The translations under genes and the position numbers were made by a program. This document shows positions 1 to 64,000 of a stretch of DNA of 64,000 nucleotides, piece after piece (the stretch's first letter is position 1; every line of letters starts with the position of its first letter). The stretch lies in NCBI RefSeq assembly GCF_025717515.1, contig NZ_JAJIRN010000002.1, positions 310,001 through 374,000 of the forward strand, in the 5' to 3' direction. Under the pieces are notes generated by a model. That model had not been told where the DNA came from. It worked only from the letters and a program-made list of their open reading frames with translations, and made no database searches. This stretch comes from Roseateles oligotrophus. GTDB lineage: Bacteria > Pseudomonadota > Gammaproteobacteria > Burkholderiales > Burkholderiaceae_C.

Positions 1-2
1 GC

Positions 3-515
3 CTGGCGTTCAAATTATTGCGTTATCTGAACTCGGCCGCGTTCGGCTTGCCGGTCGAAGTTGCCTCGTTCCGCCACGCCATCATGTTGCTCGGTTATGC
101 CCGAATGAAGCGCTGGCTGGCCCTGCTGCTGACGACGGCCAGCAAGGACCACAGCATGCGCCCGATCATGTTTGCGGCCTTGCGCCGGGGCCTGTTGATG
201 GAAGAACTGGCCAAGGACACCAGCGACGCAGAGTCTCGCGACGAAATGTTCATCTGCGGCCTGTTTTCGCTGCTGGACCATATGCTGAAACAGCCGTTCA
301 GCAAGCTGCTGCAATCAATTCCTATGCCCGAACGGGTGCGCCAAGCCTTGGTCGATGAGACCGGGCCCTATCAGCCCTTTTTGGAGTTGGTGCGCGCGGT
401 TGAGCATTCCTCGGTGTATGACTACCGCAGCGCCGCCGAACAGCTGATGCTGGGGGCGGAAGAAATCAATATGTGCGTACTGCGCGCCCTGAGCAAGGCA
501 GCGCAACTGGAGTGA
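3..515 (+). CDS. HDOD-domain protein, C-terminal part (5' truncated by window edge)
   Basis: The frame is open from the first bases of the window, so only the C-terminal ~170 residues are present. The opening residues LAFKLLRYLNSAAFGLP match the conserved start of an HDOD domain, followed by the expected LLGYARMKRWLALL helix. In this family the domain often sits behind an EAL domain (YuxH-type c-di-GMP phosphodiesterases), which would fit the c-di-GMP genes downstream, but the N-terminal half is outside the window. Its stop (513-515) overlaps a possible GTG start of the next kinase gene, so the two may be co-transcribed. HDOD identity is fairly sure; the full architecture is unknown. Confidence 0.75.
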   Translation: MAFKLLRYLNSAAFGLPVEVASFRHAIMLLGYARMKRWLALLLTTASKDHSMRPIMFAALRRGLLMEELAKDTSDAESRDEMFICGLFSLLDHMLKQPFSKLLQSIPMPERVRQALVDETGPYQPFLELVRAVEHSSVYDYRSAAEQLMLGAEEINMCVLRALSKAAQLE

Positions 516-553
516 ACACACCCAAGCTCGGCTGGCCCGTAAACTCGGAGCCA

Positions 554-3500
554 ATGTCAGAACAGCTTTCACTCCTGCCCCAAGACTTGGCCGCCCTGCG
601 CGGCCTGTTTGGTTTGATCAACGACCCCTTGATGTTGTTGGGCGAGTCACTTGAACTGCTGGAGGCCAACCCTAGCGCCTTGGGGCTACTGGAACAGGCG
701 CCAGGCCAGGGCTCGGCCAAGGGTCTGCACGGTTTACAAACCAGCCACGGAGGGCGCTTGGGCGACTGGCTGCGCCTGGCAAGCCGGGCCTTGATTGACG
801 GCCGGCGCGGCCCGCCGGCCCCCAGCATCAAACTCGGCAGCGGCCAACGCGCCCTACTGACCTTGGTGGCCTTGCCGCCCCAGGATCAAACCGATCTGGC
901 GCGCTGGCTGCTGCATGCAAAAGCAGAAGACAAACCACGCGCCAAGATCGCGGCCAGCCTGACAGCTCCGACCGCAGTGCCGGCCGCAGCGCTGGAGCAG
1001 TCATCCAGTGCCGCACTGCAACAGGCCTGCAGTAGTGAAGTTAGCGCGCGCGAACACGCCGAGTTGGCGCAATGGTTCAAGCTATGCCCCTTGCCCATGG
1101 TCTTGTTCGACGCCCAAGGTTTGTTATTGAAGAGCAACGCGGCCTTTGCGGCCCTTTGCCTGCAATTGCCGTCCACCTTGCATGAAGCCGAGCCGGGCTT
1201 GCAACAACTGCTGGCTTGGCACAGCGGACGCTTGACGGATGAATTGCAGGCGCTGACCGAACCCGAGGCCTCGCTGCTCACGCAGGCCAGTTTGCTCGGG
1301 GGCAATGGGCGCACGCATTGGATGCAAGGTCGGCTGCAAGCCTTCAGCGGAAGCAATAGCAGCACCCAGAGCAAGCTGCCCAGGCGCTTTCTTGCGGTAT
1401 TGGAAGATCGCACCTTCGAGCAAGAACGAGACCTTGCACATCAGCAACTCGATGCCTTGATGGATACCGCCGGGGTTGGCCTCGCCACGTTTCAGCAAGA
1501 CGCCGGCTGGCTGCGCCCACGCGCATCCCGATCCAGCGCCAGCGTGGGCAACGCCACACGTAATCCTTTGGCCAGCTTGCAAGGGATTGGCCGCGACATC
1601 GTCGAAGCGGCCTCCTTGCCCGAGTTTGAGCGCCTGCAAAAGGCGCTGAAAAAAGGCGACCGAATCGAGGTCAGATACGCGGTGCGCCACCCCGAACTGG
1701 GTCGGCGCTGGTTGCTCACCCGGGTTGAACCGGGGCAGCTCAAGTCCGGCCAACGCACCACCTCGGTGGTCACCCTGGATGTAACGGCACAGGCGCAGGC
1801 CGAGGACCGCAGTGAACAGCTGCTGCACGAGCTCACCACCATCATGGACAGCGCCAGCCTGGGCCTAGCCTATCTGCGCGGCGATCAACTGCTGCGCTGC
1901 AACCGCGGCTTCGAACAGATGCTGGGGCTGACCGACCCACAATCAGCCGGCACGGCCGTCAGCAGCTTGTTCGCTGCGCTGCCGGAGCTTGCCGGCCAGG
2001 TTCTGGCTGCATTACCTAACTTGGAAAACCAACAGACTTTCGAGGCCGAGTTCTTGCAGGTCGGCAGCGAGGAGAGGCAGCCTCGCTGGCTGTCACTGAG
2101 CTTGCGCCGCGTCACGCCGCCGGGCGACCAAGGCGAAATCGCCGACTCGAATGGGGTCAAGGAGAGCATTGCCGTCATCAGCGACATCAGCCGACTGAAG
2201 GCACAACAAGCCGAGTTGGAGGCCTTGGTACAGGACCGGGAATTGATGTTCAGCCTCTCTGATGTCGGCATTGCGATCTTGCGCAACGGACGAGTGACGC
2301 GTGCGAATGATGCGCTGGCGCACCTGACCGGCTATCGCATTCACGAACTGAGTGGCCTGGATCATCAGGAATTGTTCGACAACTCGCTGGACTTTGACAA
2401 CCAGAACGAGGCGGTTGAATCCGCGCTGCGCACGCAAGGGCTATGGCGCGGCGAGCGCCGCGTACGGCGACAAGACGGCAGCGGCCTGTGGATGCAGGTC
2501 AGCAAGCGCGTGATGCGCCAGGGCGCGCCCGACGAAGGGATGATCGCCACCTATGTCAATGTGGATGACCGTTGGCGTGCCCAGCAATCATTGATGCTGC
2601 AGACCGAACGCGAGCGGGCGGTGCTGGACTCCGTCTTGGTCGGCATCGTGACGGTCGGGCGCGGCGGCATCGAGTGGATGAACCGCTCGGCGCGGCGCAT
2701 GTTCGGCGGCGACCTGAGCGAGTTCGCCGGTCAACCGATGAGCATCGTCGCCACGCCCGCGTCCGACCACCCGTTTCGCCAAAGCCATTACCTGGATGAG
2801 TTGACCGAAGGCCAGACCGAGGCCTTCGAATGCCGGCTGAAGGCCTGTGACGGGCGTGAGTTCTGGGTCGTCGGCAATGCCGTCGTGACCGGGGCAAGGG
2901 CCACCGGTCGCCAGCTGACCTACGCCTTGCTGGACATCGACCGGCGCCGCCAAGCCGAGGCGCAAACCCAGCAAGCTCAGGCCAGCCTGAGCCGAATCAT
3001 TGAGGCTGCGCCACTGGCGATCAGCTTGCATGACGCGAAGACCTTGCGAGTCGAGCAGATCAACCAGGCAGCCGCCACACTGGCCGGCCGCAGTGAAGCG
3101 GAGTTGATGGGCGCCAGCCCAGAGGATCTGTTCGGCCGCGAGCAGGGTGAATTGATTCGTCGCGATATGTTGGAGGCGCTACAGGCGAGCGCGGTGACAC
3201 AGCGCGAATACAGACTGGGCAGCGGCGAGCAAATGCGGGTCTGGGATGCCCGCTTCTTGCACTTGGCGGGCACCAGCGAAGGCTCGGAGTCGGCGGAAGT
3301 CGGCGCGCCCGAACAGCTCTTATTGGTCGCCAGTGATGTGACCGAGCACCGTGCCGCCGAGGAGGCACGCCTCAACGCGGCGATCTCTCAGCGGGAGTTG
3401 CTGGTGCGCGAGGTGCACCACCGAATCAAGAACAATCTGCAAGGGGTGGCGGGCCTGCTGCAACAAATCGCGGCGCGTCGGCCCGAGGTGGCCGGGGTCA

Positions 3501-4006
3501 TCAATGAAGCGGTCGGCCAGGTTCATGCCATCGCCCAGGTCTATGGTTTGCAGGTCGGAGGTTCCGGGCCCTTGCGCATACGCAGGGTGATGGACGCCAT
3601 CATTGGCTCGGTGCAACGCATGTCGGGGCGCAGCATCGCCACCCATATCGAAGGCGAAAGCGCCGATCGAGTCAACCAATGGGCGCTGCCCGAGGCGGAG
3701 TCCATCCCCGTCGCCTTGACCTTGAATGAGTTGTTGAGCAATGCTATCAAGCACAGCCTTGACGGCATGGTGACCTGCACCTTGCTCTGCGGGAGCAATA
3801 GCGTGGCGGTTGAAATCGTCAATCCGGGGCATTTGCCCCCTGACTTCAATTTGATTCAAGTGCCCGGCGGTGTCTCCGGTCTGGGGCTGGTGCGAGCACT
3901 CTTGCCACGCCGCAGCGCCATGCTGACGCTCGTTCAGCGCGATGAATTTGTGGTGTGCCGGGTTGAGTTGCTGGCCCCCAGTGTCAGCCTGCTGAGCGAG
4001 GACTGA
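554..4006 (+). CDS. Multi-PAS sensor histidine kinase, HWE/HisKA_2 type
   Basis: A protein of about 1150 residues with no clear membrane segment. Several PAS-like repeats fill the first ~900 residues, each ending in the linker typical of PAS/PAC units (for example VTLDVTAQAQAEDR, AVISDISRLKAQQ, YALLDIDRRRQAE, LLVASDVTEHRAAEE). The catalytic end has the HisKA_2 phosphoacceptor motif LLVREVHHRIKNNLQ and the ATPase N-box LTLNELLSNAIKHS. HisKA_2 kinases commonly signal to ANTAR response regulators, and exactly such a regulator follows 80 bp downstream. I chose the ATG at 554, preceded by CGGAG; an in-frame GTG at 512 that overlaps the upstream stop is an alternative. The sensed signal is not evident. 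Confidence 0.85.
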   Translation: MSEQLSLLPQDLAALRGLFGLINDPLMLLGESLELLEANPSALGLLEQAPGQGSAKGLHGLQTSHGGRLGDWLRLASRALIDGRRGPPAPSIKLGSGQRALLTLVALPPQDQTDLARWLLHAKAEDKPRAKIAASLTAPTAVPAAALEQSSSAALQQACSSEVSAREHAELAQWFKLCPLPMVLFDAQGLLLKSNAAFAALCLQLPSTLHEAEPGLQQLLAWHSGRLTDELQALTEPEASLLTQASLLGGNGRTHWMQGRLQAFSGSNSSTQSKLPRRFLAVLEDRTFEQERDLAHQQLDALMDTAGVGLATFQQDAGWLRPRASRSSASVGNATRNPLASLQGIGRDIVEAASLPEFERLQKALKKGDRIEVRYAVRHPELGRRWLLTRVEPGQLKSGQRTTSVVTLDVTAQAQAEDRSEQLLHELTTIMDSASLGLAYLRGDQLLRCNRGFEQMLGLTDPQSAGTAVSSLFAALPELAGQVLAALPNLENQQTFEAEFLQVGSEERQPRWLSLSLRRVTPPGDQGEIADSNGVKESIAVISDISRLKAQQAELEALVQDRELMFSLSDVGIAILRNGRVTRANDALAHLTGYRIHELSGLDHQELFDNSLDFDNQNEAVESALRTQGLWRGERRVRRQDGSGLWMQVSKRVMRQGAPDEGMIATYVNVDDRWRAQQSLMLQTERERAVLDSVLVGIVTVGRGGIEWMNRSARRMFGGDLSEFAGQPMSIVATPASDHPFRQSHYLDELTEGQTEAFECRLKACDGREFWVVGNAVVTGARATGRQLTYALLDIDRRRQAEAQTQQAQASLSRIIEAAPLAISLHDAKTLRVEQINQAAATLAGRSEAELMGASPEDLFGREQGELIRRDMLEALQASAVTQREYRLGSGEQMRVWDARFLHLAGTSEGSESAEVGAPEQLLLVASDVTEHRAAEEARLNAAISQRELLVREVHHRIKNNLQGVAGLLQQIAARRPEVAGVINEAVGQVHAIAQVYGLQVGGSGPLRIRRVMDAIIGSVQRMSGRSIATHIEGESADRVNQWALPEAESIPVALTLNELLSNAIKHSLDGMVTCTLLCGSNSVAVEIVNPGHLPPDFNLIQVPGGVSGLGLVRALLPRRSAMLTLVQRDEFVVCRVELLAPSVSLLSED

Positions 4007-4085
4007 GGACAAGAACGGCCTGTACTTCAGCGCCCGACACCGTTTGGGCGACAATGGCACAAACAAGGGGGGCTAGCAGCCCGCC

Positions 4086-4724
4086 ATGACATGGCACAGC
4101 GGGGGGCCTCCAACGGTGAGCAACAAGGGCAAGATTCTCGTAGTAGACGATGACCGGCTGGTGCTGGCCACGCTGACCTATGGTTTGGCGCAAGCCGGTT
4201 TTGAGGTCATCGACGCCGACAACGGCGACGACGCTATTCTGCTGGCGCGGGAACATAAGCCGGAACTGGCCTTGCTGGATATCCGCATGGAGGGCTTGAG
4301 CGGCTTTGATGTTGCCGCCTATTTGCGCGAATATTTGCACATCCCCTTCATGTTCTTGTCCGCCTTCGCCGACGAAGAAACCGTCGCAAAGGTCAAGGAA
4401 TTGGGGGCCGTGGCCTATCTGGTCAAGCCGCTGGACATTCATCAAATTGTCCCGGCTGTCGAGGCGGCATTTGCCAACAGTCAGCAAAGCAGCCAGCAAG
4501 CTCAAGTCAATGCGCCGCGTGTGATCGAGACAGTTGCCCCGGTCTTGGGCGAACTGGTGCCGGTGGCGGTGGGGGTGCTGATGCACCGTTATTCGCTGTC
4601 ACGCCAAGATGCACTGGAACGCTTGCAAAAACTGGCCGTGGTCGAGAATCGCGACCTGGCGCAACAAGCTCGGCTGCTGGTTGAGGCGGTCGAGATGTTG
4701 GCTCAACCCGCCAGTGTGAAATAG
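4086..4724 (+). CDS. Response regulator with ANTAR RNA-binding domain
   Basis: The N-terminal receiver domain (residues ~15-130) has the acidic pair in ILVVDDDR, the phospho-acceptor Asp in ALLDIRM and the switch Lys in YLVKPLD. The last ~60 residues carry an ANTAR-type three-helix region (VGVLMHRYSLSRQDALERLQ). ANTAR proteins bind paired RNA hairpins and act as antiterminators, as in AmiR, NasR and EutV. The adjacent HisKA_2 kinase is the obvious partner (inference from family pairing and position). An in-frame GTG at 4116 has a better spaced purine-rich stretch and would remove ten N-terminal residues. The 3' end overlaps the convergent kinase gene by about 22 bp. Confidence 0.85.
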   Translation: MTWHSGGPPTVSNKGKILVVDDDRLVLATLTYGLAQAGFEVIDADNGDDAILLAREHKPELALLDIRMEGLSGFDVAAYLREYLHIPFMFLSAFADEETVAKVKELGAVAYLVKPLDIHQIVPAVEAAFANSQQSSQQAQVNAPRVIETVAPVLGELVPVAVGVLMHRYSLSRQDALERLQKLAVVENRDLAQQARLLVEAVEMLAQPASVK

Positions 4725-6352
4725 AACTGCGCGCCCTCGCCCACCACCGCCTCGGCCCAGATCTCGCCACCATGGCGTCGCACGATGCGACGCACCGAAG
4801 CCAAGCCGACCCCGGTGCCCTGAAACTCACTGGCACTGTGCAAGCGTTGGAACACGCCAAATAAGCGATCGGCAAAGCGCATGTCAAAACCCGCGCCGTT
4901 ATCACTGACGCGGTAGATCCAGTGACCCGACTCTTGCTGGGCTTCAAAGCGAATCAGCGGCTGCATGCACTTGCCGCTGTACTTCCAAGCATTGCCGAGC
5001 AAGTTCTCCAGCACCATGCGCAAAAGTGTGGGGTCACCCTGCACCAGCATATGCGGCTGGATATGCACATTGACCTTGCGCTCGGGTGTCGCTCGCGCCA
5101 ACTCCTCGACCACAAACCCGGCCAACTGCGAAAGATTGACCGGCTGCCGCGCCAGCGGCTGAGCCGACAATTGCGCCAGCGAAAGCAAAGAGTCGATCAT
5201 GCTGTTCATGCGTGCCGCAGCGCCCATCACACGGTCCAGATGATCATTGCCGATACGGTCCAGCAGACGACCGTAGTCTTCCTTCAAAATCCGGGTGAAG
5301 CCCTCGACCACCCGCAACGGCGCTCGCAAATCATGCGAAACGGTGTAGCTGAAGGACTCATGCTCATTCGCCATTTGCTGCGTTTGCCGCGACGGGGCCG
5401 AGCTATCCGCCTGCGCCGAACCAAGCACCGGGTTTGCTTGCCGCCACAAGCCGACCAAGCCGCAATTGCCGCTGTCGGCCACAAAGCTGCGCACGGCTTG
5501 AGCCGCCAAGGCCTCGGCCAACGGCGCCGGCAAACGAGCCATGCAGTTGGCCCAGTTCACGCCAATCTGCTCTTCAGCGCAAGCCAAAGCCGCAGCCTGG
5601 CTATTCACCGCCAGCACCGTCGCACCGTTGGCATCAGCCTTGCCGATTTCTTCACTCAATAGCCAAGCCGGACCTGGCAGCGCCTCCATCCATTGGGTAT
5701 TGGGGACTCCAACCGGCACGCAAGGCGCAACAGCGGGTAATTCATCGGGCAGCGCTTCGGCCATGCCGTAATAACCGCTGAAGCGCCCTTGCCCGTCCAA
5801 ACAGGCTACGCCACGCAATCGCCAACGCTCACCTCCGTCTCTGGCTGAAACACTCAGGTCAAAGTTGGCGGCGCCACTTTCGAGTTGCTTGCGCAGGCCA
5901 TCAGCGCCCCCGTCAACTAGCTCGAATCTCTCCCACATCGTTTGCGGGGCGGCGGCGCCCGACCAAAGGGATGTCAACAGGGCCCGCGGGGACTGCCACC
6001 GCACAAGACGATGATTGGCATCGCTCGCCCATTGGCAATGCGGCTGCATTTGCGCCAGCATCTGCGCTTGCATGCGCGATTCCCTCAAGGCATCACCAAG
6101 CTGCTGGCGAGTCAAGCGCACACCGATATGCCAACCCAGCCCCGCCACACCCAGCAAAATCAAGACCGTGCAAAGCGCCGTCAGAAGCACTGTCAACAGG
6201 CCGACCCCAGCGGCCGGCCGAGAAAGCAGCAGCAGCGCCAGCAGGCATAAAACCCCCACCGCCAAGCCGAGCCCCAGCCATAGCACAGCACCCCAACCGG
6301 GCAACCGGTGGCTACTGATGCGCACTTCGCTAAGGCTATTCATGCCGAGCAT
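4703..6352 (-). CDS. Membrane-bound sensor histidine kinase
   Basis: Near the N-terminus are two hydrophobic segments (WGAVLWLGLGLAVGVLCLLA and a second about 15 residues later), then a degenerate PAS-like region, then a HisKA domain with the phosphoacceptor His in SYTVSHDLRAPLRVVEGF, as in phytochrome-type kinases. The ATPase domain has N-box LENLLGNAWKYSGK, G1 VSDNGAGFD and G2 GTGVGLA, so it should be active. The frame stays open upstream to 6577, but the extra residues are low-complexity and not kinase-like. ATG at 6352 or 6343 lies directly before the first membrane segment. It converges on the ANTAR regulator gene. No cognate regulator is adjacent, although the HPt/REC genes start divergently 400 bp away. 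Confidence 0.85.
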   Translation of the reverse strand: MLGMNSLSEVRISSHRLPGWGAVLWLGLGLAVGVLCLLALLLLSRPAAGVGLLTVLLTALCTVLILLGVAGLGWHIGVRLTRQQLGDALRESRMQAQMLAQMQPHCQWASDANHRLVRWQSPRALLTSLWSGAAAPQTMWERFELVDGGADGLRKQLESGAANFDLSVSARDGGERWRLRGVACLDGQGRFSGYYGMAEALPDELPAVAPCVPVGVPNTQWMEALPGPAWLLSEEIGKADANGATVLAVNSQAAALACAEEQIGVNWANCMARLPAPLAEALAAQAVRSFVADSGNCGLVGLWRQANPVLGSAQADSSAPSRQTQQMANEHESFSYTVSHDLRAPLRVVEGFTRILKEDYGRLLDRIGNDHLDRVMGAAARMNSMIDSLLSLAQLSAQPLARQPVNLSQLAGFVVEELARATPERKVNVHIQPHMLVQGDPTLLRMVLENLLGNAWKYSGKCMQPLIRFEAQQESGHWIYRVSDNGAGFDMRFADRLFGVFQRLHSASEFQGTGVGLASVRRIVRRHGGEIWAEAVVGEGAQFYFTLAG

Positions 6353-6766
6353 TGTAGAGACGGGGTGCACGCTTTTTTCGTCTTTGAATATTGGCAGTTG
6401 ACCAAGCGCTAGAACCCAACTCAAGTTCACCGATGGGCCGCCGATACCCGAAACAGATTTAACTGTTTGGTCGGTCGGCCAAGCCGTTTGCGTGCCGGGG
6501 ATTCCAGCGTCGGGATCCTCTCTCCAGGGAAAACTCAAAGCCGTAAAAAAATCGAACCTGATGGGGTTCCGCTTCATCCCTGTGCCACTCGATCAACAAT
6601 CGGTGCGGACAGCGCCCTAACTTGACTTGCACAGGCACGGAGTGTCAAACATGCCAGATATGCTGGGCAGCCCGAACCGAAACCGCCAAAACCACCAAAC
6701 AACGACAATCACTCTGCGCACAAGCGCTTTGACAAATTCAAGTGCACCAGCCCAGTTGGAAGCCCT
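6353..6766. other. Intergenic region between divergent kinase and HPt genes
   Basis: About 410 bp separating divergent genes, so promoters for both should lie here. A TTGACA hexamer at 6729-6734 is a possible -35 for the HPt operon, but no convincing -10 is seen at the right spacing. The part up to 6577 is open in the kinase frame without domain-like content. No RNA gene or repeat is recognised. Confidence 0.4.
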
Positions 6767-7165
6767 ATGCCCTTAACACCGACTCCAGTCATCAATCCCG
6801 CTGAAAGCACCTGCCTCGACGCGCAAGCATTGGCTCGCTTGCAAGAACTCGACCCCAATGGCAGCAACAAATTGATCGAGCGGGTCATTGCTGCCTACGT
6901 GAAGTCACTCGAGAGGCTATTGCCTGACCTTGAAAATGCACGGGGGGACAACTTGGATTTGAACGTGGTGCGCCATGTCAGCCATACTTTGAAGTCATCA
7001 TCGGCCAGCCTTGGCGCGCTCAGCCTGAGTGAGCGCTGCGCCCAGATAGAAACAATGGCAAGGATTGGGCAAACAGACGGCATGGAGACCTTGCTAGACG
7101 GTATGCTCTTGGAAGTGATCCAAGTCAGGCATGCATTGTTGAGCCTGCTACCCAATACTCCATGA
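6767..7165 (+). CDS. Histidine phosphotransfer (HPt) domain protein
   Basis: A 132-residue stand-alone HPt protein. The motif VRHVSHTLKSSSASLGA contains the expected phospho-accepting His (residue 73) followed by the conserved T-L-K-S-S helix. HPt proteins relay phosphate between receiver domains. The stop codon overlaps the ATG of the next gene (ATGA at 7162-7165), so it is translationally coupled to a REC-GGDEF-EAL protein, whose receiver is the likely phosphate partner (inference). The upstream donor is unknown; the membrane kinase encoded divergently is one candidate. Confidence 0.88.
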   Translation: MPLTPTPVINPAESTCLDAQALARLQELDPNGSNKLIERVIAAYVKSLERLLPDLENARGDNLDLNVVRHVSHTLKSSSASLGALSLSERCAQIETMARIGQTDGMETLLDGMLLEVIQVRHALLSLLPNTP

Positions 7166-9414
7166 ACGCCGCCCCGCCCCACCTCGAAGACGATCTGCCT
7201 GAGCAACCCAAGGTGTTGCTCGTCGATGATGATGAAGTCAATTTGCTGCTGACTGCCGTGGCCCTGCGCGGGCGTGGCTTTGCGATTGCCGAGGCACGCA
7301 GCGGCGGCGAAGCACTGGCCTTGATGGCCGAGATGTCGCCGGACATGATCGTGCTGGACGCGATGATGCCGGAACTTGATGGCTTCGAGACCTGCAAGCT
7401 GCTGCGCGAAAAGCCCGGTTTCGAGTCAACGCCGGTGTTGATGTTGACCGGCCTTGATGACGACGCCTCGATCAACCATGCCTACCAAGTCGGCGCTACC
7501 GATTTTTTCGTCAAGTCAACGCAGTGGAGCTTGCTGGCCGGCCGACTGCGCTATCTGCTGCGTTCATCACGCACGAGAATCGAGTTGGAGCGCAGCAAGG
7601 CGCGCCTGGCGCGTGCTCAAGACCTCGCCCGCATGGGCAGTTTCGAGTGGCACGCGGGTGGCGGATTCACTTTGGCCACCGAAGCTTTACGGGTTTTTGG
7701 TCGCGGCCCGCATGAAGGGCTGGACTTCATCGGCGTGATGCGCATGGTGCCGCATGAGGAGCGCGCCTTGTTCCTGCGCTTGCTGCGCGATGTGATTGCG
7801 CACAACTCGGTGCTGGTGACCGACCTCACCGTGACGCTGCTGGATGGGCGCCAGCGCGTGGTACACATCGAAGCGGAACCCGAATTCAATGAACTCGGCA
7901 ATGCCAATGGTTACACCGGCGTGATGCAGGACGTCACCGACCGCCGCCATGCCGAGGACCGGATTCGCCAACTGGCTCATTTCGACGCCTTGACCGGCCT
8001 GCCCAATCGGCGTCAGCTGATCTGGCGAGTCGAACGGGCGATCGAACAGGCGAGGCGAGGCGGCCATGAAGTTGGCCTGCTGCTGATTGATTTGGACCGT
8101 TTCAAAATCATCAACGACACCTTGGGTCATGCCGCCGGCGACGAGTTGTTGGTGGAGGTGGGGCGACGCCTGCGCGGCTGCGTCAGACATTCCGATCAGG
8201 TAATGGAGGGCATGCTCGAGACCATTGGCGGGCGCTCGCATCGAACGCTGGAAGCGGTTGGCCGACTTGGCGGCGATGAATTCGTGGCGCTATTGCCCGA
8301 GGTGGCGGACGACAGTGACGCCGAACGCGTCGCCGAACGTGTGTTGGCAGCCTTGCGGGAACCTATTTTCCTGTCCGGCCAGGAGTGCTTTGTCACCGCC
8401 AGCATCGGCATCGCGATCTTTCCGCGCGACGGTGAAACCATGGCCGACTTGCTGCGCAACTCCGACGTCGCCATGTACGCGGTCAAGTCTCAAGGGCGCA
8501 ATTCCTCGGCGCTCTACACCCCGCAATTGGCCGGCCGGGGGCGGGAAAAGCTCGAACTGGAGAGCGCCTTGCACAAGGCGCTGGAACGCGGTGAGATCGT
8601 CCTGCATTACCAACCCAAGGTGGATGTTCGAGGCGCACGCATGGTGGGCGCCGAGGCATTGATGCGCTGGAAACGTGGCGACAAGTTGATTCCGCCCGGC
8701 GACTTCATTCCTCTCGCCGAAGAGACCGGCCTGATCGTCCCACTGTCTGAATGGGCATTGAAAGAAGCCGCCAGGCAGGCCAAGGTGTGGCAGCTCAACT
8801 TTGGCTTCTCCGACTCGATCGCGGTCAATTTGCCGAGCCGCATGTTCGAGCGCTCCGATCTGGTCGAGCATATTCATCAATGTGTCAGCGCTTATGGCGT
8901 GCCGCACCGGGCGATTCAATTGGAGATCACCGAAAACAATTTGATGAAGGACTTGCAGAACGTCATCCCGTCTTTGCACCGCCTGAATGAAGTGGGGGTG
9001 GAGATCTCCATCGATGACTTCGGCACCGGCTATTCCTCGCTGGCCTACCTGACCACGCTGCCTATTTCAGAGGTCAAGATTGACCGTACTTTTGTGCGTG
9101 ATCTCGGAATCACGCCGCAGAGTTCGGCCGTCGTCACCGCCATCATTGCCTTGGCCCGTGCAATGGGTTTGCGCGTTATTGCCGAGGGGGTTGAGACCAT
9201 GCGGCAGATGGATGTATTGCACCGCCTGGGATGCAGCTTGATGCAGGGATTCTTGTTCAGCAAGCCCTTGCCACCCGAAGAAGTTGAGTTGTGGTTGGCG
9301 CAAACGGTGCTGCCGCGCAAGGCACCCTGGATCGCGCGAGCCAACGTCGACATCAACGCAGGCATTGAATTCAACCCGTCCGACGCCCATCGCCCCACCG
9401 GCGGTATTCGATAG
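7162..9414 (+). CDS. REC-PAS-GGDEF-EAL c-di-GMP signalling protein
   Basis: A 750-residue protein. REC domain (~15-130) with VLLVDDDEVN, acceptor Asp in MIVLDAMMPELDGFE and Lys in FFVKST. PAS-like region (~150-270). GGDEF domain with intact RLGGDEF (370-374). EAL domain with GAEALMRW, EITENN, IDDFGTGYSS, VKIDRTF and VIAEGVET, all consistent with an active phosphodiesterase. Unusually, about 20 extra residues separate the RxxD inhibitory-site residues (R342, D345) from GGDEF, where about six is usual. It is coupled to the HPt gene by a 4 bp overlap and followed by a diguanylate cyclase 9 bp on. Probably a phosphorelay-controlled c-di-GMP enzyme; the net direction of activity cannot be told from sequence. 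Confidence 0.93.
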   Translation: MNAAPPHLEDDLPEQPKVLLVDDDEVNLLLTAVALRGRGFAIAEARSGGEALALMAEMSPDMIVLDAMMPELDGFETCKLLREKPGFESTPVLMLTGLDDDASINHAYQVGATDFFVKSTQWSLLAGRLRYLLRSSRTRIELERSKARLARAQDLARMGSFEWHAGGGFTLATEALRVFGRGPHEGLDFIGVMRMVPHEERALFLRLLRDVIAHNSVLVTDLTVTLLDGRQRVVHIEAEPEFNELGNANGYTGVMQDVTDRRHAEDRIRQLAHFDALTGLPNRRQLIWRVERAIEQARRGGHEVGLLLIDLDRFKIINDTLGHAAGDELLVEVGRRLRGCVRHSDQVMEGMLETIGGRSHRTLEAVGRLGGDEFVALLPEVADDSDAERVAERVLAALREPIFLSGQECFVTASIGIAIFPRDGETMADLLRNSDVAMYAVKSQGRNSSALYTPQLAGRGREKLELESALHKALERGEIVLHYQPKVDVRGARMVGAEALMRWKRGDKLIPPGDFIPLAEETGLIVPLSEWALKEAARQAKVWQLNFGFSDSIAVNLPSRMFERSDLVEHIHQCVSAYGVPHRAIQLEITENNLMKDLQNVIPSLHRLNEVGVEISIDDFGTGYSSLAYLTTLPISEVKIDRTFVRDLGITPQSSAVVTAIIALARAMGLRVIAEGVETMRQMDVLHRLGCSLMQGFLFSKPLPPEEVELWLAQTVLPRKAPWIARANVDINAGIEFNPSDAHRPTGGIR

Positions 9415-9423
9415 GAGTTAGTG

Positions 9424-11298
9424 ATGGATGAGCGCCGCCCCAATTCGGCCCGCGTGCCTGCGGCACAGATTGCCAAGGCCGCCTTGGTTCGCCTCGGGCA
9501 AGCGCAACTCGAACCCACGCCGGAGAATTACGCTCGCGCCTATGCGGTCGAATCGGGCACCGAGGCCGCGCCTGCGGCCCTACCGGAAGCCACCCAAACC
9601 CTGCTCAGCAAGCTGCTTGCCTTAGGCGTTAGCAGCAGCCAGACTCGAGTGGACTTGCAGACCTGCATTCGCGAGTTGCGTTGGGCGGATGCGATCCGCC
9701 AGGTTGAAGATTTGCAGCAAAAAGAAGGCCCGGCCGCACAGGCCGAGGCGCTGGCACAAGTGATTGAGCGGCTGGTGCGTGGGCTCGAGCGTGGCGGCCG
9801 CCAATGGACGCTGGCGAAAAAGAAAGATGGTCTGCAGCGCGTGCTCGAAGGCAACCGCAGCGATACGCAGCGCCTGCTTAAACGGATGGGGCAACTGGTC
9901 AGCAGTTGGGATTCAGACATCGCCGATGCCAGCATCGACACCAGCGAAGAAGACGGCGGCTCGCCGAGCCAGTTCTTCATGAGCGATGACTTTGCAGCCA
10001 GCCAATTCGATCAAGCCGAAGAACCCAAGCCTGTTGCGACGGCATCGATCACGGCGGCGCCGGCAGCCGGCCCAAACGCCTGGCCCAGGGTCGGAGCTTC
10101 GCTGCACGACACGGTTCAGCATGCGCTGAAGAGCCCGGAAGGCTATGCCGATGAATTGATGGCCGAACTCGACCTCGCCCACCGCGAGCTCTCGAGTGGC
10201 GGCGCGACGCCCGAGGCTGCCGCGAAAATCGAAGCGCTGTGCAAACGCGCCCGCCACATGCTCGACCATCGCCAGCATATGTTCGGCGAACTGGGTGAAC
10301 TTTGCCGCGAACTGAGCGCCAGCCTGGTCGATCTGGCCGAGGACGACTCATGGGCGCGCGGGCAATGCGAGGCGATGAACGACACGCTGGAACAAGGGCT
10401 TAGCGGCCGCGGCGTGCGCTCGGTCACCGAGATGCTAGGCGGCACCCGCGAACGCCAGCGCCTGCTGCGCGATGAACGCAGCCGGGCCCGCGATTCGCTG
10501 AAATCTTTGATACACCAAATGCTGGCCGAGTTGGGCGAGTTGGGTCAGCACACCGACCGATTCCAAAACAGCATTGGTCGCTATGCCGAGGTGATTGAAA
10601 AGGCCGATTCGCTGGAAAGCCTGGCCGGCGTCGTGCGCGAGATGGTGGAGGAAAGCCGCAGCGTGCAGTCACTGGTGCGCCAGACCCAAGACCGTTTGAG
10701 CCTGGAACATGACCGGGCCAGCAGCCTGAGCCAGAAGGTTGAGGAGTTGGAGGGCGAGTTGCGCCGTATGTCAAACGAGGTGCAGACCGATCAACTGACG
10801 CAAATCGCCAACCGGCGTGGCCTATTGGCGGCTTTTGCGACCGAACAGGCCAAGTTGGAGCGCGTCAGCGGGGAAGACAATGTTGCGGGCGCCGAAAGTG
10901 CCAAGATCGCGCTCGCTCTGCTCGACATCGATAACTTCAAACGCCTGAATGACACGCTGGGCCACGGCGCCGGTGACATCGCCCTGAAGTCACTGGCCGA
11001 ACGCGTCTCCAACGAGTTGCGGCCCGGCGATCTGGTCGCCCGCTACGGCGGCGAGGAGTTTGTTTTGATGCTGCCCAACACACCGTTGGACGAAGCTCAG
11101 GCGGTGTTACAGCGCTTGCAGCGGGCCTTGTCCGCGAGTTTGTTCATGCATGAAGGCAAAGACGTTTTCGTCACCTTCTCGGCCGGAGTCACCCATTACA
11201 GGCTGGGTGAAACCTTGGAAGCCGCGCTCGACCGCGCCGATCTGGCCTTGTACGAGGCCAAGCACACCGGCAAGAACCGGGCTTGCGTGGCGCCCTGA
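9424..11298 (+). CDS. Diguanylate cyclase with long N-terminal regulatory region
   Basis: The C-terminal ~170 residues form a GGDEF domain with the variant active site RYGGEEF and the inhibitory site RPGD at normal spacing, so synthesis of c-di-GMP with product inhibition is expected. The first ~440 residues are mostly helical and acidic with no recognisable sensor fold, and the stretch before GGEEF (LSQKVEELEGELRRMSNEV) looks like a coiled coil that could drive dimerisation. No membrane segments are seen. The ATG at 9424 is preceded by AGGAG with six bases spacing; a GTG at 9421 is less likely. It probably forms one operon with the HPt and REC-GGDEF-EAL genes. Confidence 0.9.
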   Translation: MDERRPNSARVPAAQIAKAALVRLGQAQLEPTPENYARAYAVESGTEAAPAALPEATQTLLSKLLALGVSSSQTRVDLQTCIRELRWADAIRQVEDLQQKEGPAAQAEALAQVIERLVRGLERGGRQWTLAKKKDGLQRVLEGNRSDTQRLLKRMGQLVSSWDSDIADASIDTSEEDGGSPSQFFMSDDFAASQFDQAEEPKPVATASITAAPAAGPNAWPRVGASLHDTVQHALKSPEGYADELMAELDLAHRELSSGGATPEAAAKIEALCKRARHMLDHRQHMFGELGELCRELSASLVDLAEDDSWARGQCEAMNDTLEQGLSGRGVRSVTEMLGGTRERQRLLRDERSRARDSLKSLIHQMLAELGELGQHTDRFQNSIGRYAEVIEKADSLESLAGVVREMVEESRSVQSLVRQTQDRLSLEHDRASSLSQKVEELEGELRRMSNEVQTDQLTQIANRRGLLAAFATEQAKLERVSGEDNVAGAESAKIALALLDIDNFKRLNDTLGHGAGDIALKSLAERVSNELRPGDLVARYGGEEFVLMLPNTPLDEAQAVLQRLQRALSASLFMHEGKDVFVTFSAGVTHYRLGETLEAALDRADLALYEAKHTGKNRACVAP

Positions 11299-11356
11299 GA
11301 GCTCAACCGATTGGGGTCGGAGCTTGTCGGGTACAACAAGGTCCAACCCGCAAATT

Positions 11357-12733
11357 CTAAAAATTAAACGCCAGCCGCAAGCCGCCCCAATGCTTGCCAT
11401 TGACCACGATGGGCGCCGAGACTTCCTTCAACAACACGAAACGGCCGCCGCCCATATCGCGGCGGTAGGTTTGCAACAGGAATGGCCGCTGATTGCGGGC
11501 CGAGGCCAGGCCGGTACGGTCATTGAAGATACGCCGGTAACGGCTGTTGGCGGTGTTCCAGACCACATCGCCGCTGCGCTGAGGCTGGCAGTACTTTTTA
11601 TTGTGCGTCGCCACATAACCATTGCGATCTACGGCAATGCAATAGACCACCTTGTCGCTCAAGCTCAGTAATTTCTCCTGCACGGCGGGAAAATGGCGGT
11701 CTGCCAAATCAACAAAACCGGTCAGATGTTGAGGCGGATTGGAGCCGGCGACAGCACGGTAGTTGTCATCGAACAGTTGCGCCGGCTTGACCGCGCCACT
11801 CTTCAAAGACGCCTCCAGAATCGTCGAGATTTCAAGCGCCGCAGATTGCGCCGCGCGAATATAGGGCGCGTCATCCACCTCGACACCCGAACCCGCTATC
11901 TGCTCGATCAACTGCTCGGACAGCTTCAGGAAACGGTCGCTGCAAACAAACGCCGCATCCAGGCTGATCATCGCCTGCTGAACCTCGCTTTCCAACTCGC
12001 CGGCGCGTGTGGACAAGGAATCTATGGTCAGCGCACTTTGCGACGCCGACTCGGCAATCCGCCCGACATTGGCCTGCACATCGGCGAAAGCTTGATGGAT
12101 CAAGCTCTTCTTGGCCTGCGCAGGATCGTTGCGCAACTCGCGGCTGAAGGTCTCGATGCGTGCGTCCAAGGTCGCCACCGTGCCCATGATCGACTTGGAT
12201 GAATTTTCGACCTGGCCCGCCAAGGCCTTGACGGCATCGGCCACCACGCCGAAACCAAGGCCCGCCTCACCGGCTCGACCCGCTTCGACCGAAGCGTTGA
12301 AGGCTACCAAACGAGTCTGCAAGGCGATTTTGGTGATTTCGGAGGCGGCGTCGGAGACCAGCCGCAGCGTCTGCACTATCCCACCAACCTCGTTGCCCAC
12401 CCCTTCCAAAGCTTGTGCGGCCCGGCTGACCGCGCTGCTCGACCGCTCGGTCGAATGGCTGATCGCCTGCTGCGCGATGCGCACCTGAGCCAAGTCGCTG
12501 GACAAAGCGCCCATCGCCTGGCACTGCGCGACGACGATTTTTTGAGTATCTTCGAGCACCCCCCGGACTTCGGCAGCATCTTTTCCCACGCTGGAAACCG
12601 ACCGGGCCACCTTGCGTATCAGCTCCATCAAGGCTTCCGCCCCCGAGCTTGGCGAGCCCGTTGAGGCTCTTGATCCGACCGGCGTCGTCACGCCAGAACT
12701 ATTTTCTTGTCGCTTCCACCCGAAAAATGACAT
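11357..12733 (-). CDS. Soluble methyl-accepting chemotaxis protein, sensor domain at C-terminus
   Basis: A 458-residue protein with no membrane segment. The N-terminal half is an MCP signalling module whose hairpin tip region reads LVAFNASVEAGRAGEAGLGF followed by GVVADAVKALAGQVE, a divergent form of the usual NAAIEAARAGE tip. The C-terminal ~170 residues resemble a Cache-like ligand domain (YCIAVDRNGYVATHN, VLLKEVSAPIVVNGKHWGGL). Signalling first and sensing last is the reverse of the classical receptor. The start at 12733 has GGAG five bases upstream. It follows fliA by 40 bp and is the last gene of the flhB-flhA-flhF-flhG-fliA run, so it should be made with the flagellar regulon. Confidence 0.85.
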   Translation of the reverse strand: MSFFGWKRQENSSGVTTPVGSRASTGSPSSGAEALMELIRKVARSVSSVGKDAAEVRGVLEDTQKIVVAQCQAMGALSSDLAQVRIAQQAISHSTERSSSAVSRAAQALEGVGNEVGGIVQTLRLVSDAASEITKIALQTRLVAFNASVEAGRAGEAGLGFGVVADAVKALAGQVENSSKSIMGTVATLDARIETFSRELRNDPAQAKKSLIHQAFADVQANVGRIAESASQSALTIDSLSTRAGELESEVQQAMISLDAAFVCSDRFLKLSEQLIEQIAGSGVEVDDAPYIRAAQSAALEISTILEASLKSGAVKPAQLFDDNYRAVAGSNPPQHLTGFVDLADRHFPAVQEKLLSLSDKVVYCIAVDRNGYVATHNKKYCQPQRSGDVVWNTANSRYRRIFNDRTGLASARNQRPFLLQTYRRDMGGGRFVLLKEVSAPIVVNGKHWGGLRLAFNF

Positions 12734-12773
12734 TGGCTCTCCAAATCCATTCGCAAAAGGCTTGGCAAATGGT

Positions 12774-13487
12774 CTACCAGTCGCGCAGCTTGACCCGCAA
12801 ACGCGCAATCGCTTGGCTGTGCAGCTGGCACACGCGCGACTCGGTGACCTTGAGCACCACCGCAATTTCCTTCAAGTTCATATCGTGCTCGTAATACATG
12901 CTCATCATGTATTGCTCGCGCTCGGGCAGATTTTTGATCGCCCCCACCAACGCTTCGCGCATGCGGTGGTCCTGCAGTTTGAGCATCGGGTTATTGCTGT
13001 TGTCGGCGACATGACGATCAAGGAAATCCTCATCACCCTCGTCGCCCGACATATCCTCCAGATACACCAACTGGGTGCCGCGCACCTTGCCCAGCAGTTC
13101 TTGATATTCTTCCAGTGGCACGCCCATCTCAATGGCGATCTCGCTTTCCAGCGGCGCACGGCCGAGCTTTTGCTCGAGCTTGCGCACCGCACTCTCGATC
13201 TCCCGCTGTTGGCGGCGCGAGCCTCGGCTCATCCAGTCGCCGCCGCGCAATTCGTCCAGCATGGCGCCGCGAATGCGCTGGGTGGCGAAGGTTTCAAACT
13301 GCACGCCTTGGCCAATGTCGAAGCGGCTCAAGGCGTCCGTCAGGCCGATCAAACCGACCTGGATGAGATCATCGATTTCGATGTTGGCGGGCAATTTGGC
13401 AATCATCTGATGCGCCAAGCGGCGGACCAGAGGGCTGTATTGCCGAATCAGGGAGGAATTATCGAGGCGGCCTTTGGCGGTATACAT
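12774..13487 (-). CDS. fliA: RNA polymerase sigma-28 factor FliA
   Basis: A 237-residue group 3 sigma factor with region 2 (YSPLVRRLAHQMIAKLPANI, then DLIQVGLIGLTDALSRFD), region 3 (RGAMLDELRGGDWMSR) and region 4 (MYYEHDMNLKEIAVVL with helix-turn-helix VTESRVCQLHSQAI). It directs polymerase to late flagellar promoters; sigma28-like boxes are visible before several genes here, such as fliC1 and motA. The start at 13487 is preceded by GGAG with six bases spacing. It sits 18 bp after flhG and before the MCP gene, the usual flhF-flhG-fliA order. Confidence 0.96.
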   Translation of the reverse strand: MYTAKGRLDNSSLIRQYSPLVRRLAHQMIAKLPANIEIDDLIQVGLIGLTDALSRFDIGQGVQFETFATQRIRGAMLDELRGGDWMSRGSRRQQREIESAVRKLEQKLGRAPLESEIAIEMGVPLEEYQELLGKVRGTQLVYLEDMSGDEGDEDFLDRHVADNSNNPMLKLQDHRMREALVGAIKNLPEREQYMMSMYYEHDMNLKEIAVVLKVTESRVCQLHSQAIARLRVKLRDW

Positions 13488-13505
13488 CATCAGCTCCAGC
13501 GGTAA

Positions 13506-14312
13506 TCAAACAGTGGCAACAGCATTACGCATCTGGGCCCGCACAGGCGGACGCAGAGGACTGGCATTGACCGAAGCCTCCAGCGCTGCGCCGGGAGGTG
13601 CAGCCATCAGAAGTTCGCGCGCCAAATGGCGGATTTCAGCCGAGATGGGCGCGCTGGACGGACTCTTGGGATCCATGCAGGCCCAATCGCGCAGCACCGC
13701 CCCGAGGAAACCATCGGCGCAGCTGCTGATTTGTTGGGCAATGCGGTCGGACAAGCGCAGCTGCGGCGAACAGGCCAGAAGCAGGCTGTAGACCATCAGG
13801 CCGGCCCGACTGGCCAGCCACTTCATGCCGGCATAAGCATGGGTCACGCTCATGCTGTCGGTATCGGCCAGCAAGACCGGCCGCACCTCGCGCAGCGCCA
13901 CCACACGGGCCAACTCGGCAGCGCTGGCATGCAGCAAAACCACATCGGCAAACGGTGCCGCGTCGCTGACGACTTCCAGGAACTGGGCGGCGGAACCGTT
14001 GGCGTTGATATAGCGCATCGGCAGCCCGCGCGCCGCAAGATAGGACACATCTTTGGACAAGCGCTCGACGCAAGAACCCAAATCGACCGAAGCCAGCTCA
14101 GAGGGTAGCGGCGCGCTCTCGCCGGCATCGACCACCAGCGTATGCAGGCCGAGTTCGGCAAAGGCCGCGCATAGCCCTTCCAGCAGCACGCCGCCACCCA
14201 TCACATGAGGGTTGCTGACCACCGGAATGAAACGAACCCGTGAACTGGCGAAGAGCCGACGCAGGCCATCGGCCTGGTCTTGCGGAGAGTAAGTAGGGTG
14301 AGCGTCGCGCAT
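13506..14312 (-). CDS. flhG: FlhG/FleN-like MinD family protein lacking the P-loop
   Basis: A 268-residue protein between flhF and fliA, the position of the flagellar-number regulator FlhG. The N-terminal DQADGLRRLFA matches the DQAxxLR element that in true FlhG stimulates the FlhF GTPase. However, where MinD-type ATPases have GKGGVGKT, this protein reads NPHVMGGGVL with no Lys-Thr, and the Walker B region (LVVDAGESAPLP) is also degraded. ATP-dependent dimerisation is therefore unlikely, and it may act only as an FlhF co-factor (inference). The start at 14312 is supported by AGGA eight bases upstream and by placing DQAxxLR near the N-terminus. The frame runs on to 14621 but only into flhF antisense-frame sequence. 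Confidence 0.82.
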   Translation of the reverse strand: MRDAHPTYSPQDQADGLRRLFASSRVRFIPVVSNPHVMGGGVLLEGLCAAFAELGLHTLVVDAGESAPLPSELASVDLGSCVERLSKDVSYLAARGLPMRYINANGSAAQFLEVVSDAAPFADVVLLHASAAELARVVALREVRPVLLADTDSMSVTHAYAGMKWLASRAGLMVYSLLLACSPQLRLSDRIAQQISSCADGFLGAVLRDWACMDPKSPSSAPISAEIRHLARELLMAAPPGAALEASVNASPLRPPVRAQMRNAVATV

Positions 14313-14344
14313 GATGTTGTCCTGTATCTCTTTTGAAGTGGGGA

Positions 14345-16018
14345 CTAAAAAGCACCCATGGCTGCGGGATGCTTGAGGCCAAGCGCGGGCCCCCCGGCAA
14401 AGATCAAATTCACATCGGCGCTGTCCATGCGCCAGGCGCCGGCCGCGGCCGCACGCAGCGCGCGTTGTACCAAGGCCTGGCTGGACAGACGGTGCCAGTC
14501 TTCCGGCACCCGCTGACCGTTGGTGACGCCCAGCACCTTCAGCTTGTGGCGAATCAAGGTGTCCAGCGCCGGGGCCAGCTTGACGGCCTCGTCGATCTTG
14601 GACAGCACCACACCGTGGCAATCGCTGGCACGCCAGGCGCTGACCACATCCTCAATCGTCTCGCCCTGCTGAGCGGCATTGATGACCAGAATCTTGCGCA
14701 CGCTGCGGTGGGCCAGCATGTCCAGCAACTCGTTGGTCCGGCTATCGCGCTGAGCCATGCCGGCGGTGTCGATCAAGACCATCTTCTTGCTCGACAGCAA
14801 CTCGAGCAGGTCTTCCAGCGAGGCCTTGTCATGCGCGGTATGCACCGGCACGCCGAGGATGCGACCATAAGCGCGCAGCTGCTCGTGCGCGCCGACCCGG
14901 TAGGCATCCAGCGTGATCAGGCCCAGATGTGCGGCACCATGGCGGGTAGCAAAGGCTGCGGCCAATTTGGCGGTGGTGGTGGTCTTGCCGACACCGGTGG
15001 AGCCGATCAGCGCGAACACGCCGCCCTGCTCTTCCAGCGCCGGGCTGTGTTCGTCGGTCAGCAGATTGCGCGACAGCACATTGGCGGCCCAAGTGGTTTC
15101 GTCGGCGGCCTCGCCGGGGCCACCCTTGAACTCGGCCGGGCAGCCTTCAACCAGCTTGCGCACCAAGGCGGGCGAAAAGCCGATCTCGAGTAACTTCTGG
15201 GTCAGACGGGCTTGAATCGGCTGGCGCTGCAATTTCTCCATGAAGGCCAGGGCGCCGAAACGCTCTTCGATCATGCCCTTCATCGAGCGCAACTCGTTCA
15301 TCATGTCTTGCTGATCGCGGCGGCCGCGGCCCGGCAAGTCGTTCAGCTCGTTCGAATTGCCAAGACCGGACAGGTCGGCCATTTCACGCTGCATCGCGGG
15401 CACACGAATCTCGTCGCGCAGTACCGGCGGTGCACGACGCTGTGCCGGGGCTGGCGGCTGCGCAACCGGTTCGGCCCGGCGTGGCTGCATCGCTTGCAAT
15501 GCGTTCTGGGCGCGCTGTTGACGCGCCGCATTCAAAGAACTGACGCCGACGGCATCTTGATGTCGCTCCATGGCCATTTGCGGGGCCAAGGGATCGGGCA
15601 CGCCATCCAACTCGGCTTGGCGGCGTTTGAGCACTCGCTCGCGCACATAGTCTTGGAACGACAAGGTGCTCATCGCCAAGGTTTGTACATCGCCCGCCAC
15701 ATCGTCCGCTGGATCGGCATAGCCAAAGCTCGGCTCATTGCGCTGGCCTGTACGCGCCGCGAAGCTGCGTGGATTGGCTGCTGCCGGATCGATTTGGCCG
15801 GCGGCCGGGCGAGCTTGCAAGCGGCTTGGTGCAGCAACGCGCGGAGCGGTGGCCGCCACGCGTTCGATCTGCGACATACCTTCCGGGGCCATCGCCAGCA
15901 CCTCGACACCCTCGGCACATGGCTTGTTGGACAAGACGACTGCGTCATTGCCGAAGGCGCGGCGCACCAGGGCCATCGCCTCACGGGAGGTTTTAGCGGT
16001 AAAGCGTTTGACGTTCAT
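14345..16018 (-). CDS. flhF: Flagellar SRP-like GTPase FlhF
   Basis: A 557-residue protein. The basic B domain begins MNVKRFTAKTSREAMALVR, followed by a ~250-residue low-complexity Ala/Arg/Gln-rich linker and an NG GTPase domain with P-loop GSTGVGKTTT (339-348), GLITLDAYRVGAHEQL, DTAGMAQRD and LSKIDEAVKL. FlhF recruits early flagellar components to the pole and sets flagellum placement. It overlaps flhA by 4 bp (ATGA at 16015-16018) and precedes flhG by 32 bp. All GTPase motifs appear intact, unlike those of its partner FlhG. Confidence 0.96.
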   Translation of the reverse strand: MNVKRFTAKTSREAMALVRRAFGNDAVVLSNKPCAEGVEVLAMAPEGMSQIERVAATAPRVAAPSRLQARPAAGQIDPAAANPRSFAARTGQRNEPSFGYADPADDVAGDVQTLAMSTLSFQDYVRERVLKRRQAELDGVPDPLAPQMAMERHQDAVGVSSLNAARQQRAQNALQAMQPRRAEPVAQPPAPAQRRAPPVLRDEIRVPAMQREMADLSGLGNSNELNDLPGRGRRDQQDMMNELRSMKGMIEERFGALAFMEKLQRQPIQARLTQKLLEIGFSPALVRKLVEGCPAEFKGGPGEAADETTWAANVLSRNLLTDEHSPALEEQGGVFALIGSTGVGKTTTTAKLAAAFATRHGAAHLGLITLDAYRVGAHEQLRAYGRILGVPVHTAHDKASLEDLLELLSSKKMVLIDTAGMAQRDSRTNELLDMLAHRSVRKILVINAAQQGETIEDVVSAWRASDCHGVVLSKIDEAVKLAPALDTLIRHKLKVLGVTNGQRVPEDWHRLSSQALVQRALRAAAAGAWRMDSADVNLIFAGGPALGLKHPAAMGAF

Positions 16019-18111
16019 GCCGTGCCTCCAATGATGGAACCAATACGGATGGAATGGGTTTCAGGAATTTCGCTGTGACCGAGCACCTTCAGGCGCGGAG
16101 CGGCACGTTTGAGCAAGCGGGCCATCGGTGCGCGGATCAGGTCGGGCACCAGCAAGCAGGCAGGCACACCGCGGTCTTCTTGCGCCTGCGCCGTCTCGGC
16201 CGCACTGCGGGCCAGCGTGTCGGCCACTCCGGGATCCAGCGCGGCGCCATGCGGCGAATTCAAGGCCTGGGTCACCAGACGCTCCAACTCCGGCTCCAAA
16301 GCGATCACATCCAGCTCTTTCACCGGGCCGTAGATTTGCTGCACGATGGCCGGTGAGATATGGGTGCGGATGCGCCGGGCCAGTTCGCCCGGATCGGTCA
16401 CGGTGGAATTTTCGGCCAGGCTCTCAACGATGGAACGCATGTCACGGATGTGCACACCCTCTTCCAGCAGCAGCTGGAGAATTCTTTGCAAGGTGGCAAT
16501 GCCGATCATTTTGGGTATCACGTCTTCAATCAGTTGAGGTGCTTGTTTGGTCAGATGTTCAACCAGCGCCTGGGTCTCTACTCGGCCCAGCAACTTGGCT
16601 GCGTGGACCTGCATCAAGTGTGAAAGATGTGTGGCCACCACGGTCGAACAATCAACCACGGTAAATCCGGCCATTTGCGCCATTTCCTTTTGCCGGTCGT
16701 CGATCCAGACCGCCGGCAGGCCAAAAGCGGGGTCGGTGGTCTGGGTACCGATCAGCTTTTGGGTCGCATGACCCGGGTTGATCGCCAACCACATGCCGGG
16801 GAAAGCCTCCGCCTCACCCACCACCGCGCCGCGCAGCGACAAACGGTACTGGCTGGGCCGCAGCTCCAGGTTGTCACGGATATGCACCGACGGCGGCAAG
16901 AAACCGACCTCTTGCGCGAACTTGCGCCGCACGCCTTTGATGCGACTGAGCAGGTCGCCCTCGCGGGTCTTGTCGACCAGGCTGATCAACCGGTAACCGA
17001 CCTCCAGGCCCAAGGTATCGACCGGGATCAAATCGTCCCAGGTCGCTTCTGAATTCGGCTCGGTCGGCGCCAAAGCCGTGATCGCCTGGTTGGTCTTGGC
17101 CTCGCGCTCCTGCTGCTGATCTTTGACTCGCAGCCACCAGGCCAGATAGCCCAGGGCCCCGGCGATGAACAAGAACACCAGGTGCGGCATGCCGGGAATC
17201 AAGCCCAGCAGACCGATCACCCCCGAGGTGACGGCCAAAGACTTGGCCGATCCAAAGACCTGGCGGCCGATCTGGCTGCCAATGTCTTTGTCGGTACCAA
17301 CGCGTGACACCACCATCGCCGCCGCGACCGAAATCAGCAAGGCAGGCACCTGCGCGACCAGCGCATCGCCGACCGCCAGCAAGATGTAGGAATCGGCCGC
17401 CTGGCCCGCGCTCAGGCCATGCTGGACCATGCCGATGATGAAGCCGCCGATGATATTGATGAACAGGATCAACATGCCGGCCACCGCGTCGCCGCGCACA
17501 AACTTGCTGGCACCGTCCATGGAACCGAAGAAGTCGGCCTCGTCACCCAACTCGGCGCGCCGGCGTTTGGCTTCTTTCTCGTCGATCAGACCCGCATTCA
17601 GATCGGCATCGACCGCCATCTGCTTGCCCGGCATCGCGTCCAAGGAGAACCGCGCGCCGACCTCGGCGATACGCTCCGCACCCTTGGTCACCACGATGAA
17701 GTTGATCACCACCAGAATTGCAAAAACAATCAGACCGACGGCAAAGTTGCCGCCGATCAGAAAATGCCCGAAGGCCTCGATCACCTTGCCGGCCGCCCCC
17801 GTGCCGGTATGGCCTTCCATCAAGACCACGCGGGTCGACGCGACGTTCAGCGACAGGCGCAGCAAGGTGGTCAAGAGCAGCACGGTCGGGAAGGCCGCAA
17901 AGTCCAGCGGCTTGATCATGTGCGCGGCCACCATCATCACCATCACCGCCATCGCGATATTGAAGGTGAACATCAAGTCCAGCATGAAGGGCGGCAGCGG
18001 CAACACCATCATGGCCAGCACCATGATGACCGCCACCGGAGCACCCAAGGCACCCAGCACGGCGGCACGTGGCCCCAGCAGGGCCTGCAGTTGAGCGATC
18101 AGGGCATTCAT
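16015..18111 (-). CDS. flhA: Flagellar export gate protein FlhA
   Basis: A 698-residue protein with eight expected N-terminal membrane segments (from ~20 to ~330) and the FHIPEP-type cytoplasmic loop ([35 protein letters not shown] region, ~150-190). The large soluble C-terminal domain (~360 on) binds chaperone-substrate complexes; WLAINPG and [12 protein letters not shown] are conserved blocks. Together with FlhB, FliP, FliQ and FliR it forms the export gate in the MS ring. It overlaps both neighbours by 4 bp, which indicates tight translational coupling in flhB-flhA-flhF. Confidence 0.97.
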   Translation of the reverse strand: [698 protein letters not shown]

Positions 18112-19280
18112 AGGGCTTCATCCTCCAGATCGCTGTCCGTCGGGACCGGCTTGTTGTGCGGATCCAGTTCCGGCGGAACCGGCGGATTGGGCATGGCGGG
18201 CTTGGCGCTGCGGTTCTTGATGGCAGCCTTCAACTGATACACATAGGCCAGCACTTGCGCCACGGCCGAGAACAACTCGACCGGGATTTCGCGGTCAATC
18301 TCGGCATGGGCATACAAGGCTCGCGCCAACACCGGCGACTGCAAAACCGGCACCTTGCATTCGGTCGCCAGGTCACGAATCTTCATCGCCAACAAGTCCG
18401 CACCCTTGGCCACCACACGCGGCGCGGCCATGCTGGCATCGTCGTATTTCAAGGCCACCGCATAGTGGGTTGGATTCATCACGATCAAGTCGGCCGTGGG
18501 CACAGCGGCGAGCATGCGCCGACGGCCAATCTCGCGCATCTTGGCGCGGATCTTGGCCTTGATCTCCTGATTGCCCTCGGCCTCTTTCATTTCCTGCTTG
18601 GCCTCTTCACGCGTCATGCGCATGCGTCGGTTGTAAAGCTGCTGCTGCAATGGCACATCAATGGCCGCAAACAAGGCCAGCGCCACGCCGAGCAAGGTCA
18701 GTCCGCCCATCAACTGCTGACCGGCATAGACCAGCGCGGCGGGCAACGGCACCGACATGATGCCGACGAAGGTGGTCATCCTGTCCTTCAAGACTACGGC
18801 CCCGATGACCCCCAAGATCAAGGCCAAGGCAACCGCCTTCAGCGCCTGGCCAACGCCCTGGCCGGACACGAGCCGTCCCAGACCGGTGAGTGGGTTGAGA
18901 TTCGAGAACTTCGGCGTCAGCGGCTTCATGGTCCAGTTCCAACCACCCGAGGCGATATTGCTGGCAATCGCCACCAGCATCAAAAAACCGCTGACAGGCA
19001 GCATCACCATCAAAAACCGCAGCGACAAGTCCCATAGCCGCTCAGCCATAAAGTTAGGCTGAGCCAACATGCGCGCGTCAAAGCGCAGCGCAAAACCGAG
19101 CATGTCCTGCAATGACTCGGCAATGACGGGCCCGCCGACACTCACTACCGCGGCCCCGGCCACCATCATTGCGAAATGAGGCAAATCACGCGAACGCGGC
19201 AGCTGGCCCTCGGCCCGAGATCTCTCGATCTTTTTGGCTGAGGCCGGTAAATTTCTGTCTTGTGCGTCTTGGTCGGCCAT
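18108..19280 (-). CDS. flhB: Flagellar export switch protein FlhB
   Basis: A 390-residue protein with four membrane segments in the first ~215 residues and a cytoplasmic domain containing the autocleavage motif N-P-T-H at 269-272 (LIVMNPTHYAVALKYDD). Cleavage there switches export from rod/hook to filament substrates, aided by FliK encoded further along the window. The C-terminal tail is Pro-rich and ends acidic (SDLEDEAL). It is the first gene of the flhB-flhA-flhF-flhG-fliA-MCP run; its upstream region follows the cheZ terminator, so an FlhDC-dependent promoter should lie between 19281 and 19405. Confidence 0.97.
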   Translation of the reverse strand: MADQDAQDRNLPASAKKIERSRAEGQLPRSRDLPHFAMMVAGAAVVSVGGPVIAESLQDMLGFALRFDARMLAQPNFMAERLWDLSLRFLMVMLPVSGFLMLVAIASNIASGGWNWTMKPLTPKFSNLNPLTGLGRLVSGQGVGQALKAVALALILGVIGAVVLKDRMTTFVGIMSVPLPAALVYAGQQLMGGLTLLGVALALFAAIDVPLQQQLYNRRMRMTREEAKQEMKEAEGNQEIKAKIRAKMREIGRRRMLAAVPTADLIVMNPTHYAVALKYDDASMAAPRVVAKGADLLAMKIRDLATECKVPVLQSPVLARALYAHAEIDREIPVELFSAVAQVLAYVYQLKAAIKNRSAKPAMPNPPVPPELDPHNKPVPTDSDLEDEAL

Positions 19281-19405
19281 GATGGATCAGGTTGAACGAG
19301 CAGGGGCGAAGCTCGTGCAGCCATTGTTGGCGGGCCGACCAAAAACTTAAGGCGGATAAGCTCGGTAAAAACAGAGGTCATCCGGCGAAAGAAAACAGCA
19401 GACGT

Positions 19406-19429
19406 AAAAAAACCCGCCTGTCGCGGGTT
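19406..19429 (-). terminator. Rho-independent terminator after cheZ
   Basis: Read on the minus strand, AACCCGC and GCGGGTT form a 7 bp stem with a five-base loop, followed by a run of seven T. It lies 20 bp past the cheZ stop and separates the mot/che operon from flhB. Confidence 0.85.
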
Positions 19430-19450
19430 CTTGTCTTGCGGTCTGAGAAC

Positions 19451-20086
19451 TTAAAAGCCCAGACTCGCCAACAAATCATCAACTTCGCCCTGGTCGGCCA
19501 CGATGTCGGTACGACCTTCTGGGTTGACGACCGGGCCTTGCAGAATATTGGGATCGACCTTTTCGCGCTGCTCGGGCGGCACGATGGACACCAGCAACTT
19601 GACCAAGCTGTCTTCCAGATCATTCGCCAGCGTCACCACCTTGGCAACCACCTGGCCGGTCAGGTCATGAAAGTCCTGCGCCATCATGATGTCGGTCAGA
19701 TGGCCGTCGATGCGCGCCGTGCGGGCCTCGACTTCCTTGACGAAGTTCAGCACCGCTCCACTGGCCACCGCCTTGACCGGATCGGCCACCAGGGCCGCTG
19801 CAATTTCGTTGGTCGCGTTGGTGATGTAGGCATGGTCGACCTTGGCCTCATCGACGGAATTCAACACTTTATTGGCCGCCGCCGCCGTCTTGGTGGCGAT
19901 GTAGCTGAGGCGACTGCGCGCATCAGGCAAGCCGTCGGTTGCCACCTGCAACTTGGGCATCACACCGAGTTGCTGCATGGTGTCGTGCAACACCCGCGTG
20001 ATAGTACCGATCTGCTGAAAAACCTCGGGCGAGACCGACAGCGGATCGGTGCCCGTATGCAATTTGCTCAATGCTTCAATAGACAT
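19451..20086 (-). CDS. cheZ: CheY-P phosphatase CheZ
   Basis: A 211-residue, mainly helical protein. The block IMMAQDFHDLTGQVVAKV contains the Asp and Gln of the CheZ active centre, and the C-terminal QGEVDDLLASLGF is the CheY-binding amphipathic peptide seen in CheZ proteins. It speeds dephosphorylation of CheY-P and so ends the tumble signal. It lies 18 bp downstream of cheY and is followed by a strong terminator, which marks the end of the motA-motB-cheY-cheZ operon. Confidence 0.94.
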   Translation of the reverse strand: MSIEALSKLHTGTDPLSVSPEVFQQIGTITRVLHDTMQQLGVMPKLQVATDGLPDARSRLSYIATKTAAAANKVLNSVDEAKVDHAYITNATNEIAAALVADPVKAVASGAVLNFVKEVEARTARIDGHLTDIMMAQDFHDLTGQVVAKVVTLANDLEDSLVKLLVSIVPPEQREKVDPNILQGPVVNPEGRTDIVADQGEVDDLLASLGF

Positions 20087-20104
20087 GTTGTATCTCCCTC
20101 GGAA

Positions 20105-20497
20105 TCAGGCCGCTGCGGCCAGTTTTTGCATGATCTTCAGGACCTTTTCTTCCAGGGTCGCCTTGGTGAAGGGCTTGACGATATAGCCCGCCGCGCCCGA
20201 CTGCGCCGCCAGCACAATGTCTTCCTTGCGCGCTTCGGCGGTCACCATCAGCACCGGCAGATGCTTCAAATTGGGATCTTCCTTGATCGCCTTGAGCAAT
20301 TCGAAGCCGGTCATATTAGGCATATTGATGTCGCTGACGACAAAGTCGTACTTGGCCACCTTGAGCATGCTGAGGGCCTCAACACCATCTTCGGCTTCAT
20401 CGCAGTTGTTATAGCCAATCTCCTTTAACAGGCCGCGCACAATGCGCCGCATCGTAGAGAAATCGTCAACAACCAAAAATTTCATGTCTGTGCTCAT
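20105..20497 (-). CDS. cheY: Chemotaxis response regulator CheY
   Basis: A 130-residue single-domain receiver. The acidic pair is in [15 protein letters not shown], the phospho-acceptor Asp in [13 protein letters not shown], the Thr/Ala switch in VLMVTAEA and the Lys in GYIVKPFT. Phosphorylated CheY binds the N-terminal peptide of FliM, also encoded in this window. The start at 20497 has GAGG six bases upstream. It is 26 bp after motB and 18 bp before cheZ. Confidence 0.96.
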
Positions 20498-20523
20498 GGC
20501 TTTCCTCGCAGGGCTAGAGAGTT

Positions 20524-21474
20524 TTATCGGGGCTTGGTGGCGGAACTTGAGGGACTATTTTCAACTCCGGCTTCCGCAGGAGCCGGGGTTGATTCTTCTT
20601 GAGGCAAATTCTTCAACACAGCATCCTCGGCATCGCGGTTCATCACAATAATGCTAATGCGTCGATTGATCGGACTTTCGGGCTGTTTGGGGTCAAGCAA
20701 TTTGCTCGCCGCCAAGCCCTGCACCCTCAGCGTACGCGCTTCCGGTAGACCGCCTGCACTTAATTCCCGGCGCGAAGCATTGGCCCGGTCGGCCGACAAC
20801 TCCCAATTGCTATAGCCCCGGTCGCCCGCAGAGAAGGGCTGCGCATCGGTATGCCCCTCCAGCGTCAAGCGATTGGGCACTTCAGACAACACGCCGCCCA
20901 ATTCGCGCAGCAATTGCTTCATATAAGGTTTTACGACGGCGCTGCCGCTATCGAACATCGGCCGGCCCTCTTCATCCGCGATCTGAATCCGCAAACCTTC
21001 CAGTGTCATATCAAGTTTGATCTGACCGCCGAGAGAGCTCAGCTGTGGATTATTGGCCAAGACCTTTTCGACTTTATCCTTCAATTCCTCAAGCCGAGCA
21101 CGCTCGGCTTTTCGTTGCTCTTCTTTCAGCGCACGCAGATTGAAGGTGCGCTTTTGCGCATCGACGTCACCTGACTTGACCTGCCCGGTTTCGCGACTCA
21201 AGTCCTTGCCGCCGCCCTTGACCACGTGGGAGGAGTCGCCCGAGCCGGAGCCGCCCTGCATCGCCACCTTGAGCGGCGAGCCGAAGAAGTCGGCAATACC
21301 TTTTTTGTCACCCTCGGTGGTAGAACCGAGCAACCACATCAATAGAAAGAACGCCATCATCGCGGTCACAAAGTCGGCGTAGGCAATCTTCCAGGCGCCA
21401 CCATGACTCGGGTGCCCGCCCTTCTTGACGCGCTTGATGATGATGGGTTGGAGCTTTTTTGCGTCACCGGCCAT
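20524..21474 (-). CDS. motB: Stator protein MotB
   Basis: A 316-residue protein with a short basic N-terminus, one membrane helix containing the proton-binding Asp ([20 protein letters not shown]), a plug/linker region and an OmpA-like peptidoglycan-binding domain ([31 protein letters not shown]). It anchors the MotA4MotB2-type stator to the wall. It is separated from motA by an unusually long 237 bp spacer that carries a duplicated hairpin-forming repeat. Confidence 0.96.
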
Positions 21475-21496
21475 ATGGAGCCCCCACGTCGCCGGT

Positions 21497-21671
21497 TACG
21501 GCTCCTGCCCCCCGAGGGGGTGCCGTCCGCTTTGGGAGCGGCCCGGCAGCGAACTTGATTCTGTTTGCCCCACCGTCGTCAAGTACGGTTCCTGCCCCCA
21601 TGGACCGGAACAGGTCCATTTCATGGCCCTGGGGTGCCGTCCGCTTTGGGAGCGGCCCGGCAGCGGACTTG
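21497..21671. repeat. Duplicated palindromic intergenic repeat between motA and motB
   Basis: A 41 bp block occurs at 21517-21557 and again at 21631-21671 with a single mismatch; both are preceded by a matching TACGG(C/T)TCCTGCCCCC stretch (from 21497 and 21584). Each block can fold: CCGCT-TTGGG-AGCGG as a short hairpin, or GTCCGCT with AGCGGAC around it in the second copy. The second copy has ~27 extra bases with their own inverted repeat (TGGACC/GGTCCA, 21601-21618). It resembles REP-type extragenic palindromes. In the motA-motB mRNA the hairpins could tune stability or relative expression (inference). Confidence 0.75.
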
Positions 21672-21711
21672 TAGCCCCCCATGGCCGTCACTTCTATCAG
21701 AGGCTCGGCCA

Positions 21712-22572
21712 TCACTTCTTGCCCTTCACATGGGCTTCCAGTTCGCCGAAGGTCGGGCGGTCGCCGGAGAAGAGTACCTTGCGGCCAAACTCGATCGCCA
21801 CCTGCGGGGCATAGCCCTGCATGCTAGCCAGCAAGGTGGTCTTGATGCACTGCAATTCCTTGCCCGCATCTTCGACTTTTTGTTCCAGCAGACCAGCCAA
21901 AGGTTCGGCAAAGGCATAGGCCAGCAAAATGCCGAGGAAGGTTCCGACCAGCGCCGAACCGATCATGCCGCCCAACACGGCTGGGGGCTGCCCCACCGAG
22001 CCCATGGTATTCACCACACCCAGCACCGCCGCCACGATGCCGAATGCCGGCAGACCGCCGGCAATGCGCTGAATCGCGGCCACAGCGGCATGCTCTTCGG
22101 CATGATGCGTGTCGATCTCGTTGTCCATCAAGGATTCAATCTCATGTGCATTGAGGTTGCCCGACACCATCATACGAAGGTAGTCGGTGATGAATTCGGT
22201 GACATGGTGGTCGTTGCCCACGGTCGGATATTTTTGAAACAGCGCTGAGCTATGCGGATCTTCAACGTCCTTTTCAATTGACATCAGACCTTCTTTACGG
22301 GCTTTTTGCAAGATGTCGTACATCAGCGCCAGCAGCTCCATATAACGAGCCTTGCTGAACTTGCTGCCCTTGAAGCAGCGGCCCAAACCGGCCAAGGTGC
22401 CCTTCACGACCTTCATCTGATTGTTGGCCAGAAACGCCCCGATGGCGGCACCAAAAATGGTGATCATCTCGAACGGCAGCGCGTGCAAGATCACCATGAT
22501 ATTGCCGCCGTGGAATATGTAGACGCCGAAGATGCAAACCATCGCGACGGCCCAACCGATGAAGACAAACAT
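21712..22572 (-). CDS. motA: Stator protein MotA
   Basis: A 286-residue protein with four membrane segments (for example FIGWAVAMVCIFGVYIF at the start and AFGIVAAVLGVVNTMG later) and a large cytoplasmic loop (~60-165) that contacts FliG. The conserved GGLPAFGIVAAVLGVV block fits the MotA proton-channel family. I start at ATG 22572, which places the first membrane helix right at the N-terminus; the frame is open to 22683 but the extra residues are hydrophilic and the sigma28-like promoter lies within them. The next gene, motB, follows after the repeat-bearing spacer. Confidence 0.95.
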   Translation of the reverse strand: MFVFIGWAVAMVCIFGVYIFHGGNIMVILHALPFEMITIFGAAIGAFLANNQMKVVKGTLAGLGRCFKGSKFSKARYMELLALMYDILQKARKEGLMSIEKDVEDPHSSALFQKYPTVGNDHHVTEFITDYLRMMVSGNLNAHEIESLMDNEIDTHHAEEHAAVAAIQRIAGGLPAFGIVAAVLGVVNTMGSVGQPPAVLGGMIGSALVGTFLGILLAYAFAEPLAGLLEQKVEDAGKELQCIKTTLLASMQGYAPQVAIEFGRKVLFSGDRPTFGELEAHVKGKK

Positions 22573-22600
22573 AATGCTTTCTTTTGAGGGTTTCCTGCCC

Positions 22601-22627
22601 TTATCGGCGGGATAGTTGAGGCCTTGA
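22601..22627 (-). promoter_or_regulatory. Sigma28 promoter upstream of motA
   Basis: On the minus strand a perfect GCCGATAA -10 box (22601-22608) follows TCAAGGCC (22620-22627) with an 11-base spacer, close to the FliA consensus TAAAGTTT-N11-GCCGATAA. It ends 28 bp before the motA start, so motA-motB-cheY-cheZ is probably a class III operon as well as possible read-through from flhC. Confidence 0.75.
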
Positions 22628-22660
22628 GTGTGGCAACAGTTTTTGCGGGCGGTCTGCGCA

Positions 22661-23443
22661 TCAAACCGGTTTTGACGGTTCAATCGAGCCTATTGCCCCA
22701 TGCCGAGCATGCTCAGACACTGGTAGACGATAGACCCACAAACTGTGTCCTCGACTCAAAGGCAGCGTGGTGTGTGCCACCTGACCGGCAATCTCGAAGT
22801 CAAGGCTGATCAGCCATGCCCCGGCCGCCATCTCAAGGCTGGCCTTGGCCCAAACCCTTTCCATCGTCTCGGGGCGCTGAAACACATAGACGAGCGCAAA
22901 CGGCGCCCAGTCTTGCGTCCACATATCGCCCCGATGGATCTTTGCCCAAGGGCAGCGCCAAGCCGCCATGCGCGCCAACAAACCACTCCATTCGATACCC
23001 TCTATACACGCGTCGGGGTAGGCCAGGCGCAACTCCCGCAGACCATGGCCCAGGCCGCAGCCGGCGTCGAGCAGCCGAGCACCGCTTGGCAAGGGCGCCC
23101 AGCCACGCAGCGCCGACAGGGCCCCCTGCGGTGTAGGGAACCAAGGCGCATCGGTCCAAGTACGGCGCGGGTAGGCCAGGGCCAACAACGCCAACGGCAA
23201 CAGCCAAGCCCAAGCCGGCAAGGCCGCTGCGCGCAGAACCACCAGCATCGACAAAGGGAAACCAAGGGCAACGATCAGACGCCGCCATCGTGCCTGATGC
23301 AGCAGAGCCAAGCCGCCACCCAAGAGAGCCGCGGCAAACACAGCCGGGCCGAGCGCGAATCCCGTCGCCGTCAAGCCCGTAAAGGCCACCCACGCGACAG
23401 CCCAACTCAATAAAGCGGGCAATGGCCAACGCAGCAAGTGCAT
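22661..23443 (-). CDS. Class I SAM-dependent methyltransferase with N-terminal membrane segments
   Basis: A 260-residue protein. The first ~95 residues are strongly hydrophobic with several probable membrane helices, and the rest is a Rossmann methyltransferase domain with the SAM-binding motif ARLLDAGCGLGHGLREL (~125). Its place between flhC and motA, on the same strand, suggests expression with motility genes. The substrate is unknown; a link to flagellin or surface modification is only inference from the nearby fliB and glycosyltransferase genes. It ends 88 bp before motA. Start ATG at 23443 lacks a strong ribosome binding site. Confidence 0.8.
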   Translation of the reverse strand: MHLLRWPLPALLSWAVAWVAFTGLTATGFALGPAVFAAALLGGGLALLHQARWRRLIVALGFPLSMLVVLRAAALPAWAWLLPLALLALAYPRRTWTDAPWFPTPQGALSALRGWAPLPSGARLLDAGCGLGHGLRELRLAYPDACIEGIEWSGLLARMAAWRCPWAKIHRGDMWTQDWAPFALVYVFQRPETMERVWAKASLEMAAGAWLISLDFEIAGQVAHTTLPLSRGHSLWVYRLPVSEHARHGAIGSIEPSKPV

Positions 23444-23489
23444 TTACGGCGGCGCGAGCGGACGGATGGGCGTTGAAGCGAGGCGTCCT

Positions 23490-24026
23490 TTAGTGCATCT
23501 GGATCGAGCCTTGAGCCCGACCCTTGCCGGCACGGGCCGGCGGATTGCACATGCCGCAGACATAGTGGCGGGCAATTTCATGCGGATGGGTGACAAAGTG
23601 GCCACCGCAATCCGAGCATTTGGTCATCGTCAACATGCCGTTATCGATGAATTTCACCAGGCGCCATGCACGGGTGATCGACAGCATCGCTTCCAGTCCC
23701 TGCGCCTGTGTCTGCTCTTGGTAGAGCTGATAGGCCTTGATGACGGCATCGATTTCATCCAGTTCCGACACCTTGTTCAGATATTCATGCACATTCAAGA
23801 ACAGCGACGCATGAATATTGGGTTGCCATGTCATGAACCAATCGGTCGAGAACGGCAGTTGGCCTTTGGACGGGCTCTTGCCCGAGACCTCTTTGTACAG
23901 GCGCAGCAGGCGCTCATAGGACAGATCGGTCTCCGACTCCAACACTTGCAGGCGCGCACCCAGATTGATCAGGGTAACGGCACGGCTGATCTGCAGGGCT
24001 TCGGTGAGGATGCTTTTGTTGCGCAT
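23490..24026 (-). CDS. flhC: Flagellar master regulator subunit FlhC, copy 1
   Basis: A 178-residue protein with the FlhC zinc site made of two CxxC pairs (CSDC and CGMC, ~135-160) and the typical YERLLRLYKEVSGKSPSKG region. FlhC with FlhD forms the hetero-hexamer that activates class II flagellar promoters. A second copy at 27058-27594 differs at nine positions by my reading, including S-D-C to S-E-C next to the zinc Cys and N to K after the last Cys. It is 39 bp after flhD copy 1. Confidence 0.95.
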   Translation of the reverse strand: MRNKSILTEALQISRAVTLINLGARLQVLESETDLSYERLLRLYKEVSGKSPSKGQLPFSTDWFMTWQPNIHASLFLNVHEYLNKVSELDEIDAVIKAYQLYQEQTQAQGLEAMLSITRAWRLVKFIDNGMLTMTKCSDCGGHFVTHPHEIARHYVCGMCNPPARAGKGRAQGSIQMH

Positions 24027-24065
24027 GATGGAGTCTCGATTCTTTGTCTTGTGCGGGGAAAGGGA

Positions 24066-24389
24066 TCAGGCAGCTTCTTGGTGACGGCCGGCCATCAGGA
24101 TGCTGGCGTGAAGTCTCGACACGCCGTCGTTGGCTGCGGTCTTGCCATGACTGGTCAGCAGACCCCAGACCAAGTCGTCATCCATGCGGAAGCGGCACAG
24201 CAAGGTGTTGCCGGAGGCAATCTTCATCAACTGCGCCGGGCTCAGGGTCGAGATCAGGGTCGCCGTGTCCTCGGACACGCCCAAACGGTACAGCGCTTGC
24301 TCGCGGTCGGCGCGAATCAGGTTCTGCGCCAACATCAAGTAGGACAGATTGGCTTCACGGATTTCGGCGAGGATTTGGTCTGCGTTCAT
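24066..24389 (-). CDS. flhD: Flagellar master regulator subunit FlhD, copy 1
   Basis: A 107-residue helical protein; EIREANLSYLMLAQNLIR and ALYRLGVSEDTATLI are typical FlhD blocks. The start at 24389 is supported by GGAG seven bases upstream and by identity with copy 2, although the frame is open a little further. It differs from copy 2 (27634-27957) at three residues by my reading. The upstream region contains a dyad-symmetric element conserved between the two copies. Confidence 0.95.
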   Translation of the reverse strand: MNADQILAEIREANLSYLMLAQNLIRADREQALYRLGVSEDTATLISTLSPAQLMKIASGNTLLCRFRMDDDLVWGLLTSHGKTAANDGVSRLHASILMAGRHQEAA

Positions 24390-24414
24390 GTTCGGGCTCC
24401 AGTTTGTTTGGCTG

Positions 24415-24445
24415 CACAACTCGTAACAACTTGATACGAATTGTG
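24415..24445. promoter_or_regulatory. Candidate operator upstream of flhDC copy 1
   Basis: CACAACTCGT (24415-24424) and ACGAATTGTG (24436-24445) are near-perfect inverted copies (9 of 10), with centres 21 bp, about two helical turns, apart. The same dyad with the same spacing occurs before flhDC copy 2, within a block that is otherwise conserved too. Position 26 bp before the flhD start fits a regulator site near the promoter; the binding protein is unknown. Confidence 0.5.
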
Positions 24446-24591
24446 AAGACTTGAACAAGCCGGCAACATCAGCCTAAATCCAGCGCTTGAGTCCCTTTTC
24501 TTCCCTTGGCTCTGTCAGGTAACTTCCTACACGGGCGACTCTGTTTTGGCGAGTCTCCCAGGAGGATCTTGTCCTTGTAGGGCAAAAGCTG

Positions 24592-25857
24592 TCAGCCAAC
24601 CAGCGTCGCCAGCACTTCCATGCGCAAGGCATCGTTGTCCTTCAAGGACTGCAGAACCATCGGCATAAAGCGATGGTTGTGTTCGATATTGCGCGCCACG
24701 ACATAGGTCACTTGGACGCACTCGTCCAGACCAAATGGATGCTCAGGGCGCGCTGCGAGAGCCTGCAAATAGAACTTGATCAGCGCAAAGCGAACCGCCA
24801 GCGCCATGAAGTCGGACTCCAGTGCGGCGGTGTCATTGCGTGGGAACATGGTGATGACCAGACTATTGAGTAAATAGTTCTTCAAAGCATAGGGGTGCGC
24901 TGCGTCGAATTCTTTCAACCGAGTAGCACCCCGGGGCGCCTCGCCTTGCAGGCCCTCCCGCACTTCAGCGATCAAGGCCCGAAACGAGGGGCGCCCCCCA
25001 TGGTCAGTCAAGAACTTCTGCGTGGCCCCCATCAGCAGCGAGGCCTGCACCTGCTGGGGAATATTCAGGCCCTGCACATGAGCACCGGCATGGGCCAAGA
25101 AGTCTGGATCCAGATACTGTGCAAAGGCATCGGACAGACCCTGATCCGCAAGCGCTGCAGCAGCGTCCGGCTTTGCGGACTGGGCCGCAACATCAGTCGC
25201 AACATCGGCCGCCACCTTGGCAACCTGGCGCAACAAAAGCCCGCTCACGACCAAGGCCTGCGCAGCGCTCAGATCGGGATGCTTGATCACCACTGTCAAG
25301 GCCTCACGCAAGAGACGAGCATGGCGGCGCACCAAGTCGGGCTCACCGGCCGCAACGGGGCCCAGGCGCCGGTTGATGGGCACCAGACTGGCATTGGCGA
25401 ATGGCAAGGCGAGGCCTTCCATTTCCACAGCGTCGGCCGAGGCCAAGGCCAAGCGCGCTGCTTCCGGGCAACTCAGGCTGGCAGCCACGCCAATTTGCTC
25501 TCCCTCCAGGGTGTAGATGCGAGGGTACTGGCTGCAGGTATTGGACAAAGCCTGGGCACCCAAACCGGCATGAATCTGGCAGAGCTTGGCCTCATCCAAA
25601 AAGGGGCATGCCTGCTCGCCGTTCAACGCGATTGACGCGTAGCTCTTGCCCACCGAGATCGAGCCGGTATTTTTCTGCACATGCTGCCGCATCAGGCTCG
25701 CCAGCGGTTCGCCCTTGATCGATTGGTACTTCTGATAAGTCGGCTTATCGATGGAAACGCGCCAACCGGTACAGCAGTTTTCAATGCAAGCGGCCCCAAT
25801 GCATTGAAAACTCCGCAGATAGCGCGGTGCCTGAGCGACCGGACTGAATTTACCCAT
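24592..25857 (-). CDS. fliB: Flagellin lysine-N-methylase FliB
   Basis: A 421-residue protein with the Cys-rich pattern of the FliB family: CIGAACIENCCTGWRVSID near the N-terminus and CPFLDEAKLCQIHAGLG, then SNTCSQYPR (~90-120). FliB methylates Lys side chains of flagellin, and the Cys cluster suggests an Fe-S centre and radical-type chemistry (family knowledge). Three flagellin genes lie 4 kb away. Start ATG at 25857 has GAGG upstream; a TTG at 25872 is less likely. It lies between the two flhDC copies and ends about 200 bp before flhD copy 1. Confidence 0.9.
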   Translation of the reverse strand: MGKFSPVAQAPRYLRSFQCIGAACIENCCTGWRVSIDKPTYQKYQSIKGEPLASLMRQHVQKNTGSISVGKSYASIALNGEQACPFLDEAKLCQIHAGLGAQALSNTCSQYPRIYTLEGEQIGVAASLSCPEAARLALASADAVEMEGLALPFANASLVPINRRLGPVAAGEPDLVRRHARLLREALTVVIKHPDLSAAQALVVSGLLLRQVAKVAADVATDVAAQSAKPDAAAALADQGLSDAFAQYLDPDFLAHAGAHVQGLNIPQQVQASLLMGATQKFLTDHGGRPSFRALIAEVREGLQGEAPRGATRLKEFDAAHPYALKNYLLNSLVITMFPRNDTAALESDFMALAVRFALIKFYLQALAARPEHPFGLDECVQVTYVVARNIEHNHRFMPMVLQSLKDNDALRMEVLATLVG

Positions 25858-25989
25858 CGGTGTGAACCTCAAGTCAAAACAAGATGACGGCGGTGAGCCT
25901 AACCCACGGTAGAACTCGGCAGGCCCGGGAAACCCGCATCCGCACCATTTGATGAGCGTCAGCAGGGCTGCCGCCGGTTGCGTGGCTTG

Positions 25990-27042
25990 TCAAGCTGGAA
26001 AGGCCTGGCGCAAATCGCTTGCCTCTTGCTCACGCCCGGTGCCTTCCAGCACCAAAGCCAAGTTGTGCGCAGCCAGATGACTGCCCCGCCCTGCCACGGC
26101 TCCGGTCAAATCAGGCCGTTCACCCAACTCCAGGCAACGCCGCCAAGCATCCTCAATCATCGGCAGCAGTTGCGACGCTTGTTCAGGCGTATCGGCGGCA
26201 AAGTCCAGCAGCAGATCGCCCAAGGCGAAGAAAAAATCCGGCGACGCTGCGCAAATCTCCAATTGCGTTTGTGCGAACTGCACACCCACCTCATGTTTCT
26301 TCAGTTGTTTGAGCGCAAACAGTCGGCGCGCAACCAAATCAAACCACCACCCCTGTTCGGGATGCGGCAGCGTCGCGGCTTTCTCGAAGTATTGTTCGGC
26401 ATGCGCATGTTCGTCATAGACGGCACAGTCTTTGCCGAGCTGGTACCAAAGATAGGCTTGCTCGGGATACGCCTGCAACTCCTGCATCAACAGTCGCTGA
26501 TTGCGCCCACGCTTGGATTGCAGCAACTCGGGCAAATAGCCGTCATGCCCGACGCTGATGTTCAAGGCACGAATCGGCAAGGCATGGACCGGCTGCTCAT
26601 GAATGCGCCCGCGGTAGCGCAGCGCTCCGGGCAACACGCGCGACAGTCTCGAATGCGCATGGCGGAGTTCGCCGTCCATGAATTGGTCCAGCAAGTCGAT
26701 GGTGCCGACAAAGTCGGGCGGCGTTTGACGCAAGGAGGCCAACACCTCCCCGCCCGAGATCAACCATTCATCGGCGTCAAGCAGCAGATGCCAATCGGCA
26801 TCCGCTGCGGCGACGGCGGCATTGCGTGCGGCGGCAAAGTCGTCGCACCAATGAAAGCGTTCAACGCGGGCACCGCATGCCGCAGCCAAGGCCGGTGTCG
26901 CATCGACCGAACCGGTGTCCAGCACCAGCATCTGATCGACCCAGGGCCGCACGCTGTTCAGCAAGCGCTCGATGCGGGCGGCCTCATCACGCGCGATCAC
27001 CACCAGGCAGGTTCGCGTCGCAGCAGCGGCAGGGCAGACCAT
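25990..27042 (-). CDS. GT2-family glycosyltransferase with C-terminal TPR-like region
   Basis: A 350-residue protein. The N-terminal GT-A domain starts CLVVIARDEAARIERLLNSV and has the metal-binding D-x-D in LLLDADEW (~88-94). The C-terminal half is helical (QELQAYPEQAYLWYQLGKDC, then AEQYFEKAATLP) and TPR-like. Such enzymes often modify proteins or cell-surface glycans. It starts 15 bp after flhC copy 2 with AGAGG before the ATG, so translation is probably coupled to the flagellar regulator; a role in flagellin glycosylation is the favoured inference. GTG at 27045 is an alternative start. Confidence 0.85.
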   Translation of the reverse strand: MVCPAAAATRTCLVVIARDEAARIERLLNSVRPWVDQMLVLDTGSVDATPALAAACGARVERFHWCDDFAAARNAAVAAADADWHLLLDADEWLISGGEVLASLRQTPPDFVGTIDLLDQFMDGELRHAHSRLSRVLPGALRYRGRIHEQPVHALPIRALNISVGHDGYLPELLQSKRGRNQRLLMQELQAYPEQAYLWYQLGKDCAVYDEHAHAEQYFEKAATLPHPEQGWWFDLVARRLFALKQLKKHEVGVQFAQTQLEICAASPDFFFALGDLLLDFAADTPEQASQLLPMIEDAWRRCLELGERPDLTGAVAGRGSHLAAHNLALVLEGTGREQEASDLRQAFPA

Positions 27043-27057
27043 CACCGCCTCTCTCGC

Positions 27058-27594
27058 TCAATGCATCTGAATCGAGCCCTGGGAGCGACCCTTGCCGGCG
27101 CGGGCCGGTGGCTTGCACATACCGCAAACATAGTGGCGAGCGATTTCGTGCGGATGAGTGACGAATTGGCCACCACATTCCGAGCACTTGGTCATCGTCA
27201 ACATGCCGTTATCAATGAACTTCACCAAGCGCCAAGCGCGCGTCACCGACAGCATCGCCTCCAAGCCTTGGGCCTGTGTCTGCTCCTGGTAGAGCTGGTA
27301 GGCCTTGATGACGGCGTCGATTTCGTCCAGCTCCGACACCTTGTTCAGATACTCGTGCACATTCAAGAACAACGAAGCATGGATGTTCGGCTGCCAAGTC
27401 ATGAACCAATCGGTCGAGAACGGCAGTTGGCCCTTGGACGGACTCTTGCCCGAGACCTCTTTGTACAAGCGCAACAAACGCTCGTAGGACATGTCTGTCT
27501 CCGACTCCAGCACCTGCAGGCGTGCACCCAGGTTGATCAAAGTAACGGCACGGTTGATCTGAACTGCTTCGGTGAGGATGCTTTTTGCGCGCAT
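27058..27594 (-). CDS. flhC: Flagellar master regulator subunit FlhC, copy 2
   Basis: A 178-residue FlhC nearly identical to copy 1, with zinc-site pairs CSEC and CGMC intact. Nine residue differences are spread over the protein and none hits a zinc Cys, so both copies look functional. It is followed 15 bp later by the glycosyltransferase, whereas copy 1 is followed by a methyltransferase and motA. The two master operons therefore differ in downstream cargo. Confidence 0.95.
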   Translation of the reverse strand: MRAKSILTEAVQINRAVTLINLGARLQVLESETDMSYERLLRLYKEVSGKSPSKGQLPFSTDWFMTWQPNIHASLFLNVHEYLNKVSELDEIDAVIKAYQLYQEQTQAQGLEAMLSVTRAWRLVKFIDNGMLTMTKCSECGGQFVTHPHEIARHYVCGMCKPPARAGKGRSQGSIQMH

Positions 27595-27633
27595 GATGGA
27601 GTCTCGGTTTTCTAATTGACTGGGGGATTGAAA

Positions 27634-27957
27634 TCAAGCCGCTTCTTGATGGCGACCGGCCATCAAAATGCTGGCATGCAAGCGTGAGACACCGTCATTC
27701 GACGCGGTCTTGCTATGGCTGGTCAGCAAGCCCCAGACCAGATCGTCATCCATGCGGAAGCGGCACAGCAAGGTATTGCCGGAGGCGATCTTCATCAACT
27801 GAGCCGGGCTCAGCGTGGCGATCAGCGTCGCCGTGTCCTCGGACACTCCCAAACGATAGAGAGCCTGCTCGCGGTCGGCGCGAATCAAGTTCTGCGCCAA
27901 CATCAGGTAGGACAGATTGGCTTCACGGATTTCGGCGAGGATTTGGTCTGCGTTCAT
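27634..27957 (-). CDS. flhD: Flagellar master regulator subunit FlhD, copy 2
   Basis: A 107-residue FlhD, identical to copy 1 except for three residues by my reading (S to A in LIATLS, G to S and A to S in HSKTASN). The coding frame is intact. It should form the FlhD4C2 activator with either FlhC. The upstream sequence repeats that of copy 1 over about 140 bp, including the dyad element, so both operons may answer to the same regulator. Confidence 0.95.
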   Translation of the reverse strand: MNADQILAEIREANLSYLMLAQNLIRADREQALYRLGVSEDTATLIATLSPAQLMKIASGNTLLCRFRMDDDLVWGLLTSHSKTASNDGVSRLHASILMAGRHQEAA

Positions 27958-27979
27958 TTGAGGCTCCGGTTTTTGTCTT

Positions 27980-28010
27980 CACGATTCGTAACAACTTGAT
28001 ACGGATTGTG
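27980..28010. promoter_or_regulatory. Candidate operator upstream of flhDC copy 2
   Basis: CACGATTCGT (27980-27989) and ACGGATTGTG (28001-28010) form an imperfect inverted repeat with the same 21 bp spacing as the dyad before copy 1. The half-sites have changed more than the TTGAT core between them, so affinity may differ from copy 1. Confidence 0.45.
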
Positions 28011-28153
28011 AAGACTCAAACAAGGCAGCAACATCAGCCTAAATCCAGCCCTTGAGTCCGGCTTCTTCCCAGAGCCTTGTCAGGTAAGTTCCTACAGGGC
28101 TGCTCGCAAATGCAGGCGCTGCCCCGGAGCGCGCCATGTCAGCGCACGGCCAA

Positions 28154-28633
28154 TCATCCCAACAACTTATCGAGCCTGGCCAGCTCGGTTTGTGCCACCG
28201 GGTACAGATCCGGAGCTTCACTCATCAAGCTCAACAGGGCTTCACCTTGCAAAAGCTGACGCAGCGTTTGCCTGGCCAGCAGGGCCGAGCCCTGGCCGCT
28301 TTGAGCGAATGCCAGCGTGTATAGGCTGGCGCCATGCTCTGCGGAAATCGCCAGAGCCTGCCTAGCATAGGACTCGGCATGCTTAAGTTCGCCGGCACTC
28401 AGCAGCAGGGCAGCCATATCACTGAGCAACTCATGAGCCATAGGCTCTTGCTCAAGCGCATCCATCAATACCATCAAACCCTCTCCGACCCGCCCGTGGG
28501 CAGCCTCGGCGTAGGCGGCATTACGTGCCTGCGCCAGCAGCCAAGCGGCCTCGGCGCTGATTTCCCTAGCTTCAGGCTTCAGCGCCATGGCTTGCTGGGG
28601 GGCTTTCGTCATCGCTTGCGTCATTGCATGCAT
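28154..28633 (-). CDS. TPR-like helical protein
   Basis: A 159-residue, Ala/Leu-rich protein. Helix pairs such as AELLSDMAALLLSAGELKHAES-type segments (ALEQEPMAHELLSDMAALLL, AESYARQALAISAEHGASLY) have the W/Y-L-G-A-Y-A spacing of tetratricopeptide repeats. No catalytic domain is seen. It lies upstream of flhDC copy 2 on the same strand and between that operon and the flagellin genes, so a role as an accessory in flagellin modification or secretion is possible but unproven. The ATG at 28633 has CGGAG six bases upstream; the frame is open to 28732. Confidence 0.7.
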   Translation of the reverse strand: MHAMTQAMTKAPQQAMALKPEAREISAEAAWLLAQARNAAYAEAAHGRVGEGLMVLMDALEQEPMAHELLSDMAALLLSAGELKHAESYARQALAISAEHGASLYTLAFAQSGQGSALLARQTLRQLLQGEALLSLMSEAPDLYPVAQTELARLDKLLG

Positions 28634-29163
28634 GTGAATCTCCGAGAGGTTAAGTCCAGTCATCGCCTGCGCCATCTGCCGATCCAAGCGGCAAGTTTTG
28701 CCAAAGAGGATAGGCGGAGCCCAGCGTTCCAATAAAGATCAAAATCAGTTTGGTCCCAATCCATGCAGTCGCACGTTAGCGCCAAACAGCTTGCAGATTG
28801 AGAGGTGCGCCTGCGCGCACGTCTCGACGGCAATGTGGGGGACTTTAGGGTGGAGCACGAAAGCCATTCGACGAATAAGCGCGCCGAAGCTGGCGCTTAT
28901 CAAAACCTCTACCTGGCCGAGCCAGCCGAAAACAAGTCAGGGCGCGCAAGACAAGAAGCTCATTCTCTCTTGCCCTCTTTCAGCTACTCAGAATCACCTA
29001 GATTTCAAGGATCCCGCAAGAACCGTAAAGCCCGAGCAAAACCAGCGCCGACCTGCCCCAGCAGCTTCGCGCCCCCCTCCAAACCAGGTCGGCGGCAGCG
29101 AATCCAAGAACAGGGCCAGAACCCCGGCGCTTATCAACAGATCAAGCCTCTTGACAAAAGCGC
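28634..29163. other. Long intergenic region upstream of fliC1
   Basis: About 530 bp between the divergent TPR gene and the fliC1 promoter. Reading frames here have no protein-like pattern. A perfect 8 bp inverted repeat, ATAAGCGC (28875-28882) and GCGCTTAT (28893-28900), could form a hairpin or a regulator site. GGCGCTTATCAA recurs at about 29127, nearer the promoter. Confidence 0.45.
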
Positions 29164-29191
29164 TTAAGTTCGCCTTTGCGCAGGCCGATAC
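29164..29191 (+). promoter_or_regulatory. Sigma28 promoter of fliC1
   Basis: TTAAGTTC (29164-29171), a 12-base spacer, then GCCGATAC (29184-29191), close to the FliA consensus TAAAGTTT-N11-GCCGATAA. It lies about 220 bp before the flagellin start, giving a long 5' leader. Confidence 0.75.
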
Positions 29192-29409
29192 CAACTTAAC
29201 GGGTCTGGAAACAGATGCGTGGTCCGGTAGGTAGGCCGCCAAGTTGAGTACTTCATCTGATGGAGCACGGAGCAGCAACGGTTACCTGGCGCCGGGCGAG
29301 GCGGGTCAAGGTCGCAAGACCGAAGACCCTAATCTCGGAAATTCACCCGAATGACCGAATCACGTCGGCGCTTAGCCGGGAATCTTCGTAGCTGAAACAG
29401 GAGCACATC

Positions 29410-30249
29410 ATGCCCGCAATCATCAATTCCAATATTGCCTCACTGAACGCGCAACGCAATGTTGCAACTTCGCAGAACTCGCTGGCTGTCGCCATGCAGC
29501 GCTTGTCCTCTGGACTGCGAGTCAACTCCGCCAAAGACGATGCCGCCGGTCTGTCGATCGCCGAACGGATGACCGCTCAAGTACGCGGCATGAACGTCGC
29601 GGTTCGAAACGCCAATGACGGTATCTCTTTGTCGCAAACCGCTGAAGGCGCCTTAGGCAAAATCGGCGATTCGCTGCAGCGTATGCGTGAATTGGGTGTA
29701 CAGGCCCGTAACGCGACGAACACCACCACCGACTTGGACTCGATCGGCAAGGAATTCTCCGAACTTGGCGCGGAAATTCAGCGCGTCGCGTCCGGCACCA
29801 CCTTCAACGGCAAAGCAATCATCGGCGCAGGAGCGGGGGCTCAGCTATTCCAAATTGGGGCGAACACAACGACCAACGACTCGGTCACGGTGACGACCAC
29901 GAACATGGCCGGCAACGCCGACATCACAGCGGTGACCTCCGATGTGATCGACAACACAAAAACGGCGGCCGACCTGAAAACCACCATTGACAATATTGAT
30001 ACGGCCATCAGTACGGTCAGCTCAGAACGCGCCTCGTTGGGTGCCTCGCAAAATCGCTTTGACGCGGTGATCTCGAACCTGATGGTGTCGGTGGAAAACC
30101 AAACTGCATCGCGCAGCCGGATTCTGGACACAGACTACGCAACCGAGACGGCCAATCTGAGTCGATCGCAGATCCTGCAGCAAGCCGGTACGGCCATGAT
30201 TGCACAAGCCAATCAGATGCCACAGAACGTGCTCTCCTTGCTTCGATGA
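29410..30249 (+). CDS. fliC: Flagellin 1
   Basis: A 279-residue short flagellin. The N-terminal D0/D1 region begins MPAIINSNIASLNAQRN and contains RLSSGLRVNSAKDDAAGLSIA; the C-terminal D1/D0 has QNRFDAVISNLMVSVENQTASRS-type sequence and ends QNVLSLLR. The central variable domain is only ~80 residues, so D2/D3 are essentially absent. It has its own sigma28 promoter and a strong terminator. Two paralogues follow; this one lacks the final GG seen at the end of the others and carries a Thr-rich centre. It is a likely target of FliB and the glycosyltransferase. Confidence 0.97.
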   Translation: MPAIINSNIASLNAQRNVATSQNSLAVAMQRLSSGLRVNSAKDDAAGLSIAERMTAQVRGMNVAVRNANDGISLSQTAEGALGKIGDSLQRMRELGVQARNATNTTTDLDSIGKEFSELGAEIQRVASGTTFNGKAIIGAGAGAQLFQIGANTTTNDSVTVTTTNMAGNADITAVTSDVIDNTKTAADLKTTIDNIDTAISTVSSERASLGASQNRFDAVISNLMVSVENQTASRSRILDTDYATETANLSRSQILQQAGTAMIAQANQMPQNVLSLLR

Positions 30250-30330
30250 CCCCGGGCCAGCCCAGCTGGCCCTGAGTTCACCCGTCGGAGCAGGAACGGA
30301 TAGCCTCACCCCTCCAGCACAAGCCCCTTG

Positions 30331-30386
30331 ACGCCACCCATAATGCCGCCTTTGAGCAGCATCCCAGCGATGGGTGGCGTTTTTTT
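30331..30386 (+). terminator. Terminator after fliC1
   Basis: ACGCCACCCAT (30331-30341) pairs perfectly with ATGGGTGGCGT (30370-30380) and is followed by seven T. The loop is long (28 bases). It isolates fliC1 from fliC2. Confidence 0.85.
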
Positions 30387-30398
30387 GAAAGAAACTAT

Positions 30399-30426
30399 TC
30401 AAGTCAATCCAAGGTGTCTCCGATAA
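30399..30426 (+). promoter_or_regulatory. Sigma28 promoter of fliC2
   Basis: TCAAGTCA (30399-30406), a 12-base spacer and TCCGATAA (30419-30426) match the FliA pattern, with the same spacer length as the fliC1 promoter. It sits just after the fliC1 terminator and about 220 bp before fliC2, the same leader length as fliC1. Confidence 0.7.
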
Positions 30427-30644
30427 CAAGTCAACGGGTCCGAGGAAGTGAATGGACTACGTGGTCCGGTTAACCGGCCCTGTACAGACCTCCAATTCCG
30501 GGGGTTAACAGGACAGGCGGCGGACGGTGCAAAGCAGCGGAATTATCCGTGTGCATTGCTGGCAAAGCTGCCTCCTCAAGCAGCCTAGTTATCGAACCGT
30601 GAGACCGGGTTTCCGGCAAGTCTTAGACACCGAAAGGATTGAAA

Positions 30645-31490
30645 ATGCCCTCCATCATCAATACCAATATTGGCTCGCTGAACGCTCAACGCAACACCGC
30701 AGGCACACAGCTTTCTTTGGCCACCTCAATGCAACGCCTGTCTTCGGGCATGCGGGTCAATTCATCCAAGGATGATGCGGCCGGCTTGGCGATTGCAGAA
30801 CGAATGGGTTCGCAAATCAGAGGCATGAACGTTGCAGTCCGCAACGCCAATGACGGCATCTCCTTGTCGCAAACGGCTGAAGGCGCCTTATCAAAAGTGG
30901 GGGACTCCTTGCAGCGCATGCGTGAGCTGGGGGTGCAAGCCCGTAACGCCACGAACACCACCACCGATTTGGACTCGATCGGCAAGGAGTTCACCGAGTT
31001 GGGCGCCGAAATCCAGCGCGTCCTGGCCGGCACAACCTTCAACGGCAAAGCCGTTCTGGGCTCCGAAGCAGGTGCTCAATTGTTCCAAATCGGCGCCAAT
31101 ACAACCAACAACGATGCGGTCACGGTCACCACCGTAAATATGACGACCGACGCTGATATCACCGCAGTGACGACGGATACCATCGATAACACCAAGACGG
31201 CGGCCGACTTGAAGACCACCATCGACAACATCGACGTAGCCATCAACACCGTCAGCTCCAACCGAGCCACACTGGGTGCTGCCCAGAATCGCTTTGAGGC
31301 AGTGATCTCCAATCTGATGGTCTCGGTCGAGAATCAGAGTTCAGCGCGCAGTCGCATCATGGATGCCGACTATGCGTCGGAGACGGCCAACTTGAGTCGT
31401 GCGCAGATTTTGCAGCAGGCAGGCTCAGCGATGATTTCGCAAGCCAACCAGATGCCGCAACAAGTGTTGTCGCTGCTGCGTGGCGGCTGA
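30645..31490 (+). CDS. fliC: Flagellin 2
   Basis: A 281-residue flagellin closely similar to flagellin 1 over the N- and C-terminal regions (MPSIINTNIGSLNAQRN at the start; QQVLSLLRGG at the end), with most differences in the first 30 residues and in the central Thr/Val-rich stretch. The start at 30645 is preceded by AAAGG with seven bases spacing. It has its own promoter and terminator, so the three flagellins can be controlled separately. Confidence 0.97.
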   Translation: MPSIINTNIGSLNAQRNTAGTQLSLATSMQRLSSGMRVNSSKDDAAGLAIAERMGSQIRGMNVAVRNANDGISLSQTAEGALSKVGDSLQRMRELGVQARNATNTTTDLDSIGKEFTELGAEIQRVLAGTTFNGKAVLGSEAGAQLFQIGANTTNNDAVTVTTVNMTTDADITAVTTDTIDNTKTAADLKTTIDNIDVAINTVSSNRATLGAAQNRFEAVISNLMVSVENQSSARSRIMDADYASETANLSRAQILQQAGSAMISQANQMPQQVLSLLRGG

Positions 31491-31531
31491 TAGAGAGACG
31501 GTGCCAGGTTTCACCTGATTTTTCAAAAAAT

Positions 31532-31572
31532 GGCTCCCGCCCCGACCCAGCGTCGGGCCGGGAGCCTTTTTT
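31532..31572 (+). terminator. Terminator after fliC2
   Basis: GGCTCCCG pairs with CGGGAGCC, and an inner CCCGAC pairs with GTCGGG around a five-base loop; six T follow (31567-31572). This is a strong intrinsic terminator. Confidence 0.92.
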
Positions 31573-31693
31573 ATGGGCGATGTTTCGCCCCTTTTTCGGA
31601 GCTTTGAAACAACTAAGCACTCAGAAAATTCGTTCATCGGGTTGGATTTATTGCCGACCCGGCGTTCGGAACAAGCGGCGGCCCTTGATGGCA

Positions 31694-31720
31694 TAAAGCT
31701 TGAAATGGCCGGGCGGAGAT
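31694..31720 (+). promoter_or_regulatory. Weak sigma28-like promoter of fliC3
   Basis: TAAAGCTT (31694-31701), 11 bases, then GCGGAGAT (31713-31720). The -35 is nearly perfect but the -10 matches the consensus at only about five of eight positions, so expression may be lower than for fliC1 and fliC2. Confidence 0.4.
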
Positions 31721-31802
31721 GGCGACTGAAGAACCTTGGGTTCGCAGCCACCACAGGACGCCGGCTTGACCGGAAGTTAGCGAATTTTGTAGGAGTGCTC
31801 AA

Positions 31803-32651
31803 ATGCCCCAGACCATTAACACCAATATTGCCTCGCTCAATGCGCAGCGCAATCTCAATATGTCGCAGGGTTCGCTGGCGGTGTCCATGCAACGTCTGTC
31901 GTCGGGTATGCGCGTGAACTCCGCCAAGGATGACGCGGCCGGCCTGGCGATTGCGGAACGCATGAACGCCCAGGTACGCGGCATGAATGTGGCGATTCGC
32001 AACGCGAACGACGGCATCTCGCTGGCGCAAACGGCTGAAGGTGCGCTGTCCAAGGTCGGCGACACCTTGCAACGAATGCGCGAGCTTTCGGTGCAATCGC
32101 GCAATGCCACCAACACCACCACCGACCTTGACTCGATCGGTGCGGAATACAGCGAGTTGGCCCAGGAAATAACGCGCGTGCTGGCCGGTACAACGTTCAA
32201 CGGCAAAAAGATTCTGGGTGTCGACGCGACTCTGCCGCAAGAATTCCAGGTCGGACCCAATACCGGCGCGGAAGACACCATCACGGTGGCCACCTCAGAC
32301 CTCACGGCCGACGCCACCATCACGACGGTGACTGGATCTTCCATCAGCAACGCCTCGACGACGGCCGACTTGGCGCTCGTGATCGAAAACCTTGATGTGG
32401 CGCTCAATACCGTCAGCAGTCAGCGCGCCACATTGGGCGCCTCTCAGAACCGATTTGAGGCGGTGATTTCAAACCTGCAGGTCTCGGTGGAAAACCAAAG
32501 CGCGGCGCGAAGCCGCATCATGGATGCCGACTACGCTGCGGAAACATCGAATCTGAGTCGGACTCAGATCCTGCAACAGGCGGGCAATGCGATGGTGGCT
32601 CAGGCCAACCAATTGCCACAGCAGGTATTGAGCCTGCTCAGAGGTGGCTAA
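31803..32651 (+). CDS. fliC: Flagellin 3
   Basis: A 282-residue flagellin, the most divergent of the three. It keeps the N-terminal SLNAQRNLNMSQGSLAVSMQ and C-terminal LSLLRGG blocks, but the ends of D1 read VQSRNATNTTT and QEITRVLAGTTFNGKK, and the centre (ATLPQEFQVGPNTGAEDT) is different in sequence. In other bacteria with several flagellins, the products occupy different filament zones; that is only a possibility here. It is followed by a hairpin terminator. Confidence 0.96.
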   Translation: MPQTINTNIASLNAQRNLNMSQGSLAVSMQRLSSGMRVNSAKDDAAGLAIAERMNAQVRGMNVAIRNANDGISLAQTAEGALSKVGDTLQRMRELSVQSRNATNTTTDLDSIGAEYSELAQEITRVLAGTTFNGKKILGVDATLPQEFQVGPNTGAEDTITVATSDLTADATITTVTGSSISNASTTADLALVIENLDVALNTVSSQRATLGASQNRFEAVISNLQVSVENQSAARSRIMDADYAAETSNLSRTQILQQAGNAMVAQANQLPQQVLSLLRGG

Positions 32652-32659
32652 GCGTCGAG

Positions 32660-32683
32660 ATGAGACCCGTAACAGGGTCTCAT
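32660..32683 (+). terminator. Hairpin terminator after fliC3
   Basis: ATGAGACCC (32660-32668) and GGGTCTCAT (32675-32683) form a perfect 9 bp stem with a six-base loop, 9 bp past the fliC3 stop. The T-run is weak. Confidence 0.65.
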
Positions 32684-32689
32684 TGACTC

Positions 32690-32736
32690 TCAAGAAGTCA
32701 CCAATATGGTCGATAGTGCAGATGCCTATCGACCAT
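32690..32736 (+). promoter_or_regulatory. Sigma28-like promoter of fliD with -10 inside a perfect palindrome
   Basis: TCAAGAAG (32690-32697), 11 bases, then GTCGATAG (32709-32716), which matches the FliA -10 at six of eight bases. The -10 is part of a perfect 11 bp inverted repeat, ATGGTCGATAG (32706-32716) and CTATCGACCAT (32726-32736). The palindrome could be a regulator site or an mRNA 5' hairpin. Confidence 0.55.
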
Positions 32737-32784
32737 TGGTCATTTTAAGAGCGCCCTTCACCAGGCGTTTCATGGAGCATCCAC

Positions 32785-34227
32785 ATGCCCAGCATCACCT
32801 CAGCCGGCATCGGCAGCGGCCTCGACATCGAGTCTTTGATCGGCAAGCTGGTCGCAGTTGAACGAACCCCCATCAATCAACTGAAGACGCATACCGACGG
32901 TCTGAAGACACAGCTTTCGGCCTACGGAAAGATCCAGAGCGCGCTAGCCGCCATGCGGGACGCCGCCGCGAAATTGACCAAACCTGACACTTGGGCCGCC
33001 AGCATGGGCAGTTCGAGCGATGCGACGGCCGTGACGGTCAGCCCGGGTGCATCGGCGCCGACCGGGAATGTCGCGGTGACCGTCAACCGGCTGGCATCGG
33101 CACAGTCCATCGCCAGCAAGACGCTGCCGCTCGGCGAGTCCATCGGCCAAGGCACGATCACCATCGAGTTGGGAAAGTGGGGCGATGCCACCGCCCCTGA
33201 CCTGCCCTCATTTACCAAAAAGGCCGGGAGCAGCACGATCACCATCGATATCGGCGAGGGCACCGACCAGCTCGCACAAATACGTGACCAGATCAATTTA
33301 AAGGCAGCCGGCGTCATACAAGCCTCCATCGTCACCGACAACAGCGGCACTCGCTTGGTAATGCGGTCGAGCGAAACCGGCGCCACAAATGGCTTTCGCG
33401 TCGGTGTCGCAGACGCCGACGGCCAAAGCGATGACCAAGGCTTGTCGGCCTTGTCCTACGACCCCGGCTTGCCTTTGTCCTTTATGACGCGGAACCAATC
33501 GGCAGCTAATGCAGACGTCCTGCTCAATGGTCTACCGGTTGATTCTGAATCGAATACGCTGAAGGACTCCATCGACGGCATGACGATCAATTTGCTCAAG
33601 GCCAGCACGACCGAGATCAACCTGACGATAGGGCCGGACAAGGATTCGATCAAAAAGGCGGTCACCGACTTCGCCACCGCCTACAACGCTGTGGCGACCT
33701 TGATGGCCGAGCAGACCAAGTATGACGCCGCCAACAAAAAAGGTGCCACGCTGCAGGGCGACTCATCGGTGGTCGGAATTCAGTTTGAAATGCGCGGCCT
33801 GGCAGGTGGGACTTCCGCCGTGGGAGGAAAATTCTCCAGATTTTCCGAGATCGGCCTGGACCCCAGTTCAGGCGGCGTATTCAAAACCAACACCAGCAAG
33901 TTGGACACGGCGCTCGGCGATCTGGCCAGCCTGAAGACGCTCTTCATGGGCGCAGACAGCAGCAATTCAAACAATGTCGGTTTGGCCAAGCAACTCCAGT
34001 CTTTTGCTGACCAGGCGCTTGGTTTCAACGGTCGCATCACCAATCGACAGACCGGCCTGCAAAAAGCGATCGACAACGACGGCAAGAGCGCGGAGCGCCT
34101 TGAGACCAAGGTCAGTCTTACCGAGACGCGATTGCGCGCCCGCTACACCGCTTTGGACGTCCAGATGGGCAAGCTCAACGGTCTGTCAACCTATGTGACC
34201 CAACAATTGAACAACTTGGTCAAATAA
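32785..34227 (+). CDS. fliD: Filament cap protein FliD
   Basis: A 480-residue hook-associated protein 2. The N-terminus (SAGIGSGLDIESLIGKLVAV) and the C-terminal coiled-coil region (ETRLRARYTALDVQMGKLNG, ending in YVTQQLNNLVK) are typical of FliD_N and FliD_C. It caps the filament and folds incoming flagellin. It follows the flagellin genes and precedes fliS-fliT, the usual order, and is closed by a strong terminator. Confidence 0.96.
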   Translation: MPSITSAGIGSGLDIESLIGKLVAVERTPINQLKTHTDGLKTQLSAYGKIQSALAAMRDAAAKLTKPDTWAASMGSSSDATAVTVSPGASAPTGNVAVTVNRLASAQSIASKTLPLGESIGQGTITIELGKWGDATAPDLPSFTKKAGSSTITIDIGEGTDQLAQIRDQINLKAAGVIQASIVTDNSGTRLVMRSSETGATNGFRVGVADADGQSDDQGLSALSYDPGLPLSFMTRNQSAANADVLLNGLPVDSESNTLKDSIDGMTINLLKASTTEINLTIGPDKDSIKKAVTDFATAYNAVATLMAEQTKYDAANKKGATLQGDSSVVGIQFEMRGLAGGTSAVGGKFSRFSEIGLDPSSGGVFKTNTSKLDTALGDLASLKTLFMGADSSNSNNVGLAKQLQSFADQALGFNGRITNRQTGLQKAIDNDGKSAERLETKVSLTETRLRARYTALDVQMGKLNGLSTYVTQQLNNLVK

Positions 34228-34272
34228 AGCGAGATCCTCCTCGGTCGGCGCGGCCGATCGAGGCAAGAAATC

Positions 34273-34302
34273 AAAGGCGAACTCCATCGAGTTCGCCTTT
34301 TT
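34273..34302 (+). terminator. Terminator after fliD
   Basis: AAAGGCGAACTC and GAGTTCGCCTTT form a perfect 12 bp stem with a CATC loop, followed by more T. It separates fliD from fliS. Confidence 0.92.
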
Positions 34303-34388
34303 GCTTTCTGCCAGCGGAACTAATTCACGCCACAAGCGCCGACATGCTCGTACCCGGCACTGCAGGGTTTTCTGCAGGCTTGGATCAC

Positions 34389-34415
34389 TCAAGTTAAGCG
34401 CCCGAGGGTCGAAAA
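34389..34415 (+). promoter_or_regulatory. Sigma28-like promoter of fliS
   Basis: TCAAGTTA (34389-34396), 11 bases, then GTCGAAAA (34408-34415), matching the FliA consensus at about five and six of eight positions. It lies 32 bp before the fliS start. Confidence 0.6.
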
Positions 34416-34447
34416 CAATTCAACACGGCACATTCGGAAAGAATCAT

Positions 34448-34879
34448 ATGTACGGCAACGCCTCATCACCCTTTGCATCGCGAACACAGCGCGCCTCGAT
34501 GTACCGCAAAGTGGGCCTGGAGACCGATGTACAAGGCGCCAGCCCTCACCGTTTGGTCGGTATGTTGTTTGACGGCGTCTTCGACGCCATGAATCAGGCT
34601 CGCGCTGGAATCGAAAACGGCAATACCGAGCTGAAGAATCGATCCTTGAGCCGCGCCGTGCGGATTTTGGATGAAGGCCTGAAGGCCAGCCTGAATTTGC
34701 AAGCCGGCCCTTTGGCCAACGACCTGAACGACCTTTACGCTTATCTGTGCATGCGCCTGACCAAGGCCAATCTGCACGGAGACATCAGCGCCATCGAAGA
34801 ATGCCAACGCATTCTGACGCCCGTGCGAGAAGCCTGGACGGCGATCGCCCAATCACCCGAGGTCCTACGCGCAGCATGA
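34448..34879 (+). CDS. fliS: Flagellin chaperone FliS
   Basis: A 143-residue four-helix protein; SMYRKVGLETDVQGASPHRLVGMLFDG is split here as YRKVGLETDVQGASPH and RLVGMLFDG, both hallmark FliS blocks. It binds the flagellin C-terminus and prevents premature polymerisation. The start at 34448 (MYGNASSPF) fits the family; the longer frame upstream contains the promoter. The gene reaches to within 66 bp of the fliT start. Confidence 0.95.
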   Translation: MYGNASSPFASRTQRASMYRKVGLETDVQGASPHRLVGMLFDGVFDAMNQARAGIENGNTELKNRSLSRAVRILDEGLKASLNLQAGPLANDLNDLYAYLCMRLTKANLHGDISAIEECQRILTPVREAWTAIAQSPEVLRAA

Positions 34880-34944
34880 AGCCACGTAAAAACCCACAGC
34901 CAAGCATCAGCCCATCCACCCCTCAGTCTCCGGCGGAACTCGCT

Positions 34945-35244
34945 ATGAACACCCATCTCCTGAGTTATTACGAAGCCATCGAACAAGCCAGCGCCGATAT
35001 GTTGTGCGCCGCACGCACAGGCAATTGGGACGAAGTCGTCAAACTTGAGGGCGCTTGCGTGCTGCTGATCTCGCAGCTGAAGCACGCCGCCTCCAACGAG
35101 AAACTGGCTCCCGATGAGAGCAAACTGAAGACGCGCATCATGCAACGCATCTTGGTCAATGATGCCGAGATCCGCCATCTGGCCGAGCCTTGGCTGGATG
35201 ACTTGGATCAGGTCCTGACGGGCAAGAGCAAAACACTGCACTAA
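34945..35244 (+). CDS. fliT: FliT-like flagellar chaperone
   Basis: A 99-residue helical protein (MNTHLLSYYEAIEQASADML start, then NWDEVVKLEGACVLLI), matching the FliT family found after fliS in betaproteobacteria. In enteric bacteria FliT binds FliD and FlhC. An alternative ATG at 34876 overlaps the fliS stop (ATGA) and would add 23 Pro/Ser-rich residues; I prefer 34945 because the domain begins directly there. Confidence 0.8.
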   Translation: MNTHLLSYYEAIEQASADMLCAARTGNWDEVVKLEGACVLLISQLKHAASNEKLAPDESKLKTRIMQRILVNDAEIRHLAEPWLDDLDQVLTGKSKTLH

Positions 35245-35337
35245 ACCCTGCACCCACTCCGACCGGCCGCGCGCTGCATACAGCGAACGGCCGGTCCCGC
35301 ATCTTGAGTTTGAAACCTTGCAGCCTGGCTTGCCCAC

Positions 35338-36087
35338 ATGTCTACCAAAGCCCAAGCAACCTCCGAAGCTCAGCAAGAGACGGCCGAAACCAGCGACTTT
35401 CGCGTGCAGGCCCCCAGCGAAATTTTGAGCTTGCTGCGCACGCTGCAAACTCAAAAGACGCGGGTCAGCTTGAGCACCCCTAACGGCGCCAGCTTGAGCT
35501 GCAGCCTGATCGACATCGACACGGAGCGGGCCTCACTGAGCTTTGACATCGCCCCCGCCAACGAACAACTGCAGGCCTTGTTGAGTGCAGACGAGATCAC
35601 TGCGGTGGCCTATCTGGACCAAATTCGCCTGCAGTTCGAGCTCGAAGACCCGGTGTTGATCAATGCCGCATTGCGCTGCAACAGCCCCATCGTGATGTAC
35701 AGGTTTCAGCGCCGCCAGACCTTTCGTGTTCAAAACAGCTTGCGTACGCCGCAGGTGCGCTTGGTGCACCCCTTGCACCCTGACTTGCATTTGAGTTTAC
35801 GTATTCTGGATCTGAGCTTGGGTGGCGTAGCGCTGCTTTTGCCGGCCGAAGTTGAGCCGTTTCCGCCTGGCTGTGAGCTGGCATCGGCGCAAGTGAATTT
35901 GGCCCGCGATATCCGCTTCAACACCGGCTTGCGCCTGAAAAATGCGCGGCCTATCGATGCCCTGGGCAATACCCAGCTGGGCTGGACGTTTACGCAGCTT
36001 GATGCTGAAGCGACACTGTTCCTACAGCGCTATATCGATCAGACACAGATCCTGAGCCGCATGCTGCGCAACAAACCGGCGGCCTGA
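35338..36087 (+). CDS. ycgR: YcgR-type c-di-GMP flagellar brake with PilZ domain
   Basis: A 249-residue protein with an N-terminal YcgR domain (~20-125) and a C-terminal PilZ domain. The two c-di-GMP contact motifs are present: an Arg-rich RFQRRQTFRV (R-x-x-x-R, ~130) and DLSLGG (D-x-S-x-x-G, ~160). Ligand-bound YcgR interacts with the motor and slows it. It links the GGDEF/EAL enzymes at the left of the window to motility. It is convergent with fliE, with only 8 bp between the stops. Confidence 0.9.
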   Translation: MSTKAQATSEAQQETAETSDFRVQAPSEILSLLRTLQTQKTRVSLSTPNGASLSCSLIDIDTERASLSFDIAPANEQLQALLSADEITAVAYLDQIRLQFELEDPVLINAALRCNSPIVMYRFQRRQTFRVQNSLRTPQVRLVHPLHPDLHLSLRILDLSLGGVALLLPAEVEPFPPGCELASAQVNLARDIRFNTGLRLKNARPIDALGNTQLGWTFTQLDAEATLFLQRYIDQTQILSRMLRNKPAA

Positions 36088-36095
36088 GCCAAGGC

Positions 36096-36419
36096 TCAAA
36101 CCTGCATATTCATGATTTCAGAATAGGCCGACACCAGGCGGTTGCGCACTTGCAAGGTGGCTTGAAAGCCGATCTGGGCTTTTTGCATGGCCACCATCGT
36201 TTCTTCAAGGCTGACATTGGGATTGTCGAGCTGCACTTCTCTCTGTAGACGAGTCGCCTCGTTCTGCGAGGCGCTGACACCCTTCATCGCCTGCGCCATC
36301 GCATCGCCAAAGCTGGCGCCCTCAACCGCTCGGGTCTTGCCCAGCGGCTGACCATTGACACCCAAACCGGCGCGGGCGGCGGCTTGGGCGAAATCAAACG
36401 GTTTGAGCTTCAGGTCCAT
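36096..36419 (-). CDS. fliE: MS ring-rod junction protein FliE
   Basis: A 107-residue protein ending in the conserved FliE block VSLEETMVAMQKAQIGFQAT and VRNRLVSAYSEIMNMQV. The start at 36419 has GGAG five bases upstream. It is transcribed away from fliF, with about 210 bp between them that should carry divergent class II promoters; no FlhDC consensus is clear enough to mark. Confidence 0.94.
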   Translation of the reverse strand: MDLKLKPFDFAQAAARAGLGVNGQPLGKTRAVEGASFGDAMAQAMKGVSASQNEATRLQREVQLDNPNVSLEETMVAMQKAQIGFQATLQVRNRLVSAYSEIMNMQV

Positions 36420-36628
36420 CACTACTCCATCACCGCGTCAGTGGGGCGCGATGGGATGAATCCTAAGTCTTGAGCAACGTTTATGAAGACAGGAACTGCG
36501 GGCCCTTCCTCGGCCTGTTCGCAGCTTTCTTGAGGGGCCAAAACAGAATAATTCAAGGCATCGGAAGGCTTGTGGTGCATCCATTGGTGCTTCCGTGATT
36601 TAGCTCACAGCCAACCCGGCCTTCTCCC

Positions 36629-38323
36629 ATGGATAACGCAATCAGCCCCGCCATTACCCCCCTGCCGGTCGCAACAAATAGCGCCGATGCGGGCTTTGGC
36701 AGTCGCCTGGCAGCCATGCCGGTGCGCAGCAAATTCATGCTGGGCGCTGGGCTGGCGATCTTGGCCGGCGCCGTCTTGGCAATCACCTTGTGGAGCAACC
36801 AAGGTGACTTCCGTCCGCTCTTCACCGGCCTGTCTGACAAAGACGGTGGCTCGGTGATCAACCAGTTGACCACCTTGAATGTGCCCTACCGCCACGAAGC
36901 GGGCGGCACCATCTTGGTCCCTGCCGCCCAGGTTTATGACGTGCGCATGAAGCTGGCCTCGGCCGGTCTGCCCAAAGGCGGCACGGTTGGCTTTGAGTTG
37001 ATGGACAAAAGCTCGATCGGCCAAACCCAATTCAACGAACGTCTGAGCTTCCAGCGCGGCCTGGAAGGCGAATTGACCCGCACCATCACCGCCCTGGCCG
37101 ATGTGGCCGATGCACGCATCCACCTCGCGATCCCGCAACAAAACGGCTTCTTCCGTGAGCAGCAAAAGCCCAGTGCCTCGGTGATGTTGACGCTGCGCGG
37201 CGGCCGCACGCTGGACCGCGCCCAGATCGCCGGCATCGTTCATCTGGTTTCGGCCAGCGTGCCTGAGTTGTCGCCCAAGGCCGTCAGCGTGCTGGACCAG
37301 ACCGGCGCCCTGCTGTCCAACTCATCCAACGACAGCCTCGGCGGCAGCGGCCTGGACAGCCAGCAACTTCAGTACAAGCAGCAGATCGAAGCCAACTTCA
37401 ACAAACGCATCTATGAATTGCTTGAGCCGGTAGTGGGCCGCGAAAACCTGCGCGCCAGCGTGACCGCCGAAGTCGACTTTTCACAGGTGGAGAGCACCGC
37501 CGAAGAGTTCAAGCCCAACCAGGGTCAGAATGCCAGCGCCTCGGTGCGCAGTTCGCAGACCAATGAAGCGATCAACAGCACTCCGGCGCAAGCGACTGGC
37601 GTGCCTGGTGCGGCCTCCAACCAGCCTCCGACGCCCGCCACCGCCCCCATCAATGGCCAAGCCGCCCCGCTGCAAGCCGCCGGCGGCAACCCGAACAGCA
37701 GCACGAGACGTGAGGCCGTAACCAACTTCGAGTTGGACAAGACCGTGCGCGTCACGCGCAACGCCACGGGCGCTGTGCGGCGTTTGAATGCCGCCGTGGT
37801 GGTCAATCACCGCACGACGACCGACCCCAAGGGCAAAACGACGACGCTGCCGGTCTCGCAAGAAGAGTTGGACAAGCTGACAGCCCTGGTCAAAGAAACC
37901 ATGGGCTTCAGCCAAGAGCGCGGCGACTCGCTGAAGATCATCAGCGCGCCCTTCATGGTTGACAAGCAAAGCACGGTTGAACTGCCGCTGTGGAAGCAAC
38001 CCTTCGTACTCGACATGGTGCGCGCCGCCGCCCTGCCTTTGGCGCTGGTCGCCATCGCCATGATTGCCGTCTTCGGCATGGTGCGCCCGGCCATTCTCGC
38101 CGCCCGTGCGCTGCCACCGACCGAGCCCGAGGCCAACTCACAGCTGAACGCCGTCGTTGACGACGAAAACGAATTGCCCGTGGTGCTCGGCCCCGGCGGA
38201 CTGCCCGCCCTGGCCGGCCCGCTGGTCAACGAGAAATTGGAGCGTGCGCGCCTGCTGGCACGCGAAAACCCGATCGCCGTCGCCAACATCATGCGCGGCT
38301 GGATCGCCGGCGAAGTCGGTTGA
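36629..38323 (+). CDS. fliF: MS ring protein FliF
   Basis: A 564-residue protein with a membrane helix near the N-terminus (FMLGAGLAILAGAVLAITLW, ~38-57) and another near ~470-490 (ALPLALVAIAMIAVFGMVR). Between them is the YscJ/FliF ring-building region (VYDVRMKLASAGLPKGGTVG, LERTITALADVADARIHLAIP in divergent form). A Pro/Ala/Asn-rich insert at ~300-355 is typical of the periplasmic part. The C-terminal tail binds FliG. First gene of the fliFGHIJK run. Confidence 0.97.
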   Translation: MDNAISPAITPLPVATNSADAGFGSRLAAMPVRSKFMLGAGLAILAGAVLAITLWSNQGDFRPLFTGLSDKDGGSVINQLTTLNVPYRHEAGGTILVPAAQVYDVRMKLASAGLPKGGTVGFELMDKSSIGQTQFNERLSFQRGLEGELTRTITALADVADARIHLAIPQQNGFFREQQKPSASVMLTLRGGRTLDRAQIAGIVHLVSASVPELSPKAVSVLDQTGALLSNSSNDSLGGSGLDSQQLQYKQQIEANFNKRIYELLEPVVGRENLRASVTAEVDFSQVESTAEEFKPNQGQNASASVRSSQTNEAINSTPAQATGVPGAASNQPPTPATAPINGQAAPLQAAGGNPNSSTRREAVTNFELDKTVRVTRNATGAVRRLNAAVVVNHRTTTDPKGKTTTLPVSQEELDKLTALVKETMGFSQERGDSLKIISAPFMVDKQSTVELPLWKQPFVLDMVRAAALPLALVAIAMIAVFGMVRPAILAARALPPTEPEANSQLNAVVDDENELPVVLGPGGLPALAGPLVNEKLERARLLARENPIAVANIMRGWIAGEVG

Positions 38324-38362
38324 TCCCGACCACCCGACAGCTCATCTAGAGACCAGAAAATC

Positions 38363-39358
38363 ATGGACGACAAAGGTGTTGAAGACGCTGCGATTCTGCT
38401 GATGTCACTCGGCGAGGAGGAGGCGTCCGAAGTGTTCAAGCATCTGGCGCCGAAAGAAGTGCAGCGGCTCGGCGAGACGATCGCCAAGTTGAAGGTGGTC
38501 GGCCGCGACAAGGTCGAACAAGTTCTTACACGCTTTGATCTGGTCGCTGAAACGCAGAGCACCCTGGTCTCGGACACGGATGAATATGTCCGCCAGGTGC
38601 TGCGCAAGGCACTCGGCGAAGACAAGGCTAACCTGCTGCTCGATCGCATTCTGCAAGGCAGCGACGTCTCCAGTATCGAGAGTCTGAAGTGGATGGACGC
38701 GGCCTCGGTGGCCGAGTTGCTGCGCAACGAACACCCGCAAATCATTGCCGCCATCCTGGCCCATCTGGACTTTGATCAGACCAGCTCGGTGCTGCGCGTC
38801 TTCACCGAGCGCCAGCGCAACGAGGTGCTGGTACGTATCGCCACGCTGGACGGCATCCAGCCTATGGCTTTGAAAGACCTCAACGAGGTGATGAGTCAGG
38901 TGCTGGCCGGCGGTGAGCGCATGCGCAAGAGCAGCCTGGGCGGCGTCAAGACAGCGGCCGAGATCATCAATATGCTGGGCTCCAGCGTCGAGGCTTCGGT
39001 GCTCGACTACATCCGCGAAGCCGACGCCGATCTGGCCCAGAAGATCATGGACAACATGTTCACCTTCGACGATCTGGACAAGATCGACGACAAGGGCATC
39101 CAGGCCGTGCTGAAGGAAGTGCAGTCCGAATCTTTGGTGGTGGCTCTGAAAGGCGCGAGTGCCGAACTGCGCGAAAAGATTCTGCGCAATATGTCGACCC
39201 GTGCCGCCGAGACGCTGCGCGAGGACCTGGATTCGCGCGGCCCGGTGCGGCTGTCCGAGGTCGAGGGCGAGCAGAAGGAAATGCTCAAGATCGTGCGCCG
39301 TCTGGTCGACGAAGGCACGATCGTGATGGCCGGTGGCGGCGACGATCAGTTCGTGTAA
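38363..39358 (+). CDS. fliG: Motor switch protein FliG
   Basis: A 331-residue protein. The middle domain has the conserved EHPQ (ELLRNEHPQIIAAILAHLD, ~120) and the C-terminal domain has the torque helix region (MFTFDDLDKIDDKGIQAVL), where charged residues contact MotA. All three FliG domains are present without gaps. It follows fliF by 40 bp. Confidence 0.97.
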   Translation: MDDKGVEDAAILLMSLGEEEASEVFKHLAPKEVQRLGETIAKLKVVGRDKVEQVLTRFDLVAETQSTLVSDTDEYVRQVLRKALGEDKANLLLDRILQGSDVSSIESLKWMDAASVAELLRNEHPQIIAAILAHLDFDQTSSVLRVFTERQRNEVLVRIATLDGIQPMALKDLNEVMSQVLAGGERMRKSSLGGVKTAAEIINMLGSSVEASVLDYIREADADLAQKIMDNMFTFDDLDKIDDKGIQAVLKEVQSESLVVALKGASAELREKILRNMSTRAAETLREDLDSRGPVRLSEVEGEQKEMLKIVRRLVDEGTIVMAGGGDDQFV

Positions 39359-39376
39359 CTCCAGGTGCCTAACATC

Positions 39377-40219
39377 ATGAGTCCACGTCCTCCCCGTCAA
39401 GTGCCGCCCCCCACCCGCGAGGACGGTGCACCGCGCACCAGCAGCTATAGCCGTTTCATTCCACGTGAAGAGCTGCAAGGCTTTGCGGCCTGGAACCCGG
39501 ATTCGCTGCAAGGTGCGTCGACGGCTCAGCGGCCACCGATCAGTGCGCCCTCGCCCGCTACAAATTCAGCCGCAGCCGCAGCGCAAGCCAAGCAGAGCGC
39601 TCCTGCCCCAGCACCGGAACCCGAACCAAGCCTGCAGGAGCAACTCCACGCGGCCCGCCAAGCCGGCTATCAAGATGGCTACCGCGACGGTTTGTCGGCA
39701 CTTGACGCCTTCAAGCAAAGCTTCGCGCAGCAGATGAGCGCTCAACTCGGCACGCTGGTGCGCAACTTCGACGCCGACTTCCGGGCACTTGAAGGCGAGA
39801 TGGCAAAGGCCTTGGCACGCAGCGCGGTGGAGTTGGCCCGCCAAGTCGTGCGCAGCGAAATCAAGCAGCGGCCGGAGCACATTGCCAAGGTTGCGCATGA
39901 CGCGGTCGAGGCGCTGCAACTGTCGGCCCGCCATGTGCGTGTGCGCGTCAACCCGAGCGATTACCCCCTGGTGATGGACGGTGCCGGGGAAGAAATGCGC
40001 GCACGTGAAGCGCAGGTGCTGCCCGACGCCGATGTGCCGCGCGGCGGCTGCCGGGTCGATTCCGACATCAGCAGCGTAGACGCCAGCTTGGCCACACGTT
40101 GGCAGCAAGCGGTGGCCTCGATGGGCCAAGCCTCACTGTGGGAAGACCGCCGCAGCAATGCGGCCGAAGCCAGTGCGGCCGCAAGTGCAATGGCCAAGGG
40201 TCCGGAGGAGCAATCATGA
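39377..40219 (+). CDS. fliH: Export ATPase regulator FliH
   Basis: A 280-residue protein. A Pro/Ala-rich N-terminal third is followed by [20 protein letters not shown], a GxxxG-like segment, and a C-terminal domain ([40 protein letters not shown]) that resembles the b/delta subunits of F-ATPase. FliH binds FliI and links it to FliN. ATG at 39377 is preferred over an in-frame GTG at 39365. Its stop overlaps the fliI start. Confidence 0.92.
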
Positions 40220-41679
40220 TGGACATCGGCGCCTCAGCGACGGAACAAGCCCGTGCCGACACCCGCCAAGGGCGTTGGCAGCAGTATCTTGAGGATCTGC
40301 AAGCTTTTGCCAGTACAGCCGTGCCGCTGGAATCGCAGGGCAAGCTGGTTCGTGTCGCTGGTTTGGTGCTTGAGGCCACTGGTGTCAAGGTACCGGTCGG
40401 CTCGGTCTGTGAAATCCACATGCCCAGCTCCAATTCGAACCCGCAACGCGGCCTGCGGCCGGTCAATGCCGAAGTGGTGGGTTTTTCGGGCGACCGGGCT
40501 TACCTGATGCCTACCGACGAGATTCAAGGTTTGTCGAGCGGTGCGATGGTGATCCCGCGCGCCCTGCCCTTGATGGCACCGATGTTGGGCAAGCCGATGC
40601 AACGCTGGCGGCGCGACGAAGACCGTGGCCTGCATCTGCCCATGGGCGATGGCCTGCTGGGCCGGGTGGTTGATTCGCACGGCAATCCGCTTGATCGCCG
40701 TGGCCCGCTGCAAATGACGCATGCCGAACCGATGGTGCGCCGCCCCATCAACGCGATGGATCGCGACCCGGTCCGCACACCGCTGGACACCGGCGTTAGA
40801 GCCATCAACGCGATGCTGACGGTGGGCCGTGGCCAGCGTCTTGGCCTGTTCGCCGGTACCGGCGTCGGCAAGTCGGTGCTGCTGGGCATGATGGCGCGCT
40901 ACACGCAAGCAGACGTGATCGTCGTCGGCTTGATTGGCGAGCGCGGCCGCGAAGTCAAGGAATTCATCGAAGACATCCTCGGCGAGGATGGCCTGCAACG
41001 TTCGGTCGTCGTCGCTGCCCCGGCCGATGCTCCCCCGCTGGTACGCATGCAAGGCGCGCATTACGCGACCGCAATAGCCGAGAACTTCCGCGATCGCGGC
41101 CAGCATGTGCTGCTGCTGATGGACTCGCTGACCCGCTACGCGATGGCGCAGCGCGAGATTGCATTGGCCATCGGCGAGCCACCGGCCACCAAGGGCTATC
41201 CACCGAGCTGCTTTGCCAAGCTACCCCAATTGGTGGAGCGCAGCGGTAACGGCCTGCCGGGCGAAGGCTCGATCACCGCGTTCTACACAGTGCTGAGTGA
41301 AGGCGATGACCAGCAAGATCCGATTGCCGATGCGGCGCGCGGCATCTTGGACGGCCACATCGTCCTGAGCCGCGAGTTGGCCGAGGCCGGCCATTACCCC
41401 GCGATTGATATTGAACGGTCGATCAGCCGGGTGATGACCAATGTCGCCAAGCAGCCTCATATCGAAGCCGCACGGCGCTGCCGCCAACTGCTCGCGAAAT
41501 ACAACAAAGCGCGCGATCTGATTCAGCTGGGCGCCTATGCCCCGGGCCACGACGCCGAGCTGGACCAGGCCGTACGCCTGCATCCGGATATCAACCGTTT
41601 GTTGCAACAAGACATGCACAGCCCTGCTGTGCTGGAAGAAAGCCTCAAACAACTCGCAAGCGTCATCAAGGACGCCTGA
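40216..41679 (+). CDS. fliI: Flagellar export ATPase FliI
   Basis: A 487-residue ATPase related to F1-beta. The P-loop is in [20 protein letters not shown] (~215), Walker B in [20 protein letters not shown], and the family block [20 protein letters not shown] is intact. It energises substrate entry with FliH and FliJ. ATG at 40216 overlaps the fliH stop, with GGAGGAG just upstream; the adjacent ATG at 40219 is equally possible. Confidence 0.96.
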
Positions 41680-41753
41680 AAGCTGCCGATAGACCTAGGG
41701 TCGGCGACCCGAATTCGCGCCGACTCACCAGATTCTGAAATGGAGTGCGCTGT

Positions 41754-42224
41754 ATGAACGCTAACAATCTACAGGTACTGAGCATTTTGCTCGAACGCGC
41801 CGAAAGCGAACGCGACGAAGGTCGCAAGCAGATGCAAGAAGCGCAAGCACGCGCCACCCATGCCCGAGCGCAACATGGCGATCTGGCCCAATACCGCAAT
41901 GACTACCAGCAGCGCTGGGGACAGCAGTTCGCCGACCGCGGCACGATGGATATCGTGGTCTGCTACCAGACCTTCGGCGGCCGGCTTGATCAAGCCATCA
42001 CCAGCCAGACTCAAGTGGCGGACTATGCGGATCAAAGGCTCGAACAAGCAAGAGCTCGCCTGCAAGAGTTGGAGATGCGTGTTGCCTCGATCGCCAAGTT
42101 GATGGAGCGCCGGCGCCTGGAGATCAGCCGCGCCGGCCAACGCCAAGAGCAAAAGGCCACCGACGAGCAAGCCGCTCGAGCCTCGCTCAGCGCCTTCAAC
42201 CCCTTTATGCGCTTGTCCGCCTGA
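41754..42224 (+). CDS. fliJ: Export apparatus protein FliJ
   Basis: A 156-residue, highly charged coiled-coil protein (ERAESERDEGRKQMQEAQAR near the N-terminus and LEQARARLQELEMRVASIAK later), of the size and position of FliJ, the central stalk of the export ATPase. The start at 41754 has GGAG eight bases upstream. It lies between fliI and fliK. Confidence 0.9.
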   Translation: MNANNLQVLSILLERAESERDEGRKQMQEAQARATHARAQHGDLAQYRNDYQQRWGQQFADRGTMDIVVCYQTFGGRLDQAITSQTQVADYADQRLEQARARLQELEMRVASIAKLMERRRLEISRAGQRQEQKATDEQAARASLSAFNPFMRLSA

Positions 42225-42259
42225 AGTGCTCTTGCAATACAGACGAGCCAACGATCATC

Positions 42260-43753
42260 ATGAGTTCGACCTCCTCCAATTTGCTCAATAGCGCCTCGTT
42301 CGCCCAAACAACTCGCGTAGAGGGGACCGCGCCCGGTCTGATGCGTGGCAGCAAGCCCAGCGCTGAAAGCAATGCCCATTTCGCTCAATTGATGAAGAGC
42401 TATGGCGGCGCTCAGACCTCGCTTTCTAAGCCGGAAGCGAGCCAGCAGGCACCAATGACTGACAAGCTCGCCAAACCCTCGCCGCCGCCCGCCGTAGCTC
42501 GACCGCCCGAAGGAAAAACGGAGACGCAGCGCCAGGAGCAGAAGCTCGCTCAAAAGAAGACGAGCCAGAGTGAGGACGCAAGACCCCGCGCAACGGCTGT
42601 CGGCCAAGCTCAAAAAGGCAGCGCGGCGGCGACGCTCAAAGGGGAGTCCGAAAAACGTCAGGCTGCGCCCTCGAATATCAGCTCAAGCACGACCTCACCC
42701 GACGCTGTGGAGCAAGCAAAACACCTAAAGGCAAAAACCAGCGACTCAAGCGAGGGCTCGGAGGTCAGCGATGCAAATGCAGCCGCTGCGATTGCCGCCG
42801 CTCAACAGGCCTCCAACGGAGCTTCACTGCCCGACCTCGCGGGCGCTGCCGCGCCGAATAGCTCCGCAGGGTCAAACCTGGAGGAACAAGGCAAGGCCGA
42901 TAGCGCAAGCAGAGGCGTCAGTCTTGCATCGCAACTCGCTACCGCAGGGAGCGCAAATGCGCATGAATTCACAAATGCCGCCAAAGCAGAACAGAGCGAA
43001 GCACCAGCGTACCCTGGGGCAACTTCGGCCATCGCAAGCCCAGGTCGCCCGTCGCTTCACGCCCAGCCAAATACTCCCTCTGCGACACTTCAAGCCAAGC
43101 AAATAGTCGCCGGGCTCTCAGCTGAACTGACTCAACACAACGCCCGCAATTTCAACCTGGAAATGCTAAGCGCGCCGGGCAACTCGGCCAACTCGAGCGG
43201 CGAGGCGCAAGCGCCTAAGGTCGAAGGTTCCGGATTCGAAGGCTTGCTGGCAGCAGCCGGAGTTGCTGCCCCCTCTTCTGCCGAGATCAAGAGCGAAGTA
43301 TTGGCAAGCCGTGAAGTCACCCTCAGCCATCCCTTGACTGAACCCGGCTTCGCCCCTGAGATGGCGGCACGCTTGAGCGTGCTGGCGGCTGACGGCATTC
43401 AAGAGGCTCGCCTGCATTTGAATCCGGCTGAAATGGGACCGGTTTCGGTGCAAATCATCGTTGAAGGTCATCAGGCCCAAATTGCGTTTCATGCCGAACA
43501 TGAACAGACCCGCCATGTCCTGGAACAAAGCCTGCCGGACTTGGCCGCAGCTTTGCGGGATTCCGGCCTAACCCTGAGTGGCGGCGGCGTCTTCCAGCAG
43601 GCCGAAGGTCAAAATAGATCCTCGCAAAACGAGACAGATTCCAAGGCTGCGCCGGGGTCTGACAGACTCGGCAAAGCGCAATTGAGCGCAGTTAACGAAT
43701 CGAAGCCGATGCTGATCAGGCAAAGCCAGGGCGTGGTCGACCTTTACGCCTGA
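42260..43753 (+). CDS. fliK: Hook-length control protein FliK
   Basis: A 497-residue protein. The first ~340 residues are a low-complexity Ala/Ser/Gln/Lys-rich ruler, and the C-terminal Flg_hook domain contains EARLHLNPAEMGPVSVQIIV and HVLEQSLPDLAAALRDSGLT, the region that contacts FlhB and triggers the export switch. It is the last gene of the fliF-fliK run, with 154 bp before fliL. Confidence 0.94.
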   Translation: MSSTSSNLLNSASFAQTTRVEGTAPGLMRGSKPSAESNAHFAQLMKSYGGAQTSLSKPEASQQAPMTDKLAKPSPPPAVARPPEGKTETQRQEQKLAQKKTSQSEDARPRATAVGQAQKGSAAATLKGESEKRQAAPSNISSSTTSPDAVEQAKHLKAKTSDSSEGSEVSDANAAAAIAAAQQASNGASLPDLAGAAAPNSSAGSNLEEQGKADSASRGVSLASQLATAGSANAHEFTNAAKAEQSEAPAYPGATSAIASPGRPSLHAQPNTPSATLQAKQIVAGLSAELTQHNARNFNLEMLSAPGNSANSSGEAQAPKVEGSGFEGLLAAAGVAAPSSAEIKSEVLASREVTLSHPLTEPGFAPEMAARLSVLAADGIQEARLHLNPAEMGPVSVQIIVEGHQAQIAFHAEHEQTRHVLEQSLPDLAAALRDSGLTLSGGGVFQQAEGQNRSSQNETDSKAAPGSDRLGKAQLSAVNESKPMLIRQSQGVVDLYA

Positions 43754-43907
43754 AGTTCAGTTCTGAATAGCCAAGCCTCGTGCCTGCTTTTCATGGCTTG
43801 AACGGCGAGTGCAGGGTCAATAATCGAATCCAGAATGGCTCTTTAGGGTTGACGACTGTGGCGCACAGGCGTCGCTTCAACTCGGGCCAATGACTACAGG
43901 AGTTCGA

Positions 43908-44525
43908 ATGTCAACACCAGCACCCGCTGCCGCAGCCGAAGCCCCCAAAGGCGGCGGCAAGAAGAAGCTCATCATCATCATTGCCGCAGTCCTGGTTTTG
44001 GTCCTGGGCGGCGGTGGCGCGGCCTTGTTACTGTTGAAAAAGAAAGCCCCGGTCGACGGAGAAGAAGACGGCGCTGAGACCTCACACGAGTCCGCGCCCA
44101 CCCACGCGCAAGCCAAACCCGGTACGCCCCCGGTCTTCGTGCCCTTGGATCCCTTCACGGTCAACCTGTCGGATAAAGATGTTGACCGATTCGCGCAAAT
44201 TGGCATCACTTTAGAAGTGATGGACGCACACACCGCCGATCTAATCAAGGCCTACCTACCCGCCATTCGAAGCAATGTGTTGATGGTGCTGTCGCACAAG
44301 ACCTCAGCCGAATTGCTGTCCCGCGAGGGTAAAGAGAAGTTATCCAAGGAAGTGTTGCGTGAGTCGGTCCGCCCTATGGGTATCGAACTCGAACCGGACG
44401 AAGAGGCCGAACCGGAAGATTCGGAGGCCGACACTCCGAAGAAAAAGAAAAAGAAAAAGAAAAAGGCTCCGCCTGTGGTGAGCCCGGTCACCAAAGTTTT
44501 GTTCTCGACTTTCATCGTCCAGTGA
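43908..44525 (+). CDS. fliL: Basal-body stator-associated protein FliL
   Basis: A 205-residue single-pass protein. The basic GGGKKKLIIIIAAVLVLVLGG segment (~20-40) is a membrane helix, and the periplasmic part has PFTVNLSDKDVDRFAQIGIT and ends in VLFSTFIVQ, typical of FliL. Near the C-terminus is an acidic stretch followed by nine consecutive Lys, encoded by an AAGAAA repeat, which is not usual for the family. The ATG at 43908 has AGGAG upstream. It starts the fliLMNOPQR run. Confidence 0.93.
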   Translation: MSTPAPAAAAEAPKGGGKKKLIIIIAAVLVLVLGGGGAALLLLKKKAPVDGEEDGAETSHESAPTHAQAKPGTPPVFVPLDPFTVNLSDKDVDRFAQIGITLEVMDAHTADLIKAYLPAIRSNVLMVLSHKTSAELLSREGKEKLSKEVLRESVRPMGIELEPDEEAEPEDSEADTPKKKKKKKKKAPPVVSPVTKVLFSTFIVQ

Positions 44526-44553
44526 GCCCGCTGCCCCGCAACGGTGAGTCAGC

Positions 44554-45558
44554 ATGAATCAACAAATCCTCTCGCAAGACGAAGTCGATGCCCTGCTGCA
44601 AGGCATCACCGGCGAAAGCCAGAAACTTGATGCCGAAGAAGAACAAGTAGGCGGCATACGCGACTACAACCTGGCCAGCCAGGAGCGGATTGTTCGTGGG
44701 CGTATGCCTACGATGGAGATCATTAACGAACGGTTTGCACGCAACATCCGCGTCGGCTTGTTCAATTTCATTCGCAAGAGCCCGGAAGTCGCCATTGGCG
44801 GCATCAAGGTACAAAAGTACAGCGCCTTCCTGCGCGAAATCGTTGTGCCGACCAACTTCAACATCGTCTCGGTCAAGCCTCTGCGCGGCTCGGGCCTGAT
44901 CGTTTGCGACCCGACGCTGGTTTTTGCCGTTATCGATTCCTTATTTGGCGGTATTGGAAAATTCCACGCCCGCATTGAGGGACGGGATTTCTCGGCCACC
45001 GAACAGCGTGTGATCTTGCGTTTGGTTGAAGTCATTACGGCCGAATATCACAAGGCATGGAAAGGCATCTATCCGCTCGAGCTTGAGTTCCAGCGCTCGG
45101 AGATGCAGCCGCAATTCGCCAATATCGCCACGCCCAGCGAAATCGTTGTTTCGACCTCGTTCACGCTAGAGATTGGCGAAACCAGCGGCACGGTCTACTT
45201 TTGCATTCCCTATGCCACTTTGGAGCCGATTCGCGATGTACTCTATTCGACCACCGTCGGAGATTCGACCGAACCGGATCGGCGCTGGGTCAATCTGCTC
45301 AAGCACCAGATTCAGGATGCCAAGGTCGAACTTGTGGCCGAACTTGGCACCGCACCGGCCACGGTCGAACAACTACTGGCCTTCAAGCCGGGAGACTTCA
45401 TAGAGTTAGACCTAGAAGCGATGATCAAAGCCAAGATTGACGGGGTTCCCGTCTACGACTGCCACTACGGCACATCCAATGGCAAATACGCCATCAAAGT
45501 TGAACAAATGCTGACCAGCCCCGACCAGGGTTGGCTGGGAGCCCGCAATGTCACCTGA
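44554..45558 (+). CDS. fliM: Motor switch protein FliM
   Basis: A 334-residue protein. The N-terminal MNQQILSQDEVDALLQGITG is the CheY-P-binding peptide; the middle domain (RNIRVGLFNFIRKSPEVAIG) binds FliG and the C-terminal SpoA-like domain pairs with FliN. It is part of the C-ring and receives the chemotaxis signal. Its last bases overlap fliN by 11 bp. Confidence 0.97.
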   Translation: MNQQILSQDEVDALLQGITGESQKLDAEEEQVGGIRDYNLASQERIVRGRMPTMEIINERFARNIRVGLFNFIRKSPEVAIGGIKVQKYSAFLREIVVPTNFNIVSVKPLRGSGLIVCDPTLVFAVIDSLFGGIGKFHARIEGRDFSATEQRVILRLVEVITAEYHKAWKGIYPLELEFQRSEMQPQFANIATPSEIVVSTSFTLEIGETSGTVYFCIPYATLEPIRDVLYSTTVGDSTEPDRRWVNLLKHQIQDAKVELVAELGTAPATVEQLLAFKPGDFIELDLEAMIKAKIDGVPVYDCHYGTSNGKYAIKVEQMLTSPDQGWLGARNVT

Positions 45559-45985
45559 TACCCCATCCTCAGACGAACAAGACGCAATGGCGGCCGAATG
45601 GGCCGCAGCACTTGCAGAAAGTCAGCCCGCCGAAGTTGCCGAAGAGGTGCATTCCGTCTCGGAGCAGGTAGCTCCGGCCAGCTTTGCCAACTTCTCGCCC
45701 ACGCCGAATAATATGCCGGGCGGCGACATCAATATGATTCTGGACATTCCGGTCCAGTTGACTGTGGAGTTAGGCCGTACCCGCATTCCAATCAAGAACA
45801 TCCTACAACTGGCGCAAGGTTCGGTGGTGGAGTTAGATGCTTTGGCGGGCGAGCCCATGGATGTGCTGGTCAATGGCTACTTGATCGCACAGGGCGAAGT
45901 GGTGGTGGTGAATGACAAGTTTGGTATTCGATTGACCGATATCGTCACACCATCCGAGCGCATGCGCAGGCTCAGCAAAGGCTGA
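45548..45985 (+). CDS. fliN: Motor switch protein FliN
   Basis: A 145-residue protein with an acidic N-terminal extension and a SpoA domain (ILDIPVQLTVELGRTRIPIK; GSVVELDALAGEPMDVLVNG; KFGIRLTDIVTPSERMRRLS). Forms the lower C-ring with FliM and receives FliH-FliI cargo. It overlaps fliM and is followed by fliO after 60 bp. Confidence 0.96.
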   Translation: MSPDTPSSDEQDAMAAEWAAALAESQPAEVAEEVHSVSEQVAPASFANFSPTPNNMPGGDINMILDIPVQLTVELGRTRIPIKNILQLAQGSVVELDALAGEPMDVLVNGYLIAQGEVVVVNDKFGIRLTDIVTPSERMRRLSKG

Positions 45986-46045
45986 CGCTACAACTCGACG
46001 CAGCAAGACCTGACACCTGCTCCAGCTCGGGCGACAATCATCGAC

Positions 46046-46423
46046 ATGAATACGCCCCTTTTGCCCCTGCTTTGGTTCTTGGCCGTCCTGTGCTTGATCC
46101 CTTTGGTTCTATGGTTACTCAAGCGCACGCCAATCGGCGCCTCGAGCGGAGGCGGTCTGATGCGGGTTGTGGCCCAAATGTCGGTTGCCCCCAATCAACG
46201 TCTATTGACGGTTGAAGTGGGTCAAGGCGACGATAAACGCTGGCTCGTGCTCGGCGTGACCGGGCAACAGATCACGACTTTGCATGTAATGCCTCCGCAA
46301 GTCGAAACGGCTGCCAGCAAGGCAGCCCCGGCCTTCGCACAGATGTTGGGAGCGCGTTTGCGGGGTCAGGGCATAGACACCGCGACAGACGCGGACAAGA
46401 CCGGGGAACATCGTGCAATCTGA
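46046..46423 (+). CDS. fliO: Export gate assembly protein FliO
   Basis: A 125-residue protein with one N-terminal membrane helix (LLPLLWFLAVLCLIPLVLWL) and a cytoplasmic domain with the FliO block LRVVAQMSVAPNQRLLTVEV in slightly divergent form. FliO helps assemble the FliP ring. It overlaps fliP by 11 bp. The assignment rests on size, topology and position. Confidence 0.87.
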   Translation: MNTPLLPLLWFLAVLCLIPLVLWLLKRTPIGASSGGGLMRVVAQMSVAPNQRLLTVEVGQGDDKRWLVLGVTGQQITTLHVMPPQVETAASKAAPAFAQMLGARLRGQGIDTATDADKTGEHRAI

Positions 46424-47246
46424 GCTGAATCCATCATCGCCGTCGGCTCGATTGCCTTTTTGCGGTCAACTTTTTCGACTTTTTTTGCGACTCAAAACAA
46501 GTGCCAAATCGATCCTCGCCTTATCCTTGATATCGACTGTTTCTTTGGCGGCTGTAGCACAGAATGCACCACCAGCCACCTTGCCTTTGCTGCTTGGCCA
46601 AGGGCCCGGCGGCAATAGCTTTTCGGTGCCGATTCAAACCCTGCTGTTCTTTACCGCACTCGGATTTCTACCTGCGGTGCTCCTGATGATGACCGGCTTC
46701 ACCCGTATCGTCATCGTGCTTTCGCTGATGCGCCAAGCCCTGGGCACTCAGGCCGCCCCGCCCAATCAGGTCATTATTGGGCTCTCGCTCTTTCTGACCT
46801 TCTTTGTGATGAGCCCCACCCTGGACAAGGTCTATGCCGACGCTTGGATGCCCTATAGCAGCGGCCAGATCGCATTCGAAGAAGCGATCAAACGGGCCGA
46901 GCCGCCGATGCGCAGCTTTATGCTGAAGCAGACCCGCCAGGCCGACGTTGCCTTGTTTTCGCGTCTGGCCAAGTTGGATGCCAGCATCAAGCCAGAAGAC
47001 GTGCCCTTCAAGGTGTTGGTGCCCTCCTTTGTGACGAGCGAGTTGAAGAGCGCATTCCAAATCGCCTTCTTGATCTTCATTCCATTTTTGGTCATCGACA
47101 TGATCGTCAGCAGCGTCTTGATGAGCTTGGGCATGATGATGCTCTCACCGGTGCTGGTGGCGCTGCCCTTCAAGCTGATGTTGTTTGTGTTGGCCGACGG
47201 CTGGAATTTGCTACTCGGTTCGCTGGCCGCCAGCTTTGTGACCTGA
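46413..47246 (+). CDS. fliP: Export gate protein FliP
   Basis: A 277-residue membrane protein. After an N-terminal signal-like segment (SILALSLISTVSLAAVAQ) come the conserved TGFTRIVIVLSLMRQALGTQ and LIFIPFLVIDMIVSSVLMSL with GMMMLSP. The only suitable start is a GTG at 46413, preceded by GGGGAA and overlapping the end of fliO; this makes the N-terminus ~25 residues longer than common FliP. Forms the FliP5FliQ4FliR1 core of the export gate. Confidence 0.95.
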   Translation: MQSELNPSSPSARLPFCGQLFRLFLRLKTSAKSILALSLISTVSLAAVAQNAPPATLPLLLGQGPGGNSFSVPIQTLLFFTALGFLPAVLLMMTGFTRIVIVLSLMRQALGTQAAPPNQVIIGLSLFLTFFVMSPTLDKVYADAWMPYSSGQIAFEEAIKRAEPPMRSFMLKQTRQADVALFSRLAKLDASIKPEDVPFKVLVPSFVTSELKSAFQIAFLIFIPFLVIDMIVSSVLMSLGMMMLSPVLVALPFKLMLFVLADGWNLLLGSLAASFVT

Positions 47247-47257
47247 CGAGATACCCC

Positions 47258-47527
47258 ATGGACGCACAACAAGTTTTCACTTTTGGCCAACAAGGCCTCT
47301 ACATTCTGATGCTGGTGGCAGCACCAACGCTGATCACCGTGCTGGTGGTGGGTGTACTGGTCAGCGTGTTCCAAGCGGCCACTCAGATCAATGAGGCCAC
47401 GCTGAGCTTTGTGCCCAAGGTGATCGCGGCCGTCCTGGTCCTGTCAATCACCGGCCCCTGGATGGTAAGCACCTTGGTGGACTACATTCGCCGCACCCTG
47501 ATGTCCATTCCTCAAGTGGTTGGCTGA
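47258..47527 (+). CDS. fliQ: Export gate protein FliQ
   Basis: An 89-residue protein with two membrane helices (LYILMLVAAPTLITVLVVGV and VIAAVLVLSITGPWMV) and the FQAATQINEATLSFVPK loop that defines the family. Start 11 bp after fliP; its stop shares a base with the fliR start (TGATG). Confidence 0.96.
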   Translation: MDAQQVFTFGQQGLYILMLVAAPTLITVLVVGVLVSVFQAATQINEATLSFVPKVIAAVLVLSITGPWMVSTLVDYIRRTLMSIPQVVG

Positions 47528-48291
47528 TGTTTGCGGTCACCGAGGCGCAGCTGCTGTCCTGGCTGAATCCGCTGTTGTGGCCGTTTATCCGCACGCTGGC
47601 ACTGTTCGCCGGCATGCCCATCTTCAGTCAGCGCAATGTGCCGATGCGTGTCCGCGTCGGGCTGGCGCTCTTCATTTCCATGGCGGCACAGCCGAGCTTG
47701 CCGACCATGCCTCTGGCACCGCTGGACTCGCTCCCCATGCTCTTGCTGCTGCTGGCCCAGCAGTTGCTGATCGGGCTTTCGATGGGCTTTGCGGTGCGCT
47801 TGGTGTTCGCCTCGCTGGAGTTTGCCGGGGAGTTGATCGGGCTTCAGATGGGCCTGAACTTTGCCGGTTTTTTTGACCCTGCGACCGGCAGCCAAGGCAC
47901 CGCAACCGCGAGGTTTTTCGGCAGCATGGTGGCCTTTCTGTTCATCGCCATCAACGGCCATCTATTGCTGATCAATGCCTTGATCCAGAGCTTTCATGCC
48001 TTCCCGATTGGCGACGAGCCCTTCCATTTCTTACGTGCCGCCAAGCCTCAAACCTGGGGGGCAGAGATATTCAAAATGGGCCTGTGGATTGCACTGCCGC
48101 TGATCACGATGTTGATGTTCGTCAACCTGGTGATGGGCGTCATTTCCCGCGTAGCGTCTCAAATCAATGTGTTTTCGGTGGGCTTCCCGCTCACCATCAG
48201 CATCGGCCTGATCGGCATGGTTGCCACGCTGCCACTGATGCAGACCCCGTTCATGGTCGTGCTGGAGCGAATGCTGGCTGCCTTCTCGTAG
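47527..48291 (+). CDS. fliR: Export gate protein FliR
   Basis: A 254-residue membrane protein with ~6 hydrophobic segments; GLQMGLNFAGFFDPATGSQG-like sequence (LIGLQMGLNFAGFFDPATGS) and SQINVFSVGFPLTISIGLIG are FliR hallmarks. It is the last gene of the fliLMNOPQR run. The next feature, 23 bp away, is the left end of an integrated element, so any native terminator has been displaced or lost. Confidence 0.95.
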   Translation: MFAVTEAQLLSWLNPLLWPFIRTLALFAGMPIFSQRNVPMRVRVGLALFISMAAQPSLPTMPLAPLDSLPMLLLLLAQQLLIGLSMGFAVRLVFASLEFAGELIGLQMGLNFAGFFDPATGSQGTATARFFGSMVAFLFIAINGHLLLINALIQSFHAFPIGDEPFHFLRAAKPQTWGAEIFKMGLWIALPLITMLMFVNLVMGVISRVASQINVFSVGFPLTISIGLIGMVATLPLMQTPFMVVLERMLAAFS

Positions 48292-48314
48292 AGCTGCGCG
48301 GCAGTTGATTTGCC

Positions 48315-48331
48315 TTGGTGCCAGGACGGGA
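48315..48331. repeat. Left attachment site of the element (tRNA-Leu 3' fragment)
   Basis: TTGGTGCCAGGACGGGA repeats the 3' end of tRNA-Leu(UAA) at 53831-53848, lacking one C. The 3' end of a tRNA is the usual crossover region for P4-type integrases. Confidence 0.8.
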
Positions 48332-48385
48332 AGCCAATAACACCGCAGAAATCCCATGGATACTGAGCATCGATTGATGTTGGGC

Positions 48386-48417
48386 CGATTTGTTCCCCGA
48401 TTTGTTCCCCGATTTGT
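48386..48417 (+). repeat. Left arm-type repeats with TGTTCCCC
   Basis: A tandem 12 bp unit CGATTTGTTCCC, with TGTTCCCC at 48391 and 48403. The same octamer with the same 12 bp spacing occurs at the other end of the element (53697 and 53709), so these are candidate integrase arm-binding sites. Confidence 0.65.
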
Positions 48418-48423
48418 ATCTTG

Positions 48424-48637
48424 CTACCCCGCTAAGGCTATACCTTTCGCTACTTCTTGCAGCGCGATGCGGCCGTGACTCATTTGAGCAACAAGTAATG
48501 ATTCTTGCAAGTCGTTCGCCTCGGTCGCAAGGCTGGAGGCAAGCTCAAGCGCTGTTCGCTGAATTTCCCCATTGCAGCTTTGGAATCCTTCCTCCGGTAT
48601 CGTGCTGCTGGTAATGAGACTCAGCAGGGCGTCTAGC
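48424..48637 (-). pseudogene. 3' part of a small element gene split by an insertion
   Basis: Encodes QLDALLSLITSSTIPEEGFQ and about 50 further helical, acidic residues ending IALQEVAKGIALAG. The insertion at 48638-49924 cuts the gene. Removing it and one TCTAGC copy rejoins this frame to the codons at 49925-49968, giving MSGPDRLAMRIGQLDALLSL without a break. The inserted end happens to supply a new ATG (48642), so a 72-residue version could still be made. The family is not recognised. Confidence 0.7.
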
Positions 48638-48699
48638 TGCATATTCCGAACCCAAAAAGCCGCCTGTTCCGATTGAATGTTGCCACCTATTCCGATTCG

Positions 48700-49229
48700 C
48701 GATGGCCAGCCGAAGCCGGTTCAATCAGCACAGGTCGGGTAGGCCCCCAGGGCTGCAATGTGCCCATTGCGGAAGTTCACCTTCAAGGCTGAGGATCACC
48801 GCAGTTGAGGCTGCTGTCTTTAGCGGCCGAGAGCCGAAATCACGCTCCGGGCCACATAGCAGTATTTTCCTCCAAAGTATTTGCGGCTTCGATATCGGTT
48901 AGCAGCCAACAGTTTTGTCAACATTGCGCCCCACAGTTCTGCCCGATGCTGTTGATGCCCCGTCTCGCTGGCGTGACTTTGATTACGGTTTACGCAACTC
49001 AGAGTTCGATTCCCCCCCCCAAAAAAAGAGCGTGACCCGCTGACATATATTTTCTGGATACTGCCGTCGTCCAGGAACGCAGCGGGGTCCCAAAAGGCGC
49101 CGCAAAGAAAATGACAATGATGAATCGAGGGGTCAGCGCCGTTGCCGCGATGCCGGCAAGTGCTGTTTGTGCAATTGCACAAGAACAGCCAGGGAGTAGG
49201 GAAAACCAAGTCAGCAGGAGGACTGCAGC
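48700..49229. other. Non-coding left part of the cassette
   Basis: About 530 bp inside the cassette before the membrane protein gene. No protein-like frame is seen. It includes a run of ten C followed by seven A (about 49010-49027), a likely slippage-prone tract, and should contain the promoter of the downstream gene. Content otherwise not recognised. Confidence 0.4.
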
Positions 49230-49721
49230 ATGATCGGAATTCTGTTTCTTATCGTTATTGCAATATGGTTGGTGGCCGCCGTCTTGCTCAGCAAACGCAT
49301 ACCGCGCTGGATGGGGATCAAGAAGCACGCCACAGTTGCCAGCTTGTTGTTGTTTCCGCTGTTGCTCACAGCCCCCATTGCAGATGAATTGATTGGGAGT
49401 TGGCAATTCAATCGGTTGTGCGAGCGGGAGGCTGTGGTGACGTTGAGGCCGGACTGGGAGAGGGTGAAGCGGGCGCAAGACAACGATGACGCGATCACTC
49501 AAATAGATGGCTACGTTATTCCGATCAGTGTTCAACGAGTTGAATTCATTGATGCCGATACGAAACAACCGTTTTTAACCTATAAAGGATTTCACACAGA
49601 AGGCGGTTTCTTGATGCGTCATGGCCTTGGTCTGGATGGAGAAACCTCATGCTGGCCAAAAGATAAAACTCAGATTCTTAACAACTTGAACATTGATCAA
49701 TTACTGAAACAGGGGAAATGA
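49230..49721 (+). CDS. Small membrane protein carried in the IS-like cassette
   Basis: A 163-residue protein with two hydrophobic segments (MIGILFLIVIAIWLVAAVLL at the N-terminus and HATVASLLLFPLLLTAPIAD, ~33-52), followed by a polar ~110-residue domain (TYKGFHTEGGFLMRHGLGLD; ends LLKQGK). AGGAGG lies eight bases before the ATG, so it is probably expressed. I do not recognise the family. Its base composition is lower in GC than that of the flagellar genes, and it sits alone between the IS21-like ends, so it looks like passenger cargo. Confidence 0.75.
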   Translation: MIGILFLIVIAIWLVAAVLLSKRIPRWMGIKKHATVASLLLFPLLLTAPIADELIGSWQFNRLCEREAVVTLRPDWERVKRAQDNDDAITQIDGYVIPISVQRVEFIDADTKQPFLTYKGFHTEGGFLMRHGLGLDGETSCWPKDKTQILNNLNIDQLLKQGK

Positions 49722-49924
49722 AATGACATCGACACCTTGGACGGTTGTGTAGGGATCACCGAATTTCCGGTTTGGGCACGTTGGAGTCGCTCAAAACCGT
49801 TGAAACCAGATCGCCGGCACCAGCTTTCGGCCCGCGTAGTCACATCGAAAGGGGTGGCCTGCTTGAATCGGAATGCCCGGCTACTTTGAATCGGAACCGG
49901 TGGCTAAATTGATCGGAATACGCA

Positions 49925-49968
49925 TCTAGCTGCCCGATACGCATAGCGAGCCGGTCTGGCCCGCTCAT
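49925..49968 (-). pseudogene. 5' part of the split small gene
   Basis: Encodes MSGPDRLAMRIGQL before the insertion point. ATG at 49968 or 49944 could be the native start, and the same frame is open upstream to 50106. It now reads into the inserted cassette end and stops there in practice, so the full-length protein is lost. Confidence 0.6.
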
Positions 49969-50130
49969 GCCAAAGCCGTTGCGGCCCAAGGTGAAATGGT
50001 CTGTTCTGTGTTTACAGCATGATTCATGGTTATCTGGCCCCTCCCTCGGGGCGCTTGGTTGGTGGTTGGTTCTTGAATGAATTTCTGGCAGTCTTTCCCG
50101 GTTCATTCGGGCGCAGCCTTCTTGAGGGAC

Positions 50131-50410
50131 TTACGGCCACTCCACGGCTAGACCCTGCAATGCGCTGAATGGCGGGAAGATCATCACCTTGTCAGACTGG
50201 CAGAAGCCCGCGAAGTCCAGCGGATCAACTGTGTCGGCGTCAATGCTGGCGCCCGTACCATTCGTGCATTGATTGATGTGATCCTTCAGCCAAGCAATCA
50301 CATTCGGGTCGCCCTCATAGCGGGTGAACGGGTCTTCCTCGGGGCCAAACACCACATCGACATTTGCCGAAGGGCGTCACGGTCAGATAAACATCGTTGT
50401 CTTCATCCAT
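50131..50410 (-). pseudogene. Frameshifted small hypothetical gene
   Basis: The start region (ATG at 50410) encodes MDEDNDVYLTVTPFG in one frame; the rest, NVDVVFGPEEDPFTRYEGDP through to SALQGLAVEWP, is in the next frame. The break lies at an AAA run (50363-50365 on the plus strand, as TTT): deleting one A restores a continuous 92-residue protein. This is either a true frameshift mutation or a homopolymer sequencing error. The product is unknown; it belongs to the element, upstream of the relaxase end on the same strand. Confidence 0.6.
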
Positions 50411-50553
50411 GGTTCAGTTTTCCTGCTTAAGTAGTTGGGCCTGCCGGAGCGGCCAGCAGCGCCAGCAAGGCCCCTTTGCTGGCGTCAATGGACCAGCCTC
50501 ATGCCAAAGATGGGTGGGCCCCGTCTTTGGTCGGCATAGTGGTGCCACCGTCA

Positions 50554-51699
50554 TCACCCCGTCCTTCTAAGCATCTCGTCCACCGACTCCAGCACCGCGT
50601 CCTTCATTCGACGGGGCTTTGCTGGTGCCTCAATAAAGTCGCCAGTCGTGCTGTCAAAGGCTGAGGCAGGGCGATCCCCGTCCCTTTCTCGCTTCCACCC
50701 ATCCTGCTCCGTGCAAACTTCCGGCGCAGACTTTGCTGGCGCTGGTGGCTGAGATTGGATGACTGGTTTTTGCAAACTCTCTACACAAGATAGAACGTTG
50801 CTCTTTTCGACGGCCGTCACGCTATAGAGCATTGCCTTTCCCGGCTCTAATCTCTCTATAGGGCGTTTATCCTCGGAAGTGGCGCGGCCCTTGCCTGTCA
50901 TGATTTTGATGAATTTTTTGTCCAACTCCTTTGGCTTTGTCGCCTTGCGTGCGGTAAGCATGCTGGCTGGATCAATGCCTAGTTTCAAAAAATACGGTCC
51001 CGGATCACGCTCAATCCCTTTTTGAATTGCGCCCCATACGGGGCTAAGCATTGCCGGGTCACCGCCTTCTCGCATGCGATTCAAGACAGCATCCGCCATC
51101 GTGGATTTTTCGACCCATGACGGCCCCGCAGTTGGCTTTGTAAGGCCGTAGGGCTTTCCCACGGCCTCAAAAAAACGCCCTTGCATAGCGGCCAGTTGTT
51201 GTATGCCCCCGACCATCTTTGATGCGGCAAGCTTGCCATCCTTCAGCGGCAATATCAGGACATGGCAGTGAGGCATCTCTTCATCGAGATGAATGTCTGA
51301 ACTGAGTATGTTCTGTTCGCCGCCGAAGTAGCCGCCCGCCCACTCGGTACAACTGGTGAAGAACTGACACACTTCTAGCCCATGACCTAGCGACAGGCTG
51401 AATACCAACTCGATGCCTAGCACGGCGTCTTTGCGCGGCGTAACCCCTGCTTCTTTCATCATTTGTTTTGCTAGGGCAGCCACGCCGTCTGCATTGCTTG
51501 GCCCGCGAATGGTGCTGTTCAAGTGGGATCGTTTGGGGTCGAACTTTGTCCCGGCCTTGTTTTCGGCCACTATTTCACGCCGGTTATGCTTCGCTGACTT
51601 CCTAACAATTTGGTCGCCATCCTCTTTGCGATTCAGTTTGTCAATGAGAAGAATGCAGCCTGCCGCTTTCGCGGCGCGAGTGTGTTGCAGGCCATTCAT
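50554..51699 (-). CDS. MobV/Pre-type relaxase-like protein
   Basis: A 381-residue protein. The motif HLDEEMPHCHVLILPL (H137, D139, E140, H144, H146) matches the metal-binding HxDE-x(n)-PHxH of MobV/Pre plasmid mobilisation relaxases. The N-terminal part (RKSAKHNRREIVAENK, LNSTIRGPS) also resembles that family, while the C-terminal ~130 residues are polar and variable. It suggests the element can be mobilised by a helper conjugation system. It is coupled to the upstream small gene by a 4 bp overlap at 51696-51699. Confidence 0.78.
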   Translation of the reverse strand: MNGLQHTRAAKAAGCILLIDKLNRKEDGDQIVRKSAKHNRREIVAENKAGTKFDPKRSHLNSTIRGPSNADGVAALAKQMMKEAGVTPRKDAVLGIELVFSLSLGHGLEVCQFFTSCTEWAGGYFGGEQNILSSDIHLDEEMPHCHVLILPLKDGKLAASKMVGGIQQLAAMQGRFFEAVGKPYGLTKPTAGPSWVEKSTMADAVLNRMREGGDPAMLSPVWGAIQKGIERDPGPYFLKLGIDPASMLTARKATKPKELDKKFIKIMTGKGRATSEDKRPIERLEPGKAMLYSVTAVEKSNVLSCVESLQKPVIQSQPPAPAKSAPEVCTEQDGWKRERDGDRPASAFDSTTGDFIEAPAKPRRMKDAVLESVDEMLRRTG

Positions 51700-51953
51700 C
51701 CCCCGCCCTCCAGCCCCAAGCCTTTCTCTAGGGCGTTAACCAGGGCGAGTGCAAAGCCCGCTCTCACTCGTCGCTTTTTCGGGCCGTAGGTGAGTTGGGT
51801 GAGCGCGGATTCAAGGACTTGAAGCCGACTACCCTGATCCGGTTTGGCGAGCATTCGTTCCAGTGTCTTGTGCCCAAGCACTGATCCACGCGATTCAGCC
51901 CAATAGCCATCGTCGGCTATGTGCTTCTTGAGCGTCTTGGCAAGGATGCCCAT
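51696..51953 (-). CDS. Small element protein between alpA and relaxase gene
   Basis: An 85-residue basic protein (MGILAKTLKKHIADDGYWAE start; TLERMLAKPDQGSRLQVLES; ends KGLGLEGGG). No known domain is recognised. The ATG at 51953 follows the alpA stop by two bases with AGGTGG upstream, and its stop overlaps the relaxase start, so the three genes look like one translational unit. A role as relaxase accessory factor is possible from its position (inference). Confidence 0.65.
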   Translation of the reverse strand: MGILAKTLKKHIADDGYWAESRGSVLGHKTLERMLAKPDQGSRLQVLESALTQLTYGPKKRRVRAGFALALVNALEKGLGLEGGG

Positions 51954-51955
51954 AT

Positions 51956-52195
51956 TCAGGCCACCTGCGCTTGAATCCATGCGCGAACGTCAGCAGCACG
52001 CCAGCGGGTGCAGCGTTTGCCCATGCGAACGGGTTGAGGGAAAGTGCCCGCCGCAACACCGCGATAGACGGTCGCCGGGGATATGCCCGCCGCCTGGGTG
52101 ACAGTCTGCATTTTCAGCAGCGCGTCTTGCAACTGAAGAACGTGCAGGGGTTGGCTTGATTTGCCGTGATTGTCCTGGGTCAGTGGTGCGTTCAT
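51956..52195 (-). CDS. AlpA-like regulator/excisionase
   Basis: A 79-residue protein with a MerR-like winged helix: VTQAAGISPATVYRGVAAGT followed by FPQPVRMGKRCTRWRAADVR and AWIQAQ. This is the pattern of AlpA/phage excisionase family proteins, which control integrase expression or directionality in P4-type elements. Located 165 bp from the integrase stop, on the same strand. Confidence 0.88.
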   Translation of the reverse strand: MNAPLTQDNHGKSSQPLHVLQLQDALLKMQTVTQAAGISPATVYRGVAAGTFPQPVRMGKRCTRWRAADVRAWIQAQVA

Positions 52196-52360
52196 ATGCG
52201 TCCTACGGAGTTAAGGTGAGACGCATCCTCCGCCATTAAAAAGGCCCGTTTTTGGCTGGTTTCCAAAGCTCCGCACACCATCATTTCAATCAATGACTTG
52301 ATGCCGATTCACTCGTTCACGATGGTGTTGGAAAGGCGTTGGCTACATGTCTTCCGAAGG

Positions 52361-53626
52361 TCATGCCGCCTTGATCTGGATAATCTGCGCACCGGCACGC
52401 AACTGGTCGAGATAGTCGGCCCACGTTTGCATCATCTGTTTGCGTTGCTCCATGTAATCGGCTCGGTCGTAGGCCATACCCAGCGGGCCGCTTTTGCCGT
52501 GCGCCAATTGCGCCTCCACCACATCATGCGGAACGCTAGACAAGCGCTCGGCCATGATCGTTCGGGCCATTGAGCGGAAGCCGTGCGAAGTCATTTCTTC
52601 TTTCTCAAACCCCATGCGCCTCAACGCCGTGTTGATTGTGTTGTCGCTCATGCAACGGTCGCCTTTGAGCAAGGACGGGAACACATAGCGCCGGTCGCCG
52701 GTCAGTGGCCGCAGCGCCCGCAGCACTTCTACCGCCTGCCGCGCCAAGGGGACAAGATGCGGCCTACCGTTGATCTTTTGGGTTTTGGTGCGCTTCATCT
52801 TTTCAGCCGGGATTGACCACAGCCCCGCCACTTGTTCCCCGGTCTGTTCTCCGCCCAGGTCAAGCTCCGTCCATTCCATCGCCCGCACGTTGCCAGGGCG
52901 CTGAAACAGCAGCGCAGAGAGTTGCATTGCCGCCCGCGTGGTCGGTTGCCCTTGGTAGCCGTCGATGGCCCGCAGCAGGTCGCCCGCTTGCATAGGGTCA
53001 AGAATCGCGGCCCGGTGCGTGACGGTGATAGGTTGGAGTGCCCCGCGCAGGTCTGCCGCTGGGTTGCCCTTGCTCTTGCCGGTCTGTGCGCCGTAGCGGA
53101 ACACCTGCCCCGCAATCTCGCGCAGGTCGTGCGCCGTGCTCAAAATGCCCTTGGCCTCCACCTTCTGCAAGGTCGCCAGCAACACCGGCACGGTGATGGT
53201 GTCCAGCGGCAGGGAACCTATATGGCCGAATAGGTGCCGCTTACACATACTCAGCCAGCGGGAAGCGTGGGCATCGCTCCAGCCTATGGCCTGCTTTTTC
53301 TGGAACTCCCGCGCCACTGCTTCAAAGGTAGCTTCGCTGCTGGTCGAACTGGCGAGCTTGTCTGCCATCTTCTTTTGCACCGGGTTCACCCCGCTCTGCC
53401 GGGTCTTGCGTGCATCGTCACGCGCCAGCCGAGCCGCCTTCAGACTCACATCGGGGTACCTGCCTAACGCGAGCCGGGATTCTTTGCCGTCCGGGTAGAA
53501 CTTCCAGAACCAGCGTTTGGCCCCGTTGGGCGACACCTCCAGATAAAGGCCCGCGCCATCGGTAAAGCGCCGCCGCTTCAGGTCAGGCGGGCAGGTGGCA
53601 TTCAGGCAGTCGGCATTCGTCAGCAT
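52361..53626 (-). CDS. int: P4-type tyrosine integrase
   Basis: A 421-residue integrase. The N-terminal arm-binding region reads KRRRFTDGAGLYLEVSPNG and RLALGRYPDVSLKAARLARD, as in P4/CP4 integrases. The catalytic domain has the first Arg in FQRPGNVRAMEW, HGFRSMARTI (H-x-x-R) and the Tyr in GMAYDRADYMEQRK. The ATG at 53626 has GGAG six bases upstream. It lies next to the tRNA-Leu target. The gene faces away from the tRNA 3' end, typical of these elements. Confidence 0.93.
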   Translation of the reverse strand: MLTNADCLNATCPPDLKRRRFTDGAGLYLEVSPNGAKRWFWKFYPDGKESRLALGRYPDVSLKAARLARDDARKTRQSGVNPVQKKMADKLASSTSSEATFEAVAREFQKKQAIGWSDAHASRWLSMCKRHLFGHIGSLPLDTITVPVLLATLQKVEAKGILSTAHDLREIAGQVFRYGAQTGKSKGNPAADLRGALQPITVTHRAAILDPMQAGDLLRAIDGYQGQPTTRAAMQLSALLFQRPGNVRAMEWTELDLGGEQTGEQVAGLWSIPAEKMKRTKTQKINGRPHLVPLARQAVEVLRALRPLTGDRRYVFPSLLKGDRCMSDNTINTALRRMGFEKEEMTSHGFRSMARTIMAERLSSVPHDVVEAQLAHGKSGPLGMAYDRADYMEQRKQMMQTWADYLDQLRAGAQIIQIKAA

Positions 53627-53651
53627 GGCACGCTCCATAGGTGGAAATGTC

Positions 53652-53716
53652 GGGGAACAGAGCAAACCGGGGAACAATTTCACCGCTACCCCGATCTGTT
53701 CCCCGCATTGTTCCCC
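53652..53716. repeat. Right arm-type repeats with GGGGAACA/TGTTCCCC
   Basis: GGGGAACA at 53652 and 53669 and TGTTCCCC at 53697 and 53709 form an inverted set in the integrase upstream region. The 53697/53709 pair has the same orientation and 12 bp spacing as the left-end pair at 48391/48403. They may serve as integrase arm sites and/or as operator for int. Confidence 0.6.
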
Positions 53717-53762
53717 GATTTATGTTGCGCTGTACAGCCCCAACGTGAGGCAACCCGACAAA

Positions 53763-53798
53763 GAAAAAGCCCCTAAGCTGTTGATTTGCTTAGGGGCT
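53763..53798 (-). terminator. Terminator downstream of tRNA-Leu(UAA)
   Basis: On the minus strand AGCCCCTAAGC and GCTTAGGGGCT form a perfect 11 bp stem, followed by TTTTCTTT. It lies between the tRNA 3' end and the integrase promoter, so it would stop tRNA transcription from running into int. Confidence 0.88.
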
Positions 53799-53831
53799 TG
53801 ATATGTCGTGATGCCTTGTGAATTGCCAATT

Positions 53832-53918
53832 TGGTGCCCAGGACGGGACTTGAACCCGTACGACCGTGAAGTCGGCGGATTTTAAGTCCGCTGCGTCTAC
53901 CAATTCCACCACCCGGGC
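53832..53918 (-). tRNA. tRNA-Leu (anticodon UAA)
   Basis: An 87-base tRNA with a long variable arm. The anticodon loop reads CTTAAAA (anticodon TAA), acceptor arms GCCCGGG and CCTGGGC pair with one G-T, and CCA is encoded. Its 3' end is the integration target of the neighbouring element, and the gene is kept intact. Confidence 0.96.
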
Positions 53919-53984
53919 GGCAAATCATCGCGAGCGCATTATCTACCGCTCATGGCGTCGGTTCATCAACGCACAAACAAGAAA

Positions 53985-54004
53985 GGGAAGCCTATGGGCT
54001 TCCC
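53985..54004 (-). terminator. Hairpin between tRNA-Gly copy 1 and tRNA-Leu
   Basis: GGGAAGCC and GGCTTCCC form an 8 bp stem with a four-base loop, followed on the minus strand by TTTCTT. It may end tRNA-Gly transcription or act as a processing hairpin. Confidence 0.65.
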
Positions 54005-54016
54005 TTCTATTAAATT

Positions 54017-54092
54017 TGGAGCGGGAAAAGAGGCTCGAACTCTCGACCTCGACCTTGGCAAGGTCGCGCTCTACCAACTGAGCTATTCCCGC
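54017..54092 (-). tRNA. tRNA-Gly (anticodon GCC), copy 1
   Basis: A 76-base tRNA; anticodon loop TTGCCAA, acceptor start GCGGGAA, CCA encoded. Its sequence is the same as at 54149-54224 and 54738-54813 by eye. Confidence 0.96.
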
Positions 54093-54148
54093 ATTGCTTG
54101 GTATCAGATTATTCATCTATACCTAGCTTGGCAAGGGTTCCGACATAT

Positions 54149-54224
54149 TGGAGCGGGAAAAGAGGCTCGAACTCTCGACCTCGACCTTGGCAAGGTCGCG
54201 CTCTACCAACTGAGCTATTCCCGC
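54149..54224 (-). tRNA. tRNA-Gly (anticodon GCC), copy 2
   Basis: A 76-base copy of the same tRNA-Gly, 56 bp from copy 1, with CCA encoded. Confidence 0.96.
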
Positions 54225-54591
54225 ATATGTCTTCAGTTACCAGCAACTCGCTTTCAATGACTTCTGCAAATTCTGCAAAACTCAAACGAGCCGTTAGTAT
54301 CAGCTTCAACAAACTAACTCTTGTTACCAAGAATATGCCCACTAAAACTGACCCTTTCTTCGCTGATTTAACTACGCCATATTCTGGCAAGTTAAGCAAC
54401 TTCTCGCATTTAACCGGTGCCACCCAGTATTGCGAAGAGCCATTCAACGAAGACCACTATTCTATACTTAAATTCTTCTCACACGCAAGGTGTTTCGAAC
54501 AATTTTCTTTGCCCAAGAAAAATTCTTAAGCAAACCAACTTTAGGAGACCGAGCCGCACTGGTATTCACCATCATGGCCCAACTACTGAGT
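54225..54591. other. Spacer within the tRNA cluster
   Basis: About 370 bp between tRNA-Cys and tRNA-Gly copy 2, with clearly lower GC than the surrounding genes. No protein-like frame, RNA gene or strong hairpin is seen. The AT-richness may reflect a region of little constraint or a past insertion. Confidence 0.4.
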
Positions 54592-54665
54592 TGGAGGCGC
54601 GAGCCAGAGTCGAACTGGCCTAACCGGATTTGCAATCCGGGGCATAACCGATTTGCTATCGCGCC
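54592..54665 (-). tRNA. tRNA-Cys (anticodon GCA)
   Basis: A 74-base tRNA; anticodon loop TTTGCAA within the CCGGA/TCCGG stem, acceptor start GGCGCGA, CCA encoded. Confidence 0.95.
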
Positions 54666-54709
54666 GTAATCCACCCGCCACCACCTCCATACTCGGGGCA
54701 CTGACGGAA

Positions 54710-54731
54710 AAGGGAAGCCGGGGCTTCCCTT
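54710..54731 (-). terminator. Hairpin after tRNA-Gly copy 3
   Basis: AAGGGAAGCC and GGCTTCCCTT form a 10 bp stem with a two-base loop, followed by TT on the minus strand. The same GGGAAGCC/GGCTTCCC core follows tRNA-Gly copy 1, so the tRNA and its terminator seem to have been duplicated together. Confidence 0.7.
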
Positions 54732-54737
54732 TTAATT

Positions 54738-54813
54738 TGGAGCGGGAAAAGAGGCTCGAACTCTCGACCTCGACCTTGGCAAGGTCGCGCTCTACCAACT
54801 GAGCTATTCCCGC
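54738..54813 (-). tRNA. tRNA-Gly (anticodon GCC), copy 3
   Basis: A 76-base copy of the same tRNA-Gly; first tRNA of the cluster, about 150 bp after lon in the direction of transcription. Confidence 0.96.
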
Positions 54814-54966
54814 ATGGTTTCAACACCGCCCTAAAACTCATGAAAGCCGAAGCGTTCAAAAGCTTTTGTGCCTGCATCGAAGCAGCGATTCTATACTAAT
54901 TTTCAGACACTTTGCAAGTCCTGTGCGCAAACACAGCGACTTGCATAGAACTCAACAGAGATGTCC

Positions 54967-57372
54967 CTAGTGAGTTGCGGGCTGAGCAGGCAGTACTTCG
55001 GCCTTGGCGGCAACCACCGGCTCGTCCTCTGGCAGCGGCACCGGCATCGACTCCAAGGCCACCTCCAGCACGCGATCGATCCAACGAACCGGAACGATCT
55101 CCAACTGGTTCTTGACGTTTTCCGGGATGTCCTGCAAGTCCTTGACGTTGTCCTCGGGGATCATCACGGTCTTGATGCCGCCCCGATGTGCCGCCAGCAA
55201 CTTTTCCTTCAAACCACCAATTGCCGTGACCTCTCCACGCAGGGTGATTTCACCGGTCATCGCGACATCGGCGCGTACTGGAATGCCCGTCAGCGCCGAC
55301 ACGAAAGCGGTCGTCATTGCGGCACCCGCACTCGGGCCGTCCTTGGGCGTGGCGCCATCCGGCACGTGAACGTGCACATCGCGCTTCTCGAACAATTCGT
55401 CCTTGATGCCCAGCATGCGAGCGCGCGAACGCACCACGGTACGAGCCGCCTCGACCGACTCCTTCATCACATCGCCGAGCGAGCCGGTGCGGATGATATT
55501 GCCCTTGCCCGGCATGGCCGTGGCCTCGATGGTCAACAGATCGCCGCCCACCTCGGTCCAAGCCAGACCCACGACCTGACCCACCTGGTTCTTCTTCTCG
55601 GCGCGCCCGAAATCGTACTTGCGCACGCCCAGGAAGTCATTGAGGTTTTCTTCGTTGATCACGGCCTTGCCTTCAAACGTCTTCAGGGCGAGACCCTTGA
55701 CGACCTTGCGGCAAATCTTCGAGATTTCACGTTCCAACGAGCGAACGCCGGCTTCACGGGTGTAGTAACGGATGATGCCGCGAATCGCTGATTCGAGGAC
55801 TTCCATCTCCTCTTCCTTGACGCCATTGTTCTTGCACTGTTTGGGCAAGAGATAGCGCTGGGCGATATTGACCTTTTCGTCCTCGGTGTAACCCGACAGG
55901 CGAATCACTTCCATCCGGTCCAGCAGCGCCGGCGGAATATTCATCGAATTCGATGTGGCGATGAACATCACGTCGGACAGGTCGAAATCGACCTCGACAT
56001 AGTGGTCACCAAAAGTGTGGTTTTGCTCGGGATCCAGCACTTCCAGCAAGGCCGACGAAGGATCGCCACGGAAATCCATGCCGAGCTTGTCGATCTCGTC
56101 CAGCAGGAACAGAGGATTGCGCGTCCCCACCTTGGACAAGCTCTGCAAAACCTTGCCCGGCATCGAGCCGATATAGGTGCGACGGTGGCCACGGATCTCG
56201 GCCTCGTCACGCACACCACCCAGGGCCATGCGCACAAACTTGCGCCCGGTGGCCCGCGCCACCGATTGACCCAGCGAAGTTTTGCCAACGCCCGGAGGGC
56301 CGACCAAACAAAGAATTGGCGCCTTGACCTTGTCCACACGCTGCTGCACCGCGAGGTACTCGACGATGCGGTCCTTGACCTTGTCCAAGCCGTAATGGTC
56401 TTCGTTCAAGACATCAACGGCGTTGGCCAGATCAAACTTGATCTTGGTCTTTTTGCTCCAGGGCAGATTGACCAAGGTCTCAATATAGTTGCGCACCACG
56501 GTCGCCTCGGCCGACATCGGCGACATCAGCTTGAGCTTCTTCAACTCACCGTCGGCCTTCTTCTTGGCCTCCTTGGGCATGCGTGCGGCTTGGATCTTCT
56601 TGTCCAGCTCTTCGAGGTCAGCACCCTCCTCGCCGTCACCCAACTCCTTCTGGATGGCCTTGACTTGTTCGTTCAGGTAGTACTCGCGCTGGCTCTTCTC
56701 CATCTGCCGTTTGACACGGCCACGGATGCGCTTTTCCACTTGCAGGATGTCGACTTCATGCTCGAGCAAATCGAGCAGAGTTTCCAGGCGCTTGCCAATC
56801 TCGGACAAATTGAGCACCGACTGCTTGGCGTCGAGCTTCAATGGCAGATGAGCAGCAATGGTGTCGGCCAAGCGACCCGCATCATCAATGCCGGCAATCG
56901 AGGTCAGGATTTCAGGCGGGATCTTTTTGTTCAGCTTGACGTACTGGTCAAACTGCTGAGTCACCGCGCGGCGTAGCGCCTCGACTTCGGGCTTGGCATC
57001 GGCCTCGGGAGGGATGGGCATAACCTCGGCGACAAAATGCTCCTCACCATCGGTGATGCTGTGCGTGGTGGCGCGCTGCAGGCCTTCGACCAAGACCTTG
57101 ACGGTACCGTCGGGCAGCTTGAGCATTTGCAAAATGCTCGAAACGCAGCCCACCTCAAACATATCGTCCGACTTGGGCTCATCTTTGCCGGCGGCTTTTT
57201 GCGCCACCAACATGATTTGACGGCCGGCTTCCATCGCGGCTTCCAGCGCCTTGATGGACTTGGGGCGACCCACAAACAGCGGGATCACCATATGCGGGAA
57301 TACAACCACATCACGCAGCGGCAGCAGCGGCAAGGTGATGAGTTCTGCAGGCAAAACAGGATGACCGGACAT
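54967..57372 (-). CDS. lon: ATP-dependent protease Lon
   Basis: An 801-residue protein: N-terminal substrate domain (LPLLPLRDVVVFPHMVIPLF), AAA+ module with P-loop GPPGVGKTSLG and Walker B in LFLLDEIDKLG, and protease domain with the catalytic Ser in PKDGPSAGAA (S681) and Lys (K724 in GGLKEKLL). It degrades misfolded and regulatory proteins. It follows clpX by 100 bp, giving the tig-clpP-clpX-lon order usual in proteobacteria. Confidence 0.98.
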   Translation of the reverse strand: MSGHPVLPAELITLPLLPLRDVVVFPHMVIPLFVGRPKSIKALEAAMEAGRQIMLVAQKAAGKDEPKSDDMFEVGCVSSILQMLKLPDGTVKVLVEGLQRATTHSITDGEEHFVAEVMPIPPEADAKPEVEALRRAVTQQFDQYVKLNKKIPPEILTSIAGIDDAGRLADTIAAHLPLKLDAKQSVLNLSEIGKRLETLLDLLEHEVDILQVEKRIRGRVKRQMEKSQREYYLNEQVKAIQKELGDGEEGADLEELDKKIQAARMPKEAKKKADGELKKLKLMSPMSAEATVVRNYIETLVNLPWSKKTKIKFDLANAVDVLNEDHYGLDKVKDRIVEYLAVQQRVDKVKAPILCLVGPPGVGKTSLGQSVARATGRKFVRMALGGVRDEAEIRGHRRTYIGSMPGKVLQSLSKVGTRNPLFLLDEIDKLGMDFRGDPSSALLEVLDPEQNHTFGDHYVEVDFDLSDVMFIATSNSMNIPPALLDRMEVIRLSGYTEDEKVNIAQRYLLPKQCKNNGVKEEEMEVLESAIRGIIRYYTREAGVRSLEREISKICRKVVKGLALKTFEGKAVINEENLNDFLGVRKYDFGRAEKKNQVGQVVGLAWTEVGGDLLTIEATAMPGKGNIIRTGSLGDVMKESVEAARTVVRSRARMLGIKDELFEKRDVHVHVPDGATPKDGPSAGAAMTTAFVSALTGIPVRADVAMTGEITLRGEVTAIGGLKEKLLAAHRGGIKTVMIPEDNVKDLQDIPENVKNQLEIVPVRWIDRVLEVALESMPVPLPEDEPVVAAKAEVLPAQPATH

Positions 57373-57472
57373 GAAAACCTCTCTTTCTCAGACCCAAATG
57401 TGGCCTGAGGGGGTAAATGCAAGACGCCGCAATGATTCAATCAGCCGGCAAACACCGGCCCATTAAAACAAA

Positions 57473-58741
57473 TCAGGCGCTAGCCTTGGCCTGCTCGCGA
57501 TACACCAGCAGGGGCTTGGCGTTGTCATCGATGTTGTGCTCGTCAAGCACGACCTTGGCCACGCCTTCTAGCGCGGGCAATTCGAACATGGTGTCGATCA
57601 GGGACAACTCCATGATCGAGCGCAATCCGCGCGCGCCAATCTTGCGTGCCAGCGCCTTGCGGGCTATCGCCAACAAGGCCGACGGACGAACTTCCAACTC
57701 CACACCGTCCATCGCAAACAGCTGCTGATATTGCTTCAGCAAGGCGTTCTTCGGCTCGGTGAGGATTTGGACCAGGGCATCCTCGGTCAATTCGCCCAGC
57801 GTAGCCACAACCGGCAAGCGGCCGACCAACTCGGGGATGATGCCGAACTTGATCAAATCATCGGGTTCGACTTCGCGGAAAATCTCGGATACACGGCGTT
57901 CGGACTTGGTCTTCACGGTCGCGCCAAAACCAATACCGGACTTCTCCGAACGGTTTTGAATGACCTTCTCCAAACCGTCAAACGCGCCGCCGCAGATGAA
58001 CAAGATATTGGTCGTATCGATCTGCAAGAAATCCTGATTCGGATGCTTGCGCCCGCCCTGCGGCGGCACCGAGGCCATCGTGCCTTCGACCAACTTCAGC
58101 AAGGCCTGCTGAACGCCTTCGCCCGACACGTCACGGGTGATCGACGGGTTGTCAGCCTTGCGTGAAATCTTGTCGATTTCATCGATGTAGACGATGCCGC
58201 GCTGAGCGCGCTCAACATCGTAGTTACAGTTCTGCAGCAGCTTTTGAATGATGTTCTCGACGTCCTCACCCACATAACCAGCTTCGGTCAAGGTGGTGGC
58301 GTCGGCAATCACAAATGGCACGTTCAACAAGCGCGCCAATGTCTGCGCCAGCAGCGTCTTGCCGGAGCCGGTCGGGCCGATCAGCAAAATATTGCTCTTC
58401 GACAACTCAACCGTATCCTTGGTGCCAGCCATGTGGCGCAGGCGCTTGTAGTGGTTGTACACCGCCACCGCCAGGGTCCGCTTGGCAACGTCTTGGCCGA
58501 TCACATACTGATCAAGACTGGCCTTAATTTCGCTCGGCACCGGCAAGTCGGACTTGCTGGCTCGCCCTTGCGGCGTATCGGCGGGCACTTCATCGCGCAC
58601 GATGTCATTGCAGAGTTCAATGCACTCATCGCAAATGAAAACGGATGGGCCAGCGATCAGCTTCTTGACCTCATGCTGGCTCTTGCCGCAAAAGGAGCAA
58701 TACAAAACTTTTTCGCTGGAATTGCCTTTTTTCTCGGCCAT
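57473..58741 (-). CDS. clpX: ClpX unfoldase subunit of ClpXP
   Basis: A 422-residue AAA+ protein. N-terminal zinc-binding domain with four Cys (15, 18, 37, 40), P-loop GPTGSGKT (122-129), Walker [11 protein letters not shown] and a C-terminal small domain. It recognises substrates and feeds them to ClpP. The usual pore-loop and IGF-type ClpP-contact region lies around 260-285 (here IGFGATV). 145 bp separate it from clpP. Confidence 0.98.
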
Positions 58742-58886
58742 GGATCTGCTTGTCGGTTCAGGCGTTAATGCCTACTGGGATGATAGTTCAAACGCACAAG
58801 AGGCCCTTCGGTGAATAAGGGCCCCGTTCCGCGCCCTGTTGGGCTCAGCCGCCTTGGCTTTGGCGGTCAGCACACGGCGGCAGTAC

Positions 58887-59495
58887 TTAAGCCCGCTTCT
58901 CGTGCACTTGGTCAATCAGGCCGTAAGCCTGCGCTTCAGCGGCCGACATGTAGTAATCGCGCTCGGTATCGAGCTGAATCTTTTCCATGCTCTGCCCGCA
59001 ACGCTCGGCCAAAATTCGATTCAACTGCTCACGTGTCTTGAGGATTTCACGCGCGTGAATCTCAATGTCTGTGGCTTGCCCCTGGGTACCGCCCAGCGGT
59101 TGGTGAATCATGATCTTGGCGTTAGGCAAAGCATAGCGCTTGCCCTTCTCGCCAGCTGCCAACAAAAAAGCCCCCATGCTGGCAGCCATGCCCATGCACA
59201 CAGTAGATACCTGCGGCTTGATGAACTGCATGGTGTCAAAAATCGACATGCCAGCCGACACGCTGCCGCCGGGAGAATTGATATAGAGGTGGATGTCCTT
59301 GTCAGGATTTTCGCTCTCCAAGAACAGCAACTGAGCCACCACCAGATTGGCTACCGCATCATTGACCGGGCCGACTAGGAAAACGATCCGCTCACGCAAC
59401 AAGCGGCTGTAGATGTCGTAGGCGCGCTCACCGCGACCCGACTGCTCAATGACGATGGGCACCATGCCCAGATTGTTGATTTCCAGCGCGCTCAT
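58887..59495 (-). CDS. clpP: ClpP protease subunit
   Basis: A 202-residue serine protease. The catalytic triad fits Ser106 ([10 protein letters not shown]), His131 (MIHQPLGG) and Asp180 (ERDYYM). It forms the tetradecameric chamber used by ClpX. It lies 228 bp after tig, with the tig terminator in between, so it probably has its own promoter. Confidence 0.98.
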
Positions 59496-59670
59496 GAAGA
59501 ATCCTCTGAATAAATTCGCTAACCCGCCAAAAGAGCAGCACCAGCGCCACTCCTATCGCAGACCTATTTTGCCAGCCAGTCTTACACAGCTATTGCTGCA
59601 ACGATTCCTCGCTACAGCCTTTAGGTATGGGGGCTGATTATGGCGTGTCAAGCCCGTGACATCTAAATAG

Positions 59671-59702
59671 AAAAGGCGCCGACCTTGCGGCACGGCGCCC
59701 TT
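59671..59702 (-). terminator. Terminator after tig
   Basis: On the minus strand GGGCGCCG and CGGCGCC pair around an 11-base loop and are followed by TTTTC. It lies 22 bp past the tig stop. Confidence 0.8.
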
Positions 59703-59723
59703 GACTCACAGCGGCACTGTGGA

Positions 59724-61037
59724 TCAGCTGGCTGTAGCCATCAACTCATCGAAAGGCAAGGCCTTTTCGCTCACCTTGGCCTGGGCCAAGACGAAGTCGG
59801 TGACGTTGTTTTCGACCACAACGGCCTCAACCTCGGCCAAGCGCGCACGGTCGCTCAAGTACCAACGCACCACTTCGGCCGGCTTCTCGTAGCTCTGTGC
59901 CAGCTCTTCGATATGAGCCTGCAACTGCTCGGGCTTGGCTTGCAGATTGTTGGCGCGAACCAACTCCGCCACCACTAGGCCCAGACGCACGCGACGCTCG
60001 GCTTGTGGCTTGAAGATTTCGGCCGGGATAGGCGCCTTGTCGGCATCCTTGACGCCACGCTTCTTCAAGTCTTCACGGGCTGCAGCGATCATGCGCTCGG
60101 ACTCGCCTTCGACCAGGGCCGTAGGCACATCCAACTCGGCGTTAGCAACCAGCGCATCCATCACGGCGCCCTTGTTGCGAGCCAAGACGCGGAACTTGAC
60201 TTCACGCTCGAGGTTCTTCTTGATGTCGGCGCGCAGCGCGTCGATGCTGGCATCAGGAATACCCAAGGACTTGGCAAATGCCTCGTTCACTTCAGGCAGA
60301 TGCTGAGCTTCGATCTTTTTCAGCGTCACCAGGAAGTCGGCTTCCTTGCCGGCCACATCCTTGCCGTGGTAATCCTCAGGGAATGCCAGCGGGAAGGTCT
60401 TGGAGTCGCCGGCCTTCATGCCGCGCACGGCCTTCTCGAACGCTTCGAGCATCTGGCCTTCGCCGATGATGAACTGGAAGCCGTCGGCCTTGCCACCCTG
60501 GAAGGGCTCGCCGTCCAACTTGCCTTCGAAATCGATCGTCACGCGGTCGTCATCGGCGGCCACTTCGTTGGCCGCGCGCTGCGCGAAACTGCGACGCTGC
60601 TTCCGCAGGATTTCAACCGTCTTGTCGATGGCAACATCGGTCACATCGCTGGCGACGCGCTCGACATCAGCGGCCGACAGGTCGCCAATTTTGACATCGG
60701 GGTAAATCTCGAAGGTCGCGTCAAAAGCCATTTGGCCTTCGGGGGACTCGTCCTTCTGAGCGATCTTCGGGGCACCGGCGACGCGCAATTTCGCTTCGTT
60801 GGCGGCGCTGGAAAAAGCTTCGCCCAACTTGTCGTTCATGACGTCGTACTGGACCGAATAGGCATAACGCTGAGCGACAACGCTCATCGGCACTTTGCCC
60901 GGGCGGAAGCCATCGGCCTTGACGGTACGGGCCAATTTCTTGAGACGTGTCTCGACTTCGCTGTTGATGTCAGCGGCCGCCAGCGTGAGCGTGATGCGGC
61001 GTTCGAGCTTTTCTAGGGTTTCGACGGTGACAGCCAT
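59724..61037 (-). CDS. tig: Trigger factor
   Basis: A 437-residue ribosome-associated chaperone. The ribosome-binding motif is DGFRPGKVPMSVV (~42-54), the FKBP-like peptidyl-prolyl isomerase domain covers ~150-240 (DDDRVTIDFEGKLDGEPFQG) and the helical C-terminal arms follow. It helps fold new proteins. It is the first gene of the tig-clpP-clpX-lon cluster, with tRNA-Leu(UAG) just upstream. Confidence 0.97.
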   Translation of the reverse strand: MAVTVETLEKLERRITLTLAAADINSEVETRLKKLARTVKADGFRPGKVPMSVVAQRYAYSVQYDVMNDKLGEAFSSAANEAKLRVAGAPKIAQKDESPEGQMAFDATFEIYPDVKIGDLSAADVERVASDVTDVAIDKTVEILRKQRRSFAQRAANEVAADDDRVTIDFEGKLDGEPFQGGKADGFQFIIGEGQMLEAFEKAVRGMKAGDSKTFPLAFPEDYHGKDVAGKEADFLVTLKKIEAQHLPEVNEAFAKSLGIPDASIDALRADIKKNLEREVKFRVLARNKGAVMDALVANAELDVPTALVEGESERMIAAAREDLKKRGVKDADKAPIPAEIFKPQAERRVRLGLVVAELVRANNLQAKPEQLQAHIEELAQSYEKPAEVVRWYLSDRARLAEVEAVVVENNVTDFVLAQAKVSEKALPFDELMATAS

Positions 61038-61060
61038 TTTTGACTCAATACAAAGTTATC

Positions 61061-61147
61061 TGGTGCGCGGGGCCGGACTCGAACCGGCACGCCGGTGAAG
61101 GCGTCAGGACCTAAACCTGGTGCGTCTACCAATTTCGCCACCCGCGC
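61061..61147 (-). tRNA. tRNA-Leu (anticodon UAG)
   Basis: An 87-base tRNA with a long variable arm; anticodon loop TTTAGGT, acceptor arms GCGCGGG and CCCGCGC pair perfectly, CCA encoded. It sits 23 bp upstream of tig on the same strand and may share its promoter. Confidence 0.96.
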
Positions 61148-61334
61148 TAAGTGGATCAGGCCTGTTTGGCTGGATTCCAAAGAATCAACGCCATTCAAGC
61201 CCGTGGTAATTAGGTGAACCGTGGATTGTAGCCACTTGCAAGGCAGAAAATCCAAAAAGAAGGAAAACCCCAGGTCAGATTCAATGTCCGCCCGTGCATT
61301 CTAAATGCTTGCGGCTCGGGTCAAGATCAGAACC

Positions 61335-64000
61335 TCAGAACCGCGATTGCCCTTCCGGCCGCTTGACGCGGAACCAAGCCGCGTACATCGCCGGCAGGGC
61401 CAACAAGGTCAAGGCCGTGGCTACGATCAAGCCGCCCATGATGGCCACCGCCATCGGCCCCCAGAACACGCTGCGAGACAGAGGCACCATCGCCAGCACG
61501 GCGGCCGCAGCGGTCAGCACGATGGGCCTGAAGCGCCGCACTGCGGATTCGACAATTGCAACCCAGGTCGGCACGCCACGCGCACGGTCTTGCTCGATCT
61601 GATCGATCAAAATGACCGAATTACGCATGATCATGCCCATCAACGCGACCACGCCCAGCAAGGCCACAAAGCCAAACGGTTTGTTCATCAGCATCAAGGC
61701 CCCGGCCACTCCGGCGATGCCCAGCGGCCCGGTCAGGAAGACCAACATCGCGCGCGAGAAGCTCTGCAACTGCAGCATCAGCAAGGTGAATGTAATGAAC
61801 AACATCATCGGCAGGCCGGCAGCGATCGAGCCCTGGCCTTTGCTGCTTTCCTCGACCGCACCGGCCACCGAAATCGAATAGCCGGCCGGCATCTTGGCCT
61901 GCAACTCTTGCAACTTCGGCCACACCTGTGCCGTCACGGTTGCACCTTGCAGACCCTCAGCCACATCACCCTGCACGGTGACCGCATAGGCGCGCCCTTC
62001 ACGCCATAGCACGCCCGGTTCCCAGTCGAAAGTGACCTTGGCCACTTGCGTCAAAGGCACCGAACGGCCGGTCGATGTGCTCACATAAGCGCTGCCGATG
62101 TCGGTGATGGCATTGCGTTCGTCCAGCGGTTGACGCAACACGATGTCGACCAATTTGTCGGCCTCGCGGTACTGCCCGATCGTACTGCCCGAAAGCAAGG
62201 TGCGCGAGGCCTGCGCCAAGCTCTGGCTGCTGACACCCAAGGCGCGCGCCTTATCCTGATCGACCTCGAGCTTGAGCACCTTGATAGGCTCATTCCAGTT
62301 GTCGTTGACGCCGCGAATATTCGGGTTGGCGGTCAGAATCGCCCTTGCCTGATCGGCCCACTTCCGTACTTCCTCGGGCTTCTCGCCGGCCACCCGGAAT
62401 TGCACCGGGTAGGCTACCGGCGGCCCGTTTGGCAGCAACTTGATCCGCGCCCGAGCCTCGGGGAACTCGGCCGCCAACATGGCAGGCAAGCGCTTGCGCA
62501 AAGCCTCACGCTCAGTCAAATTCTTTGGCAACACAATCGCCTGACTAACTCCTGGCTGAGGAAAAACCACATCCATTGGCAGATAGAACCGCGGCACACC
62601 ACTACCGATCCAGGTGCTGACCGTGGCCACCCCGGGTTCGATCATCATGCGAGCCTCGAAGCGTTTAGCCACCTCGGCGCTTTGCTCAAAGGTTGCGCCT
62701 TCGGGCAGCCAAAAATCCACCAAAATTTCGGGCCGACTCGAGTCGGGGAAAAATTGCTGCTGAACGCGCCCCATGCCAAACAAGCCCAGAGCAAACACCA
62801 GCAGGGTCATTGCGATGGTCTTCCACCGATTCTCCACACACCAGCGCACAAGAATGCGGAAACGGTTGTAGAACGGCGTGTCGAACATCTCATGCGCCTC
62901 ACCTTCGTTGGCCGGGTGAGTGCGCAACAAAAGCGAGCCCAGATAGGGCACGAAATAGACCGAGACAACCCAGGAGATCATCAAGGCTGCGGCCGTCACC
63001 GCGAAAATTGCAAAGGTGTATTCGCCGGTCGCCGACTTGGCCATGCCGATCGGCAAGAACCCCACCGCGGTGATCAAGGTGCCGGTCAACATCGGCATTG
63101 CCGTCGCGTCATAAGCAAAAGTGGCGGCGTGCATCTTGTCGTAGCCCTCCTCCAATTTGCGCACCATCATCTCGACGGCAATGATGGCGTCATCAACCAG
63201 CAGACCCAAGGCAATGATGAGCGAGCCGAGCGATATTTTGTGCAGCCCGACGCCCCAATAGAACATCGTCACAAAAGTAATCGCCAGCACCAGTGGGATG
63301 GTGATACCCACGACCAAACCCGGCCAAATATCCAGTCGCAGCGGCCTTGTATGCAAACCCAAGGCGATGAAGCTGACCAGCAGCACGATCACGATCGCCT
63401 CGATCAAGACCTGCACAAATTCGTTGACGGAGCGCGTCACCGCCTGCGGTTGATCCTGGATCTGAGCCAATTCAATGCCGGCCGGCAAGTCGCGCCGAAT
63501 CAGCGTGACGGCCTTCTGCAGCGATTTACCCATCGCAACAATATCGCCTCCTTTGGTCATCGATACGCCCAACGCAATCACGTCCTTGCCCTGGTGACGT
63601 ACCATGATGGAGGGTGGATCGACATAGTCGCGTTTGATCTCGGCGATGTCCGATAGACGCAGGGAACTCGCCAACCCGTTGACGGAATTGACGGCCCGAA
63701 TCGGGAAGTCCTTCAAGGCCTGCACCGAGTTGAACTGACCCTGCACCCGCACCTGCAAATTACCACTGCCGGCATTCATCACGCCGGCACCCTCGACCGC
63801 GTTCTGTGCGCCGAGCTGGTTGATCACTTGGCCAAAGTCCAGACCCAAGTTGGCCAGGCGCTTTTGTGAGATTTCAATGAAGAGCTTTTCCGCCTGTGCG
63901 CCAAAAACCTCGACCTTGGCGACATCGGGTAATTTCAGCAAGACGGAGCGCGCACGCTCGCTGTGTTCACGCAACTCTTCGCGGCTGAAACCGTCTGCTG
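61335..64000 (-). CDS. RND-family efflux permease (5' part outside the window)
   Basis: The last ~888 residues of an AcrB/CzcA-type inner-membrane permease; the frame is open to the right edge. Two blocks of membrane helices are visible (ALIEAIVIVLLVSFIALGL-like and SLGSLIIALGLLVDDAIIAV in the first, GLPMMLFITFTLLMLQLQSF in the second), with the large periplasmic loop between them. The Asp pair in GLLVDDAIIAVEMM fits the proton-relay helix. The substrate cannot be told. A membrane fusion protein would be expected upstream, outside the window. Confidence 0.92.
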   Translation of the reverse strand, partial: ADGFSREELREHSERARSVLLKLPDVAKVEVFGAQAEKLFIEISQKRLANLGLDFGQVINQLGAQNAVEGAGVMNAGSGNLQVRVQGQFNSVQALKDFPIRAVNSVNGLASSLRLSDIAEIKRDYVDPPSIMVRHQGKDVIALGVSMTKGGDIVAMGKSLQKAVTLIRRDLPAGIELAQIQDQPQAVTRSVNEFVQVLIEAIVIVLLVSFIALGLHTRPLRLDIWPGLVVGITIPLVLAITFVTMFYWGVGLHKISLGSLIIALGLLVDDAIIAVEMMVRKLEEGYDKMHAATFAYDATAMPMLTGTLITAVGFLPIGMAKSATGEYTFAIFAVTAAALMISWVVSVYFVPYLGSLLLRTHPANEGEAHEMFDTPFYNRFRILVRWCVENRWKTIAMTLLVFALGLFGMGRVQQQFFPDSSRPEILVDFWLPEGATFEQSAEVAKRFEARMMIEPGVATVSTWIGSGVPRFYLPMDVVFPQPGVSQAIVLPKNLTEREALRKRLPAMLAAEFPEARARIKLLPNGPPVAYPVQFRVAGEKPEEVRKWADQARAILTANPNIRGVNDNWNEPIKVLKLEVDQDKARALGVSSQSLAQASRTLLSGSTIGQYREADKLVDIVLRQPLDERNAITDIGSAYVSTSTGRSVPLTQVAKVTFDWEPGVLWREGRAYAVTVQGDVAEGLQGATVTAQVWPKLQELQAKMPAGYSISVAGAVEESSKGQGSIAAGLPMMLFITFTLLMLQLQSFSRAMLVFLTGPLGIAGVAGALMLMNKPFGFVALLGVVALMGMIMRNSVILIDQIEQDRARGVPTWVAIVESAVRRFRPIVLTAAAAVLAMVPLSRSVFWGPMAVAIMGGLIVATALTLLALPAMYAAWFRVKRPEGQSRF

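Follow-up and report, generated by a model that had tools for sequence, protein, structure and literature searches.

The flhDC locus

The window, a stretch of 64,000 nucleotides from the Roseateles oligotrophus genome, contains two complete flhDC units, both on the minus strand and arranged as a direct repeat with a spacing of 3,568 bp. Hereafter, the copy that the initial annotation described as leading into the methyltransferase and mot-che genes is called unit A, and the glycosyltransferase-linked copy is called unit B. Unit B (27957-27058) consists of flhD (27634..27957) and flhC (27058..27594), and unit A (24389-23490) consists of flhD (24066..24389) and flhC (23490..24026). In each unit flhD and flhC are adjacent and have their own, presumably regulatory, upstream region. 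The repeat includes about 150 bp of this upstream DNA and extends, as judged from the sliding identity, to about 28099 in unit B and 24534 in unit A. All four proteins match the Pfam profiles of FlhD (PF05247, 137 bits for both copies) or FlhC (PF05280, 282 bits for unit B and 284 bits for unit A) far above the cut-off, and NCBIfam agrees for both of the proteins tried, which are those of unit A. A search of the window's own genome with FlhC returns two genes, exactly those of units A and B.

The two units lead into different sets of genes, all on the minus strand. A family-2 glycosyltransferase gene (GT, 25990..27045; PF00535, with a SunS-like TIGR04195 match below the cut-off) starts 12 nt past flhC of unit B. 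A methyltransferase-like gene (MT, 22661..23443) starts 46 nt past flhC of unit A, and is named from its position before motA and a weak PF13489 match below the cut-off. It is followed by the open reading frames of motA (21712..22572, with the likely ATG at 22572 in a frame open to 22683), motB (20524..21474), cheY (20105..20497), and cheZ (19451..20086), which are named by appearance. The upstream flank of unit B encodes a 192-aa protein (28154..28732), TPR-like by appearance, for which neither Pfam nor NCBIfam gives a match. The coordinates and the sliding identity agree with the initial annotation, which had described two flhDC units repeated together with their upstream regions, and the downstream genes it had assigned to each unit are those found here. 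Between GT and unit A lies one further gene that it had not mentioned, fliB, encoding a flagellin lysine-N-methylase (24592..25872, minus strand; NCBIfam NF038110, 197 bits against a cut-off of 85).

The alignment of the two copies reproduces the earlier by-eye counts, with three differences in FlhD (residues 47, 82, and 86) and nine in FlhC (residues 3, 11, 14, 35, 117, 139, 143, 161, and 171). Cys137, Cys140, Cys157, and Cys160 of FlhC, which we take to be the zinc-binding residues, are present in both window copies, as had been claimed, and are kept in all 116 units compared. The coding DNA of the pair is 87-88% identical, and its dN/dS is 0.03. Both copies are open and under purifying selection, and a pseudogenised copy is not supported. 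Because selection acts on both, it also seems unlikely that only one of them is transcribed.

Each promoter region contains the 19-bp dyad TGTAGGAAnTTACCTGACA, which reads TGTAGGAACTTACCTGACA at -139 of flhD in unit B (28078..28096, minus strand) and TGTAGGAAGTTACCTGACA at -142 of flhD in unit A (24513..24531, minus strand). A putative -10-like CACAAT is located at 28005..28010 in unit B and at 24440..24445 in unit A, both on the minus strand. In their last 100 bp the two promoters share 82-85% identity. The low dN/dS, together with the dyad box and CACAAT before each copy, bears out the earlier view that both copies look functional. In the 5.76-Mb genome the box occurs at only these two sites with at most two mismatches; being private to the flhDC promoters there, it offers a handle for finding the flhDC activator. 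A structured RNA leader was sought between 20000 and 33000, with zero Rfam matches at the gathering score, and no tRNA that might serve as an integration site lies in the region, the six tRNAs being at 53.8-61.1 kb.

Might the second unit be an artefact of assembly, that is, a duplicated or collapsed contig? Several draft assemblies (L065, L066, L067, L068, L071, L148/L168, and L166) do break inside or beside flhDC. Such breaks, however, suggest that real repeats have been collapsed, so that copies are hidden and not invented. The window pair differs at 12-13% of its coding DNA and lies inside a contig of 637,569 bases, and tandem copies are present in four one-contig genomes (G004, G024, G091, and G272). 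As far as sequence can tell, the divergent pair and the one-contig tandems exclude an artefact, and we regard its probability as negligible. Since drafts break within the repeat, the duplication is easily overlooked.

Recurrence of the tandem in related genomes

The order flhDC, GT (and fliB in some cases), flhDC, MT, motAB-cheYZ recurs, with variations, in the Paucibacter/Roseateles/Mitsuaria clade. The synteny is common to nearly all of the tandem loci, and GT sits between the flhDC copies in most of them. The initial annotation had noted that most bacteria carry one flhDC, but a pair is nothing peculiar to this genome, as two copies are the rule in the genus: at least two FlhC matches are found in 13 of its 14 FlhC-bearing genomes. 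In 15 of 399 genomes, separate FlhC copies give matches no more than 10 kb apart, and all 15 belong to six genera (coded g1, g8, g34, g75, g111, and g127). Nine other genomes of the family (G043, G049, G060, G094, G133, G174, G209, G260, and G264) likewise carry more than one full FlhC. Unlike the window pair, their copies are on different contigs or more than 30 kb apart, and copies on different contigs could still be neighbours at broken contig ends, perhaps in G094.

In the tree of the mot-che genes, 23 duplicated, four contig-edge, and nine single loci form one starred clade. The GT tree is partly unlike this tree, placing the Mitsuaria-group GTs in the midst of GTs from the window's genus (support 94 and 86, unstarred). 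As for the age of the duplication, the shared synteny speaks for an event predating the separation of the species with the tandem, and the GT tree is partly discordant.

The nine single loci have one flhDC copy on the DNA examined, and one of them (L105) is cut at flhD, where a neighbouring copy may have been lost. In seven of the nine, the MT match begins at most about 65 bp past flhC, in a stretch with no GT match, the layout that looping-out of the DNA between the repeats would produce. This is what would be expected if the second copy had no function of its own and persisted only through conversion and linkage protection. We consider such a passive repeat improbable: the prevalence of two copies in the genus and the strong constraint within a diverged pair argue against it, as does one genome (L156) in which the half-sites of the box are retained before both copies, outside a fully identical core.

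In other loci, nine frames between or after the repeats were chosen by hand, some perhaps wrongly. Pfam identifies an RCC1-repeat protein in L087, a TPR/family-41 glycosyltransferase in L139, and a GMC oxidoreductase in L072, and gives no match for two frames each in L145, L149, and L139.

Likeness of the copies within genomes

Next, we consider 24 within-genome pairs from 22 genomes, which comprise 45 units. Paralogues are closer within genomes than copies in the same position are across species. First, in 13 of the 22 genomes the tree unites the copies of one genome, and in nine it does not. Second, informative sites that unite the copies within genomes outnumber those that unite them by position in 224 of 231 species pairs. 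Finally, the AU test rejects a topology in which all 22 upstream copies form a single clade (p-AU 3.5e-68). With the window, L063, and L064 set aside, the two copies in the remaining 19 genomes are 92-100% identical in flhC and 89-100% in flhD. In L155, L156, and L160 they are completely identical in flhD, the spacer, and flhC, and the preceding 100 bp are 89, 95, and 100% identical, respectively. The similarity stops at the flhC stop codon in all 24 pairs: identity is 86-100% within flhC and 45-55% in the 100 bp past it. Most of the pairs shown for the Mitsuaria group have flhD sorting by position and flhC by genome. The sequence comparisons point to an old tandem duplication, with gene conversion keeping the copies alike.

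Gene conversion between duplicated bacterial genes is known from tufA/tufB and the rRNA operons, where paralogues are likewise closer within a genome than to their orthologues and the tracts end sharply. Those are highly expressed housekeeping genes, whereas here the putative conversion tract is the operon of a transcriptional master regulator with its promoter.

Could the pairs instead have arisen by recent tandem duplication, over and over in separate lineages? The clustering by genome, the zero coding divergence in L155, L156, and L160, and the partial conflict between the GT and mot-che trees would fit such a history. However, the same genes flank and separate the copies in nearly all of the tandem loci, the likeness ends at the same point in every pair, and some position-specific sites are common across lineages. 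Moreover, the contrasting behaviour of flhD and flhC in the Mitsuaria group is explained by conversion and not by fresh duplication. Recurrent duplication accordingly has a low probability in our estimate.

A box match of at least 14 of 19 positions stands before all 45 units, even where the remaining promoter is unlike; the threshold of 14 equals the top other-strand score among these units, reached in L063 and L064. At no more than one mismatch the box is absent from 90 of 150 family genomes, some of which have no FlhC or have a box that has diverged further, and six of the 40 sites judged are located elsewhere than flhDC. CACAAT is found in all 29 duplicated units outside the Mitsuaria group and in 53 of 70 other units; because it is missing from all 16 units of the Mitsuaria group, the promoter parts are not conserved throughout. 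In the eight genomes of that group, the promoters of the two copies share only 46-52% identity in their last 100 bp, and separate control of the copies would therefore be more plausible there than in the window.

Divergence in the window's own lineage

The copies sort by position in the window and in L063 and L064, the nearest two of its named relatives. At eight of the nine FlhC sites that differ in the window, the copies of both relatives also differ, and in the same direction (at one of these sites L063 has I in place of V); this holds for one of the three FlhD sites as well. Sites supporting position over genome number 28:9 against L063 and 33:14 against L064. The within-genome likeness seen elsewhere is thus not found in the window pair against its nearest relatives, and when more distant genomes are compared the window copies do group together; the AU test does not reject them as sisters (p-AU 0.092). 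From these alignments, divergence of the copies appears to have started in this lineage. An import of one copy from afar is not supported, as the two window copies and the copies of L063 and L064 belong to one six-row clade (100/100).

Three of the FlhC differences (139, 143, and 161) adjoin the zinc cysteines, and at FlhC 161, FlhC 171, and FlhD 82 the rarer residue is the one in unit B. Together with the copy differences shared by the relatives, these residues would be consistent with a split of the window lineage's FlhDC into subfunctionalised isoforms that differ in promoter or partner preference and form separate hexamers for the motor and the filament-modification genes. Several of the substitutions are mild, though (V/I, M/L, E/D, and S/A), the dN/dS of the pair is very low, and both promoters carry the same box. 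In L155, L156, and L160 the coding sequences are identical, and therefore no protein split exists in those genomes. Such a division of labour is quite improbable in our judgement.

A broader reading, also unlikely, joins this isoform divergence to a role of the repeats as a recombination platform. The repeats at the head of the flagellar locus would homogenise each other and provide a site for the capture, loop-out, or exchange of flagellin-modification cassettes (GT, fliB, other genes, and even a third flhDC). With conversion released in the window lineage, two fixed isoforms would be developing into distinct regulators, coupled to filament modification in one case and to the motor in the other.

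Proposed model

We favour, with a probability of roughly 0.65 for the whole, a model that combines an old duplication, gene conversion, and two copies driven by one activator, whose products are pooled and raise the dosage of FlhD4C2. An ancestor in the Paucibacter/Roseateles/Mitsuaria clade would have gained flhDC and its promoter as two direct repeats, placed between the gene of the 192-aa protein and the methyltransferase-mot-che genes, with GT, and fliB in some species, between them. Gene conversion would then have acted in many species, confined to the promoter-proximal region and flhD-flhC (about 1 kb). In the window lineage it would have largely ceased, with the copies since diverging slowly while purifying selection on them stays strong.

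Each copy is probably transcribed from its own promoter through one activator binding the 19-bp dyad, and the products of the two probably pool as one mixed FlhD4C2 population. Each copy would head its own operon, unit B leading to filament modification (GT and fliB) and unit A to the motor and chemotaxis, and the main effect would be a raised dosage of the master regulator. Dosage and mixed hexamers, both raised in the initial annotation, are compatible with two functional-looking copies. Its further suggestion, separate control of motor and filament-modification genes, is not supported for the window, whose two promoters are closely similar and have the box in common.

FlhDC tops a dose-sensitive cascade and has been studied mostly as a single-copy operon. 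The FlhD4C2 structures 2avu and 8j56, presumably from Escherichia coli and Salmonella, represent the closest known system: unit A FlhC matches 2avu_E co-linearly over residues 1-171 (E 6.7e-58), with Pfam scores over the cut-off and the four cysteines in common. In contrast to that system, two tandem operons with their own promoter regions are present here, one linked to mot-che and the other to flagellin modification. Among the open-access matches listed, titles and the beginnings of abstracts reveal none on tandem flhDC in this clade, on flhDC gene conversion, or on the box; the letters of the box combined with flhD retrieve no paper, and the passages of PMC2864759 located by term mention neither flhD nor flhC. 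A clade with two, and once three, copies provides a natural series for studying the purpose of a second master-regulator copy, and its range from copies identical in coding sequence to diverging ones lets one ask when paralogues escape gene conversion.

Weak PF05280 matches (24-52 bits), extending over most of the profile, occur in several genomes. One of them, an extra FlhC match in G003 (L167), lies in a region that contains no flagellar query gene. These FlhC-like proteins, remote and distinct from the twin flhDC pair, may be SetCD/AcaCD-type activators of mobile elements.

Arrangement of the two flhDC units

The window holds two flhDC operons on the minus strand, placed in direct repeat with a spacing of 3,568 nt, which bears out the duplication claimed in the initial annotation. 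In the upstream copy—hereafter called unit B and linked to a family-2 glycosyltransferase (GT)—flhD occupies 27957-27634 and flhC 27594-27058. The downstream copy, unit A, is linked to a methyltransferase-like gene (MT), with flhD at 24389-24066 and flhC at 24026-23490. All four matches lie above the Pfam cut-off, FlhC of unit A aligns co-linearly with chain E of PDB 2avu, and the FlhD and FlhC proteins of both units are ordinary family members. The genome search detected two FlhC genes in the assembly, namely those of units A and B. The minus-strand order is a 192-aa gene, flhDC of unit B, GT, fliB (flagellin lysine-N-methylase), flhDC of unit A, MT, motA, motB, cheY, cheZ, and flhB. GT starts 12 nt past flhC of unit B, and fliB, between GT and unit A, scores 197 bits with NF038110, whose cut-off is 85.

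The nucleotide comparison of the units, called for by the initial annotation, gave sliding identities of 74-94% between position -100 and the end of flhC, falling to 60% in the bin preceding -100 and to 44-51% beyond it. The proteins differ at three FlhD and nine FlhC residues, the same numbers as had been counted by eye. Both are constrained: the dS of the pair is 0.68 for FlhD and 0.79 for FlhC, with dN/dS ratios of 0.031 and 0.034.

Distribution and locus layout

How widespread is tandem flhDC? FlhC is present in 14 of the 18 genomes of the genus (own genome counted), and 13 of these 14 have at least two matches, making two or more usual among the relatives, as the earlier proposal to search them had sought to learn; in the remaining genome, a single partial match sits at the end of a contig. 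In the family survey, comprising 399 genomes taken from a larger group, FlhC was found in 291, with at least two matches in 42. Separate copies lie within 10 kb in 15 of these 42, from six genera (g1, g8, g34, g75, g111, and g127). In the other 27, the matches are split between contigs, widely spaced, partial, or remote FlhC-like proteins. Some partial matches may be collapsed repeats, and G343 apparently has one broken FlhC gene. Tandem copies also occur in the one-contig genomes G004 (with three flhDC copies), G024, G091, and G272. These genomes, together with the 13 of 14 in the genus, led us to reject an assembly artefact or a one-off duplication.

Among the named loci of related bacteria (L-numbers), 15 of 79 have at least two FlhC within the fetched stretch. 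L145 carries three flhDC copies on a single contig, with flhD starts near 7408, 11916, and 14203; its near relative L153/L166 has two tandem flhDC and a partial further flhC at the end of another contig. The remote FlhC-like proteins score 24-52 bits to PF05280 (G003:C7:294123-294611, G101:C2, G309:C1, G388, and others), and we take them to be perhaps mobile-element activators.

Intact tandem loci usually have the order 192-aa gene, flhDC, GT, (fliB), flhDC, MT, motAB, cheYZ, and flhB. The variants are L154, with two flhDC about 280 bp apart and no GT; L155, where the 192-aa gene has no match; L145 and L153, with about 3.3 kb and an additional flhDC ahead of GT; L149 and L087, with additional frames between the copies; and several loci in which the gap from the 192-aa gene to flhD reaches about 4 kb. 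In the mot-che protein tree, one starred clade of 36 contains 23 duplicated, 4 contig-edge, and 9 single loci. In or near this clade, GT precedes the only flhDC in L072; L105, L116, and L139 have flhDC, then other genes, then GT; and in L078, L079, L101, L102, L104, L112, and L140, flhDC leads directly into MT with no GT match. These single-copy remnants fit losses from a duplicated ancestor, and the loci running straight to MT fit a loop-out between the repeats. Alternatively, the second copy may have been gained later and lost less often; the tree requires 3 changes for 'single' and 7 for 'dup', the latter count scoring contig-edge rows as other. In the GT tree, 30 of 32 GTs form one separate group, and discordance with the mot-che tree is seen in the Mitsuaria group, whose GTs sit among GTs from the window's genus (unstarred, with support of 94 and 86).

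Concerted evolution of the copies

Duplicated genes are known to evolve in concert, and the flhDC copies show a pattern of homogenisation within many of the genomes. The within-genome identities (flhD/flhC, %) are 100/100 in L155, L156, and L160, 100/99.8 in L084, 100/98.9 in L153, 98/97 in both L070 and L149, 95-96/97-98 in L145, 94/96 in L069, 95/98 in L158, 90/98 in L154, and 89-93/92-99 in the Mitsuaria group (L087, L099, L103, L109, L113, L117, L131, and L159), as compared to 88/87 in the window, 92/86 in L063, and 90/88 in L064. Despite identical paralogues, the same-position orthologues of sister species have diverged (flhD/flhC dS 0.45/0.40 for L155-L156 and 0.47/0.31 for L156-L160). 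In the coding-DNA tree, the copies of one genome pair directly with each other in 13 of the 22 genomes; the exceptions are the window, L063, L064, L099, L103, L109, L113, L117, and L131. Sites uniting copies by genome outnumber those uniting them by position in 224 of 231 species pairs, which share history and are not independent tests, and the seven exceptions are the three pairs among the window, L063, and L064 plus four Mitsuaria-group pairs. A single clade of all upstream copies was rejected (p-AU 3.5e-68, with three sets of identical rows left free by the constraint).

Within the Mitsuaria group, flhD and flhC disagree. The genome:position counts are 0:16 for flhD and 9:7 for flhC in L109-L113, 4:11 and 22:3 in L087-L117, and 2:8 and 14:6 in L099-L103; L117-L131 is exceptional, with 7:4 and 30:0. 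Moreover, the last 100 bp of the paired promoters share 46-52% identity. Both features would be explained by a conversion tract that still covers flhC but rarely extends to flhD or the promoter, and are not explained by a fresh duplication.

The clearest example of copies sorting by position is the window with its closest named relatives, Paucibacter sp. TC2R-5 (L063) and B2R-40 (L064). Their upstream copies form a clade with 100/99 support and their downstream copies one with 97/77. Of the sites that differ between the window copies, eight of nine in FlhC and one of three in FlhD show the same difference in L063 and L064, if I is accepted for V at FlhC 11 of L063. The MT-linked FlhC has dN 0 and dS 0.39-0.67 among the three, and the GT-linked FlhC has changed slightly (dN 0.002-0.010). 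Two results count against pure sorting by position: holding the window pair together was not rejected (p-AU 0.092), and the between-copy dS in L063 is lower for flhD (0.36) than for flhC (0.89). The closer flhD therefore indicates that occasional conversion may continue in this lineage. The L063 promoters are only 56% alike over the last 100 bp. Unit 1 of L063 has a promoter box at -233 and a CACAAT element at -147, each displaced some 90 bp away from flhD relative to the sister species, a shift that resembles an insertion ahead of the gene. At FlhC site 11, both window copies are hydrophobic and 108 of 114 other units have K/R; at site 14, they have N/S and 99 of 114 have E/D. These two sites were noted for the window, L063, and L064.

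A promoter box before each flhD

A 19-bp dyad with the consensus TGTAGGAATTTGCCTGACA lies 122-233 bp upstream of flhD in the duplicated genomes (distances from those other than L160), and all 45 units of 22 genomes agree with it in at least 14 of its 19 positions. As a rough null, the opposite strand gave best scores of 10-14 in the 45 units, mostly 10-12, which the dyad symmetry itself raises. The box is reversed in both units of L160, and for several single-copy loci (L112, L126, L134, L137, L169, and L172) the reverse strand likewise gives the best match, so that the site may function in both orientations. The two L156 copies share their half-sites but not the spacer (TGTAGGAATTTTCCTGACA and TGTAGGAAGAAACCTGACA), and their boxes fall beyond the stretch that is fully identical, which suggests that each copy's site is under selection. 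The form TGTAGGANNTTNCCTGACA, with up to 2 mismatches, occurs in the window's own genome at two sites, only before the two flhD genes (reversed control, 0). With up to 1 mismatch, the box is found in 60 of 150 family genomes, at 70 sites against 5 for the reversed-pattern control. We judged the 40 sites in genomes with an FlhC place on record: 34 are found 476-651 bp before flhC, and the other 6 are at different places. In general appearance, the dyad resembles a NarL/LuxR-type (GacA- or BvgA-like) site.

The CACAAT motif, perhaps a -10 element, is invariant in 20 selected regions. Counted over all units, it occurs in 29 of 29 duplicated units that lie outside the Mitsuaria group, 0 of 16 within it, and 53 of 70 others.

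Proposed working of the duplicated operons

The arrangement of the units, the pattern of homogenisation, the constraint on both copies, and the paired boxes were observed directly. As the most likely working, we propose that one activator would drive the expression of both operons by binding upstream of each, that their FlhD and FlhC products would pool, and that the dosage of FlhD4C2 would thereby rise, while each copy would head its own set of late or accessory genes. Separate motor and filament-modification programmes may exist where divergence has affected the promoters, as in the Mitsuaria group, or the proteins, as in the window group. Among the papers listed by searches of an open-access library, none was seen to describe flhDC as tandem and homogenised, or the box.

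Other features near the locus

Three consecutive flagellin genes (279, 283, and 282 aa) lie at 29410-32651 on the plus strand, pointing away from flhDC, and the first two share 75% DNA identity over 300 bp. Between motB and motA, at 21480-21671, two 41-bp copies stand 114 bp apart and are 98% identical, and another repeat family, of 33 bp, accompanies them.
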